Positions 1-64,000 of a stretch of 64,000 nt of DNA are shown piece after piece (the first letter of the stretch is position 1; the number at the start of each line of letters is the position of its first letter). Location of the stretch: assembly GCA_921293015.1 (NCBI GenBank), contig OV121096.1:9489000-9552999 (forward strand), read 5' to 3'. A program made the position numbers and the translations under genes. The notes beneath the pieces are model-generated. The model made no database searches. It worked only from the letters and a program-made list of their open reading frames with translations, and was not told where the DNA came from. This DNA comes from Phorcus lineatus (lineage: Eukaryota; Mollusca; Gastropoda; Trochida; Trochidae).

Positions 1-2048
1 TTCAGGTATGTCAAGAAGTGCTTCACAAGAGTTGACTTAATATGACTTGAAGCTTGCTTGTTCTTACTTGGAGTTGAGGTGATTTGGGGTTTACCGTCCG
101 TTTAAGAACATTTCACTTATATCACGGTTGCTAGTATTAATGCAGGGAGAAAACCCTCAAAACTATTGTGGCTATGCCTTGCCGTGAAACCTGCGAGCAA
201 TGGCTGGAACTAGCAAACCATAGGTGGTCCTGCGCTGAAAGTCAGTGAAGCATAGCATCCAAACCTTACTGCATGTAGACAAAGTTGTTAAGCTCTGGCA
301 GGATTAAAACCACGGACCTCTTGATCTGAAGCACTAACCCCTGGGCTATTAGGGCTAATTCAGGCTATTCTTTGATGCACTTGCTATCGAGATTTCTGTG
401 AAAGTTCCTGGCAGTCCAATTAGAAATGTAAGAATTGCAACATTTTGCACATAAACCATAAATTTGGAAGATAGTTGCAAGGTTTATATTAGCCTCTAAT
501 GGAGACTGGGGCAAATTATTGCCTTGAGGGTGAAGTTGGCCTGATAAAGTTGAATAATCTTTTCATTATCATTTCACTGGCAAAGATCTATTAGCACAAC
601 CAAAAACAAATTCCAAGTGCCACACTTGTTTATTTTCATGTATAATTTGCAACAATCTCATAACAAATTACATGAAGCTCTACCAACATACAAATCTGAT
701 AATCTCTATAAAACATTGTAAATACACATACAGGTTGATAATAAAGTGCTCTCAAAAGATGGATGACATAGAAATATCAGTAACATTTACTGACATGAAT
801 GCCTTGATAATGGGCAAAAAGAACCTCTTAAAACCGAACATTTATACCACTGCACAATTAACTCTTTTCTTATTTGTGACACCATCACAATTTAGACTTA
901 AAAAACATACGTAATGTATATGATCATGATGATGAAAAATCATTGACCTGTCACATATTTGAAGATATTTTTCAAAGATTTTGCCTAGGACACATTTTTC
1001 CATCGCAAACATGTGATATATCCTAAAAAATTTCACAGTGATGATCAGATGTTTAGCAGGGCTTTGACAATATTTCAACAGCGTTGTTGACAGTAAAGAA
1101 TGGTTATGAAACTCATCTTAAGGATGTTCGCTCCTCAGTCACAGTTACAATATTCAAATAACCTTAAATCTTAATGTTCTTATATAGTAAACCAAAATGA
1201 AGCGATAATTTCTCAATTTTGATGATTTCTGACTAAATATTCATCAAAATAAAGAAATATAGTATTTTCATTTTGAAATAATTCACAATTTTGCTGACTC
1301 AGCAATTTTAATTGTAACTATTATTTGAGCAAGTTCTATTATCTGTTTTTCTTAGAAAGTAGATGTTGTTGAATGAATACGATTTGTATGAATGCATTCA
1401 GGTATATTTTAAGATAATGAGTGTGAGAAAGAATGTTTTTAGTCCAAATACAGCTTTAATGTTTATAATTTAATTGAAATGTTTGAATATATGATGTGCC
1501 GTAGCGGCTAAAAACCCACAGTATCATACATATTTTTTTTTTTTTCTGGAAGAAGATTATGTTAACTCTAACATGTTTTCATATTAAAAAAAGTTTAATA
1601 CAGGAACTTATTAAAATTTAAGATTTCTCCGAAAAGGTCATCATTTTCCCATAGACTGCCATGTTAAAACTCTGACTGACAGATGGATCTTTGTCTTAAA
1701 ATATATGGAAAAAAACCACACTAACCCCTATTTTTTTGGCTGGATATTTCAAGCAAATACACTAAACCTTTGAAAAAAACAAGTTAGAAAATTTTTTTAA
1801 TACTTTAAATTTGAGGAACGGACATCCTTAAACAACATACTTCTCCAACGGACAGAACCCCAGACAATAACTCAAGGAGTATTTGGTACAAATCTTTGGC
1901 AATACAAATGATCCATATACTCGATGGTACATACATACAAACAAATGAAATATGTATACATGAATAAACTGTTAGCATCACTGACTGACAAGGCCTGCCT
2001 TTGTCTGATAGCCAGTACATCTTCCGACATGCGGGTTTCCTCGAAGAG
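1..2048. other. Non-coding region downstream of THYN1
   Basis: No coding exon with family resemblance was found on either strand. The left end holds a degraded tRNA-type SINE (75-352). The rest is AT-rich and probably includes the THYN1 3' UTR. A minus-strand AATAAA (TTTATT on plus at 629-634) lies about 1.4 kb past the THYN1 stop and is only a weak candidate for the polyadenylation site. Short open frames here look random. Confidence 0.6.
75..352 (-). repeat. tRNA-derived SINE, diverged copy
   Basis: Shares with the better copy at 54552-54860 the blocks for the internal body (GCAGGGAGAAA, GAAACCTGCGAGCA, GGCTGGAACTAGC) and a decayed promoter region (AACCACGGACCTC... on plus). The tRNA-like head is at the right end and the tail at the left, so the element reads on the minus strand. 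The B box is damaged (ATTAAAACC in place of GATTCGAACC), which marks an old copy. Confidence 0.75.
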
Positions 2049-5000
2049 TCATCTCCCCTTCTCAGACTCAAGAGACAGAATGAAATTCCACTCCTCTGAA
2101 AACAGTCAAGCATACACGGTCATTGACATTGATTCACAAACAACTTACAAACATGTAAGATTCTTGACATGAGATAAACCTTCACTGGTTTCAATGGTCT
2201 TGATTGCATTTTCAAATTATCAACATGTTGCTGATGAAAAAAAATCATACTTTGTCAAAAAATCAAATGTTGCATTGGGTAATTTGATACAGAAGGAAGT
2301 CTTATTCATGATACAAAAATAAACAACTTTTTTCTATGAGAACCCACTTAGGACAGATCAAGAATTCAGAAACAGCGAGGTACCCACCCTCTCTCACGGG
2401 CTGGACGGATAGGCGAGCACGAGTGAAGAGCGCCAGGTCCTTGAGCGGTCCCCCCTCACTCTTGTGTTCCTGGTGGATCACCTTGAGCTCTGCCAATGAG
2501 ATGAACCGTTTCAGCTTCCGCTCAAACTTCACGTCAACCATGAACCAGCGGGGATTTTCAGGTGATGCAGAACTGGGATGGAACAAAACAAGCACTTTGT
2601 TGACAGGTTCAGAAATATTCTGAATAATCTACTACAATTTTGGCTGGAGAGAAGAATAAAATATGACAAGTGGATGGAATTGCCTAATCAGGCACAAGGG
2701 TTGTTGATGGTTCTGACTACCGGAAGAAAATAAGTTTTTAATGGATATTTAGAAGTGGCTTACATAAAAGCATGAATTTCTGGACAACAACTTCTCAGTT
2801 GATAGATAAACTGTTTCATAGTATTTGGAATATGTATATGGAATGTCATCATTGCATCTGATGAAAAAGCAAGCATATATATAAAAAAAATTTCACAAAA
2901 GAGAAGTTGTTGTCCAATAAATTGTGCTTTTCCAATGGAAGGAAATACTTTTGTATTTTTAGAACTTGTTAGACTACCTGTCATAGTGGACATCCTTCTT
3001 GTCAAACTGGGTGTGGTCAGGGTAACTCTCTCTCACAATCTGAAATCCAAGTATATCGTCTTAATTAAAGGCCAACAGAGCATGTTGTTGGAGTCAAATA
3101 TGTCAAACTTTCTAAAAGGTGCTATTTTATGAAGGAGTAATGGTGGTTTGAGAATATTAGCATCCTGATGCTTATCAGTTCAGTATAGTGACAATAAACC
3201 GGTTTATGATAGAAAACCAGACAACTGTGTGTACCAATGACAAAAACATAATTTTGGAAACTTATTTACAGCAGACACATCGACAAACATGAGTTGATAG
3301 CATTAAGCAGAATATAATAACGCACTTGTAATCCAATGACACTCTTTCTTTCACAAAGCAAGTAACATGCTCAACGTTTTAGATTTGATACCCACTTATG
3401 CAAAATTTAGTCTGTATTGAAAATCTTAATACAAACTTCAATTTTGATGAAAATGACAAAGAAGAAGTTAGAATCATACCCTATTCTAAAATTCTTGACA
3501 GAAGCTCTTTGTAATACAACTTATTACAATTCTTTATCCTTTCATCTTATATAACAGCCTTTTTCAAACCCAGGAATACTACTGAAGCTGATGAGGGAGC
3601 TTAACTCAAAACCACACATTTTGCAACAATGCAGCAAGGCCTACATTAGCCAGCGATGGAGACTGGTATAATTTAACGCTTGTGAGCAGATGTTGGGTCA
3701 ATGAAGCATTCTCACCTTCATTATACCAGCAATACCCGGCTCCTTACAGTTGCTGTGGTAGAAGAACGCTTGCTGTCCGACCCTCATCTGGTCACGCATG
3801 AAGTTACGAGCCTAGATGATGTAAATTTATAGAATAACTTTGCAACTTGCACATTAGAGGAATATAAGTATTCTCCTATGTTAAATATGGTTATAAGATA
3901 CGTTTTTTTAATGTATTTATGTTAACTATTACCATCTATTTTTCATTAACTAGCACTAACCGTTGCACCATGAATGGCTTCTTAGATTGTAGATTTAAAG
4001 AGTCTGTTCTATTGGTCAATCGACCCGCCATATTGCTTTTTCGGGGAATGACATGAAAAATTTAGCTGAACTTTACTTATTTAAAAACATTATTACAATG
4101 ACCTCTTTGTACAGATAGAATATCCACAAATTTATAAATGATTTTAGATAAGACTCATCAACAGTGCTTTGTAACTATACTTAGCAACGATGAATTGCTT
4201 GACTTCTCATTGTTCTGTTTTTTCCAGGGTGTGTGCTCTTATATATTAAGTTGTCAAATCTAAATCAACCTGAATGTTACCCTCAGTAACATGTTTTGAA
4301 TGCACTAAAATTCAGTGTAGCATTGTACTCAAACCTGACTGCTTGTATACAGTTCTATACTGCAGACAAAGTTGCCTAGCCCCTGGCAGGATTCGAGCCA
4401 CGAACCTTTTGATCCGAAGCCGTACCACTGCGATATCCCCCCTCCCCCCCAAACTTATGACGGACTCACCTGGTAATTGCGCACACCGTCCCAGCAGGAA
4501 GTCTGATTCTCACACTTCATCAGGTCTTCTAGGCCAAACTGTACAACAAATACAACGTTTATTTTCAATACCATCCACAGACTTACTATGCAATACATTG
4601 CCACAATAAAACAGGATGAGGATGTTCAATCAATCAATCAATCAATCTTTATTCAGTACTGAAGAGGCCACAGGCCTGTAGTACATTACATTTATAATGA
4701 GTATAAAGTCACTTATCAGTTATTTTCTAATACAATCTTTCTTCTTAACGTCATTGCATAATATATGTACATCACCAAATTCTGTAATAATAATGTGTTA
4801 TTAGCTGTTAACAATGAAATTAGATTTCGTTCACTAGGATTTCTATAATAATATGGTTTGAGATACTTTTTTCGTAGATCCGTATAGACAGGGCATATAA
4901 GTAGGAAATGTAATTCATTTTCTATATTATTTCTGTTACAAAGTTGACATATTCTATTTTCTCTTGGCACACCTGAATATCTACCAGTTTCAATGTATAA

Positions 5001-7172
5001 TTCATGGGATGAGCAACGAAATCGGGTTAGGGCTACTCGAAATTTTTTTACATTAACTTTTGATAAGTAGTTTTCAAAACATATATCAGATTTCCATTGA
5101 TTATAAAATAAACATTTAGTTGACAGATGCAATGATTCGGACCATGATTGTAAATAAATATCTTTCATTCTTTGGGTAAATGATGAAATAAATTGGGTAG
5201 GGAATTGAATATTATCATCGTTCCATACATAACCATATCCCGTTTTGTTCAGCAATTCTTTTATGTCCGTCACCCAATTTCGTTTACCATTTTCGTCGTA
5301 CAGTTTCATCATTTCATAACACATTTTTGGGAATCTATGACATGGCATTTTGAGGATGTTCGTAAATCAGATTCTTCTGAAAGCATAATTGTTTGGCCTC
5401 TGGACTTGTGAAGACTAAAGGCAGATGATATAGATGAGATTAATAACTTCATTTACAATTGCCCTGAAACAATCAGATCAAATTCAGTTCAAAAACAGTT
5501 CACGACTAAAGTTTATGAATTAGGAAAATAGAAATTGATGAAATTATTATTTCAATCTAATTTAAATAAGATCTAGCCATTTCCTTGCATTTCATTTTTC
5601 TACATAACCTAAGATGTGATATTTTTAGATCGATGTTAGGTAGCAAACCTTAGATCTAACATAGTTACTTGTACGGAGAGAATAGCCTTATCACGAATAA
5701 GATAGCTTGCTACGTGACTCAAAGTCACTGAGTGCACCTCAAAAACTCTGAACATTGCCAATGCTGTTAGATGAGTGATCTCAAAAGAGTGATCAAGCTG
5801 GATAAATTGCTAAAATGAGAGTATTTAAGATCTCATTTTAATGAGATTGATATAAATTCTATAGACAGTTATTATATCACCTTCATATCCACTCCATTCT
5901 GCATTCGAGTTTCTGGTTCACTTTTCATCAACCAATGAGAAAATACTTCAGCGGGAGCACTTTCAGATTTTGACTTCTTCGGCTTATCATTTTCTGAAAG
6001 GAGAAATTTTTAAAAATCAAATAAGATAATATAGTCAAAATTTTAGCTTCCACCAATAACAGATTTCTGAAGAAGAGTCATCAGACCCTCCAAGCCCATA
6101 TTTGAAGTGGGATATCTCCAAATTTACATACTTTAATCTCTATTTAAAGTGACACAGAGTATGTTTCATGATTTTTTATGTCAATTAAATAAGAGTCAAA
6201 ACACATGTGACCTGAGCTATGTTCAAATCGATCCCCTAAACTTAAGTTTTTATCTCCAAAATTTCATAATTACTAGATTTTCTTATTTTCAATGATAAAT
6301 GAAAGACAGCGATATATATATGTAAGGAAGTCAAAACTCTGCGTCAAATTCACATGGATTGTAGTTAAAGCACCTACAAGATACTGCCGATAATCATCTT
6401 TGTGTCTGTTGTAAATTCGTTTCCAAAATTGCGTTTAAGTCATTGACACGCAATTGTCCTGTTTTCAATCTTAATAAACAACTGTAATCTGTTTATTGTC
6501 GCTATACTGAAGGAATAAGCTCTAAGATACTGATTTTCAGAAAAAACCACTTCTTCTTGATAAAATAACAACATTATTATACAACAGTCTGTGGCCCTTT
6601 AATCAAAGTTGTAACACTTTAATTTGAATAGTTTCAGAGAACAATCCATTTCAAGTCTTTGCTATTGGAACATTGCTACCCCGCAGGCTCTTCCTCTGAC
6701 AAATTGACAGAAGCAATCTGAGGTATAATTCAAAGTAGTGAATAATTAAAAAAACATTTTGAAGTGAGACTGATTAAATAGTTTGTTTTTTTGTGCACCG
6801 GCATCGCATATAAACCGAAAATTATATTAACTAACTATTGAAACCAGATGAGCTACAGAGCCAATTGATAGAGGCTCCTTTTTGCCATAAGTCTGCATGA
6901 CATGTCTGAGTGGGAGACAATCTACACGACATGGTATTTCCAAGCGCCTCAAGTTTTTAGGCTTCCTCATTAGGTAAATGGATGTATTTGTTTAATCCAT
7001 CATCAAATATGGGCTTGGCAGGGTGTCCATCCTTAAATATTGCTCAAATAACCATCAGATGCCGGTGTTTCTAATCATTTGATGACATGTTTGTTACAGA
7101 TACTGATTAGTTTTTTTGGTCAACTGTTAAGAAACAAAACCAACCCTTGCTTTGTTTCCGTTTCGGTGGCAT
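2049..7172 (-). CDS. THYN1: Thymocyte nuclear protein 1 (EVE-domain protein)
   Basis: Seven coding exons on the minus strand: 7145-7172, 5881-5993, 4470-4538, 3716-3811, 2978-3039, 2388-2572 and 2049-2095. All have GT-AG borders and phases that close exactly to 600 nt, 199 aa plus stop (human about 225 aa). The protein begins MPPKRKQSKENDKPKK, a short basic tail like other THYN1 N-termini. An EVE/PUA-like fold follows, with the family blocks HWLMKSEPE (about residues 29-37), CWDGVRNYQARNF (62-74), FFYHSNCKEPGIAGIMK, YPDHTQFD and FTRARLSVQPV. EVE domains are nucleic-acid-binding modules related to YTH and PUA domains and are thought to read modified bases; the animal protein is nuclear with no settled reaction. 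The first exon is only 28 nt. It was chosen because its G completes the split GAA codon and its ATG lies beside a GC-rich promoter. Introns carry a TTAA-type MITE, a LINE piece and a SINE fragment. Confidence 0.95.
4290..4450 (-). repeat. SINE fragment in THYN1 intron 3
   Basis: Partial copy of the tRNA-derived SINE: AAATTCAGTGTAGCATTG, CTGCAGACAAAGTTGCC, the B-box strand GGATTCGAGCC and GATCCGAAGCCG are readable on plus, so the element runs on the minus strand. It ends in a C-rich run (4438-4450) close to the THYN1 exon at 4470. Tail half missing. Confidence 0.75.
4628..5350 (-). mobile_element. 5'-truncated non-LTR retrotransposon, C-terminal part
   Basis: The minus strand carries an open frame of about 210 codons (stop near 4716, open to 5348). 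It matches the end of LINE-type ORF2 proteins after the reverse transcriptase: a Cys/His cluster reading CQLCNRNNIENELHFLLICP, the zf-RVT-like knuckle. RT and endonuclease domains are missing. The 3' end is a (TTGA)n microsatellite tail next to AATAAAG, as in CR1/L2/RTE-like LINEs. The insert is bounded by perfect 11-bp target-site duplications TGAGGATGTTC at 4617-4627 and 5351-5361. It lies in THYN1 intron 2 in the same orientation as the gene and belongs to a different family from the LINE at 19697. Confidence 0.9.
6144..6602. mobile_element. TTAA-flanked MITE, copy 1 (THYN1 intron 1)
   Basis: 459-bp repeat bounded by TTAA on both sides. The ends are imperfect inverted repeats (AAAGTGACACAGAGT at the left; ACAGTCTGTGGCCCTTT at the right). 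It aligns over its length with 28529-29004 and in part with 11710-11970 (shared blocks include GAGTATGTTTCATGA, CATGTGAC, TTTCCAAAAT and ATAAAATAACAACATT). TTAA duplication is typical of piggyBac-type transposition. No open frame, so non-autonomous. Confidence 0.8.
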
Positions 7173-7400
7173 GACAGGTTGGGCAAGTAAGAAAATGTTC
7201 TACGAGAAAATCCAAACTTCGGTCGAATGTTTTGATTATTTCCCGCGTCATTTCACGTCACCTCCTTGCGGAAGCTGTTTTTGCGCATGCTCAAAATCTG
7301 CATTCCAAAATGGCGATGTTGCGTCCGTTGCGACCATATCACCCAACGCACAAACTTTAGATTGCCACATCGTCGGTCTGAAGCTACGATGGTTTTAGAT
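7173..7400 (-). promoter_or_regulatory. Probable THYN1 promoter
   Basis: GC-richer segment just upstream of the THYN1 ATG. It contains a palindromic NRF1-type site TGCGCATGC (7282-7290), an ETS-type GCGGAAGC (7268-7275) and a YY1-type AAAATGGCG (7307-7315), a set common in TATA-less housekeeping promoters. The sites were matched by eye; transcription start not known. Confidence 0.45.
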
Positions 7401-9470
7401 AATGGTTTATAAGTGAAACAAGAACATTTTCTTCATTTCTGCATTCCCTGGTAATGTAAATTTCTTTGAATATTTCGTAACTTCAGCCGTTGTTATGGAG
7501 GTGCCCGGTCAATAATCTCGTTGATATTTTTAGAAATGTTAATAAATTGTTCATGTTAATGATCGGACAAGAACTTAGACTATGCCTTTCTTAAATTTTT
7601 ATTGTTTTATCATCATGTTAGTATTAAAATTATGACATGTCCCTTTAGAGCTGTTATTTTATATTGTAAAAGATCGTGATGTTGTTCAGTAATGCTCAAG
7701 CACCTTGTTCATGTCATAGAGCCTAAGAAAAGGCCTGGTTTTTAATAAAAAAAACCTGATAAATAACAAGCCTGTACAAATTTAAAGGTATAATAATTGT
7801 CTAAAAGATTCCAGATTTAAGTTGCACAGGATTGTGAAAATTGCTTAGACAAGAGTAACCTATCCTTACCTTGATATTTACCATATTAAATTATGTTTTA
7901 TCAGTTCAAACAGTTGATAAATAATGTTTTGTTCAAATTACCAAAGAACTCTTTGTAAATGAATATAGGATGACTTACAAAGTTGGTTGTAAATAATATG
8001 TTGTTATGTTATTTTCCTTCAGCAAGTTGTACCATAATGTTGTTCAAATTCAATAAAATTTTGCCAAATAATAATATTTAGCTAACAGAAAAACAATCCT
8101 TATTTATTTTAGACATTTTTAATCATGTCCCTATCAGTGACAATATTGTAACCACCAAAATGAATGACTGATATCGAAAACCTTTTTTCCATTTAATATT
8201 TGATTTGTATTGCAATGAATCTTTTACTAGTGAACATACACAATTTCACAAATTCTTTATACATTTGATATGTCTCTGTATTTGCTTAGATAAGAAATTA
8301 TAAAAGGGCATGCAAGAAAACCCTATATTGGGGGGCACTAATTAGAAACAATATAATTTGGTCATGTTAACAAGTTTGTTTAATCATTTGAAAATAAAGA
8401 GGTGTGTATCATTGCTATTTTATACAGCAGACCCCGGTGACTGTCTTTGAGGTCAAGAAACATGCAACTCAAATGTGCACACATCCTAGTTAATTGAGAT
8501 TAATGTTCCGATAATTCTCTACTAATGATCCATTGTTAGCTTTCTCCATTAATTTTATAACCCTCCTTTGCTGACCTTTATACAAGTAGCTTTCTATGTT
8601 GGAATGTCGAGCGTAACAATGAAGGGACTTCTATCTTGAAACAAATCCTAGTTAACAGTACAGGTGTCAGACCGTTCTCTTCCCAAAGATGTGACCTGAC
8701 TTCTTTTTTAATATGAGCATTTCTCTGGCAAGAGTAATGGAGAAAGCTGATTGGATGCAGTCAGTTAGCTGTTCAGTCAGTAATCTGAAAAAAGGCATTC
8801 ATTTCTAAATGCTTGTAAAAACTAGAATTTGTTTGAATGTTTATTTCGGACTTCTTGACACTGAATGCTGTTACGTGATATATAAGAACTGAATCATGGC
8901 ATAGGCTTCGTCGATAGCAAGTAAGCTGTGAGTGCAAGAAGTGTTTTTATGGGCTGAGGATTCCCAAATAGTTTAAGATTTAAATTAATTCTAATCTTTA
9001 GTGCGTGTGAATATTTGGCTGAAAGAAGCTCGAGCAGTGCTAGAGATTTAATTACTTGAGGTAACTATTGGGAGAAAATGGCGGCAGACTTTTGTAGGGA
9101 ATGTTACTGTTTTGGCATTCAAAGCAGATTCCTGTTCAGGAAAAAAATCTTGAAATATAAACCATACTATCTGTGGTTATAGGGTTTTCTGACGGAGAAC
9201 TCGCTTGTTTCCCTTAGATGGTCTTTTCATAGTGTAGAAAAAAACTGAACTTTTACTGTGACTATGGAGTATTTAGTGTTGTGCCTTTATTTGTCAAAGG
9301 GGGAGGGGCACTTCAGTGGATGGATAATTTGTAGTTTACAGTAGTTTTCTTGTATGATTTGTGTTTTGATTGATACTGTATCTATTGCAGAACGCTGATC
9401 GTTTCTGAGTGGTGCACGTGTTGGTCTCACTGCTCTGGTCAGTTTGTCCGTCGGTCAGTGGAAGTAACAG
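7401..9470. other. Intergenic spacer and likely 5' region of LRRC56
   Basis: No recognisable coding exon. AT-rich through about 8900. A YY1-like AAAATGGCGGCAG lies at 9076-9088, in a spot suited to the LRRC56 promoter or first non-coding exon. An acceptor-like TCTATTGCAG ends near 9390, so 9391-9470 is probably the 5' UTR part of the first coding exon. A 35-codon frame opens at 9079 but matches nothing I know. Confidence 0.4.
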
Positions 9471-12400
9471 ATGGCTGTAGCCCAGAATGCACCACAACTC
9501 TCAAGGTAATAAATCTTTGTCTCTTTGATCACCTTTAAGTTAATCAGCTTTCTATCTAGCCTTGATGATTTTTTTTAATCTGTAAAAGTACAGAACAAAC
9601 AACATATTAAGCAAAATAAAGAAAATCTGGATTTGTTTTTAGAATTTTGTTTGTCCAAGGATGATTGACAACAAAGTGCCTTTTGCCCTTGAGTTATGTT
9701 CATTTAAAGCATTAAGGTGTGTTATTAGTTTACAACAGGCAAGCTCTTTTTTTCTCTTCCTCTCCTACAAGTCATATACACGTTAAAAATGTAGCAAGCA
9801 GTTTTTTAAAGCCTTTTCCCCCCAAATAATGTTCACAGGTTAAAGAACACTTCAAAATTTGGTGCCCCTGCCCCAAAGGTACCTATATGGTCAGGGGGGA
9901 CAAGATTTCTCATATTTCTTGATCTTGAAGCTCAAATATGCGTTAGAATCAATGTTTTGCTTCCACTTTCCAACTGTGGCAAGATTGTTTTGCAGTGCAG
10001 GGATTGGGAAAGGTGGGGCCATGGGCCTTTTTGCACACTGAATGAAAAGATGGACAATTCAAATTAGAAATTTAGCCATTGCTACGAAGGGGAATGGCCA
10101 ATTCAAAATTCCGAAAATGACTAATGGCCCAGGTGTTATTCCCAATCCCTGTCATTCCAAAGGTGTGATTATGTGCCCAGACATAATGCCCAAAATTGAT
10201 TTCCGGCTTGTAGAATATGAGAGGCAGCTGATCACCCAATTCCTACACCTATGATCATGTTTGCCGACTTCAGTTCAGAGGTTCAAGGATTTGAATATGC
10301 CAGTGTTTGATCAGGTTGTCTTTGCAGGGGAAGTTGGCAGACAACATAACAACTGTATATAATCTTCCTCTTGTTAACTGTACAACTTCATGTCAACAGG
10401 TTACCGAACATGGATCCCAACTATGAGCGACCCAGGTCGGGCACGGCACGGGGAGTTCAGATCACCCAACTTGACGAGACGAGGATCAACCCCCAGCCGG
10501 TGTCTCTGGAAGAGTCGGATATGCTGTTGGAGCAATACCTCTCTCCCTCCAAGCTGGTCAGTGTTTTACCTTGTGTTCTAGCTATGATTATCCTCTGCAG
10601 TGGCTTTCTTCTATAAGCATCAGTGGTTTGAAATTAGATTTTTTTTCCCATATAGATGATGTTTGTTTAGCATAGATCTTAATGTTTTGTTTATCTTTGA
10701 AAACTTATCTATATTTCTCAAAATTTTAACTCTATGAAATTAAAATTTTTCCATACCAATTAGATTGAAATATTCATTGAATTGCTTCATAAATGATCCC
10801 CTTTTAAAAGTTGAGAGTGAAATAAAAGATTTAGATTTTTGAAGATTGCATTTGACACCAATCTTTTAACTTAAAAAAAAACCATTCAAACTTCAATGTC
10901 AACCTGTTATTAAGATAAAAGAAATTTTATTGTTATAGGTTGCACAGCTTTGCTTCGTAACTTGTGTTAAAATTAGTTCTGATTGATAATACATGTACCA
11001 TTGCTTATTTAATACACATTGTTGTTTATTGAAACTCTTACTGATACACACCAAGATTGTAGATAACAGAGACCCTCCTCTGAGATGCTTTACATTGTGA
11101 TATAATTTGAATCAGTGTGGTTGTTTGATGAAGGAGTACACTAATTCCTAAACATGTAACAATATTTTTCTGACCATTTTGTGGACAATATCCAACTTCT
11201 TGCTCCTCACTGTATGTAGCTCCTCATGCAAACAAATCATATAGACAGGTTGTCTAGCGCCGCCACTAACAAATTGAATCAGTGTCAGTAGGCAAAACAG
11301 AGCCTTACAGAATCTATTTCGAGACAGAAGATTAGTGATAGACGTATTTTCAATTTTAAAGCACCAACATGTAGCTAGGTATTTTTTTTTATAAAACTCT
11401 GAATTCTCAAACGCTGATATATTATATAAAGAAATCTATTGTGGACTATATCAAATATGAATTTCTTTTGTTTGAAAACAATTAATTTTAATAATCTGAT
11501 TAAGAGTTCAAGACAACTGATTGGCTGTCATCAACTCAGGAACAGAATTTTGTAGTTTAATGTTTTTGGAAGGGGGGGGGAGGGTTGCTAGGTGAAGACC
11601 CCCCCCCCCCCCCCCCCCCTTCATCAGACTCGATCAGTATTATGTTTTGATGAAGGCTTACCACCTCGTACTTCATTTGGTCCCATCACTGCATGCAGAC
11701 AAAATTTAATTAAAGTGACAGAGTATGTTTCATGATTATTAATGTGGCTTTAGTAAGAGCCAAAATACCGTAAGACTTGAGTTAAGTTAAATTTGCCTAC
11801 CTAAACTTGAATCATTATCTCTCTACTCCCAAATTATGATCCATTCTTGTTGGGGCGCATCTCTCAAGTTTTCGATCACAAATCTCAACTTAAACTTGTT
11901 TTACTGTCGTTATACTGAACTGATAAGCATTAGGATTCCAACAACGTTCTCTGTGCCTCTTAAAAACTGATTTGCTGCATATTTTGATTGTCATTTGTTT
12001 ACTAATGCTCTTGGTGTGTAACAGGGAGAGATCTCTTGTGATAAAACTGCACTTGTTTGTTGTTTCGTGTTTTTTGTTTGGAGGTATTTGCACAAGCTGT
12101 ATATTGAACTTGTCAAAGTAATCGTACATCAATATAAGTCTTAAAATGGGAAGGGGTAGAATCAGAAATATTCCTGTCCTGTTTTGACCCATATTATTTG
12201 AGGTGTTCATGTTTGGATGGATACGTAAAAGCCGTAACCATGGTAATGTTATTTTTAACTTCAGACCAATGACAGTGCTAATCTCCCAGGCCCACACGCT
12301 GAAATGTTGTCAGAGGTAGGCCGATTTTACTTGTAGTTACCATTTCTTTAAAGGGACAGTAGCATGGGTTTTTTTGAAAGATTTTTTCAAGTTACCCCCC

Positions 12401-15400
12401 AATAATCATTATAATATCGATTATCTTTAGAGAGTCAAAATCTCATTACTTAACCTGTAGTCAACAGTCACAGAAGAAATAATCAAGCATAATTTAAAAC
12501 TACCTGTGACCATTTTTCTGTGAACACCTTTTAATATTTGAAGTAGGGAAATGGATTCACATAGTTTAATTGATCATGATGAGTTCGTTTTAAGACTGCT
12601 TCTTTTGATTAAAAGCCATTGTCTTGCAATTGGAAACATTTATTTTCATTTCCGTGTGATCACAAACCCCTTGCTACTGCCCCTTTAAGTTCAGTATACA
12701 CTCTGTGCAAATATACCTTCAACTTGTTCTTCTAGATGTAATCGCGGATAGAAATCAGAAATTGTTTTCTTTTTTGTAAGGTTTTCTTTTTTGTCAATGA
12801 TTATTGTTGTTTCTTGTTTACATTTTTGTTAAATATGTTTTCCGTGGATTTTTTTTAAGTGGCACATGTAACTGTGTTGTTAAAGAAAATTTTTTTGTAA
12901 TTGCATAAGACATATTTATAAAATATCGAAAAAAATTCTATCTGATCTGACAACGATAAACCTAAAAATACTACTAGTGTTTTTCATTTGGTAATTTTAC
13001 TTCTCAATTTTTATTTTTAGGAGTGAAATACCCCTTAGTCCAAATAATTATCTGGAGCCCTGCAATCTGGTGTAAATGAGTCTTTTAGTGGTTGCAACTC
13101 CTAGGTGGTGTGCAAGTTTCTTTGAAATCATTACAAAAAAAGCAAAACTACAAGTTTTTAAGGGTGCGCGGTATTACTGGTATATCAGTTTATTGCGATA
13201 CTGGAACACCACGATACGTACCGGTACAGTCTTCTGAAAATATCCAATATATCGGAGGTTTTAGAATTAACAATTTCATTGTAAAATTGCAGAAAAATGT
13301 AACAAAAACACCCTATGATTTTATTGAAAGTTGTAAACAAAGTGTGAACTTGCAATGTAAAAATAGCACAGACACGTTACAAGTACTGAACCAGTCACTT
13401 AATTATCTCTCTTTACAAAACGACTTCCAGTTGAGCATTGATTACTGTTCTAATTTTTTTTATTTAGTCAAGAGAACATGGGAAAACTAAAATATGAAAA
13501 GTATCAATATATAGATTATGATACGTAGTGCAATATGTGTTTCTGTATCACAATATATCGCGATATAGAAATGAGGACCGATACCCATCCTTACGAGTTT
13601 GATCCTTTATGTGACATATGTGTTTACCTTTATCTATCCAAATATGTTACATCACCTTATTCTTATGAATTTGATCCTCAGTCATTGATATTATTGACTA
13701 CACATGTTTTTCAAATAACTAGTATTGCGTAGTGGCGATGGAACTAGAGGCAGGAGTATGTGAGCTCTGCTCACTTTTGTCTTGTTATACAAATTTTAGA
13801 AATAAATGATTTAGAAATGGATATTATTTAGATTTTTATTCAGTTAGACTACATGAACCCCAGTAATGACAAAAACAACATTGAAGTGTATAAAAAATTT
13901 ATATATGTCTAAATCCATCATCCAATGTAGACATCATGTTATCCTGAGAATTTGTAAAGGTTAATCTCATGAAGGTTTGTGAGGAAGAAATAATATCATG
14001 TTTCACCATTACTTGTAGTTCAGATATATCAAAAGAAACATTTACAGTTCATAATTTGATTGATATATGCATGTTACGCGCTTATGGCTGAGATATTGTT
14101 CAATCAGTACTAAACAGCAACCCACTCACTCATTTGATAAAATTATTATATATTAAATCAGTAACAAGAAAAGATGTTAATAAATACTACAGTGAGATGT
14201 AGATGTAATGTTTATAAACCTTGTAAACTAGATGTTAGTTTTGGGAGGTTTGAGAGGGTTCCATAGGTTAAAAACCAACCCATTTTGCTGAATGAGACTT
14301 GTATGAGTAAGCCAAACTCTTCGGAGGATGTTTTCATGCTGATTCCTGTGCCGCTGTCTTCTAGTGCCTAGTGTTGTACCTATCTTGGCTTCTTCTAATG
14401 TCTCTCCTGTTGACCTTCAGATGCCATATCTTTAAGAAATTTGGCACTACCTTGTTCCATTCATGCATTTAGCATGCCACTGTTAATAATTAATGAAATA
14501 TTTCTATGTCATTTGTCATTTCAACATGCCTTTGAATGAAATTACTTATGCTTAAGTTGCCTATGGACTTCTAAGGGAATACGTGCCCTACAGTCTTTTA
14601 AATAATATTTTCACCAGACTATCAGAGTTTATCGGATAACTGAAACACTGGCTGAAGTTCCATCTCATAGTACTTGTTTAGTGAGGATTGTGGTTGAATT
14701 CTAGTCCCATTATAGATAGATTAATATTGTATGGCATTCTGCATGGATATACAGAATAGAATACTTGGGTGTCCGAGGAATAAGAAGAGTACACCAGAAA
14801 GTGTATTGAGCAGTATCCTAAGTATTTTTTTAATTCAATAGTAAAATAGTTCGGTCATTAGATTAATTTCTCTTGCAGCGACTTCTGGCTGGTGTTGATG
14901 ACCTGAATGACGTCACTTCCCTTGAAATGAAGGTGGACACAACAGAAACGAGTCTAGGAAACTTTGGGGCCCTGTTACCAAACCTCAAACAACTCAAGTT
15001 GTCTGACAGCATTATCAATGGAATTAGGTCAGTAATTGTTCATGTTTCCATTCTCTCCCCATAACATCATTTATTACATGATTGTGGTGAAATACCAAGA
15101 TCTGTCAATGATCATAAAATGTGTGATCAGTCACAAGTGAAAATAACATCGAACGTTATCAGTCACTTGTCACTAGTGACTGATAACATCAATGACCTGA
15201 TGTCATCAAACAATGCGCTGGCGTAATGACACGCTTAAGTTAATCCTTATCCCATTTGTTAAAGAAAGCTAAATTACAGTTTTCAAGATACTTCATTTCA
15301 AATTTCTTTTTTACAAAAAATGATGAATGTGCTTTTCTGATACCATGTGTAAGTTTGAAAAACATTTCATGCTGATGTCTCATTCAGAAAATTTGATTGT

Positions 15401-18400
15401 GTTCTATTATTAATCATTCCGAAGATAAAATCTAATAACAATTGATTTATATTTTTTATACCATAAAATATTTGACCAGTTGCAGGATATATAATCTTGT
15501 GTCAGATTAATGTTGACATTTCTCTACACTCTACGTTACAGAGATATAGGTTCTTCATTGCGGAATCTGAAGGTGTTGTGGTTGTGTCGATGTGGGTTGA
15601 AGGAGTTGGATGGAGTTGCGTCTCTCACTAGTCTCAAGGAGCTCTATCTCTCGTACAACGACATCACTGACATCAGTCCTATCAGCATGATTGACACACT
15701 GGAGATTCTAGATTTGGAGGGGTATGTAGTAACCAGGACATACCTGCGGTTATATACGTCTTTTGATGAAAGGTGTCATCATGTGATTATTTTAGTTGAT
15801 ACATTGTGATAAAGGCTAGACAATATGTATCACAAGGAAGAACTATTTAATTCAATTTGTCACAAATTGATAAAACAAAATTTTTAAAAAAAAAGCTGTA
15901 TGTTCATTTTCTACAAAAAGGCGTGAGAATTGAGCATTGACCAGACAGCTTTAATCAACTACTTGCTGACTTTTGCAGGAACTACATTGACGATGTTTGT
16001 CAGATACAGTACCTGGCTTTGTGTCAGAGTCTCAAGAGTTTGTCACTCGAGGGGAACCCTGTCTGTCTCATGCCTAACCCAACCTCCACTCAGGTAAACA
16101 GCCAGTCTCACCCTGTCTGTCTCATGGCTCACCCTAACTCCACTCTGGTAACCAGGCAGTCTCACCCACACTGTCTCATGTCTCACCCAAACTCCACTTC
16201 GGTAACCAGCCAGTCTCACCCACACTGTCTATTACCTCACCCCAACTCCACACATGTACCCAGCCAGTCTCACCCTGTCTGTCTACCCTAACTCCACTCC
16301 CGTAACCAGTCAGTTTCACCCACACTGTCTCATGCCTCACCCCAACTCCACTTGGGTAACCAGCCAGTCTCACCCTGTCTGTTTCAAGCCTCACCCTAAC
16401 TCCATTCAGGTACCCAGCCAGTCTCACCCTGCCTGTCTCATGCCTCACCCCAACTCCACTCCGGTAACCAGGCAGTCTCACCCACACTGTCTCATGCCTC
16501 ACCCAAACTCACCTCAGGTAACCAGCCAGTCTCACCCACACTGTCTATTACCTCACCCCAACTCCACACATGTACCCAGCCAGTCTCACCCTGTCTGTCT
16601 ACCCTAACTCCACTCCCGTAACCAGTCAGTTTCACCCACACTGTCTCATGCCTCACCCCAACTCCACTTGGGTAACCAGCCAGTCTCACCCTGTCTGTTT
16701 CAAGCCTCACCCTAACTCCATTCAGGTACCCAGCCAGTCTCACCCTGCCTGTCTCATGCCTCACCCCAACTCCACTCCGGTAACCAGGCAGTCTCACCCA
16801 CACTGTCTCATGCCTCACCCAAACTCACCTCAGGTAACCAGCCAGTCTCACCCACACTGTCTATTACCTCACCCCAACTCCACACATGTACCCAGCCAGT
16901 CTCACCCTGTCTGTCTACCCTAACTCCACTCCCGTAACCAGTCAGTTTCACCCACACTGTCTCATGCCTCACCCCAACTCCACTTGGGTAACCAGCCAGT
17001 CTCACCCTGTCTGTTTCAAGCCTCACCCTAACTCCATTCAGGTACCCAGCCAGTCTCACCCTGCCTGTCTCATGCCTCACCCCAACTCCACTCCGGTAAC
17101 CAGGCAGTCTCACCCACACTGTCTCATGCCTCACCCAAACTCACCTGAGGTAACCAGCCAGTCTCACCCACACTGTCTATTACCTCACCCCAACTCCACA
17201 CATGTACCCAGCCAGTCTCACCCTGTCTGTCTACCCTAACTCCACTCCCGTAACCAGTCAGTTTCACCCACACTGTCTCATGCCTCACCCCAACTCCACT
17301 TGGGTAACCAGCCAGTCTCACCCTGTCTGTTTCAAGCCTCACCCTAACTCCATTCAGGTACCCAGCCAGTCTCACCCTGCCTGTCTCATGCCTCACCCCA
17401 ACTCCACTCCGGTAACCAGGCAGTCTCACCCACACTGTCTCATGCCTCACCCAAACTCACCTCAGGTAACCAGCCAGTCTCACCCTGTCTGTCTCATGCC
17501 TCACCCCAACTCCACACAGGTAATCAGCCCATCTCACACCATTTATTGCCTCAGCCCAATTAAACTTACTTATCCAGCCCTCCCACCGACATACTGACCG
17601 TCTTAATTGACATCCATGTGACATGGTGAATCATAGTGTCCTAGTTTTAACCTGAACAATGACCTAAGTTAGTGTATCTTTTCAAGTAATTTTACCATGT
17701 TTTTGTTAAAACCAAATACTCCTCTTAATTGGCCAGTCTGAATAGGATTGCTATTTTTGAGTATTGATTAAAAATTCTCCTGTAATAGAAATATATCTCT
17801 GTAGCTAATATGTCAAATCTGACAAGTTATGGCCCATGATACTTCTTACAATTGTTTGGCTGTCAAAAACCTAGTATTAGGGGAATCAAGTTTTATTCAA
17901 CAATCACTCATGAATATTTCTGCCCCTCTGTCACCAGACTGGCTATAACTACAGGGAGAATGTGAGGAAGGTATTACCCCGGCTACAGATATTAGACGAA
18001 GAGCCTCTAGGGGACGGCACCGCCTGCTCAAGGAAACCTAACGTCTTTGAGGATGATTGGGCCTACCTGGAAGAACTGCAGAAGGATGCCTTGCTGCTTG
18101 AGTCTCTTGTTGATACCGTCAACATCGGCACTGAATCAGGTACTTCTAGCATTTAACAGGTATTTGCTCTCATCCTTATGTAATGTATAACATAGAGATA
18201 GGGGGCAGGTTAGTGTGGTGATTAGCGCGTTGGGCTTCAGATCAATACTTTGCCTGCAGTAGAGAACTGTTCTACATGCAATAAGGTTGGCATGCATTGC
18301 TACACTTAATTTCAGCTCGCATGTTTCACTGCAATGCATAGCAACAATGGTGTTGCAGGCTTTCTCCCTGCACTAATGCTAGCAGCCATGCTGTAAGTAA

Positions 18401-21400
18401 AATACTCTTGAAAGCAGCGTAAAACAACAAATCACCTCACCTCATCTCATCTCACTTAAAGTTATCAAGGTTCTTTTGTTGTTCCTTTGTGACAAAAGAA
18501 TGGGGTTATTTTGGCCAGTTCTGAAAGAAATTGAGCTATATAATGTTAACAGTTCTTTCTTCTCAAAGGACAAACAAAAAGGTTAAGCTATTGCTAGGAA
18601 CAACACTGCATCTTTTTGTCGAACTTTTGATGAGCTCCTCTCAATTTTAACAGGCAGGGTTTTTCATTATGTCGTTGTTAAGAAGTTTTCATTGATTCTA
18701 ATTCTAAAAATTGATTGCTCAATTCTTCTCATCAGGTTCTCGACCAGGAACTGCTGCCCTGCGTCCTGCCACAGCATTTAGACCGGGTACCTCTATGCGG
18801 CGTCCACCCACTGCATTCAGACCTCAGAGTGGACGGCCAGTTTCAGGTGGTAGTAGACCAGCCACCACAGCAAGACCCGCAACATCAGTCCGTCCATCCA
18901 CCAGTGCTCTCAGACCTGAGTCTAGCGGTTAGCAAACTCTTATTTCAGTTCATGGAAACCCATATGTGACAAATGTAAATTAAAAAAAAACATTTCATTG
19001 TTTCTTTCCATTTCCAGAATAATAGAAAGCTGTAATTGCTGTTAATAACAAATATGATTTATGTTATAAATGTTTTCTTTATTTTATTGTGCATGGCCAT
19101 CACCTTTTTATAAAAATGCTCAACATTGTAACTTGACCTTCAAACACTGACAATAATTTGGAATTTAATTAGGAGTGTTACAAGTTCATTGTTGGTGACC
19201 ATTAAGATAGAGCAAGATTTTGAACTGCAAATGAATGTAAATTTCAAATGCCTTGACAGATTCAAGTGAGGTTGATGCTACCAGTGATTTGACGCTGGGT
19301 AATGTGATATGTGGTCTCCCCTCCCGCGCTCTCAAGAACAGGAAGAAAGTAGGCAAGACAATGGAAGAGGAGATGGAGCGAGATAAACAGAGGCTGATAA
19401 AAGAGGTGCTTACTTTCATGATACAGTCTTCAAAAGTTTGCTTTGTACTATATTAAATTGGCGGGTTCTCGATTTGCCGGACAGCCGACTTCTCCATTCA
19501 AAGTTACCGATGCGCGATAATCCATGAACAATAGGGGATTAACGTATAGTCTGTTTCGGATACATGTAACTAAAAGTCACTTTATTTTCATTTGAAATGA
19601 AACTTTTACTTTTGACATTTTATCAACTTTATTTCAACATATAAATGGATAAAATATACATTTTAAAACTTTATTTCAACATACATTTGGTATACAAATG
19701 ATTGGAGTTTCATTACACAAGATGAAGATGTAAATAATACTGCACCTAAATTTGTAAATGCCCTTACAGATCTTTGTTCCTCAAATATCCCAAATAAAAC
19801 TGTTATTATTCGCCCTAATGATGCCCCATGGATGAACGGATTCATTAGAAAGCTCATGCGTAAAAAGAATAGAATTCACAGAAAGGCAAAACGAAGTAAT
19901 TCATCCAGTAACTGGGAAAAATTTAGAAAATGTCGAAATAACTTGATATCTGAAATACGTAAAAGCAAAGCATTATATGTTGACAAACTTGATAAGATTG
20001 TTAATACCGAACATGGTAGCAAATGTTGGTGGCACATTGTCAAAAATTATCTTAAACATACAGACAAAGCAAAGGTATTTCCACACATTGAACATGATAA
20101 TGTTGTGTATGAAGATGACACTGATAAAGCCAATATATTCAATGACTACTTTGTGAGTATAGCACGGGTTAATAATGATTCTGATGATGTTGTAGAAATT
20201 GATTCTCATGTGGATGTCAATCATTGTCTCTATGATTTAAGATTAGAAAATGTAGAAGTCAGGGATATTTTATTATCTCTTGATGTTACAAAAGCAACAG
20301 GCCCTGATCATCTTAGTAACCGGGTCTTGAAATGTTTAGCTGAACAGTTGTCAGTTCCTCTCTGCGACCTTTTCAATATTTCACTCACAACGTCTGAGTT
20401 CCCACGCTTATGGAAATATTCATCTGTAGTTCCAATACATAAGAAAAATGATATTCATAGCTGTACAAATTATCGACCTGTCTCACTTACCAGTTGTTTA
20501 TCAAAAGTATTTGAAAAGTGTGTCTTTAAACATGTATCCAATTTCTTCTTAGATAATGAAACTATAACTCCTTTTCAGTCAGGTTTTACGACTGGTGATT
20601 CTACATCATATCAGCTCACCCATTTATATGATTATATTGCTAAAGCGATGGATAGCGGCAAGGAAGTTCGCGCTGTTTTTTGCGACATAAGTAAAGCTTT
20701 CGACAGGGTCTGGCATAAGGGTCTACTGCATAAGTTATGGGCTAATGGGATTCGGGGTTCTCTCCTATCATGGTTTGAAAGTTACTTGAAAAATAGAAAA
20801 CAATTCACAGTTATTAATGGGTACAAATCAAATGTAAAATCAATTGAAGCTGGGGTTCCCCATGGGTCAGTCTTAGGACCTTTGCTCTTTTTAGTTTATA
20901 TTAATGACATTGTTGAAGATATCCAGTGTAACATTAAACTATTTGCTGATGATACCTCTCTATATGTAATAATAGATGATCCTGTTTTATCTTCCAATAA
21001 GCTAAATGATGATTTAAATTTAATTGGTAAATGGGCCCAAAAATGGAAGGTAGATTTCAACCCTAACAAAACAGAATCTATAATTTTTTCAAGAAAGAAA
21101 ACAGTTACATTAATGCCAGATCTGGTTATGAATGGTGAACAAATTAAAGCTGTTGATAGTCATAAACATTTGGGATTGACCCTGCAAAGTGATGGCCTTT
21201 GGAAAACACATATAAATGATACTATTTCTAAGGTTAGCCCTATGATTAATTGCCTGAGAAGTCTCAAATATCGCCTTCATAGAAAAACTTTACAGACTTT
21301 ATACAGCTCATTCATTTTACCTATATTTGATTATTGTGATTATATTTGGAATAATTATACGCAAAGTCAAGAACTGTTATTAGAGAAACTGCACTTAGAT

Positions 21401-24400
21401 GCTCTTAGAACCATATGTGGATCCGTTAGAGGAGTCACTCATTCAAAAATTTATCTTGAAACTGGTTTTACGTCTCTAAGCGAACGTCGCAGAACTCATC
21501 AAATGTGTGTTTTTCATAAAATGTTCTATAACAAAACTCCAAAATATTTATTTGATTTAATTCCATTTAACATATCCTCCGCATCAATGTATGAATCAAG
21601 ATCATCTAACACGCTTCAAGTTCCTCTTTGTCGTACAGAATCATATAAAAGATCATTTTTACCATCTTCTGTGTTGGAATGGAATATGTTAGATAATGAA
21701 ACTAGAAACGTAGATTCCGTTGCTTCGTTTAAAAAACACTTTGACCGAAATATCTCATGTAATGTACATCATGTCTTCAGAAATATTGGAACAAGAACCA
21801 ACCAAATTATCCACTGTAAATTAAGACTTGGCTGCAGCAATCTAAACGCACATAAATTTGATCGTTTTTTACAAAATATGTCAACTTGCACTTGCGGTCA
21901 TCATTATGAAGATGTCATTCATTATTTATTTATCTGTCCAAATTACACGAAAATTCGGTCAAAGTGTTTTTTCTACGTCAATGGTTATGATGTTCAAACC
22001 ATATTATTTGGCAACTACTCTTTATCTGATGATATCAACCTAAACATTTTAGAATCTGTTCATGAATATTTTACCCTTACAAACCGCTTTTCTAGTTAAA
22101 TATTTTACTGTTTTTGTTTAATTGTGTTTTGTCTATGATGATGAATGAACTTTATGCTGTATATATATTTTTTGTATGGGAGAGGTATTCAGATAGGCTG
22201 CATAGCCTGTTTACCAATCCCTTTCTTTTGAAATAAATATTGTTTAAACCATTTGGTATACATAAATAATCATGGCATGAAATGGGTAAAATATATTGTA
22301 GACATTTTATAAACTTTATTTCATCACACGTTTGGTATAAAATATATATGGATAAAATATACATTTTAAAACTTTATTTCAACATACATTTGGTTTACAT
22401 AAATAATCATGGCATGAAATGGGTAAAATATATTGTAGACATTTTATAAACTTTATTTCATCACACGTTTGGTATAAAATATATGTATCACGTGAAATGT
22501 TGGATATCTCGCATTAAATATTTTCTTGGAAGAGTGTGGAAATTTTCATAAATGCTTAAAAGCTTTTGACTTCGCTTAGACAACATCCAGGTAATATCTG
22601 AAGTGTTACTTACTGTGAAGTTCCTCATCGTAAATGTCTTGAACTGGCCTTGGAAAGTGTCAATCTGAAGTTGGACTTCATCCTGATGATGGTTGTGAAT
22701 GTTCCTGCAACTACTGAGAACATCATCGACAGTATTAGCCGTAGCAGGGCAGCCAGTCTTACAACATTTCCAATGAACGCGATTTCGTTTGGTGCTCTTG
22801 ACCCGAAACTTGTGACCGAGATAAACCAGATGTCTACCTCCTCTCATAATAATTTGAATTATTGTTCACTCAATCTAACTTATAATCGTGAACAATTCAC
22901 TCACTGTCAAGTAATCAAAATCTGGATCAGTCAGCGTTTGATTATTTGAAGTCGAGTTCACTCATATAACCATCACCAACATGTAATCAGTGAATGCAAG
23001 CTCAGTCTGTGAAATGCCTACGCTTATTACTGACAACTACTCACTGGAATAGACTATAGCCGGCAAGGCTTCCGTTAATCCGTTATCATAACATCAGCTG
23101 TCCGGCAAAGTGAGATATAAATTGTCGTTATAGAAGTGGTAATTTTAGGCAGACAAGGTGATTTGGGCCATTAGGGATTTGCAGATTTGGAGGCAAATTA
23201 ATTCCCACATGGGCCTTATCTAACTTTTGACTCCAGACTGAATTTGAGTTATTTCTGTAAAAATTACTTTCCTTCCTGTGTATGCATGAATTTAATGGAA
23301 AAAAATTAATATGGAAGAGAGGGAAACAGGTTTATTTTGTATAAAGGCCATACAACCCATCATATGAAGTGGTTTATATTTAAGTTGCCATTTTTAAAAT
23401 GCATTGTTCACTCACACTGACTAATCGTATTTCAGGAATTGTGAAAATGTATTTGTATTAGAAAAGTTAATATTATGATAACAGTGTTATCCTTTTCATC
23501 CAAAGGTGTCTGATTTTAAGCCTGTAGGGGCAAATAGGTTATTTGAACCCTTCTTTAGATGTCCATTCTCTATTCATGAAAAATCTTGATATAAAATATC
23601 ATTGTAACCATGCCAAAAATAAAGAAAGCCTATCATAAATATCCACAAAGCTGATGTTTTTTCCAACAAAATATCTCTATATTTATCATCATTTTATATG
23701 CCAGTCTGCTGCTGGGGGTCGAGATTCATCTCGAACTGTGGGCGATACTGAGGCTGTTGATGATGCCAGAGAGCGTGACCCGGCCTTCCAGCAAGAGATG
23801 CAGGAGTGGCGCCAACACCACGAGAAGTTAGTTTGCATTTTGTTCACTGCCTATTGGTAACAAGAGAAAGTGGCCTTCAAGAGACCAGCTCCTATTTCCT
23901 CCCTTGGTGCCCTGTTGAGCCTTTAGAGTCTCAAAAAAATAACACTCAGTCACGAAGGGCATGATTTTCAGATACACTTCACGTACAGTACCACTGAGAC
24001 TTTCGTTGGGAAAATTTTTACTCAAAGTAACTGCAATTGTATTACGTTTTTTATTGGTTATTGAACATAGATACTGTAAATACACGTAAGAACATCTTCT
24101 TACGCAAAATCATTCTTACCAAATTCTGTAGAACTTTGGAATTCTCTACCTGAAGATATAAGACAAATACAGTCGGTAAACGAATTCAAAAATAAAATTA
24201 CACCTAATTATAAAACTCCTTTTGGGTTTGATATAAATACTGGAAACAGGTTTTGTCAAATTCTGCATTGCAGACTTAGATTAGAATGCAGTGACTTAAA
24301 TGCACATAAAGTGAAAAGATTCATATCAGATGATCCATCATGCAGTTGTGGTGCTCCCTATGAAGACACCATTCATTATCTTTTTGTCTGTCCAAACTAT

Positions 24401-26090
24401 ACTACCATAAGAGGCACTTCATTTTATTTCAAATATGGTTATAACATGAATGATGCTATGTATGGGAACCTTAAACTATCAGAATCTGTAAATCTTAGCA
24501 TTATCAACTCTGTACATGATTTTATTACCGCATCAAAACGATTTACTCTATTTTGAGCTTTAAGTTGTATATTCTTGTCCTTTATTGAACTAACTCACAT
24601 TGGAATTAGAATGATTATATACATGCGCATATTGTGTTTTTGTGTCTGTTATGATACATATGTTTGCAAGACCCTATGTACGTCGCATATATTATGTTGT
24701 TATGGAGAGGCATTAATATAAGCCATTGGCTTGTTTGCCAATCCATTTTCTGTATATTTATAGAAATAAATATGTTTAAAACAGATACTGTAAATACAAC
24801 AAAATTAAAATATAAATTTCTTCATTGGATTTATTGATTGGAGTTGAAATCACAAATAGAAAAGCTGTCACCAAGTCGACAAACACTTTTTGAAAACATT
24901 TTGTCACAATATAGATGGGATATTACTTTTATAGTTTTGCAAATTATTTTCCTCAGTATCCTGGCTTAGAGGCCAATTTGCTCAAACTTCTCTCAATAAT
25001 ACTTTGTATTGTCCCATCTCCTTATATGCTGTGTAGTGTTATTCAAGAGAAATATGAAATGTAAACTTCAGAAAAGATAACTCATGATATCTTAAATTCA
25101 AATTTTCCAAACGAATATATATATAATATAAACTTTATACTTTAATTAAGTCTGCATTACCATTTTTTAAAATGCCTATGTGCCTGTGGTAAAAAATATA
25201 AAAAATAATTTCCTGCAATTTCTTATTTTGACCAATGAAGATAGTACATATTTCATATTGCCACTAACAATATGATATTTTACAGGCGAATGGAGGTACT
25301 TGAGAAGGAGAGGGCCCCTCAAGTTCTTGTCATCGACCACAATGGGTTATCAGACGGTTCGCTCACTGACGAGGAGGAGAATGAGGACAGTGAAGAAGAG
25401 GATGATGTCGCCAGCAGCAGACGAAGCTTCCTCTCTATGCAGGCTGGGAAAAACAAAAGTGCAAGTGGGAAATCACATGAACATTATCGCTCCTCTTTTA
25501 GGGGTTTGAAACATGATGAATCGTTTGAAGCAGATGAAGATGAGGATCCTGTGCGTGCTTACCGCCGCTCGCCGAGTCCGAGTTTGCGGCTACATTCCCG
25601 CAGGAGTCAGAGTCCTATTCCCTCTTCACTGATTCAGGCTAATGGGAGGCAGTTGCCCACCCCACCCAGTACAGCCAAACTATCAGCTAGGTATGTCTGA
25701 TTTTCTTAATTCTCTTCGTTTTATTTTTGGTCATTGCATATTTGCTATTTTCCTCTCAAAAAAGATTTAAAATGAAAAAAAATCTTCCAGGTTATAAGTG
25801 CCTTTTAATTTGATCTAAAATTGAACAACTTTTCTATTTAAAACCTAGAGATTGTAGAGATATGAAATTTTATCGATTACGTAAATTTCAGACTTACTGA
25901 AGCAAGTGTTGTTACCACGGCCACAGGGTTACCTGCCCCTGTTATAAGGACAGTCTCTTATGACGGCAGTTCGCCACCCACCTCCGCTGGGAACAAGTTA
26001 CGAGGGTCCATCCCTCCCCCAGTCAGGATGCGACGCCAACTGCCAGAGGTCCCAAGCCTTCCATCCAAACCTCCTGTACCAAAGTCATGA
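9471..26090 (+). CDS. LRRC56: Leucine-rich repeat-containing protein 56 (dynein-arm assembly factor)
   Basis: Eleven coding exons: 9471-9505, 10400-10556, 14879-15027, 15542-15721, 15979-16093, 17938-18139, 18736-18927, 19260-19405, 23705-23826, 25286-25690 and 25892-26090. Phases close exactly to 1902 nt, 633 aa plus stop (human 542 aa). LRRC56 is a cytosolic, cilium-associated protein that works with intraflagellar transport in loading axonemal dynein arms; loss causes motile-cilia defects in people. Family blocks: EQYLSPSKL (near 56-64), an SDS22-type LRR domain over roughly 85-212 (LPNLKQLKLS, LKVLWLCRCGLKELDGVASL, LKELYLSYNDITDISP, LEILDLEGN), the cap TGYNYRENVRKVLPRLQILDE (213-233) and LGNVICGLPSRALKNR. 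After that come an Arg-Pro-Thr-rich exon (281-343), an acidic/Ser-rich region and a Pro-rich tail. The 11-codon first exon is the least certain; Met16 in exon 2 is an alternative start. Exon 5 ends inside a minisatellite; intron 8 holds nested transposons. Confidence 0.93.
9998..10151. mobile_element. MITE with CAGGGATTGGG ends, copy 1
   Basis: 154-bp foldback-like repeat in LRRC56 intron 1. It starts CAGGGATTGGGAA and ends with the inverted form TTCCCAATCCCTG. It shares ends and internal GGGCCATG/AATTCAAA-type blocks with 28004-28171. The CAGGG terminus suggests a hAT-like non-autonomous element, but no clean 8-bp duplication was found. The open frames inside it look like chance. Confidence 0.65.
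11572..11619. repeat. G9 / C21 homopolymer pair
   Basis: A run of nine G (11572-11580), then AGGG, then 21 consecutive C (11599-11619) within LRRC56 intron 2. The two strands can pair into a G:C hairpin with an 18-nt loop, or form a G-quadruplex or i-motif. Run lengths may vary between individuals or be misassembled. Confidence 0.8.
11710..11970. mobile_element. TTAA-flanked MITE, copy 2 (partial)
   Basis: Starts TTAAAGTGACAGAGTATGTTTCATGA and follows the family at 6144 and 28529 through ATGTGGCTTT, GAGCCAAAATA and TCGTTATACTGA...GATAAGCATTA. Much of the middle is deleted and the right terminus is not clear, so the end position is approximate. It lies in LRRC56 intron 2. Confidence 0.65.
12348..12688. 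mobile_element. TTAA-flanked MITE of a second family
   Basis: 341-bp element in LRRC56 intron 2, bounded by TTAA. The inverted ends TTAAAGGGACAGTAGCATGG and (inverted) TTAAAGGGGCAGTAGCAAGG agree at 18 of 20 positions. No coding capacity. The TTAA duplication again points to piggyBac-type machinery. The interior differs from the 6144 family. Confidence 0.8.
13159..13593. mobile_element. hAT-like MITE with TAAGGRTGNG ends
   Basis: Left end TAAGGGTGCGCGGTA; right end, inverted, TAAGGATGGGTATCGGT. Just inside, both ends carry short GATA/CGATAT-rich inverted blocks. The flanks CAAGTTTT and CGAGTTTG agree at 6 of 8 bases, consistent with a decayed 8-bp hAT duplication. The 132-codon frame over this element is not a gene. 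Lies in LRRC56 intron 2. Confidence 0.6.
16059..17538 (+). repeat. 54-bp minisatellite carrying an exon end and 5' splice site
   Basis: 28 tandem units, 54 bp each except one 46-bp variant. Three lead units (16059, 16113, 16167) are followed by four nearly identical 316-bp higher-order blocks of six units (starting 16221, 16537, 16853 and 17169), then a last unit at 17485. Unit 1 is the real 3' end of LRRC56 exon 5 plus 19 nt of intron: CTGTCTGTCTCATGCC...CTCAG, then GTAAACAGCCAG. Every unit keeps GT at the donor position (offset 36), mostly GTAACC or GTACCC. CAG directly before GT is found in unit 1, in four GTACCC units and in several others. Reading on from the exon gives in-frame 18-residue repeats of the VTSQSHPxCLMPHPNST type until the 46-bp unit shifts frame and a stop appears near 16291. 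Confidence 0.95.
18205..18466 (+). repeat. tRNA-derived SINE in LRRC56 intron 6
   Basis: Reads head to tail on plus: a tRNA-like A-box region GTTAGTGTGGTGATTAGCGCG, then CTGCAGTAGAGAACTGTTC, TGCATTGCTACACTTAATTTCAG (split over two lines), and the 3' domain AAAGCAGCGTAAAACAACAAATCACCTCACC. The B box is deleted, so this copy is probably dead. The tail matches the short hairpin repeats described elsewhere in this window. Confidence 0.8.
19697..22249 (+). mobile_element. 5'-truncated non-LTR retrotransposon with long open RT frame
   Basis: A single frame is open from the 5' junction to a stop at 22099 (ATG at 19832 gives 755 codons, but the frame continues in-frame upstream to the junction). It encodes a linker, then the reverse transcriptase: TKATGPDHLSNRVLK, NYRPVSLTSCLSKVFEK, FCDISKAFDRVWH, GVPHGSVLGPLLFLVYIND and FADD (20942-20953), then a thumb region and a C-terminal Cys/His knuckle CTCGHHYEDVIHYLFICP. 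This is the jockey/CR1-like arrangement. The endonuclease half is lost by 5' truncation. The usual GVPQGS Gln is His. The 3' UTR ends GAAATAAATATTGTTTAAA. Perfect 13-bp duplications CATTTGGTATACA flank it (19684-19696 and 22250-22262). The intact frame suggests a recent insertion. Confidence 0.92.
22303..22495. repeat. Short tandem repeat with about 137-bp period
   Basis: Two alternating half-units, ACATTTTATAAACTTTATTT-CATCACACGTTTGG and ACATTTTAAAACTTTATTTC-AACATACATTTGG, are repeated from 22303. Related sequence continues on the far side of the LINE at about 19615-19696, so the LINE landed inside this array. Confidence 0.75.
22488..22847 (-). CDS. FLYWCH-type zinc-finger frame, transposon-derived
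   Basis: 119-codon minus-strand frame. The first ~60 residues fit a FLYWCH finger: MRGGRHLVYLGHKFRVKS, then W-K-C-C-x3-C and a later H-N-H-H. FLYWCH fingers bind DNA and occur in MULE-type transposases as well as host proteins. The rest of the frame has no recognisable domain, and it lies within the repeat-bounded segment 19470-23118 in LRRC56 intron 8. I read it as a remnant of a transposon gene. It could be an exon of an unseen spliced gene, but no partner exon was found. Confidence 0.5.
   Translation of the reverse strand: MRGGRHLVYLGHKFRVKSTKRNRVHWKCCKTGCPATANTVDDVLSSCRNIHNHHQDEVQLQIDTFQGQFKTFTMRNFTVSNTSDITWMLSKRSQKLLSIYENFHTLPRKYLMRDIQHFT
24085..24782 (+). mobile_element. 5'-truncated LINE, sister copy of the 19697 element
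   Basis: Carries only the end of the RT protein and the 3' UTR. The frame reads LPNSVELWNSLPEDIRQ, then a Cys/His knuckle CSCGAPYEDTIHYLFVCP, ending at a stop near 24556. The 3' UTR matches the 19697 copy (GGAGAGGCATT, CTTGTTTGCCAATCC, GAAATAAATAT-GTTTAAA). Perfect 16-bp duplications AGATACTGTAAATACA flank it (24069-24084 and 24783-24798). Lies in LRRC56 intron 9, same orientation as the gene. Confidence 0.9.
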
Positions 26091-26891
26091 CCAGAAAAGT
26101 CTTGATCATTTACATGGAACCTTTCCTTGCCTCAATTGGACACATTTTGTGTGCAGTGCTAGTGAGTGTTTTACTTCTAGACACCTGCAAAGTTACCGAG
26201 ACAAGAGAATCTGTGTGATATTGAAGGATTGGTAGTAGTGTAGTTCAGCTGAAGATATCACTGTGGACTCGACTGCTACAATGGTGGAGAGAAACATAGA
26301 AAAGAACCCCCTGTGATAACAACTGCATGTTCTCCCTTAATATGCCCAGATTTTTCCAGCTCTGGTTAACACATAATTCATAATTGACATTACAGGTATG
26401 CAGGTAATTCTTGAAGAGCTTAAGAATCTTAAGGCTGTCTTGCTGAGATATTGTATGTATTTCCAAAGAGTGTATGATGTGCCTCTGTTTTCTGTTATCT
26501 ACCCAGTATTATAAACCTGTAGTGTGTGATATTTCCCCAGTTACATCAGCATTCCGTCCTAGGTATATTTATTCAAAGCTGACAGTGATGGTAGACTATA
26601 AGTGTTAAGTCAAGTCAAGTTAAGTTAATATGCAAAATATCTTCAGGGGTAAAAGGGTATGTCAGAGAGCTCCATGTAAAGTTTTTATAGTTTCATATGA
26701 ACCTTTATAAAATAATCATCCAGGGAAAGGTACCTAAATTTCACTCATTTGTAAGCAAAACTTTTGTATATATGATCGTGCCAGCTTTCCAATACTCGCT
26801 TGATCTCAGCTTCAATCAGTATATTTCAACAATTATGTACTTAATATTTGATCTCAAATTGAAGTGTAAAATTGCCTTTTCTTAATTAACC

Positions 26892-26897
26892 AATAAA
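26892..26897 (+). terminator. Candidate LRRC56 poly(A) signal
   Basis: AATAAA on plus, about 0.8 kb past the LRRC56 stop, in AT-rich sequence. Cleavage site not determined. Confidence 0.4.
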
Positions 26898-28003
26898 AAT
26901 TTTATAAGAATATAAGGAAGATCAAGTAATAATGCATTGTCTTCCTGAAAAAATTACCTTTGTGGCTAAATACTAGTGTTCTTAAACAACTCTGTAAGTA
27001 ATGGCAATGTGTCTCTTTGATTGAAGGGATTTTATGTTAAACTGCTATCAGATTTTTTTTGGTGGCCCTAATTATAATTTTTCTTTTCTACAAAACCTAA
27101 ATGGACCCTCAAACAAACTCCACGCCTTTCTAAAAAAAAATTTTTTATTTGTTCTCAGTTGTAGGAACAAAATAATAACTGAAAAGGTTCTCTTTATATA
27201 TACCGGGTATGTCAATTTTATCATATTTGAAAAAGTTCACTCCTAATCAGATTTTTTGGTAAAGAAATCATGGTGTTTAAAATCTTTTTTTTGGTATCAA
27301 TTTTGATTGTTTAGCCCTATCAATAAAAATATAAATAATTGTATGATATGGAAAATACGTTTTAGGTTACTTATCTAAGTTTGATTTGTTGTCTGCGATA
27401 TTATCATGAGAATGTTATGTTTTATTGGGGGTAAATGCTTCTGGTGTGTGTTATTTACTTTTAATAATGATGCCCTATTCTAATTCAATGATAAGATTAG
27501 ATAAATTAAAACTATTTGATCTCTTGAGGTTGCGACAATGTTAGATACAGAATACTAATTATAAAAGTCTCATGTCTGTTGGGTTTAAAATCCTTGGAAA
27601 CTTTTTTAAGGGGGAATGTACTTTTTGACACAAGTTTGTGGGTTAATGATGAACAATACTTGTAATAAGAGTTTTCAAAAACATTTTATTCATAGATAAT
27701 CTATCATGGAATAATTTTGCATTTGTGTTAGTTCTTGACATACCTAAATGGCAAAGATAATGACTATTCAACACTAAGTTTATATGATTTTGTTCAGTGA
27801 CAGATCAGTTGCCTTGTTTTTCCATTTTACAACACACTAAAGAAAATTTGATAATGACTGCTGATAACAATATTTATTTCAAGATCTTCCTTTATTATAT
27901 TTTTTCAAAGTCATGTTTGAATATTTTCTGACTAAGAGACACTTAGGGGAAATATATTTTTTCAAAGAAATGATTCCAATCCCATTTAGCATTTGATCAT
28001 AAA

Positions 28004-28171
28004 CAGGGATCGGGTAAGGCACCCTTGGGCCATGTTAAGGGCCTGTTATCATTTATGGAATTTTGAAAGGGCCATTTTCAAGTGTAGCCATAGTAACATT
28101 TCTAATTTCAGTGGGCCATTCTTTCATCCTATGTGCAAAATAGCCATGACCCAAACCTTTCCCAATCCCTG
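28004..28171. mobile_element. MITE with CAGGGATTGGG ends, copy 2
   Basis: 168-bp sister of the element at 9998: starts CAGGGATCGGG, ends CCCAATCCCTG, with internal GGGCCATG and ATTTTGAAAGGGCC blocks. The flanks CATAAA and CATAATAAA hint at a target duplication but do not match perfectly. Confidence 0.65.
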
Positions 28172-28485
28172 CATAATAAACCTTTACTTCAGTCCTCTTT
28201 ACTGATTGTTTTGTTCAATATTTTCTTTGGTGGGGAATGTCAGTCACAAGTTCCCATAACCCCATTCCGCTGTGATATGATTTCCACCCTGTCTGTTGAG
28301 TCGAGTAACTCTGTGATATATCATGTTGTGAATGAACCTTTTGTCTATTTGTTGTATTGCCATGTATGTTATTTATTTTCAAAGATCTATTTTTGTTACA
28401 GAGCCTGAGTGTTTTGTTAGAGGTGTGTTTGTACAGTGATGCGTGTAGTATAGATGTACATAGGCTAATGACTGTACAGAGACCA

Positions 28486-29057
28486 AGCCTACATTTTCAA
28501 AGCTCTCTTAGATCAAAGATAGCCAATGTTAAAGTGACACAGAGTATGTTTCATAAGTTTCGTATGTGGCTTTAAAAAAGCCAAAGTATCATGTGACATG
28601 AGTTCAAATCGCCTAAAGTTGCATCTTTATCTCTTAAATGACAAAATTATGACATCTTCTTGTTTTCAATTTTGAATTCGAGACATCTATATAAATGTTA
28701 AGAAGTTGATATTCGGCATCCCATTTAAATGTGTATTAGTTAAATGACCTACTAAGCAATATCAACCTTTATTTCTTGTTGTCTACTATGAATAAGTTTC
28801 CAAAATGACATTTGAGTCATTGGCCCTTACCATTGTCTGGTTTTCAATTATAATTCTCAACTTTTTCCCTGTTTATTCTCACTATGGTAACTGATAAGCA
28901 TTAAGATGTTGACTTTCAGAAACAACCACTACCTTTCGATGAAATAACAACATTTATGAAGGTTGACATATTTTACCCCAACAAAATACTCTGAGCCCCT
29001 TTAATGTATGGTACTTACGACTATCTTAGCACTAAGAGAGCTTCGAAAATCAAGGCT
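28486..29057. mobile_element. Inverted-repeat MITE interrupted by a TTAA-type MITE
   Basis: The outer element has long inverted ends (left ACATTTTCAAAGCTCTCTTA; right CTTAGCACTAAGAGAGCTTC) and is the sister of the uninterrupted copy at 50877-50985. A 476-bp TTAA element (28529-29004) sits in its middle exactly at a TTAA. Confidence 0.85.
28529..29004. mobile_element. TTAA-flanked MITE, copy 3
   Basis: Bounded by TTAA at 28529-28532 and 29001-29004, with ends AGTGACACAGAGT and (inverted) AGGGGCTCAGAGT. It is the full-length sister of 6144-6602. The paralogous empty site in the 50877 element reads CCAATGTTAATGTATG, confirming that TTAA was duplicated on insertion. Confidence 0.9.
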
Positions 29058-32000
29058 AAGGTTTCTAGGATTTCTGTACTACTAAAATTTGTCAAAGATC
29101 AGTCACATGACTATGATGCCAGGTTACCATTTAGTGCACTAACTAATCTAACATTACACTAATAGTGCACTAATCAGTATAGGTGTGGCCACGTCATTGT
29201 CTCATCTTGGCAAGGCTAATATTTATGCCCACAAGTCATTTTGTCTAAAGTTTGCAATGATTTTCATAAATTACATACTAGTCAGCTTTCAATATTGAAT
29301 TTCAGCAATATTCCTAACCACTTTCTAATGACTTCCCTCATTATTTCATTTTGCTAAAGTCATGTCAAAATTCCACTAAACGTTATCCAAATAGACAGCT
29401 ATGGGCACATGCAATATTTACAATAGACAGCACAGGAGGCATACTGTCATTATACTGGCCCGTGTAATTTTAACTCACAGGACATGACTATATCCGTACA
29501 TCCTGGTCCAAGACGGAATGAACATATCAGAAAGCAACATTTGATAAACAGATTTCATATTTTGCCTGTGCTTTTAACCACTTCTGTAAGACATACACTG
29601 ATTTTGACCAAGAAGTTTCAAGATTTGCCTTGCCAAGAAGCGACAATGACTTTTACATTATGCAAACGTTTAACTTGACAGTATTTCGTATTTCATGTGC
29701 TGCTCATCCTCAGTTACCCACAGCTGATGTTGACATGCTTAAATATATTACTCTTGGGACTCACAAGTTTGTGTGGTTCGTTACTTCTAAACAAGGAAAT
29801 GATGTTCAACTACCCCTGAAATCCACTTGCTCTTTAAACATGGATGACGAATCAATTTCCTAGGACAAGAGCAAAAGTGCTGCAAATCTTTTTACCTTAG
29901 TTAACTGCGGTCAATTATGTGCCAAATAATAGTGTTGTGAAATCTCGGTCATGTGTTCTCTATTATCATAGTCAACCACTCACTGGTTCTATTATTATAT
30001 TATCTAAACTAAGACAACTCTAGAAGTTCAAGCTGTTATAATGACCAGAGAAATAGGTATATGTGACTGTCGTTTATTGTTCTCTGATGAATAAATTTTT
30101 CAATTGATGCCATCAAAACCATGAGTGATTCCTCATGCCAGGTATGCATGGTGACCAAAAACAGATTTTTTGGCATAATCTTGACTTATTTTTTTAAAAT
30201 CAATGCAATTTAATCTAATTCTGTGTAAGTATTGATGTGTGAATTGATCCTTAACAAATTTTGAATAGTATAACTCCATTAAATTTCTATTCTCAGCGGA
30301 GTTATCAAACTCTCTGGCACTACTTTGCTAGAAATAGATACTTTTCATTTGAAACATGTTTGGTAGTGAAGTCAGTAATCTTATTTTCACTGTAACCAAC
30401 TTTGTTTATACACTTTGCTCAAATATCCTTGTACATAAAAGAAAATGCTGAATAAAATAAATGAAATAAAACAACGGAAGTGTTGGGTATTCCTTTATCA
30501 GTGTTTCCAGTATGGTTATTGTCAATTGTTAGATGAGGTTGAAGTATAGGTGACATCCGAAAGATAATTAAGCCAAAGCCAATGGCAATTTCAGATGGAC
30601 GGAAGGTAGAGTTTTAACAAGATATAGTAGTACCAAACATACAGACAATATATTTATATCTTGATACATATATTTGACTTCATAATTGCTTATTATCTCT
30701 AAAAATCAAGGTGTTTTTTTTAAATGATTATCTTTGGCATAAAAATAAACCAACTAAGAATATGGTATCATGACTTATCAATGATAGGATGATATATATT
30801 TTATTATGAAATGTATGTACTGACACAATTCTAGTGGATGGGGTGTTGATTTTACGAAAGACAAGTAGTATGTTTCATTGTTTATTCATGGTTTATTCAT
30901 GTTCATGAACACATTCTAGATTTGACATGTATATGCAATATGAGAATTGACACAATTTGGCATAGAATTGTATTTATTATTAATTTCACCTGGAAACACA
31001 TTCCTGAGCAATACGACCTTGTTATGTTACATCTCAGTGTGAAAAACTGTTTATACCACAAGCACTGAGAAAGGCATCTTGCAAGTTATCTCCCTTTCAC
31101 AAAAAAGAGTCAATAACAAAGTTGTTAACAACATTCTAACAAAAAAACACTGGCAGTGATTTTCACCTGACACATAATACTATTTAAGGCACTTTCATCT
31201 GGACACAATCTCAACAGTACAGTAACATACTGAAAAAGTCATTGACTGAAAAGATGAAATTGTTGGTATAAAAAAGACAAGGCCCAGCCCGAAATTTAAG
31301 TTTTAAGTAAATCTTATATATATGAACTCCATAAGGCTTTTCTCAACTCCTGAACAAGTAACAAAATATTTTCTAACAACCCATAAACCTTAATTAAAAA
31401 ACGAGGGAAATTCTGAGTACACGCTGAGATGTTGAGAGGCTCAGTCTATCTGCAACCCCATCAGATGGCAATCTTTAGTATATAAATCACTAGTATAAAT
31501 TTTGTGCATTCTAGATATTCCAGGGTTAACTTTCTGAAAATTCTCCACTTAAATCATGAACCCAAGGTAGACTAGACACAATAACATTGTTACCTCCTTG
31601 GCTATCCTTTTATCTAATCAGCTGACTACGCTGGGATGTCTAGCATACCAACCAAATGTCTTATATAATGACATGACCCTAAACAGTTCAATAGAGTATG
31701 TTAATGATTTAGCATGAAAAAGTTGACTTCTGTTCAGGAAAAATATTGTACCAAATTTCTAAATAATCTTCAGTGTGTGGGTTTCCCTCTCTCTTGTTCC
31801 CTTGTTGGTGTTTCAGCTATTTGAAATAGATTTCAGAAGCTTAATGATTTTGTGCATGGCTATCCTATAGAAATGCTCAAAGCTAGATGACTGTCGCTAA
31901 CAAGTTGTTTGTGATTGGTGGGAAGAATGGTAAATGTCGAAGTCTATTTTTCCAAAGGATTTGGCAGTATCTGATTGGTCACTTGGGGACAGCAAAGGGA

Positions 32001-32107
32001 GCTAATAAATTTAAATATTGAGCCTACCTTGCATCCATGGTATTAATGGAGAAAACCAACAAGTGCCTTGGATTATCAAGGATGCTGACTGTAAGATATA
32101 TGGCCCA

Positions 32108-32113
32108 TTTATT
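32108..32113 (-). terminator. Candidate APIP poly(A) signal
   Basis: TTTATT on plus (AATAAA on minus), about 65 bp past the APIP stop. It would give a very short 3' UTR; other matches lie further downstream. Confidence 0.4.
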
Positions 32114-32177
32114 TCAGATAGAGTACATAGCTCAAAACCCGGAAAAAGAAATATTCTATTTTAATACTGACACCTAA

Positions 32178-35100
32178 TTAAGATGTCTTGGAGACATAAG
32201 CACCCTTCGGAGGTTTCGGGATTCCTGTTGAATCAATACCAAGTTGCTTCATCTGGACGGCGATGTCAAACAGGTAGTCGAAACATTCACACCTGAGAAG
32301 TGAAAAGAATGTTCATTCATAAATTTTTAATCTAGAATAAAGAGAGAGATAAATTAGCAAAACTATCATTAGCAAATTATAATGACACCCTGTGTGGAAA
32401 GCTTTGGAATGGACTCTTCTTCTGCTTTTAAAATATTCCTTATTGGTTTAAGTTTTTGACTTTTCTATCTTAGAATAGGTATTTGATAATTTTTGGACTT
32501 ACATGCATTTAGCTTTTTCCCAAGTTTGCCCCCAAACATAGAAACCATGACGCCGAACGAGCACTGCACAGGTTTCTGGGTAATCTTCCATTGCTTTGGC
32601 CATTGCTTCCTACAAGACAAAACTTACATTCTGAACACATTATTGTTTACAAAAAACACAGAATATGACCAAAGAGTATACAGAAAAATATGTTAAAAAT
32701 ATATTTCCTTATATATATATATTAATAAACTTTTGTGAGTTACCTTGAGATCTTTCTCTTCAGGTGTGTTCTCAACAATCGGCACAACCAACTCCTCATC
32801 ATACCTGTAATTAACACCTGCAGCACAGGTGAAACAAATATTTATAGATTTTTTTCATTTAAATTTCAAATAAATTCAATAAAAAGATATATCTTGAATT
32901 TGAAACAATAATTAATGCAAAAGACCCATTAGCGGCTTATGACTCAATGCTAATGAGATCACAATGCTATGACTTTAATACAGAACAGAATTCTTCAATG
33001 CATTTGAAGTCAAATGGCAGTGATGACAATAAGACACTTCATGATATTCATTACATTGTTTTTTTTGACTATCGTAAATAAGAATAGCTTTAAAATGATT
33101 CTCTACAACAACATTGAGTACTGCTCGATAAAATGACACCATTGATAAAGCAGTGTCTCTTTAAAATATTTATTTTTGCTGTTGAAAGGAATCTCAAAGG
33201 ACATTATTCTTGTTTTTATGCAAAGCTTAGCTCACCTGTCTGATCCTTCCTGATCCCTTTAATCATCTCCAGGTGAGAAACCCGGAACTCTGTGCCGGGG
33301 TACATGAGGGTGGCCAGTACTGCGTGCTTCGAGTGACTGTGGATCACGGCACCTGCATCTGGCAACAGAGAAGGTTCATTAATGGCACACTTGAATAGTC
33401 TCACAAAGACAAAATAATAAATATATTTCTGACATCAATAATAGATATAAATTCTTAGAATTTTTCTTATTTTAGACTGTCATACATTTCTTAGTACATA
33501 TTTCAATTATAGAATACAAGATAGATCAATAGGCTCTTCAGCTCGTCAGGATTTTTTTATGTTAGCGACTAAAAACTAGGGAGTTTCAACAATAAAAGAA
33601 TGGAAAATTGTCTCACTTCTCATGGTAAAGGCATTCATAAACAGAGGTGTACACTGGCTTTTCTTGAGTTTTTTGGCTGGTGGAGGTTCAGAAATATCAG
33701 TGTTGTCTATTGTTTGAACAAATAGGTCCTCTGGCTGTAAAAAAGAATGATTGAAAAATGTACTCTGGACTTATTTCACTTTCAATATGTACATTATATG
33801 ATGATGAACAAGTGAATATGACGAGAAGTTGTTGGGAGTTGAAATAGAAAACATGTTTGGTTAGAATTTCTGTATGATAACTTTTTATTATTCATTTACA
33901 ATTATTAATTAGGTATAAAACAATGTCTTAACCAGCTATGCACTGTGGCTGCCATGATATGAACGCACAAACTTTTAACAATATTGTATATAAAGAAGAG
34001 ATTATTTCTTCTGCAAAGGTTTGCTTAATCTAAACAAATTACCCACCTCAATCCTCTCCTTTTGGACACCAGATGGAGCTATATAGATTTCATTTCTGAA
34101 AAAAGGTAAGGCAACACATGATAGTTTTTGCATTTGTTTTTTTTTAATCAATGCCAGATGCTATTAAGTAATTTTATATCTAAATCATAAGATAATTCAC
34201 GAGAAGCATTATTTAAAAAATAAGTTAAACCTGTTTACTTTTCAAAAATGAATAACTAAATAACATATTAATGGTCTTTATAAAAAACTAGAGACGTGTA
34301 CCCTTGCTTGATGCTAATGCCCCCGCCTGTTCCAGTAGCCCAGCCATTGTTGTAGAACAAGCGACATAGTTCTGGAATCAGATTTCTTGGGTGTGTCTGA
34401 AAAGTGAATAGAAAATAACTTCAAATTGTTCAAATTCATTTGTGTTCATATAAGCTGATAAGGTTGATGGTCAAATTCCTTATTGATGACATTTATCATA
34501 ATACTTAAATTTACACTAACGTAGTGAAAGATCAAACAACTATTAAAAATATATATAACGGTTTCATATTTAGCTGATGGACTCTGAAAGGGTTTTGATT
34601 TTAATGATCAAGCATTGAATTATCATTGTAAAAAACATTTATGCATAGAATATGTGACAGGTTTTGAAAAGAAGCGCATATATTCTATTATGTATATTAT
34701 CACAGTTTTTTAATATCAATTCATATATTATAAAAAAATTCATACAAAAATTCAGATATAATAAAAAAAAATTCTTACATTAAAATCTGCTTATGCTATT
34801 TAAAAAATATGTGTTCAAAAGAAAACAAATGAATGAATTTAAGGTCAAATGGAAGTCACTAATCCATGTATTCAAGGAATATATATTACAGTTTATATTT
34901 TTCATGTTTACAGATAATTACATATACATGGTCAGTGAAAACCTCACTAATTTACTGACTCTGTAACAATCGGGGAAAATTACTGGATATAAAAAGAACA
35001 TTTACATTCATTCAACAAATATTTTTGTTATAACAATAATTTCTCTGATATCGTTACACGATAATCATGAACACCCAAAATTAACTGATTTAAACTGATA

Positions 35101-35236
35101 CGTGGCCGGCAGAAATACCTCGCTTTATCGTTGATGTTATATCATATCGCTCTTTGACATTTCAATCGGATAGGAGGGATTTATTTCAAATTAATGTTTG
35201 TCGATTCGCACTTACTTTTGGAAAGCTATCATCCAT
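32178..35236 (-). CDS. APIP: Methylthioribulose-1-phosphate dehydratase
   Basis: Eight exons on minus: 35216-35236, 34302-34396, 34047-34095, 33617-33734, 33236-33358, 32744-32817, 32503-32609 and 32178-32292. All have GT-AG borders and phases summing to 702 nt, 233 aa plus stop (human 242 aa). The enzyme is a cytosolic, zinc-dependent class II aldolase-like dehydratase that turns methylthioribulose-1-phosphate into a diketo phosphate in methionine salvage; in mammals it also limits apoptosis and pyroptosis (Apaf-1-interacting protein). Visible blocks: [85 protein letters not shown] and [11 protein letters not shown]. The zinc ligands fall at His101, His103 and His181 and the catalytic Glu at 125, a constant offset of 14 from the human positions as I recall them. 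The first exon codes only MDDSFPK and ends at a consensus GTAAGT donor. Divergent from PSMD1. Confidence 0.96.
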
Positions 35237-35721
35237 TTTTTATGAACCGTTTTCAAATTAATAATATTTCTCTTGTATTTCACACATGGAACAAGGCTCC
35301 GAACAGCTTTCAGCACACTGTGTATGAGTTTGACAGAGAAGGTCAAGGTAAAATCTTTGCCAATTTCGCTTACTCTATTCTGTTCACTATTGTCAACAAC
35401 TAGTCGAATTGCCTGATACCTCGACCTAAATTTACTGAAATCAAATCATTTGCTCGGACTTTATTTTCACTATATCATAGATTCCCTGGTAACACATTAC
35501 TTATCGTTAGTAATTTTAGGTTCACAATACAATAGTGATAAACCGACAAAAACAAAATTGCTGCGCATATACGACAATTAATAAACTGTAAACCATCGTT
35601 ACACTGCCGAATTTGGCTTAAACCGGTCGTTTGTCAGCGATACGCAGTAGCAACTTCCGGTAATAGTGACTTGCGATTTCAAGCGTTGCATGGTTATTTG
35701 TTGAAAACTGAAGCAATGAGG
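35237..35721. promoter_or_regulatory. Shared upstream region of APIP and PSMD1
   Basis: Only 485 bp separate the two start codons, which point away from each other, so a bidirectional promoter is likely. An ETS-type site ACTTCCGG is at 35653-35660, about 60 bp before the PSMD1 ATG. No TATA box was evident at a convincing position. The small plus-strand frame at 35194-35403 overlaps the APIP first exon and is not a gene. Confidence 0.55.
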
Positions 35722-38700
35722 ATGAATATAACATCAGCAGGTGGGGTGTTATCCTTACTAGATGAACCTGAACCACAATTGAAGGTATTTGCTTTGGAAA
35801 AACTGAACAAAATTGTCGATGTCTTCTGGGCTGAAATATCTGAATCGATTGACAAAATTGAAGTTTTGTATGAAGATGCCGGTTTTAAGAACAAGGAAAT
35901 GGCAGCTCTCGTCGCATCAAAGGTTTACTACCATCTGGGAGCGTTTGAAGAGTCTCTTACCTATGCCCTTGGAGCTGGGGATCTGTTTAATGTTAATGAA
36001 ACATCTGAGTTTGTTGAAACAACTATTGCCAAGTGTATTGACCACTACACCCGCCAGTGTGTAGAAAATGCTGATTGTACAGAGGAAGAAAAGAAGCCAA
36101 TTGACAAAAGACTGGAAGCAGTTGTCAACAGAATGTTCCAGAGATGTTTTGATGACAAACAGTTTAAACAGGCTCTGGGAATTTCACTTGAAACTAGGAG
36201 AATTGACATTTTTGAAGCTTCAATTTTGAAATCTGATGACATCCCAGCAATGCTGTCGTATGCATTCAAAGTGTGCATGGCACTAATCCAAAACAGGCAG
36301 TTCCGGAACACGATCCTCAAAGTCCTTACCAAACTGTACATGAACTTGGAGAGACCTGATTACATCAATGTCTGTCAGTGCTACATCTTCTTGGATGATC
36401 CCCAGTCAGTTGCCGATATTCTGGAAAAACTCATCAAAGGAGAAGAAGACAGTGTTTTGATGTCCTACCAGATTGCATTTGACCTGTATGAGAGCGCTAC
36501 CCAGCAGTTTCTACAACAGATTCAGGCAGCACTTAGAGCTGCTTCCCCATCTGCTATAGTCACTCCTCAAGCCAAAAAACCTGAAGAGGCAGCCAAAGAG
36601 ACTAAGGAAGAGGCCAAGGAAGGAGAGACTATGGAAACTGATGATGCCAAGGCTACACCACCTGTTCCTGATACAAGCAATCTGAGTGAGAGTGACAAGC
36701 AGTTGGTTGAACGACTGACACGGATACACACCATCCTGGGAGGGGAGACAACCATCTATCTACATCTACAGTTCCTCATCAAGAACAACAAGGCAGATCT
36801 CCTTATCCTCAAAAATACCAAGGATGCCGTAAGGAACTCGGTATGTCACTCTGCGACAGTCATAGCTAACTCCTACATGCACTGCGGAACAACCTCAGAC
36901 CAGTTTCTAAGAGATAACCTCGACTGGCTTTCTCGAGCAACCAACTGGGCAAAGTTTACAGCAACAGCAAGTTTAGGTACCATTCATAAAGGGCATGAAA
37001 AAGAAGCTTTGCAACTGATGTCCTCATACCTACCAAAAGACACAAGTCCAGGATCTTCATACTCAGAAGGTGGGGGCCTCTTTGCTTTGGGGCTCATACA
37101 TGCAAATCATGGTGGAGAAATAACAGATTATCTTCTCAACCAGCTAAAAGAAGCATCTACTGATATGGTTCGTCATGGAGGTTGTCTGGGTGTGGGACTA
37201 GCTGCCATGGGAACTGCCAGACAGGATATCTATGAGCAGCTCAAGTTCAACTTGTATCAAGATGATGCCATCACAGGAGAAGCAGCAGGTTTGGCTATGG
37301 GCCTTGTCATGCTGGGAACAAACTCTGCAACAGCCATAGACGACATGGTCAATTATGCTCAAGAAACTCAGCATGAAAAAATCCTACGTGGTCTAGCTTT
37401 GGGAATTTCATTGACAATGTATGGCAGACTGGAGGAAGCTGACGCCCTCATAGACATTTTGATGCGAGACAAAGACCCAATTCTACGCTGGTCTGGCATG
37501 TACACACTAGCCATGGCTTACTGTGGATCTGGAAACAACCAAGCCATAAGAAGACTGCTTCATGTTGCTGTCAGTGATGTTAATGACGACGTCAGAAGAG
37601 TTGCTGTCACATCCCTGGGATTCCTGCTCTTCAGAACACCAGAACAATGTCCAAGTGTCGTCTCACTGTTGTCCGAGAGTTATAACCCTCATGTCCGCTT
37701 TGGAGCTGCCATGGCGCTTGGAATTGCTTGTGCTGGAACTGGCCTCAAAGATGCGATCACTCTGCTGGAACCCATGGTACAGGACCCAGTCAACTATGTC
37801 CGTCAGGGGGCACTCATAGCTTCTGCACTCATCCTCGTACAGCAGAATGAGGTCACCTGTCCAAAGATGACGCATTTCCGACAGCTGTATGCGAAGGTGA
37901 TCAGTGACAAGCATGAGGATGTCATGGCCAAATTCGGATCCATCCTAGCACAGGGCATTATTGATGCAGGCGGCCGTAATGCAACAATCTCACTGCAGTC
38001 TCGTACAGGACACACCAACATGGAGGCGGTGGTTGGGCTCTTGGTATTCTGTCAGTACTGGTTCTGGTACCCCCTCACTCACTTCCTGTCTCTCTCCTTC
38101 ACCCCCAACTGTGTTGTTGGCCTCAACTCTGATCTCAAGATGCCGAAAATTGAGTTCAAGTCGAACTCTAAGCCATCTACATTTGCCTACCCACCGCCAC
38201 TGGAAGAGAAAAGCACAAAGACAAAGGAGAAGGTGGAGACTGCAGTGCTCAGCATCACCGCTAAACAGAAGAAGAAAGATGCTGAGAAGAACAAGGAGGA
38301 GAAGATGGATGTGGATGAAGAAAAGAAGGATGAAGGAAAGGAGAAAGATGTGGAGATGAAGGAGGAGAAACCAGATGCTAAGAAAAAGGAAGAGAAGAAG
38401 AAGGAAATCAGCCTGAAAGATGAAGCTGAAAAGAAAGAAATCAGTCTGAAAGAGGAAGACAAGAAAGAAGAAAAGAAAGAACCTGAACCTAACTTCGAAA
38501 TGATGGCCAACCCTGCCCGGGTTATGAAAGCACAACTGAAGGTTCTGTCTATGGGTGAAGAAACACGTTACTCTCCGGTTAAAGATCTGACGATCGGAGG
38601 AATCATCATGATGAAGAATAGCAAACCCGGTGAAGAAGAAGACATCGTGGAAACTGTGTCTGCTGGTGGTCCAAAGTTGGAGGAGGAGGAAGAACCGGAA

Positions 38701-38736
38701 CCGCCAGAACCCTTCGAGTGGACCGACGACTGCTAG
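35722..38736 (+). CDS. PSMD1: 26S proteasome non-ATPase regulatory subunit 1 (Rpn2)
   Basis: One uninterrupted frame of 1004 codons from ATG at 35722 ([15 protein letters not shown], the family start; another in-frame ATG lies two codons earlier at 35716; upstream codons lack a Met). PSMD1/Rpn2 is a large scaffold of the 19S base that binds the ubiquitin receptor Rpn13 and contacts the ATPase ring. Homology runs end to end: [20 protein letters not shown], the inserted acidic linker near 285-330, [20 protein letters not shown], then the toroid of PC repeats ([10 protein letters not shown]-, [10 protein letters not shown]-, [12 protein letters not shown]-, [14 protein letters not shown]-, [10 protein letters not shown]-type), [16 protein letters not shown] and [15 protein letters not shown]/acidic segment (about 835-930) and the PEPPEPF tail, which in other species binds Rpn13, close the protein. 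It is slightly longer than human (953 aa), mostly from the KEKE region. The absence of any intron is odd beside multi-exon neighbours. Poly(A) signal AATAAA at 39228-39233. Confidence 0.98.
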
Positions 38737-39227
38737 ACCTGCTCTGCTTAGAACTGTTACTACTTGATCTATTTGTTCAGCGAGTTAGGGGTTAATCATA
38801 GACCCTTTCAGCGTTTGTCAAACTTAAGAACATTTTCATCATCATTGTTGCTCTCAATGTTGTTGCCAATTGATTCAAAACAACTATAACATGACAATAT
38901 TTAAGATTTGAGTAAGTTTCTTACTTTTATTTCTTTCATAACATTTCCACCAAAAAGTTACTTTTTTGTATTGAAAATGTATGTCCAGACACATGTATTT
39001 ATAAGAAATGGAGATATTTGATTTTCATGATGTGAACTTACTTCAGTATTTGCATTGTAATTTTTGAAGTTAGTGAGTTGTAAACAAAGTGCTTACCTGT
39101 TGCAGCTGGAATTAACATTGTAACATCAAAACAACAAAAACATGAATTAAACTACTTGTCAAAGTGTTTATTTTGTATTTCTTTGACAAACATACAAGTG
39201 TGCTAGAACAGGCTTTTGTGTTGTAAG

Positions 39228-39233
39228 AATAAA
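39228..39233 (+). terminator. Candidate PSMD1 poly(A) signal
   Basis: AATAAATAAAG, giving two overlapping AATAAA hexamers, about 0.5 kb past the PSMD1 stop. No poly(A) tract follows, which argues against a very recent processed copy. Confidence 0.5.
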
Positions 39234-39919
39234 TAAAGCAGGGAAAATTTCCAAGCCCCTAGAAATTTTTACTATTATGCTGTCTAGCATTTAGAATTTG
39301 CAATTATCAAAAAATTTCTTTCAACTTTCCGCATGAAAGTCTGTGCACTGAAGACATACCAGAACTGGACAATATACAAGGCAATAGTTGTACCATATGC
39401 TTTTTAAATTGCTTGACATATATATGGCTCAATCAATAATGATTTCAAAAGATGTTGCATGCCCAAGAAAATGTAAATTTTGTTTATATGTATGTACTAG
39501 ATAAATATTCAAATTTAGTATCTTTTGAACCAACTTATGAGAGGCTGCCTAAGACATGGTAAATATGTTAAGATAAATGTCACGGCTTCTTAATTGAACA
39601 AATATGATGCAACAATTGCCTTGTTTACATCCAACAAAGGGTCAGGATTGTGCAGTGGTTACATGAGGTGTAGCTCTATATATAAAGGTGGCAATGCAAT
39701 TATGAACTTGAAGGAGCTTTTCACATATTTTTTACTTAGCAGGCGATTAACTAGGTAACAATGAAGCTAAGAATACAGCCAAATGATGTTGTGAATCACT
39801 TTGTCTTGTTACGAAATTCCCATTTCAGTCCAATTATTATGTGACGTAGTGTGCTATTTAAAGATCAGGAAACCAAACTTCTAGTTTCAGGAGAGCTTTT
39901 TGTTAACTTTGATTACTAT

Positions 39920-40005
39920 TTTGCTGGGCCCCTGGCTGGATTCAAACCCTGACCTCTGTATCCGAAGCTGAACGCGCTAACCACTGCGCTATCCCGCAGG
40001 GCTTG
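39920..40005 (-). repeat. SINE head fragment
   Basis: Holds only the tRNA-like head on the minus strand: A box as GATAGCGCAGTGGTTAGCGCG and B-box remnant GTTTGAATCC, with the lead into GGGGCCCAGCA. Most of the body and the tail are absent. Confidence 0.8.
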
Positions 40006-40568
40006 CCTACTTGTACTCTTTTGGAGTATTTTGTACACTTGATAGTCTTAAGATATATGATTGTACACCAATGTTGCAAATTGTACACCTATTCTAGAAA
40101 AAAACAGGTCTTGATTTCATAGAAATATTTTTGGAGTAATAGAGTGCTATGTGTTTCAAAATCAATTTGAACTGTATATTCTTAATCAACTAAGTGTGAA
40201 AAGGTTTTTAAATATCAAACCAGATCATGATACGTTGGAACTTACAGTAAAAGAAGTAGCTTCATTGTTTTTGTACACATGAAAATTACTAAATACACCT
40301 AAGATACAATATGTCTACACGTTCATCAAACAGAAGGTAGGCAGGGCTGAATTATAATAAATAATAATCCCGCCCCAGGTTGCCACAGAGAACTGTTGAA
40401 ACCACATGAACTCTATATTTCAACTAAAATTTAGAAAAAACATAGATTAGTTTAATCTCATTTTACCTATATATATCAATTTCTTGGGGATGAAATGTTA
40501 CACCGATGCTTCGTTTTGGTACTTATCAGTACTGAATCCTCCATTTAAGGGTTGGTATACAACAAAGA

Positions 40569-40743
40569 TGTTTCAAATCCTGCCAGGAGCTCGGCAACTT
40601 TGTCTGCGGTAGGTTTGGTTTGGGTGCAATGCTACACTGAATATCAGCGCAGTACCACCCATGGTTCGCTAGTTCCAGCCTATGCTTGCAGGTTTCACCA
40701 CAATACATAGCCACAATTGTATTGAATCACCTCCTCCCACCTC
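40569..40743 (+). repeat. 5'-truncated tRNA-derived SINE with TSDs
   Basis: 175 bp that starts within the B-box area (TTCAAATCCTGCCAG) and follows the SINE body (GGCAACTTTGTCTGCGGTAG, ATGCTACACTGAATATCAGC, CCATGGTTCGCTAGTTCCAG), ending in a CACCTCC-CACCTC tail. Perfect 10-bp duplications ACAACAAAGA flank it (40559-40568 and 40744-40753), showing LINE-assisted insertion with 5' truncation. Confidence 0.85.
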
Positions 40744-41777
40744 ACAACAAAGAATGAAAACAAAAATTGTAACAAAACGTATTTGAACATAAAACAGAAA
40801 ATAGTTAAAGAATGTAAACGCTACTCAACTAAGAACAAGGATCCCTTTACAATATTAGGATGAAAGTTACACAAGTACGATGAACCCCTAACAATTTCAG
40901 GCACAAATAACAGCAAAAATTCCCTACACCATTTGCCAATATTTTACTCAACCATATTTATTGGAAGTGGATGAAAATATTTTAAATGAACAAACAAAGC
41001 AACTTTTATAGGAAATAAATACCATTTTTGACCCCAAAGGTGAGTCTTGCATAGCTCACATGGTGGAGAAGAGGTTTTAGTTTAAAATTGTGTACATTAG
41101 TTAGGTAATTGAAAAGGTTTGGTGCTATGAGGCTCTTATTTGGTATATATCATCTATGGGGGGCACCAAACTTTCAAAAAGGTTTTCACTACAAATGGTC
41201 AAAGGTCAAGGTCACAGCAAGGTCAAGATTTATGCATGGTTTTGTAAAAATGCTTGATTCTAATTAACACTTTTAATCATTACATGATTGTTTTAGTCTA
41301 TGAAAAGTGTTATATTATGTGACCTTGAATGTTAAAAACCCTTAAATCAAATTTTGTCACAAAAACTGGTATTTAGAACTCATATTAACCAGGTATTGAT
41401 TATACCCCATGGAAATTATTTTGACTTGTTCCTGTCAAAGGTCAAGGGTGTCAGAAAATCTGAAGTCACTAAAAGAAATTTCAAAATTGTTTGAAATCGC
41501 CCCAGTGTAGTCTTGACATCCAAATGCTACTAGGTGTAATCGCAATTTCTTGACTCTAATGCACATTATCATTTGTGGTAAATTCAGAAAAATGCCCAGA
41601 TCATTAAGTCTGTGAAGAAGGCTGAACAGAAGACGGAAACCTCAGTTTCAGGGCTGCTCTGCTTTGAAGTGTTTCCAACTAACACTCAAATATTTGTTTG
41701 TAAAGAATCTGTCTTACGAATTAGGTCTTTAACATCAAAAACACCTAGGCTGATGAGCTACAGCACCCATAGCTCTA

Positions 41778-41833
41778 GTGAGTTATTGTTTAACGCGCGC
41801 CGCTTGGGCAATATTTCAGCCATTCGCGGCGAT
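41778..41833 (-). mobile_element. Hairpin mini-retroposon, copy 1 (56 bp)
   Basis: The complete insert reads on minus ATCGCCGCGAATGGCTG, AAATATTGCCCAAGCGGCG, CGCGTTAAACAATAACTCAC. CGCCGC pairs with GCGGCG, and an inner GGC-GCC stem sits within the loop. Perfect 12-bp duplications CCCATAGCTCTA flank it at 41766-41777 and 41834-41845. Confidence 0.9.
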
Positions 41834-44086
41834 CCCATAGCTCTATTTATTGCTAAGTCTGAGCCATGAATAATGATGAGCATTGCTGTGAAGCCATATA
41901 AGTTCTACCAACAAGTAAGTGTTTGCTAAATGTTAGTATCATACAAAATTCAAACCAGAACAAACTGATTTAAAGCAAACAACTACCGCTGACATCAGGC
42001 GGAACTTATTTCAAAAGAAAAACAAAATCAGTAGTTACAATGATAAAATTTATTTGTCATTTAGAATTTGTATTGACCAAAAAACACACTAACAAAGATA
42101 AAATTTTGGTATCATAAATCTCTCTTATGTTTAAAATCGTGTTTCTTTGGTCAAACAAAAGAGATCACATAGACAATAAAACAAATCTCATTCATGATAC
42201 CACATACACTGAAAATACAAATATCACTCATACACAGTTAAACCTTTCATTCAATATGCCAATATAGAAAAGTTCCGTTAGCATTTTGGCACCTGCTACT
42301 ATTTTTATAAAAGTATTCAATGTGTAATACTAAACCCCCACCCCATCCCCAAGATAAGAAACAAATTTCTGATAATCTAAATAGCTTTTTCATATTTTCA
42401 ACCCAATTACACTCATACCATGAATAAATATACATGAACTATTTCATTTGAGATTCAACTTAAATTCAAACTGAAAACTAAAGTACAAATACTGACATTA
42501 TATAAATACTGTTCCCTTAGCTTGAATGGAATTCAGACAAATATTGCACACAAATATTTTTTTTCTACGATTTTTCAAGTCACAGAAGATATGCTGGGCC
42601 CAGATCGTCTAAGCTCTCTTAGCTCTAATCCACCTGTGAGGTAAGCTAGCCTTAGGGGGACTTAAGACAATTGGGAACCACATTTTCACTGAAAAACTTC
42701 CAGTAAAACATATTTCTGTTGTCTATAATTTCATTAACAAGTAGATATTTAAAATATAGTCTTTAAGATATTTACAAATTCAACATAAAATAGATTCACA
42801 TCAAATGTCCAATTTACATTATTTTATGGCCATATTATCAGAAAGAATTTTTTTGATAATTGACTTTTATCCCATTTATTACTTTTTTTCGCATATGACA
42901 TATGTAAAACTAAAAATATCTAAATGAAATACTTGCCTAAGTTAATAAATCTTGTGCTCCATAAAATTAAGGTGCTAAAATCCAACATAAAACATAAAAT
43001 TTACACAGCTGACTATTCTATAGAATGTTATTTAAAACCCTATTAGAAAGACAGATCTTGAAATACTTTATATGCAATTTGTTACTAAAATGATTAAATA
43101 TTTTGTCACTAAAATATAGCTTATGTTATCACACAATTGTCAAATAAATGCGCTCACAAACTGTCATGTTCATTCAAACCAGCCTAAACATACACAGACA
43201 TTCATTTGGCTTTTTAAAAGACGAGCACGGATATGTTGATATTTGAGCTTTAATTAATCACAGGACAGACCTCTTACAAACTTGAAATTTACATAGACTT
43301 GCATGTGAGTTTATTGAATTATAAATTAACAATATTTAAATAATTTTCATGAAATTAATTGTTTCAATCATAGCTAAACTGTGGAGATAGATTAAACATT
43401 GTCTCAGCTAGAAAATTAAAAACTCCTATTCATTTTTCTCATGACTTACTAATGAAATTATATAATGAAATCATTTTCAAAGCGATTTGCCATTCGCTAT
43501 CATTTTAATTGAGTTCACATTAGTGAATATATGTATTGAATTATATCTTTGTCTTTTCAGTGATTAACACTGGAATTATAACAGTTTGGGGTTGTAGCTC
43601 AGATGATTTTTTTAAACTGGAACTTATGTCCTACTCAGAAAATAAAGTTTTCTTGAAGTATTTATACTATGCAAAATAAACATGCAAATCTATGTGAATA
43701 ATGTCGCGCAGAAAAAAAATAACAATAATTTTGTTGAGGGTCTGTTTATACTCTTGAGGTCACATGAGGCACAAAATTGCATTGATATGCATATTTTTTT
43801 CCACACAAAGTTATAGAGGCAGGCAGACATTTTTAGAACTAATTCAGGGCCCATAATACAAACAATTTCTAATCATGTAACTATATCTCTGTGTCTGCAT
43901 ATTTAATCTTAGTGTAAGCATATAGATGAACCAGAAACAATGTTTACAACTTAAGACTTATTTTAAATTAAAATAAGTTTAAATATGAAAAACTTTTTAC
44001 TCTGAATATTTGACTTTGTTGGCAACTATGAAACCATGTATGAGAGACTTGATAATGTTTTAACAATTCTTAGACATATTAAATAT

Positions 44087-44150
44087 GGTGATTGAGTGAG
44101 TGAGTTGTTGTTTAACGCCGCTTGGGAAATATTACAGCCATTGGCGGCGT
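44087..44150 (-). mobile_element. Hairpin mini-retroposon, copy 2 (64 bp)
   Basis: On minus it starts ACGCCGCCAATGGCTGTAAT, continues ATTTCCCAAGCGGCG and ends TTAAACAACAACTCACTCAC with an ACTC-type tail. Perfect 12-bp duplications CATATTAAATAT flank it at 44075-44086 and 44151-44162. It has the same 5' start as copies 1 and 4. Confidence 0.92.
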
Positions 44151-44654
44151 CATATTAAATATACAAAATTCTTTTAAACTAATAACAAAATGATATATCC
44201 AAAAATTTCTTAATTGTCCCTACATCCTTCTGTCTGATCTTTTATAAGTAGTCATAAGACATTCGAACTTGCGAGTGAAGGGTTCGCTGACATGACATTC
44301 AATTCAAACTCTGCCCTTGCTCAATAAATCAAGCCTTGTAAAATATGTAGATTGATCGCAGTTGAATACTTTTCGGCACATCAGTGAATCCAAGATGGCG
44401 GATGAGTCTTCCATTGATAATATCTTGTCTATCAAATCTTTTATAATCGACCAATAAAATTGAGGTATACTCTGCACAATTTAAAATACAACCATTCACG
44501 CTGCCAAAATTGAGAGAAATAAATTAATTGCCATTAAAACACAGCATTTCAAAAGAATATATACCCTGAAACAAAATAGATAAGTCCATTTCAGTCATAT
44601 TCTCCCCACAATGGTTGAGTCTAAAATTAGGAGAAGGGGTGTCAGTCAGGTGTG

Positions 44655-47600
44655 TCATAATGTCGATACTGTTGATTCCGTTGAGCAAAGTTTAGCGAGG
44701 TCGGCTCCAGCCCTCTGCAGAAGCTCCTTGGCTTTCTCACCTGAAATTGAACAAATTGCATCATGAGTTTCTCCTTGCATGGTCATTTAATCAACGTCAT
44801 GACAACTGTACTTAAACTTTATTATTAAAGGGTTGAAATAACCCTTGTCAAAGCCATTTAGATCATAAGCTCGGTCATCACAATACTCTACACTAAATCA
44901 CCCCCTGGGACTTTTCTTTGGAAAATCTCTGCTGAAATAATCCATCCTTGATTTGCACATGCTCATCAATTTGATCATCGATGAACATGAGAGCATCTCG
45001 ATATTCTCTATTTTGGTGTTTTGTGATCGTAGCGATTCAGGTTTTTCAAATTCGAGTCTCTGTGCTTATGCTGAATCATAAGTTTCAAACATCGAAGAAT
45101 ATGACCACTACTCCCCTGTCATATGTCTTCATTGGGTTTTTTTCTGTGATATTTGTACTTTATATACATACACAAATTTGGATCAATCAACTAATAAGAT
45201 ACTTTTGAGCAAAATAACCTCTATGTTGCTTTTTTTTTTATTCATAATGTTTTACAGTAAGACAAGTGTCATAGTCCTCTTCAACTGTTCTATGACACCA
45301 CAGAGGAAACAGTCAGAAAAAATGGTTGCTAGGAATAGGGAAAATGTAATTGCACATGATATATGAAACCACTTATGTTGCTAATAGACATGACTACTCA
45401 CTTGCAAGTTGCAGATCTTCTGAGGGTTTCTTGATGACTGCTATTTTGCGCTCTATTCTCCTCACCGACCTCTTGGTAGGCGTGGATGAGCTGATAGGTT
45501 CTATCGGCAGATCTGATTGGCTGTTCTCAAGGTCACATGTCTGGGGTGGACACCGGTTATTGGCGAGGGCCAGGGCATGTCGAGCTCGTTCCAAGATGTC
45601 CTCCTCAGCCATTCCTGAATCTCCCTGACCACAGTCCATTTCCCGCCCCCCGCCCTCACTGTCAAAGTGTAAACATGCCTTGACCACAGCTTTCGAAGTG
45701 GCCAGGCTTTCCTCCAAGTCATTCTTATCAATACTGTTCTCAGTCTTGAAGGGGAGCGAGTTGAAGTGGCTGGTCAGGTTGGTGTGTAAACCTGTGTCGT
45801 GATTGGTCAACTGGAGACTTCCTGTTTGATACCCCGTGTCCTGGTTGCTGGAACTTGGCTGATGGTTGAAGTCACTCGTGGTGTCCATGTCGTCAACTGA
45901 CAAGTCTCTGTCTGCACTGAATGTGTACGTTCTGTTGTCGGGTTTGAACTGGAAGCAGTCTAGGCTGGATGTTTCAATCTCCATTGCGTTGGATTCCCTG
46001 AAAGCCATGACAGGAACAGGAGCAGCCGGCGCAACACCCCCAGGGGAGACAATTCTGTCTTTGATGTCTTCCGCTTGTGGAGTGGATGAATCATTTGACT
46101 GATGTTCTGAGCTTTCTTCTGAAAAAAAGAAAAATTTTTATTGAAAAGTTACTTATTGATGATTGTCGGATATTGAAAATTTGCAATCGAGGACGATCTC
46201 CTCGGTCAATATTGTTTTCCACAAGTCTATGAAGAGGTAGTGACCTAATTCACCAGTCCACAATTGTTTTTTTACATGTTTGAATAATCACAAAATGAAA
46301 AAAAAAACTACAGCCATAAACAAGAATTTTGATTGCTTATCCAACACATTGAGTGATTGACATCACAAAAACAATAGCATGACGTCATGTTACAACAGTT
46401 TGACAACAACATGTCTATTTTTAGTACCTCAAGTGAATATCACTTTTGGTCAGGCTAGGAGTGAAGTCAATATGCTTTCCTCCAACAATCAGACGGCCAG
46501 AAAAAATTAACTCACATATTAACACACTTTGTAGACACTAAAGATGCTTACTAAACCTGAAATTCTAAGAAGTATTGTGAGAATACCATATGCTTTTAAG
46601 ACCTGATGCTTAAGGACAATATGACCTTTATAAGCAAACAACTTTGATATTTTGTGTCTCGTAAATTGATAATTTTAAAGAGAATGACCACTCAAACTTA
46701 AGGATAATTCCTCCCAATTCCTACCTTGAAGATAGGAGGCCCCCATGTCTGGATGTTCAACTGGAGGTTCACACTGAGGTATTGGCGACATGTCCGGCAT
46801 GGGCAGGGGAGATAACTTGTGATGAGCATCGCTGCTTCTGCTGATGTGTTCACAGCTGATAGGCGACATGTCGGGCATGGGAAGGGGAGACAAGCGCTGT
46901 TTGATGCTGTCAGTGTTGAAGGTGAAGCTCTCGTCACCGCCAGGAATACCACAGCCAGAGGAGCGGTAAACAGCTGCAGCTGGGGATGTAATAATATTTA
47001 TTACCTATGAGAGCAGTTATTTTGGACTTTATATTTTTCCTTTTTCAGTTTTTCATTGGGACAACATATGATAGACTATGCATTCCAAACAAGCCAATGA
47101 AAGGTTATCCACCTTTGCTTGGATGCAGATTTTGATTATTCTCTTTGATTTCACAACATGGGGTTTGAACTAGTATTACTTCAGTGCACATGACATAGTT
47201 TACTGTCAAATTTCCAGGGGGTTTTTTTCACTCTGAAAAAGAGACAAAGTATACTCTTACCACTGCTAATTAAGTTTGTTGTGAAATTTTGAAGGATAAA
47301 AATTCCAATCATTAGGGAGACTTAAAGTGTAATCAGTTATTGCTTAATTACCTCTATTGGTTCTCTTCTTGTTTATGGGCGAGAGTTCTGGTGAAGCAAG
47401 GTACTCAGACTCTGACGTTCGCCTAAAGAACGGAACACTGTCCGACGGGCCTTTTATGGGGCTTGAGGAAAAATGACCCTGAAATAAAATGTCATGACCT
47501 TCTGATTATTTCGTTTCTAAAATTAAAGAGCACTTTCAGATGATTTAATAGCACTTGGTGGTATTTTCATTTTCTCTCTAATAGTATTTTCTCTCTAATA

Positions 47601-50600
47601 GAATTATAGTTGCATAACTGCCTGTAAGAATACTGAAGATAAGGTGTCTTACGTCAATTGCTAAGCCCAGATATTCTGATAAAGCTTATTAGCATAAGAT
47701 TTAATGGCACAACTGGTCAGTAAAATATTCAACAGCTAAAGAATTAATGGAGTTAATGACAAATCAATTTCTTCTTGTGAAAAGTTCATTCAGACCCAGC
47801 AAAGATTTTAAATTCTTAGTGTTAAGAAAGTCATAAATAACATATACCACATATCATCAGTGGTCAATTACTATCTTAGTAATTTGAAAATCTAGGTCCA
47901 GGAAACTATGGCCAAACAGAAAGACTTTGGTGTTTGACTACAAGAGTTATTAGACTACCAGAGCTTGGACTAACCGTTGAGGAGGTTCTGTAGGCCTGCT
48001 TGTCCCACTCGGGGGTGGTTTGGGGGAGGGGGGACACGGGGGGAGATGTCAGCTCCTCAAGTCTTCCTGCCCCTCTGTAAAGAGAATACAATCATAATTT
48101 TACTGGTCGTCGGTCAGCAAGTGGACAATGAAACAGGACATTGCCCAATGCATAAATAATAATCTGCTTTGATTATAGTTTCTTTAGGGTTGGCGTATCA
48201 TGGGCAGATTTACTTAAGTAGGGCAGCATATCATGCACAAAATACAAACTGAACTGGTATGATCAAAATCTATAGTATTCCGAGACCCCCAAAGACTGAG
48301 CTTGCTATGTTTTCATTTGCGTATTGATTCACATGCTCTCCTGAAGTCAAATTACAGCTTTTCAAAGACCATTTTTAAGTGAATGTAGCCATGATATAGT
48401 TTGAAGTAGTCTTTAAAAGTTGTCTAATTTAAATGGACCATGTTCCAAAATATTGCCTCAAAATATAACTCATTTGGAGGCCCATATTCTAAAACCAGTT
48501 TTGCACAGATGAAAACTAGTCATGAATGGACCAATCATATCGCGATAAAATAAAAAGATAGCAATGAACTTTTAGAACTTACATAGGTTCACAGGAATAA
48601 TTTGCCCCTAGCATGTATCACAAAAAGATTTTGCTGGAAATTATTATCTAATTTAAAATTCATTTTAATCAGAATGAGTAAAGGTGGACATACTTGACAG
48701 GACTGAGTGAGGTGCTTGTGTCTCCCTGGAAGAAGAGTTTGCGGCGGAGCGACGATGTGCTCAGTGCTTCCTGGTTTCCTTCCTCGGGGATGTCCGGCAA
48801 CATGTGCTCTCCTGTGTGGGAGATTTGTTAGTTAGTCATGGGCAAGACACAGTACCAAACGAACAGAAGGCAGACAATCTCTTGAATCAAGTTGGGGATC
48901 TAGTCTTATTTTTGAAGTATCTTATTTATCATTTAGTCATGGGAGTTGATTTACAATAAAAAGTGTATCAATGTAACAGAATGCTGACAATCTCTTGACA
49001 TGGGTTAGGGATTTTGCCAACTAGTTTGTTATTATATTCTCTTGTTTTATCAATAGTAAGTGATTGACTTGACCTACAGTACAGTGTTCAACTGAAGTAG
49101 AATGTTCACATACTTTAATTAGGTCAGGGATTCTGTCCTTTAAGTTTAAAGTATCTTGTTTTGTTAGTTAGTAATGGAAGGTTATTTACAGAACAAAAGT
49201 CAGGGTATCTATCGTGTTACAACGTATGTTCTTAAGATGAGGTGACATGGGATCTACCGCCGCTTTCAAGAGTATTTTACTTATTGCGGTCGCTAGTATT
49301 ATTGCCGGGAGAAAGCCTGCAACACCATTGTGGCTATACATTCAGTGAAACCTGCGAGCATTGGCTGGAACTAGCGAACTATGGGTGGTACTGCACTGAA
49401 ATTCAGTGAAGCATTGCACCCAAACCTTACTGCGTGCAGAACAGTTCTCTGATGCAGACAAAGTTGCCGAGCCGCTGGCGGGATTCAAACCACGAACCAC
49501 GAGCCGACCACGCTAACCACTGTGCTATTCCGCCCCCTGTTCTTTCTTGAGTGTATTAGTTAGTCGAGGGGATCATGTACAGCACAGCTATTCACTACTT
49601 GCAAGCATATGCCTTTTATGACAATATACTTAGATTCATCAGCTGAAATTCGATGTTTTATAGGACCATTTCTAATTCAAAACAGAGCTTATTCATTGAG
49701 TTTTTACAACTTTAAGCTTTCTTTTGAAAGCTTGCGAATTCTTATGAAATGCTATTTTGCCAGTACAAAAAATATTTGAAACTCACCTAGGACATTCTGC
49801 ACATCGAAGTCGACCGGCAGTGAAAGGGTTGTCTGGCAGGCAGCTAAAATCAATTTATCGTATTCAATCTTGATAATTCCCTATAAATCTGAGATGAACA
49901 TATTATGCTACTAAACATAATTCATTACTCACTCTAGATTAATATTTATCAAATAGCTGGACACTTATAAGTAGAAACTTCTTGTGGTCAGGTGGCAAAA
50001 TTAACAAGAATTAAGACATATAAGTTTTGGGCAATAAAGCAGTCACTGGATGAGTGAGTCATTGTTTAGTGCAGCCTTGATGATAAAGCAGTCACTGGCT
50101 AAAATAATGTAATTTTACTGAATGTCATTTTGGCAACGAAACAATATAGATGAATCATTGTCATAAACGTTACATTTAGCAGTTGAAAGAATTAGCTCAT
50201 AACCATTAAGAGACGGCAAGTTTGATTGTATTCATTCATTGTAAATTTAGTGAAAATTTACCATCTTGACTCCTGCGTGTTTTTGTTAATTCTTTCTGAA
50301 TGGATCCATGAAGATCCTCTGGAAATATTTGAGTGGGACGGATAACACCTGGAAGAAATTGAAGAAGAGAATGAGATAATATCACTTGATAATGTTAGCA
50401 AAAACCGGCTTTTTAATACTCTACACGATAGAAACAACATTTAAGGGTAAGTATTAAACTCAGTCTTTAATGACTTTTTAATGATTTATAAAAAGAAATC
50501 AAAGGTAAAATTTGCAAGTCATTGACCTTGTACCTACAGATTTCAAAAGAATTATTTATCTCAGGTTAAACTAACTCTGCATTTTCACTCGGTGAAAAAA

Positions 50601-53098
50601 CACGTTAGGGACCATTCTATGGTTAGCAAATTTATATTCAAAAGTGTGTCACTTCAAAACAAATTCTTGAATAATTTCTAGCAGTTATTCTGCTCAATAA
50701 AAATAAATTTTAAATCATAAAATTTTCAGCATTGACTTCATGTAACAATAAATCTTTTCGGACCACTGTATAAGGACAAAAACTGCTTGAAGGGGAGATA
50801 AACGATGCCACAAAGAATATGTTTGTTTATACATGTATCACATGCAACCTGTGTTGATTTTCCTCTATGTTCACCAGGACCCATATTTTCAAAGCTCTCT
50901 TAGTGCTAAGATTGTCTTAAACCAATGTTAATGTATGATACATACGACTATCTTAGCACTAAGAGAGTTTCTAAAATCTAGGCCCAGCTGTGTATTGATA
51001 CAAAGCAAATTCCTTTCAGGGTAATAAAGTATTACCATCATTATCATCATTAATAATACCTGACTGTGAGTCGGGTGTACAAGGAGGGATGTATTTTCTC
51101 TCGGGAGCATTCCACGGTGACGGTGCTATCAACTGACTGGCAAAAAAGTGTTTTATTGCCACTTGGGCCCTCTCCTCTGCCTCACAGTCTAATCTGGAAA
51201 ATATCAGTCACAAAGATTTCTAATCTGAGTGATCAAGATTTAATTGAAAAATTAAAAAATGTTTGATACATGGACAAAATTTCTCTTGCTGTCTCAATCA
51301 CTGCCTGATTTAAGCTTTGCTGTATTTTGTTGCCAAAATTTCCAGAAGTAATAACCTTTAATTCATGAGGGCAATGCACTTAAATCACAAATTTTGGTGC
51401 AATTTTGACGGGTTGAAGTAGCTAGTGATGGAGACTTGCGAGATTGATAACTTGCACAGGAAGTTGGCGAGGGCTATGTTAATTTGAATGTGAATCACTA
51501 AATCTTATAATTTTAACATGATTTCTTAGGGCAAAGCTTTTCATGCGTTTCTACGAGCCAAGATAACTGTGAATACAATATGTTAGCATTGATTTACCAT
51601 CTTAGGCTTGTACTAACAAGGGCTATGCTTGATTGGTAACCTGGTGAACTATCTGGCATACGCCACCCGAAATGACGAAAGCGGCAAATCACTTTATTAA
51701 CAACTGGCATACACCTCAGAAGCACGCCAGATTCACCAGTTTAAAATGACAGGTGAACATGGTGTATAATGGCGGACAAATACTTTCGTTGCGACTATTC
51801 CACAACTATTTTATAGTCATCATTATTTTTTTAAATAACAACTCAAAACGATTTAATTGGCAATATGTATAATTATTAAAAAACATCCATAACTTGATAG
51901 TGATGTTTAAAGTCATATTTCAAAATGTTTGAAAAATATTTATATCATATAGATGAAACGTATTTTGAAACTAGTCTGAGATATGATGACTGCTTCATTT
52001 GTGTACGCCAACATACTTGATTCAACTTGAACCTGTTACTGACCCAACATACGCCGGTTCCATGTCTTGGCTATACGCCGCTTAAACGAATCAAGCATAG
52101 CCAAAGCTTCTGAAATTTAGGCTCAGACCTATTTAGAAGAAAGATTGCACAGCCAGAAACATACCCATGTTCTAGCTGGTGTGGCATTTCATCTATGTTG
52201 GCTGGATTCAGTGCTGCTATATGTTCTATGGACCACTGAAATGTTCTTTGCTGTAAGAGGTAGTAAATGTTGGTCAAAAGCAAATTATTTGGCTAAATAC
52301 ATGAAAAATTATCACTTGCAAAAATCCTGAAAATAAACTATCAATTCCAATATTTTTTTGATTGCAACTTATTTTGGAAAGTTTTGATAATACATACCGG
52401 TAATAAAGTTGTCAGGCAAAATAAAGAAAATTCTTCTTTCCAATTTTTATCTTCATGATCATTATATACATCTTAAATTTAAGTTCAATCTCTACCTTTA
52501 AAACTTAAAGACTCTTTTTTGACTCAACTGTACCTGTAAAGATTTATAATACTAAGAATAATATTGCACATACCCCATCTTCACCTGCTGGCGTGGACAT
52601 GGCTGTAAAAAGACCAGGACTAAACCCTGGAAAGTGAATTCGATCGTCTATCATATCAAACGGATTGCACATGATTTGGCTTGATGGAGTCACATGACTT
52701 GCTATTCCTGGATGTAATTGGGCGCTGCTAGGAGTCTTAGAATGCACACTGCTTGGAGTTGAGATTCTGTCCCTGTTTGGAGTTTTGAAAACAACCGGGC
52801 TCCCAGCACCAGACCTGACAGACATAGGGGATCCTGATTTCTGATACGGACTTGCCAACACATGGCGCAGATAAGTGTCTGATCGATACCCACATGTTCC
52901 AAATCTCACGTGACATGGACTCTTGTGAGATGTGCTGGGCGTGTGATGCTCATGATGTCCTTTCATAACCGACACTGGACATGGTTTTAGATCTCGGTGT
53001 TTATCTGGTGTTGAATGGTTTTCTGTATGTGCAAGTCCAACTGGTACAGGGAGTGGAGGCTTCACTTCAATGTCTTTGTCAGAAAGCTTAATTTCCAT
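44655..53098 (-). CDS. BORA: Protein aurora borealis (Aurora A/Plk1 activator)
   Basis: Eleven coding exons on minus: 52574-53098, 52165-52250, 51060-51193, 50262-50348, 49787-49843, 48694-48811, 47975-48074, 47352-47478, 46725-46979, 45402-46118 and 44655-44740. GT-AG throughout; total 2292 nt, 763 aa plus stop (human 559 aa). Bora is a disordered cofactor: after phosphorylation by cyclin A/CDK1 it lets Aurora A switch on Plk1 at mitotic entry. Conserved core: NPFDMIDD (about 145), FSPGLF (Ser160), STPAG (Thr169), FQWSIEHIAALNPANID, EERAQVAIKHFF, PSPW (Ser229), ACQTTLSLPVDFDVQNVLG and STSSLRRKLFFQGD. Ser160, Thr169 and Ser229 match the three human sites Ser41, Thr52 and Ser112. Two DTGxxT motifs (590-595 and 604-609) sit where vertebrates have the DSGxxT beta-TrCP degron. 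Unusual: about 120 extra N-terminal residues rich in SP/TP, and a twofold repeat LSPLPMPDMSPI (about 441 and 467). An acceptor at 53115 suggests an upstream 5' UTR exon. Confidence 0.95.
49235..49530 (-). repeat. tRNA-derived SINE in BORA intron 5
   Basis: Near full-length minus-strand copy. On plus from the left: the tail/hairpin domain (GAGGTGACATGGGATCTACC, GCCGCTTTCAAGAGTATTTT), the body (GGGAGAAAGCCTGCAACACC, GAAACCTGCGAGCATTGGCT), then the head region with GGATTCAAACC and CGCTAACCACTGTGCTATTC. A B-box base is changed. Target duplications unclear (a TGTTCTT-like match only). Confidence 0.85.
50050..50082 (-). mobile_element. Hairpin mini-retroposon, copy 3 (33 bp, 5'-truncated)
   Basis: On minus the insert reads CATCAAGGCTGCACTAAACA then ATGACTCACTCAT: just the last arm of the hairpin and the tail of the other copies, somewhat diverged. 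Perfect 16-bp duplications ATAAAGCAGTCACTGG flank it at 50034-50049 and 50083-50098. Lies in BORA intron 4. Confidence 0.85.
50877..50985. mobile_element. Inverted-repeat MITE (uninterrupted copy)
   Basis: 109-bp element in BORA intron 3. The left arm TTTTCAAAGCTCTCTTAGTG-CTAAGAT and right arm ATCTTAGCACTAAGAGAG-TTTCTAAAA are inverted repeats of about 36 bp around a short centre that contains AATGTTAATG. The sister copy at 28486-29057 is broken at this TTAA. Confidence 0.85.
51621..52102. mobile_element. MITE with GGCTATGCTTGATT ends
   Basis: 482-bp segment in BORA intron 2 bounded by GGCTATGCTTGATT (51621-51634) and its exact inverse AATCAAGCATAGCC (52089-52102). Subterminal CATACGCC/TACGCC motifs occur several times near both ends, as expected of transposase-binding repeats. 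No coding frame. The superfamily was not recognised. Confidence 0.7.
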
Positions 53099-54201
53099 TA
53101 TATTACTGCAATGTCTGAAATAAAAGTGTCAATGAATTAAAATTAATTTGGAGTTCATGCAAAACATTAAAACCAAAACCGATCACAGTAATAATGTCCC
53201 TATCACAAGGCTAAAAAATTCACATGCCTAGTCTAGATACTGTCATACTCATTGAAATCTAAACCTTGCACTTCACTGCATTTCTCTACGAGTATTTCAT
53301 TGGGGTAATGTAGGTTACATTTACACATCCTCCAGTAAATTACAGGAAGCAATCAGCATGAGTTCATTGTTTGAATTTATGGAGTGATATTCAGATCAGA
53401 AATGCAGTTTAGGTTTACCTACTAGTAAATCGACCAATGACTTACGGTTTCAACAATTCTCTCCCATAAAAAGGAAAACTCAACTCACAGCTTCCGTTAA
53501 TTTCAGGCATTTAAACTCGTTACCCCCACATTTACATATCACAAGAAATGCTTTGAAATAAGCGAGTTAGAATGTTCATTACCAACACAAATGGATTCCA
53601 TGAATGAAAACATTAAAATGCACATGATATGAATGTTTTCAAAACTATGGACGTTATTCGAAGTTAAATGTTTCAAAACTACATTTAAGGGTGTATACAA
53701 ATGATGTACCATACATTCAAATATCCTGATAACATTCCACTCGATATGTCCTGACATGCACGAAAAATCCCGACAAATTTTGAACTGCCGCTTATTTTGC
53801 AGCCAATGAAAGTGTACTTCCGGGTTCGATGAGCTTGGTGTCCCAGAATAAAAATTTATTACACATTTTAGCAAAACTTAAATAGATAGCAAAATATTGT
53901 ATTCTCTCTCACAAATACCCTCAAATAATACGATATGAATCGTTTTACAGACAAAATTAATTTTATAGTGTCATATTCGATGATTTATTTCTTTTCAGGC
54001 AAAAATATTGGAAAGGACATCACGTTATTTACTGCTGAAAACTGTTGAAGTTAAAAACTTATCAAAGAGAAAATTCATGTATATTTTACGAAATTATTAT
54101 GGCTATATATATATGAAATTCAAATACTAATTCAATTGTAAATTTGTTGTCAAAATATTTTCCCAAAAAGATTTGCTGCGAATCATGACTGATTTAAAAA
54201 T
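53099..54201. promoter_or_regulatory. Shared upstream region of BORA and MZT1
   Basis: 1103 bp between divergent start codons. It holds a CCAAT box (53803-53807), an ETS-type site ACTTCCGG (53816-53823) and a TTTGAA hexamer (53779-53784) about 20 bp from the CCAAT on the BORA side. CCAAT plus CHR (TTTGAA) is the usual layout of G2/M promoters bound by NF-Y and DREAM/MuvB, which would fit both genes, but a 6-mer is weak evidence alone. The stretch contains no convincing coding frame. Confidence 0.5.
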
Positions 54202-56537
54202 ATGGCGGACACAAAACAGAGAGCTCCTTCTGCTAGGGAGACTATGGAAAGTATGTAAAATGAGTTCCGATATTTACTCTAATATTTAAAAAATATTTAA
54301 ATGCAGTTATAGTTTGAAACAAAATTTTGATTATTTGATTGTAAAATTGATGGATGCTGATTTAATTATATATTTTAAAAGCAGTTGAAATTAAGTCAAA
54401 GAATGAACAACACAAACACAAATTTAAAAGACTAGGCCCTAAAGTATACAAATTAACGTATAGAGGGAGAATAGGGAAAGTCAATTTCCCTCAAAATGAT
54501 CGTAACCATCAATACGTTATTCCTTAGAGCTATTTGCCTTGAATAAAAAGTGAGGTGAGTTGGTGTTTAACGCCGCTTTCAAGATTATTTCACTTATATC
54601 GCGGCTGCTAGAATTATTGCAGGGAGAAAGCCTGCAACACCATTGTGGCTATGCATTGCGGTGAAACCTGCGAGCATCGGCTGGAACTAGCGAACCATGG
54701 GTGGTACTGCGCTGAATTTCAGTGTAGCATTGCACCCAAACCTGACTGCGTGTAGAACAGTTCTCTACTGCAGACAAAGTTGCCAAGCCCCTGGCGGGAT
54801 TCGAACCACGGACCTCCTGATCCGAAGCCGAACGCGCTAACCACTGCGCTATCCCGCCCCTGAATAAAAAGTCCGCAAGCTTCTATTTGTTTGTTGATGG
54901 AATACCTTTTTTGAAAAAAATATGTTTATAAGGTTCATCAAGACTTTAGATCAAATCCAATACAATTGCATTCACTCTTACCAGACAACATCATTGACTT
55001 TGAATTTCTTGTCATTCATCATTGAAGTGTTTTTGAGCTAGAATGTTGCAAAACTTTTAAAAAATGTAATTCCTCTTTCAAGATTGGATGTTGATAGAAA
55101 AGTCCCTTGCTTTTATTTTTGCATTATCCCTATAAAAAATGGGTTTGGTTATTCTTTAGTAAGATTGAGCATAAATTATATTTGTTAAATATTGTATTGC
55201 AGCGCTTATGGAGATCTCTAAGCTTCTGAACACTGGTCTCGATGGAGAGACCCTGGCGACCTGCGTGAGGTTGTGTGAAGGCGGAGTCAACCCTGAGGCA
55301 CTGGCGCTAGTTATTCAGGAGTTGCGGAGGGAATCAGCTGCTCTTAAGGTTGGATATGAAAATCATAAATATTATGTGTAATATATGATTAAGTAGTTCT
55401 CACTCTTTGTAAGGAAAATGGCAGCTTTTTAAGAAAAAAACAAACAAAATAGATAGATAGATAAAATGTTTTTGTTACTAATATATCTCACAGATTCATT
55501 GTCATTCAATACTTGCAATCCTAGTTTGTAACTTAGAATGTTTGAAAGATTTTCTCAAATATTAGAAACAAGAATTTAAAGTGAATATCATGTTGAAGAT
55601 ATGTTGAAGATTGAAAGACGATTTAAATTTACAATTCTATCAGAATGTTTGACTTGTCAATTATGTACAGTATTTGATGTAAAAACCTCCTCTCCCTCTA
55701 CATACCCCTCTACCCATATTTGTTACTCACAAAATGATAATAATAATAAAACTACTTTATTACCCCGAAAGGAATTCAGTTTGTATAATTAGAGCTTGAA
55801 CGTACAGGAAAGGCAATACAGGAACATACATGTGATACACGAACAAACACATTCTATTAATTGAAAGATCATTTAACAGACAAATGCAGAAGGGAATGAA
55901 AGTAATTTTACGTGGTAATAAATATCTTCTGCCTGAAGGAAGCTTAACAGATTCACCGTAAAAGTAATGATCTGGATCATTATGCCATTTGTCAGGGAGA
56001 TGCATTTCAAGTTATAAGTCATACATATAAGTCACTGTTTTTTTATTCGATATGTTGGCAAACTAAACTCTATAACATTAAGCAATATTGAACCTATACA
56101 GTGGCAGAATTTTATTCTTTATATAATCTTTACAATTTTACGGAAAGACATTTTAATAAGCACCCCTCTTTTCAATTTTCTAAGCGCCCAGGGTGCTTAA
56201 TATGTTGAATATTTTATCACTGAGAGTTAGTGTTTCTTGATTATATGGATAATATAATCTTCTAGTGCCCCCCCTGGGAATGCTTATACTAAAAAATCTC
56301 ACTTACCAACAGTGTGCCATTTGATGTGTGACCGATCAAAAAAATGGTAGTTGCTGCATCATTAAGCATTTTACAAATTTACAACTTCAATTGAATTAAT
56401 TAAAAATTATGAAAAGTCATTCAGTTTACACAAGTACTGTATTCCATTTGAAGTAACATTTTTTTATTTAGTTATTAATGAAGTTATTCTGTTTTATCTT
56501 TCAGGCTTCAGAGAGCACAAGTGAGTCATATTCTTGA
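54202..56537 (+). CDS. MZT1: Mitotic-spindle organizing protein 1
   Basis: Three exons: 54202-54250, 55203-55348 and 56505-56537, phases closing to 228 nt, 75 aa plus stop (human 82 aa). MZT1/GIP1 is a small helical subunit of the gamma-tubulin ring complex that binds the N-terminal regions of GCP proteins and is needed for microtubule nucleation and spindle poles. The family core is plain: RETMETLMEISKLLNTGLDG, ETLATCVRLCEGGVNPEALA, LVIQELRRESAALKASES. The N-terminus MADTKQRAPSA is short and unconserved, as usual. The last exon adds only ten residues; a GTGAGT inside it could act as an alternative donor. Divergent from BORA. A full-length SINE lies in intron 1. Poly(A) signal AATAAA at 56682-56687. 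Confidence 0.96.
54552..54860 (-). repeat. Full-length tRNA-derived SINE with TSDs
   Basis: Best copy in the window. On minus it begins GGGCGGGATAGCGCAGTGG-TTAGCGCG (A box), then GGTTCGAATCC (B box), a body with CAGTAGAGAACTG and TGGTTCGCTAGTTCC, and a 3' domain GCCGCGATATAAGTGAAATA-ATCTTGAAAGCGGCG, TTAAACACCAACTCACCTC. Perfect 12-bp duplications TGAATAAAAAGT flank it (54540-54551 and 54861-54872). Both pol III boxes are intact, so this may be a young copy. Confidence 0.93.
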
Positions 56538-56681
56538 CCTGAAGTGAATGTTGCTGATTTGGTTCTAACAACTAGATTGTTTCATTGTTCTATCAACAAG
56601 TGGACCAGTTTGCCATACCGGAGATGTGAACAGTCAGTCTTGACCAAATTTCTTCTTTGGGATGCCATCAATCTGTATGGA

Positions 56682-56687
56682 AATAAA
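56682..56687 (+). terminator. MZT1 poly(A) signal
   Basis: AATAAA about 145 bp past the MZT1 stop, a normal 3' UTR length for such a small gene. Confidence 0.55.
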
Positions 56688-58552
56688 GTACTGTGTCTGT
56701 TGAATTGACATCTTTAACTATGAACTTCTGTAATGCTTATGACCTTTGACAAGAATGGACTTCATAATATTTTCTATAATACCGGTTTGCATTGTTGTCT
56801 TTCGTGATTTGTATCATAACATTTAAGAAAGAAAAAAATATCTTGCTATGTATTTCATCAAAACAAGTCCATCTGTGATAACAATATGTGTCATTAAATA
56901 ATGTATCAGTTCAGGAAATCTACATGTCATCATGTCTTTACTCAAAAGATTCATTTCACCAACTTATATATATGAGAAAGATAATGAAAATGCATATGTA
57001 GTTATTTTCCTACAACTTTGAACTCTTAAACATCCTCATTTGCTACAATTTGAACAATGGACTCTTGATAAATGGACAGGAATGGACAAATGAGGTTGAA
57101 ATTAGAAAGATCTTTAAAAGGTTAGAACTTAATTATGTGTACAGTTCTGTTATATACTATTTTATGATAATCAGGGGTTAAAAAATATAGGCAAGTGCCA
57201 GATTCCTGACTTACAGACTTTACCTTAGATTCATATAAAAAGGCACTGCAAAGTCAATCCCTTGCCTCTTTTTCTAAACATAATTAGCTACTATGAAATA
57301 CTGTTAGTCCTTGATTCCCTGATTTTATGTTTTTACCCCTTCAGTAACAGTTACTGGATTTCTGAAGAAAAGTTTCCTTTTATTATCAAGTCTCGGACAC
57401 GAATTAGAAGAAGTAATATACTAACGTTGTTGATTTATATTTGAAAGTTTGATGTACATAGAATAAAGAACATTTGAAAGTTGTTTAAGTTTTTGTGTTA
57501 TATTAAGTAACCTCCCTGGCATAGCACAATTTGAGCTGCAGGTTTCCACAATTTCTGGATTCATTGCAGATTATCGGTAATCTCTAGTTAAGTAGGTTTG
57601 CACAATATTTTCGGTATATTGGTTTCTTATGGTATAAACTGTGCTATACAATAACAGCATATGATTTCATTTCTACAATATATCGCTTAAAATTATTTAA
57701 ATAGAAAAAAACATACATTTAAAATACGTTGTGACATGTTCTTGATGTGTAAGAACTTATTTTGGACTGTATTAGAAGTTAGACTAAATTTGAAATTGTA
57801 TTTATCCAATTTATCATTTGAATTCTTAGCTCATCAGGCCATATAGAATTCGTGATTCTGTGACTTAACAGGGCCAAAGGCGCCGCATCTTTAAGTCATA
57901 GTCTCGTTTTTGTAAGGCAACTAAACTGAACTAATTATTCTTCACGAACAAAATCTGATCAAATATTTGCAATTTTTTTTGGCAATTTTGGATGAAGCAG
58001 CTTATTGGTGTATGCCATTTCAGACCGATGAGGTACCAAATCAAGTGCAATCCCATCGGGAGTTGGAAACACTGGAAATCTAGTAATTGTAGCGCCGATA
58101 CTTATGACAGACACATTCTTCACTAAGTTTACCACCTTTTTGTTATTTCTGTATTTGAAAAAGCGTAAGCTATTAGCTATTTTCATTGGATATTCAGTTG
58201 GGAATTTTTATGTGTTCTTCGTCACGGCCTTAGGGAAATGACGTGGTTAGGACTTACGCTCGCCAAAGACATCATATTAGGGTAGCGTAGGGTAGTTTGA
58301 ACTTCATGATTGAGGGCTAGAATGCCTGCAGAGTTTGTTGCAAACGTCAGGGAAAAGATTTCTGTAAGTGGTGAACTATTTGTCCGGCATGCATTACAAT
58401 TTGCCTTGCAAAAATGATACTATAACTTTAAGACCTATTTTCATCTTTGTCTGAAGAAGCAAGAGGCCTTGAAAGCTGAAACCTTGTGTACAGACTCCTT
58501 AGCTGATGTTGATTCTTATTTACAGATTAGAGTAGATTCAATATTTTGCAAC

Positions 58553-58609
58553 GCCGCTAATGGCTGTAATATTGCCCAAGCGGCGTTAAACAATAACTCA
58601 CTCACTCAC
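58553..58609 (+). mobile_element. Hairpin mini-retroposon, copy 4 (57 bp)
   Basis: Reads on plus GCCGCTAATGGCTGTAATAT, TGCCCAAGCGGCG, TTAAACAATAACTCACTCAC. Stem GCCGCT pairs with AGCGGC. Perfect 15-bp duplications TCAATATTTTGCAAC flank it at 58538-58552 and 58610-58624. Opposite orientation to copies 1-3. Confidence 0.92.
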
Positions 58610-58759
58610 TCAATATTTTGCAACATCATTGCGATACAACAGTAAATTATTGCAATATATCACATCACAAACTTTGGTCCAATATCAAGCCCTTATATCC
58701 TGTTGCATGCACTACCCCACTGAAAATAGCCTTGCCAGTGGAAAGCTTACTTTGACATT

Positions 58760-58960
58760 GAGAGGGGGTGGCATAGTGCAGGGGTTAGCACGTTTTGCTT
58801 CTGTGAAGAAGTCTGGGGTTCGAATCCAGCCAGGGTGTGGGCAACTTTGTCGGCAGTAGAGAACTGTACTACATGCAGTGTGGTTTTGGTGCATTGCTAC
58901 ACTGAATTTCAGTGCAGTACCACCCATGGTTCGCTTACTGCAGTGTATAGCCATATGGCC
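58760..58960 (+). repeat. tRNA-derived SINE, 3'-incomplete
   Basis: The head reads GGGGTGGCATAGTGCAGGGG-TTAGCACG (A-box-like) and GGGTTCGAATCC (intact B box), followed by the body GGGCAACTTTGTCGGCAGTA and GCTACACTGAATTTCAGTGC. The element stops after CCATGGTTCGC; the 3' hairpin and tail are missing. It has a variant head relative to the 54552 copy. Confidence 0.8.
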
Positions 58961-59389
58961 CACATTACTGAATAAGATCTGTCTGTCTGTCATACTGTCG
59001 GTCTGTCTGTATTAAAGTCTCTAAGGCTGAAATTTCATGAAGTGTGAACTAAACTAAAGTGGAAGGATGAGTTTCACAATACAATCAATTGAAGCGCCGG
59101 TAAAAGAACCACAGTGTTGCGTTTAGAATTTCTTGAATGCTACAAAATTTTCAATTTGACATCTTTTCAAATAAAAGACAGACTTTCAGAAAAAAAACTA
59201 TTTCTTACTGCCTTCAATCTCCATAAGGTTTGTGATGAAAGTGACAAGTAGTAAAACTTCTTTCGGGAGGGTGTCACAATTAAAACATATGCAACCAGAG
59301 AATGTATGTTCACATAAAATCAGCTTATTTACTGAATTTAAGTTTATACCTTACACTTTCTTGTATAATTTCACCATGTATGAGAAATA

Positions 59390-60924
59390 AACTAGTGTCC
59401 AAAAGAAAGTACCCACCCATGAATTTAACACCAATTTTTTTTTCGATGTAAATTTTGTCCACAAACTTTTTTGATTTTATTCCATACGTGAAAACCCATC
59501 TTTTTTCGGAACCGCATGACAAAACAATTAAAAATAATCGCCCCAACGCTGCAAAACACCAAAAAAGATGTTTCCTGCTGTAGCACAAAATGCACGTGCA
59601 TATCGACAGTATAAATCAGCTCTCGCTACACGGTATGACCACAATAGAAAGAAAACCACAAAAAGTATGCCACGTTTAACTCAGGTGGAAAGAGAGAGAG
59701 CTGTCGGTATGGCGCAACAAGGCGCCAACAACACAGTCATTGCAAGAACCTTCGGCTGCACAAGGAAAACGATCACCAGACTGATGCAACGACTCAGGCA
59801 AACAGGCAATACATCAGACAGGCCAAGAAGTGGTCGTCCACCCGTGACAACACCCGCTGAAGACCGTCACATCCGCACAATACATCTGCGCAATCGTTTT
59901 GTCACGGCGACGTCAACGGCTTCGACAGCACTCGGACGCGTCATCAGTCGGCAGACGGTGTACCGACGACTACGAATCCATGGCATCCGAGCACGTCGTC
60001 CTTACCGCGGCGTAGAGCTGACTCTCCAAAACCAGCGTCGTAGACTGGCATGGGCAAGACAAGTCCGACGTTGGCAGCTCCGTAATTGGCGACGTGTGCT
60101 GTTTTCAGATGAAAGCAGGTTTTGTCTCTTCAGAAATGACGGCAGAGCGCGTGTGTATCGACGCGTTGGTGAACGCACGGCCCAGAATTGCGTCCAGGAA
60201 GTCAGGCCATTTGGAGGCGGGTCCGTTATGATATGGGGAGGGATCTGCGGAAATCTGACGACGAGGCTTGTGATTATTCATGGCAATTTGAATGCTCAGA
60301 GGTACAGAGACGAGGTGTTGAGACCAGTTGTGCTTCCTTTCATTCAGCAACAGCCGCAGGGAGTTGTTTTTCAACATGACAACGCAAGACCACACACGGC
60401 AAGACTGACAAACGACTTCCTAACCAACGCCAATATCGACGTTTTGCCATGGCCAGCATATTCTCCCGACATGAATCCCATCGAGCACCTATGGGACCAC
60501 CTGGATCGACAAATCAGGAGACGACCCGCACCCCCAGTCACGATCCAGCAACTGGAACAAGCTCTGATTGAAGAATGGCAGCAAATCCCACCAGAGGTCA
60601 TACGCCGCCTTACTTCTTCCATGCGTCGACGTGTGTTTGCCTGTATTAACGCCCATGGTCGCCATACCCGTTATTGAATAAAGATTTCTTGTCATTTTGC
60701 AAAAGAATTGCCTTGTTGGTTTGTGCTGAAATTAAGTTTTTGATACCACCTGTCTTTTATTGACAGTCATACGGTAATTTTGACTTCGTACCAAATGAAA
60801 TTTGCTGCATATGCTGAGGAATTGAATATTCTATTCAGAACAAAAAGATTTGCATATACATATGCATTGGTTGTTATTTTATGTTAAAAAAACTACACTG
60901 GGTACTTTCTTTTGGACATTAGTT
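59390..60924 (+). mobile_element. Complete Tc1/mariner-type transposon
   Basis: 1535-bp element with 26-bp inverted ends: left AACTAGTGTCCAAAAGAAAG-TACCCA (59390-59415), right its inverse with a single mismatch (60899-60924). A TA dinucleotide on both sides (59388-59389 and 60925-60926) is the standard Tc1 target duplication. It contains one intact transposase gene. GC content over the gene is clearly higher than the flanking AT-rich DNA. Intact frame plus nearly perfect ends suggest recent, possibly still active transposition. Confidence 0.95.
59667..60677 (+). CDS. Tc1-like DD34E transposase
   Basis: 336 codons from ATG at 59667 (MPRLTQVERERAVGMAQQG). An in-frame ATG at 59568 would add 33 residues with no family match, so the later start is preferred. 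The enzyme binds the inverted ends and cuts and pastes the element into TA. N-terminal paired-type helix-turn-helix regions (about 1-115) include a GRPR-like linker RPRSGRPP. The catalytic domain has Asp148 in FSDESRF, Asp238 in QHDNARPHTA and Glu273 in SPDMNPIEHLWDHL, with 34 residues between the last two (DD34E). No stop or frameshift; length is normal for the family (about 340 aa). An AATAAA overlaps the stop (60677-60682). Lies in spacer DNA between MZT1 and the LRRC74-like gene. Confidence 0.96.
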   Translation: MPRLTQVERERAVGMAQQGANNTVIARTFGCTRKTITRLMQRLRQTGNTSDRPRSGRPPVTTPAEDRHIRTIHLRNRFVTATSTASTALGRVISRQTVYRRLRIHGIRARRPYRGVELTLQNQRRRLAWARQVRRWQLRNWRRVLFSDESRFCLFRNDGRARVYRRVGERTAQNCVQEVRPFGGGSVMIWGGICGNLTTRLVIIHGNLNAQRYRDEVLRPVVLPFIQQQPQGVVFQHDNARPHTARLTNDFLTNANIDVLPWPAYSPDMNPIEHLWDHLDRQIRRRPAPPVTIQQLEQALIEEWQQIPPEVIRRLTSSMRRRVFACINAHGRHTRY

Positions 60925-62940
60925 TACATCTCTAACATTTACTTTATTTGAAATTTCTTTTGGAGGGATGCGAACTGTCCATCGTTCGTATTTTTTTTAA
61001 CATTTTCGACTTCCATTCCAAAACTGCACCCACAAAGCTGAAATTTTGTTGGGTATATAATTTGTAGGTTCGGTACTGACATCCCCGCCCACTGCCCTCA
61101 AATACGGATTTGGCAGGCATTTTCCGTAAAACCTTAAAACAATCTCCAGAACCAATCGACACAGAAGGCTGAACTTCTAAGAGTAATTTTTTTTCTGAGA
61201 TGAAGACTCAATTTTGTGACTTGTGTGTTGGCCCCCTTCAAATATGTGCCTGGCAGAATGTACACCCTCAAATCTATTTCTAAGAAACTATCAGTGCTAG
61301 GAATCTAAAATTTTGAAAATATCATCTTTGTTCGATGGATTGATATGTAAATATTTTTGTCCTACCCCCCAATACAATGGGCGTGCCATGGTTGCATATC
61401 TATGGCGATTATCTTGACCAACCTTTGTTTGCTAGGAAGCTAACAGTTTCAGACTCTGAAGATATAGAAGTTGGTGACAAATAATATTTTCCAGATTTAA
61501 GCCATATTTTATTTGTTTTAATGTATTTAATGCTAACAGGAAAAATCACCACAATATATATAAGAGAGCAAATACGTTATTCTAACAATTAGACTCTGAA
61601 ATGAAAATTTCGTAAGAAAATCGAAAATTTTAAAAAAGGATATTTAATAAAATAAAAACATACTGAGTTTTCTTCATTTTCAGACCTTTTATAGACTTGC
61701 TTAGGCTTCTATCTTATTTCATGGTTTGGCCGATAGACTACACTTATATATAAGAACGTGTAATTGAATAAAAAAATATATACACTCCAAAAGTACATAT
61801 TTCTATTTTGGATGGTAATTTTTAGGAATATGAAATGGTTTTATTAACTTTCCTCCACTGGATGGTTTAGTTAACGTATTTCACTTTGAGAACAAACGTT
61901 TATATATTTTAGTCATGAACATCAAAAATATAAAGGCTGATGTTCTAAAGAGCCAACGGCTCTATTTTTTCGTGTCCTGGGATAGAGTTGCATAGATGTT
62001 TCGGTTACGGAGGTTCGAGTTAAAAGAGTTCCACATAATGATCACTATACAGAGAGGCTGTCGGGACCATTAAAGTTATTTTGGCAAGATTATAGATGTA
62101 CTGGAATAATGTTCATCATTTCAATGGTTGCCCCTTCCCAACGACTGCATTTATTAAACGGATTAAAACTTTAGCTTTCCTTATTTGAAATAAGGAACAT
62201 TAGGAAAAATGATTTCGCATATTTGAAAATTTAGACTCAAAGTCATGAAATTTTTATGAACAAGCAACAATACGTGATGATGGTCACGTAAGCTGCGCTA
62301 TTATCTAAGATTTTAAATTATTCTAATTTTTCATTAGATTGTTTGTCAAAAATAGTTTTCTAAAAGTTTTGAAGATGCTTCTTTGTCCATTATTGCTAAT
62401 TATTATTGTTTACTCTTGCAAAAAGGAAGGCCATCTAAAACATAATCCGTTTTAATGAAGTAATCATTTACACCGATTAGCATTATGAGCGATAATGATC
62501 GTTAATAAAAATCACCTCTCCGATAATATTTCCACGTGTTCATATTAGTTTTTATCTACACCTGCTTGCAAATGATTTTTGTGGAAGTTTCCCAAAGGAC
62601 AAATAATACAATGTGATAAAAATTCACTTAAAAAAAGGTTGAATGTTTTTCCAAACGCATTGATCAGTTCTCTTTGATGTGTTTCAATATTTGTAATCTG
62701 CTGTTTGCAACAGTCATAAGGTTGACATCTTCAAATTTAAAATAACATAATCCTTTCACTGTTGGTATTCCAGTTAAGTGAGTATGTATAAATCTCCACA
62801 ATATATATAAAAAACATTCGTAGTAATCGTTTTAATTGAAATTCTTCAACATAATCTTACAATATGCATATACTCGTTATCACTGACAAGCGTGATCAAA
62901 AGAATGATAAGTACATTTTATTTACGTATATATGTTTTTC
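60925..62940. other. Spacer downstream of the LRRC74-like gene
   Basis: AT-rich. No coding exon, tandem array or mobile element was recognised on either strand. The right end contains the 3' UTR of the LRR gene, with a candidate minus-strand AATAAA at 62917-62922, about 20 bp past its stop. Confidence 0.6.
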
Positions 62941-64000
62941 TCAGATGAAGAAGTTGATAGCCACAAAACCTTGTTCATCCTCCATATTTTTGAGGACGGT
63001 CTCCACGTGGTTTGTCTGTTCCTCCGACATCTGTAGACCGGATGAGAGAATTCCACTGACGATGTCAGACGAGACCAGTTTGTGTTCTTTCTTCTTGTCG
63101 AGAGCCGTGAAGATATTGGCGATGTTGATATTCTCCTTGTCACAGCAGCGTTCTAGATGTTGAAACAGGTTGTCCACCTTGACGTCTTGCATTGGCACTC
63201 CGAATAGAAATGCGTTCACCTTCTTCTGGCGTGGTTTAATCACGTAGTCTCCCAGGACGTAGCCGTGGAGAATGGTGACATTCTTGGTGACAAGAATTTC
63301 CTTCTTGCTTGCAATGAATGGCTTGTCAACTTCCACCCCAGATAGGTCAAGAAGTGTTACAGCACAGTTCTCAGACATAATGCTGTTCAGAACGGCCCGT
63401 GTCCCTTCAACACCGAGAGAGTTATGGTCAAGTTTCAATGTCTTAAGCGTTCCGTTTCCTACCAAACCTTTAGCAATGAAGAGCGCTCCTGCAGTCGAGA
63501 TTCTGTTGTGACTGAGCCGTAAGTCTTGAAGTTGTTGGTTAACTTTCAAGACTTCTGCAATCTTAGCTGCCCCAACATTCCCGACTCCATTGAAAGACAA
63601 GTCCAAGACTCTGATCCGTGCGTTGGTTTTGAGTCCATCAGAAAGGTGTTTGATTCCTCCTGGGCGGAAGTTGTTCCAGCTAAGGTCAAGCTCCTCTATT
63701 GTGTCGTTCTCATGGATAGCAGGTGACAAGATGGCCGCACCTTTCTCGCTGAACTTGTTATGGCTGATGTTCAGGATACAGACACTGTTGTTTTCGGTCA
63801 AAGCATCGCGAAAGAAACGTGCCTCGGCATCTGTGAATTCGTTACCGGAGATGTTGAGAACCTGAAGGGTTGTGTTGGTCATTAACATGTCACAGACCGC
63901 TCTGGCTCCCCGTCGGCCGAGTTTATTCCATGAAATATTCACTTCGGTTATGTAACAGTTTTCTTTTAGCATTTTAGATATGTACCCGCCGCCCTCTCCC
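62941..64000 (-). CDS. LRRC74-like leucine-rich repeat protein, 3' part
   Basis: Minus-strand frame ending at a stop at 62941-62943 and still open at the right edge (GEGGGYISKMLKENCYI...), so the 5' end lies outside the window. The Met at 63972 is internal, not the start. About 352 residues are visible. The first ~220 are RNI-type 28-residue leucine-rich repeats, at least seven (VNISWNKLG, LQVLNISGNEFT, ILNISHNKFS, ELDLSWNNF, VLDLSFNGVG, LRLSHNRIS, LKLDHNSLG). After a linker with KPRQKKVNAFLFGVP, the last ~100 residues look helical with an EF-hand-like stretch (IANIFTALDKKKEHKLVSSD) lacking good calcium ligands. LRRC74A/B in vertebrates have this layout; their function is not well known. The long intron-free stretch is probably the terminal exon. 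NLR-related LRR proteins are a less likely reading. Confidence 0.8.
   Translation of the reverse strand, partial: GEGGGYISKMLKENCYITEVNISWNKLGRRGARAVCDMLMTNTTLQVLNISGNEFTDAEARFFRDALTENNSVCILNISHNKFSEKGAAILSPAIHENDTIEELDLSWNNFRPGGIKHLSDGLKTNARIRVLDLSFNGVGNVGAAKIAEVLKVNQQLQDLRLSHNRISTAGALFIAKGLVGNGTLKTLKLDHNSLGVEGTRAVLNSIMSENCAVTLLDLSGVEVDKPFIASKKEILVTKNVTILHGYVLGDYVIKPRQKKVNAFLFGVPMQDVKVDNLFQHLERCCDKENINIANIFTALDKKKEHKLVSSDIVSGILSSGLQMSEEQTNHVETVLKNMEDEQGFVAINFFI

Follow-up and report, generated by a model that had tools for sequence, protein, structure and literature searches.

Hairpin-length insertions in Phorcus lineatus as probable 5'-truncated copies of a LINE

Very short insertions, each reduced to a hairpin and a repeat tail, occur in large numbers in the genome of Phorcus lineatus, and they are probably 5'-truncated copies of a LINE, which would have been produced by target-primed reverse transcription; the hairpin that terminates the LINE RNA at its 3' end would determine where their 5' end falls. 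Taken by itself, the statement that they derive from the LINE and owe their 5' end to the hairpin is highly probable, while the chances that this end is fixed during cDNA synthesis are about even.

Stubs in the window and in the source genome

The analysed window, a stretch of 64,000 nucleotides, contains four of these inserts (termed stubs here), three on the minus strand (41778..41833, 44087..44150 and the short 50050..50082) and one on the plus strand (58553..58609). An earlier note on this DNA had described perfect target duplications of 12-16 bp around each of them, and both coordinates and duplications have been confirmed exactly: CCCATAGCTCTA (12 bp, 41766-41777 and 41834-41845), CATATTAAATAT (12 bp, 44075-44086 and 44151-44162), ATAAAGCAGTCACTGG (16 bp, 50034-50049 and 50083-50098) and TCAATATTTTGCAAC (15 bp, 58538-58552 and 58610-58624). 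Its observation that three inserts share a start at the hairpin base and the fourth is 5'-truncated also holds, as the 5' ends at 41778, 44087 and 58553 are found 0-2 nt from the stem base and the 50050 copy begins within the hairpin. The fold z-scores of the hairpin are -3.65 (58553 copy), -3.01 (44087 copy) and -1.46 (41778 copy), the last of which carries the G-variant hairpin GCCGCGAATGG and an additional CGCG ahead of GTTAAAC. With a 60-nt query from the 58553 stub, 10 further genome sites have been found at 100% identity over the full length. A fifth, older stub (14079..14132, plus strand, 76% identity over 54 nt), absent from the list in the earlier note, shows no clear target duplication, its longest repeat being 7 nt.

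In the 958 Mb of the source genome the tail pattern has 1864 exact matches, compared with 0 for the reversed control. The first 100 of these listed have been taken as a sample, which comes from a single contig, is confined to exact tails and includes one tandem pair (L141/L142); copies were picked by their 3' tail alone, leaving the 5' part free. Automatic classification has yielded 85 stubs, 7 LINE copies and 8 others, and hand checks have changed this to 84 copies starting at the stem base, 8 starting inside the hairpin (among them L034, L075 and L125, previously called stubs), 5 joined to LINE sequence (L053, L057, L058, L060 and L131; L072 and L133 have been moved from LINE to stub), 2 with internal deletions (L038, L054) and 1 without a hairpin (L052). 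The stub ends have been defined by the target duplications, as a loose alignment ran too far into AT-rich flanks. Stubs cover just the 3'-terminal 50 to 75 bases of the LINE and are mostly under 70 bp; by reading, only hairpin and tail lie between the duplications, with no RNA-gene head of the SINE type.

The earlier note had named 5' ends scattered at random, or a lack of duplications in most copies, as evidence against its proposal; the ends are sharply clustered, and exact duplications of at least 8 nt flank 72 of the 85 automatically called stubs (11-14 bp long in 59 of the 85). Of the first 60 tail-anchored copies, 44 show a stem-base repeat of 8 nt or longer, vs 2.1% of 2943 mismatched flank pairs. 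Among the stubs, 69 have a junction defined by an exact duplication of 8 nt or more, which ends between -3 and +5 nt from CGCCGC, at +2 in 27, at +1 in 18 and at 0 in 10, so the sharp 5' end is placed, as read from the sequences, mostly 0-2 nt outside the stem. The variable 5' ends that are usual for truncated LINE copies have thus not been observed for the stubs. Ordinary random 5' truncation by a poorly processive LINE is therefore extremely improbable: 8 of the 100 copies do begin within the hairpin and the LINE-joined copies dwindle along the body, but 84 of the 100 ends lie within a few bases of one place, and the next 100 nt lose only about a quarter.

The parent LINE and the descent of the stubs

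The hairpin of the stubs also closes a LINE in the source genome which contains an endonuclease, a reverse transcriptase and an RNase H, and the 3' ends of stub and LINE are identical. In pieces of one LINE copy, Pfam has identified an APE-type endonuclease (Exo_endo_phos, 1.4e-6; Exo_endo_phos_2, 1.8e-21), the reverse transcriptase is matched by RVT_1 (1.1e-20), and RNase_H follows it (3.4e-10, in copy L024). Knuckle-like cysteines that may belong to an ORF1 with CCHC knuckles are visible, with no Pfam match. From the domains, we presume the LINE to be a member of the I group. In the LINE context, the fold predicts a terminal stem of 8 bp with the 23 nt upstream unpaired. Allowing up to 3 mismatches, the hairpin has 3772 matches genome-wide, the hairpin with 12 nt of LINE 379, a site ~100 nt upstream 281 and one ~1350 nt upstream 114, counts that differ in sensitivity, as the AAAATCTCA subfamily escapes the pattern of hairpin plus 12 nt.

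Stubs outnumber LINE-joined copies by ten or more to one, which would suit an independent tiny mobile unit, in which stub source genes beget stubs with a borrowed LINE enzyme. A G variant of the loop also appears nominally twice as common in hairpins (12 of 100 listed) as in LINE-joined copies (6 of 100 listed, from 216 matches; p 0.22). The variant had at first looked specific to stubs, since a pattern with CTCA fixed ahead of the stem retrieved it in 1 of 96 listed exact LINE-joined rows, but with a free spacer this candidate distinction has been dropped. The GCTC variant occurs in 12 of 100 listed hairpins (by recount, the test having been run with 13) vs 8 of 100 listed LINE-joined rows (129 matches, with a pattern that holds the other loop sites fixed), and the rates of neither variant, both counted by eye, differ significantly. 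Furthermore, the base preceding the stem follows the LINE subfamily (p 0.003; one G-variant LINE copy, C37:43897583, has A, not T, in this position), changes on both sides of the stub stems are no more frequent than by chance (4 vs 3.2), and by reading no promoter-like sequence lies between the duplications. Additional bases ahead of the stem mostly correspond to LINE sequence, with CA in 14 of 27 two-base and A in 12 of 18 one-base extras; in a comparison with five LINE endings, 23 of 53 junction extras match none. As stub variants and the pre-stem base follow the LINE subfamilies, the stubs appear to arise as by-products when the LINE inserts, and the suggestion of the earlier note that the 3' domain is itself an independent mobile unit, with both counted loop variants also LINE-joined, has become very unlikely.

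The SINE at 54552 and the end of copying

The SINE at 54552..54860 (minus strand, duplication TGAATAAAAAGT), which serves as a comparison element, had been thought to be closed by the same hairpin and tail. The two are related but different: they share their stem and some of the tail, whereas the SINE has another loop (GATATAAGTGAAATAATCTTGAA) and another tail repeat (CACCTCACC), and it is therefore not the stub source. Its head looks tRNA-like by reading; ARAGORN has reported 0 tRNAs in the whole window and has also missed this head, so that its result proves nothing. The SINE hairpin, with a stem of 5 bp in the fold, has 10819 matches in the source genome, and among the 20 exact copies read, 0 are stubs and 20 are joined to the SINE body. 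Truncation of this SINE has accordingly been rejected as the origin of the stubs. The proposal that copying stops at the hairpin and yields uniform stubs fits the data, but the template is a LINE RNA and not that of the SINE.

Regarding the stop itself, the LINE protein would recognise the hairpin; once primed at the ACTC-repeat tail, the enzyme may copy tail and hairpin, and cDNA synthesis would mostly end at the hairpin's upstream edge. Most likely, the finished cDNA hairpin would fold back, with the RNA removed by RNase H, and the primer end would be lifted off the template; alternatively, the grip on the template may persist at the hairpin. Continuation past this point, often far, would occur in about a tenth of the events or less. 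One may postulate, with slightly less than even confidence, that the 3' recognition hairpin acts as a stop signal in the copying of the LINE, with a uniform stub of ~58 nt as the main genomic product. Structure normally hinders an enzyme on entry, not on exit, and it counts against a hairpin-set stop, the cause of which we infer, that the whole hairpin has been copied. Fold-back should also generate palindromic self-primed copies now and then, and the fact that none is clear among the 100 copies (L034 being unclear) speaks against it. The lack of stubs from the SINE counts against the explanation as a whole, on the premise that one enzyme served both elements and that the strength of the stem is irrelevant.

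The main rival, possible but rather doubtful, assumes a trimmed template: LINE RNA would be degraded from the 5' side, the protein-held hairpin and tail would survive and be copied to the end, and the stub would show the protein's footprint on the LINE RNA. A sharp end that mostly lies 0-2 nt outside the stem fits this, and so do the non-LINE extras in 23 of 53 junctions, which resemble what enzymes leave when they run off the 5' end of an RNA and which count against the favoured explanation, as well as the SINE RNA (presumably transcribed by pol III), for which 0 of 20 copies are stubs. It would require, however, an abundant pool of trimmed RNA, and 5' exonucleases usually halt several bases before a roadblock, further away than the 0-2 nt seen here. 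Another explanation, in which integration involves a structure-specific nuclease that cuts a longer cDNA at the base of its extruded hairpin, is unlikely: the end does sit at the stem base and PMC6895275 reports a 4-way branched intermediate in the integration of LINEs, but the SINE hairpin has left no such products (0 of 20 copies).

Related systems and significance

The truncation of LINEs is a known phenomenon, and like the stubs, 5'-truncated LINE copies have an intact 3' end, a missing 5' part and exact target duplications; their ends are spread along the element, whereas those of the stubs are nearly fixed at the hairpin's upstream edge. As in the LINE described here, short repeats follow the stem-loop in ZfL2-1, ZfL2-2 and UnaL2, of which the former two are not known to carry RNase H. 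PMC4176376 presents all three as stringent-type LINEs for which protein recognition of the 3' stem-loop has been shown; they resemble our LINE in the stem-loop and in a related tail on a SINE of the same genome, and ZfL2-1 and ZfL2-2 are of the L2 clade, whereas the LINE described here has RNase H and dominant hairpin-length stubs. Molluscs have tRNA-derived SINEs with conserved 3' domains, and the SINE at 54552 ends with a GCCGC hairpin and a CTCAC tail of the same kind; the stubs differ from it in having no tRNA-like head, another loop and tail, and a LINE origin. For bivalve transposons, PMC10294476 may be cited beside these SINEs. Neither such stubs nor so sharp a hairpin-set end has been found described in the open literature searched, and pattern scans of viral and genome contig collections have given 0 matches.

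Why LINE copies end short is a long-standing question, and the cause is usually sought in interference by the host or in low processivity. In this case, natural insertions in their thousands appear to stop at one structural point, and this single end point, together with the contrast between LINE and SINE in the same genome, makes models based on fold-back, a gripped template or trimmed RNA testable. If the stop-signal reading is true, the stub edge would document, across the genome, a single mechanistic step of target-primed reverse transcription. With ten or more stubs per LINE-joined copy, mostly under 70 bp in length, repeat annotation may miss or misread them.

Hairpin inserts and their parent LINE

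The four hairpin-plus-tail inserts of 33-64 bp, here called stubs, are present with their perfect duplications where the earlier note had placed them (41778-41833, 44087-44150, 50050-50082 and 58553-58609). When the window was searched by blast with the stubs as queries, a fifth, diverged copy (14079-14132) was returned, for which no clear duplication has been seen, the longest repeat being 7 nt. Compared with shuffles, hairpin folding of the three stem-complete window copies has given z-values of -3.65 and -3.01, a wide margin, and a weak -1.46. The stub tail seems to resemble mollusc repeats. In the 958-Mb assembly of the source genome (74 contigs), a 60-nt query from the copy at 58553 has yielded 41 matches, 30 of which have been taken as loci. 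Fifteen of these 30 loci end at the stem, 13 of them with a duplication called by script (exceptions L002 and L011), and 13 of the 30, read upstream, continue beyond the hairpin into shared sequence. In eight loci, among them L010, this sequence covers 1.5 kb or more; a further two loci, L029 and L030, match it unbroken over no more than about 38 nt. In one copy, read across 5.3 kb, the frames are broken, and an ORF1-like piece whose cysteines recall zinc knuckles is accompanied by endonuclease and reverse transcriptase sequences and by an RNase H region; RNase H has been scored in locus L024. Given these domains in the shared upstream sequence, the parent of the stubs is a LINE, perhaps of the I group as judged by its domains.

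The earlier note had tied the inserts to the tRNA-derived SINE at 54552-54860, which it described as closed by the same hairpin and tail. A SINE parentage is wrong, as the hairpin and tail of the stubs continue into the LINE, and the SINE loop differs; in predicted folds, the stem measures 5 bp in the SINE versus 8 bp in the LINE. The SINE hairpin has 10819 genome matches, and among the first 20 exact ones all 20 are attached to the SINE body, with no stub found. Stem length, the loop or a short RNA, presumably made by pol III, may be the cause. Since the SINE may be served by another LINE than the parent of the stubs, the contrast in stub formation is suggestive only.

A shared 5' boundary at the hairpin

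Further copies have been collected with GTTAAACAAYAACTCACTCAC, a pattern from the tail. As it is placed 3' of both the loop and the 5' arm of the hairpin, sampling is independent of the copies' 5' ends. The pattern has 1864 exact genome matches (reversed control 0), of which 100 listed ones, every one on contig C1, form the tally. A script has assigned 85 of these to stubs, 7 to LINE-joined copies and 8 to others; after checking by hand, 84 start at the stem base, 8 start inside the hairpin, 5 run into the LINE, 2 have internal deletions and 1 lacks the hairpin. In the copies examined, this clustering of 5' ends is both real and pronounced, and the observation of the earlier note stands. The inserts measure 52-76 nt (median 58; 58 stubs, drawn from both samples), and 72 of the 85 auto-called stubs are flanked by a perfect duplication 8 nt or longer. 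As a control, such a repeat has been found in 44 of the first 60 copies versus 2.1% of 2943 mismatched pairs. The duplication ends 0 nt before the stem base CGCCGC in 10 copies, 1 nt in 18, 2 nt in 27 and 3-5 nt in 8, and in 6 it reaches 1-3 nt into the stem; larger values, three in all (L042, L051, L142), belong to loci in which nearby repeats confuse the measure.

Genome-wide, with up to 3 mismatches allowed, 3772 matches have been counted for the hairpin, 379 for the hairpin plus 12 nt of LINE, 281 for a segment about 100 nt upstream and 114 for one about 1350 nt upstream. By these counts, which differ in sensitivity (the AAAATCTCA LINE subfamily is missed by the hairpin plus 12 nt pattern), about nine tenths of the copies drop out at a single point, followed by a quarter of the remainder over the next hundred bases; the LINE-joined fraction by direct reading, 5 of 100, agrees in size. 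Of the 1.5 kb read for each of 19 LINE-joined copies, eight copies span the whole and eleven stop short. Five of the latter (L008, L009, L016, L020, L058) end 279-326 nt before GTTAAAC, in the vicinity of another predicted stem, CAGTGTCCC/GGGACACTG (L010, oriented 1224-1273). The exact ends of these five are not all at the base of that putative stem, and the clustering there may serve as a lead only.

Possible causes of the stop and fate of the stubs

In a zebrafish LINE pair, binding of the 3' stem-loop by the LINE protein has been established (PMC4176376), and by analogy we infer that the protein of the parent LINE would likewise bind its 3' hairpin. In the stubs the whole hairpin has been copied, the end lying mostly 0-2 nt past it, and no predicted RNA structure stands in the way of copying, because the next 23 nt of LINE RNA upstream are predicted to be unpaired. 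RNase H might remove the RNA, whereupon the cDNA hairpin would fold back and lift the primer off its template, for which the strong-stop cDNA of retroviruses is an analogue; or the template would be held at the hairpin, and copying would end there. Jointly, fold-back and a gripped template are preferred, with about an even chance of being right, and a template RNA already ending at the hairpin edge is a possible, less probable account of the same ends. Self-primed palindromic copies have not been clearly seen in 100 copies examined, which counts against fold-back.

Independently breeding stubs would be expected to carry variants absent from the LINE. No stub-only variant has been found by eye among the listed matches for the two loop variants counted, G (in 12 of 100 hairpins listed and in 6 of 100 copies listed as joined to the LINE; p 0.22) and GCTC (12 of 100 vs 8 of 100). 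Immediately outside the stem, 38 of 53 T-variant stubs have A, versus none of five G-variant stubs (p 0.003); all six G-variant LINE copies among the matches listed for a pattern with a free spacer have T there, and one further such copy, listed for hairpin plus 12 nt, has A. Extra bases before the stem are often those of the LINE (CA in 14 of 27 two-base extras, A in 12 of 18 one-base extras), and for 23 of 53 extra stretches there is no match among the five LINE endings compared. As both-side changes in stub stems are no commoner than chance (4 observed vs 3.2), inserted stubs appear to decay freely. LINE copies truncated at the 5' side are a known kind, of which the stubs are a variant with 5' ends clustered at the hairpin; for the terms searched, no description of LINE copies confined to their terminal hairpin has been found in the open-licence literature. 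Such stubs make the cause of LINE truncation testable.

Insertion sites and other elements

At L042, L132 and L141/L142, a stub directly follows the tail of an older copy on its downstream side, as would be seen if insertion favoured tails; for L141/L142, a tandem duplication is an alternative. Within the window, a SINE copy without hairpin (40569-40743), whose body runs straight into AATCACCTCCTCCCACCTC, is flanked by the 10-bp duplication ACAACAAAGA at 40559 and 40744. A tandem array at 16002-17619 has a 54-bp unit inside a 316-bp higher-order repeat (period 316: 97% matches across 16056-17537). An open frame of 810 codons at 19667-22099 matches RVT_1 (1.2e-32), with no match to RNase H, and apparently belongs to a LINE distinct from the parent of the stubs, and one of 379 codons at 59538-60677 has DDE_3 and a Tc3-type helix-turn-helix, as in a Tc1/mariner-like transposase. 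The proteasome subunit RPN2 (PSMD1) is encoded at 35542-38736 in a single open frame of 1064 codons; since this frame holds both the N- and C-terminal domains, the stretch is intronless, which at such length is unusual in an animal gene.
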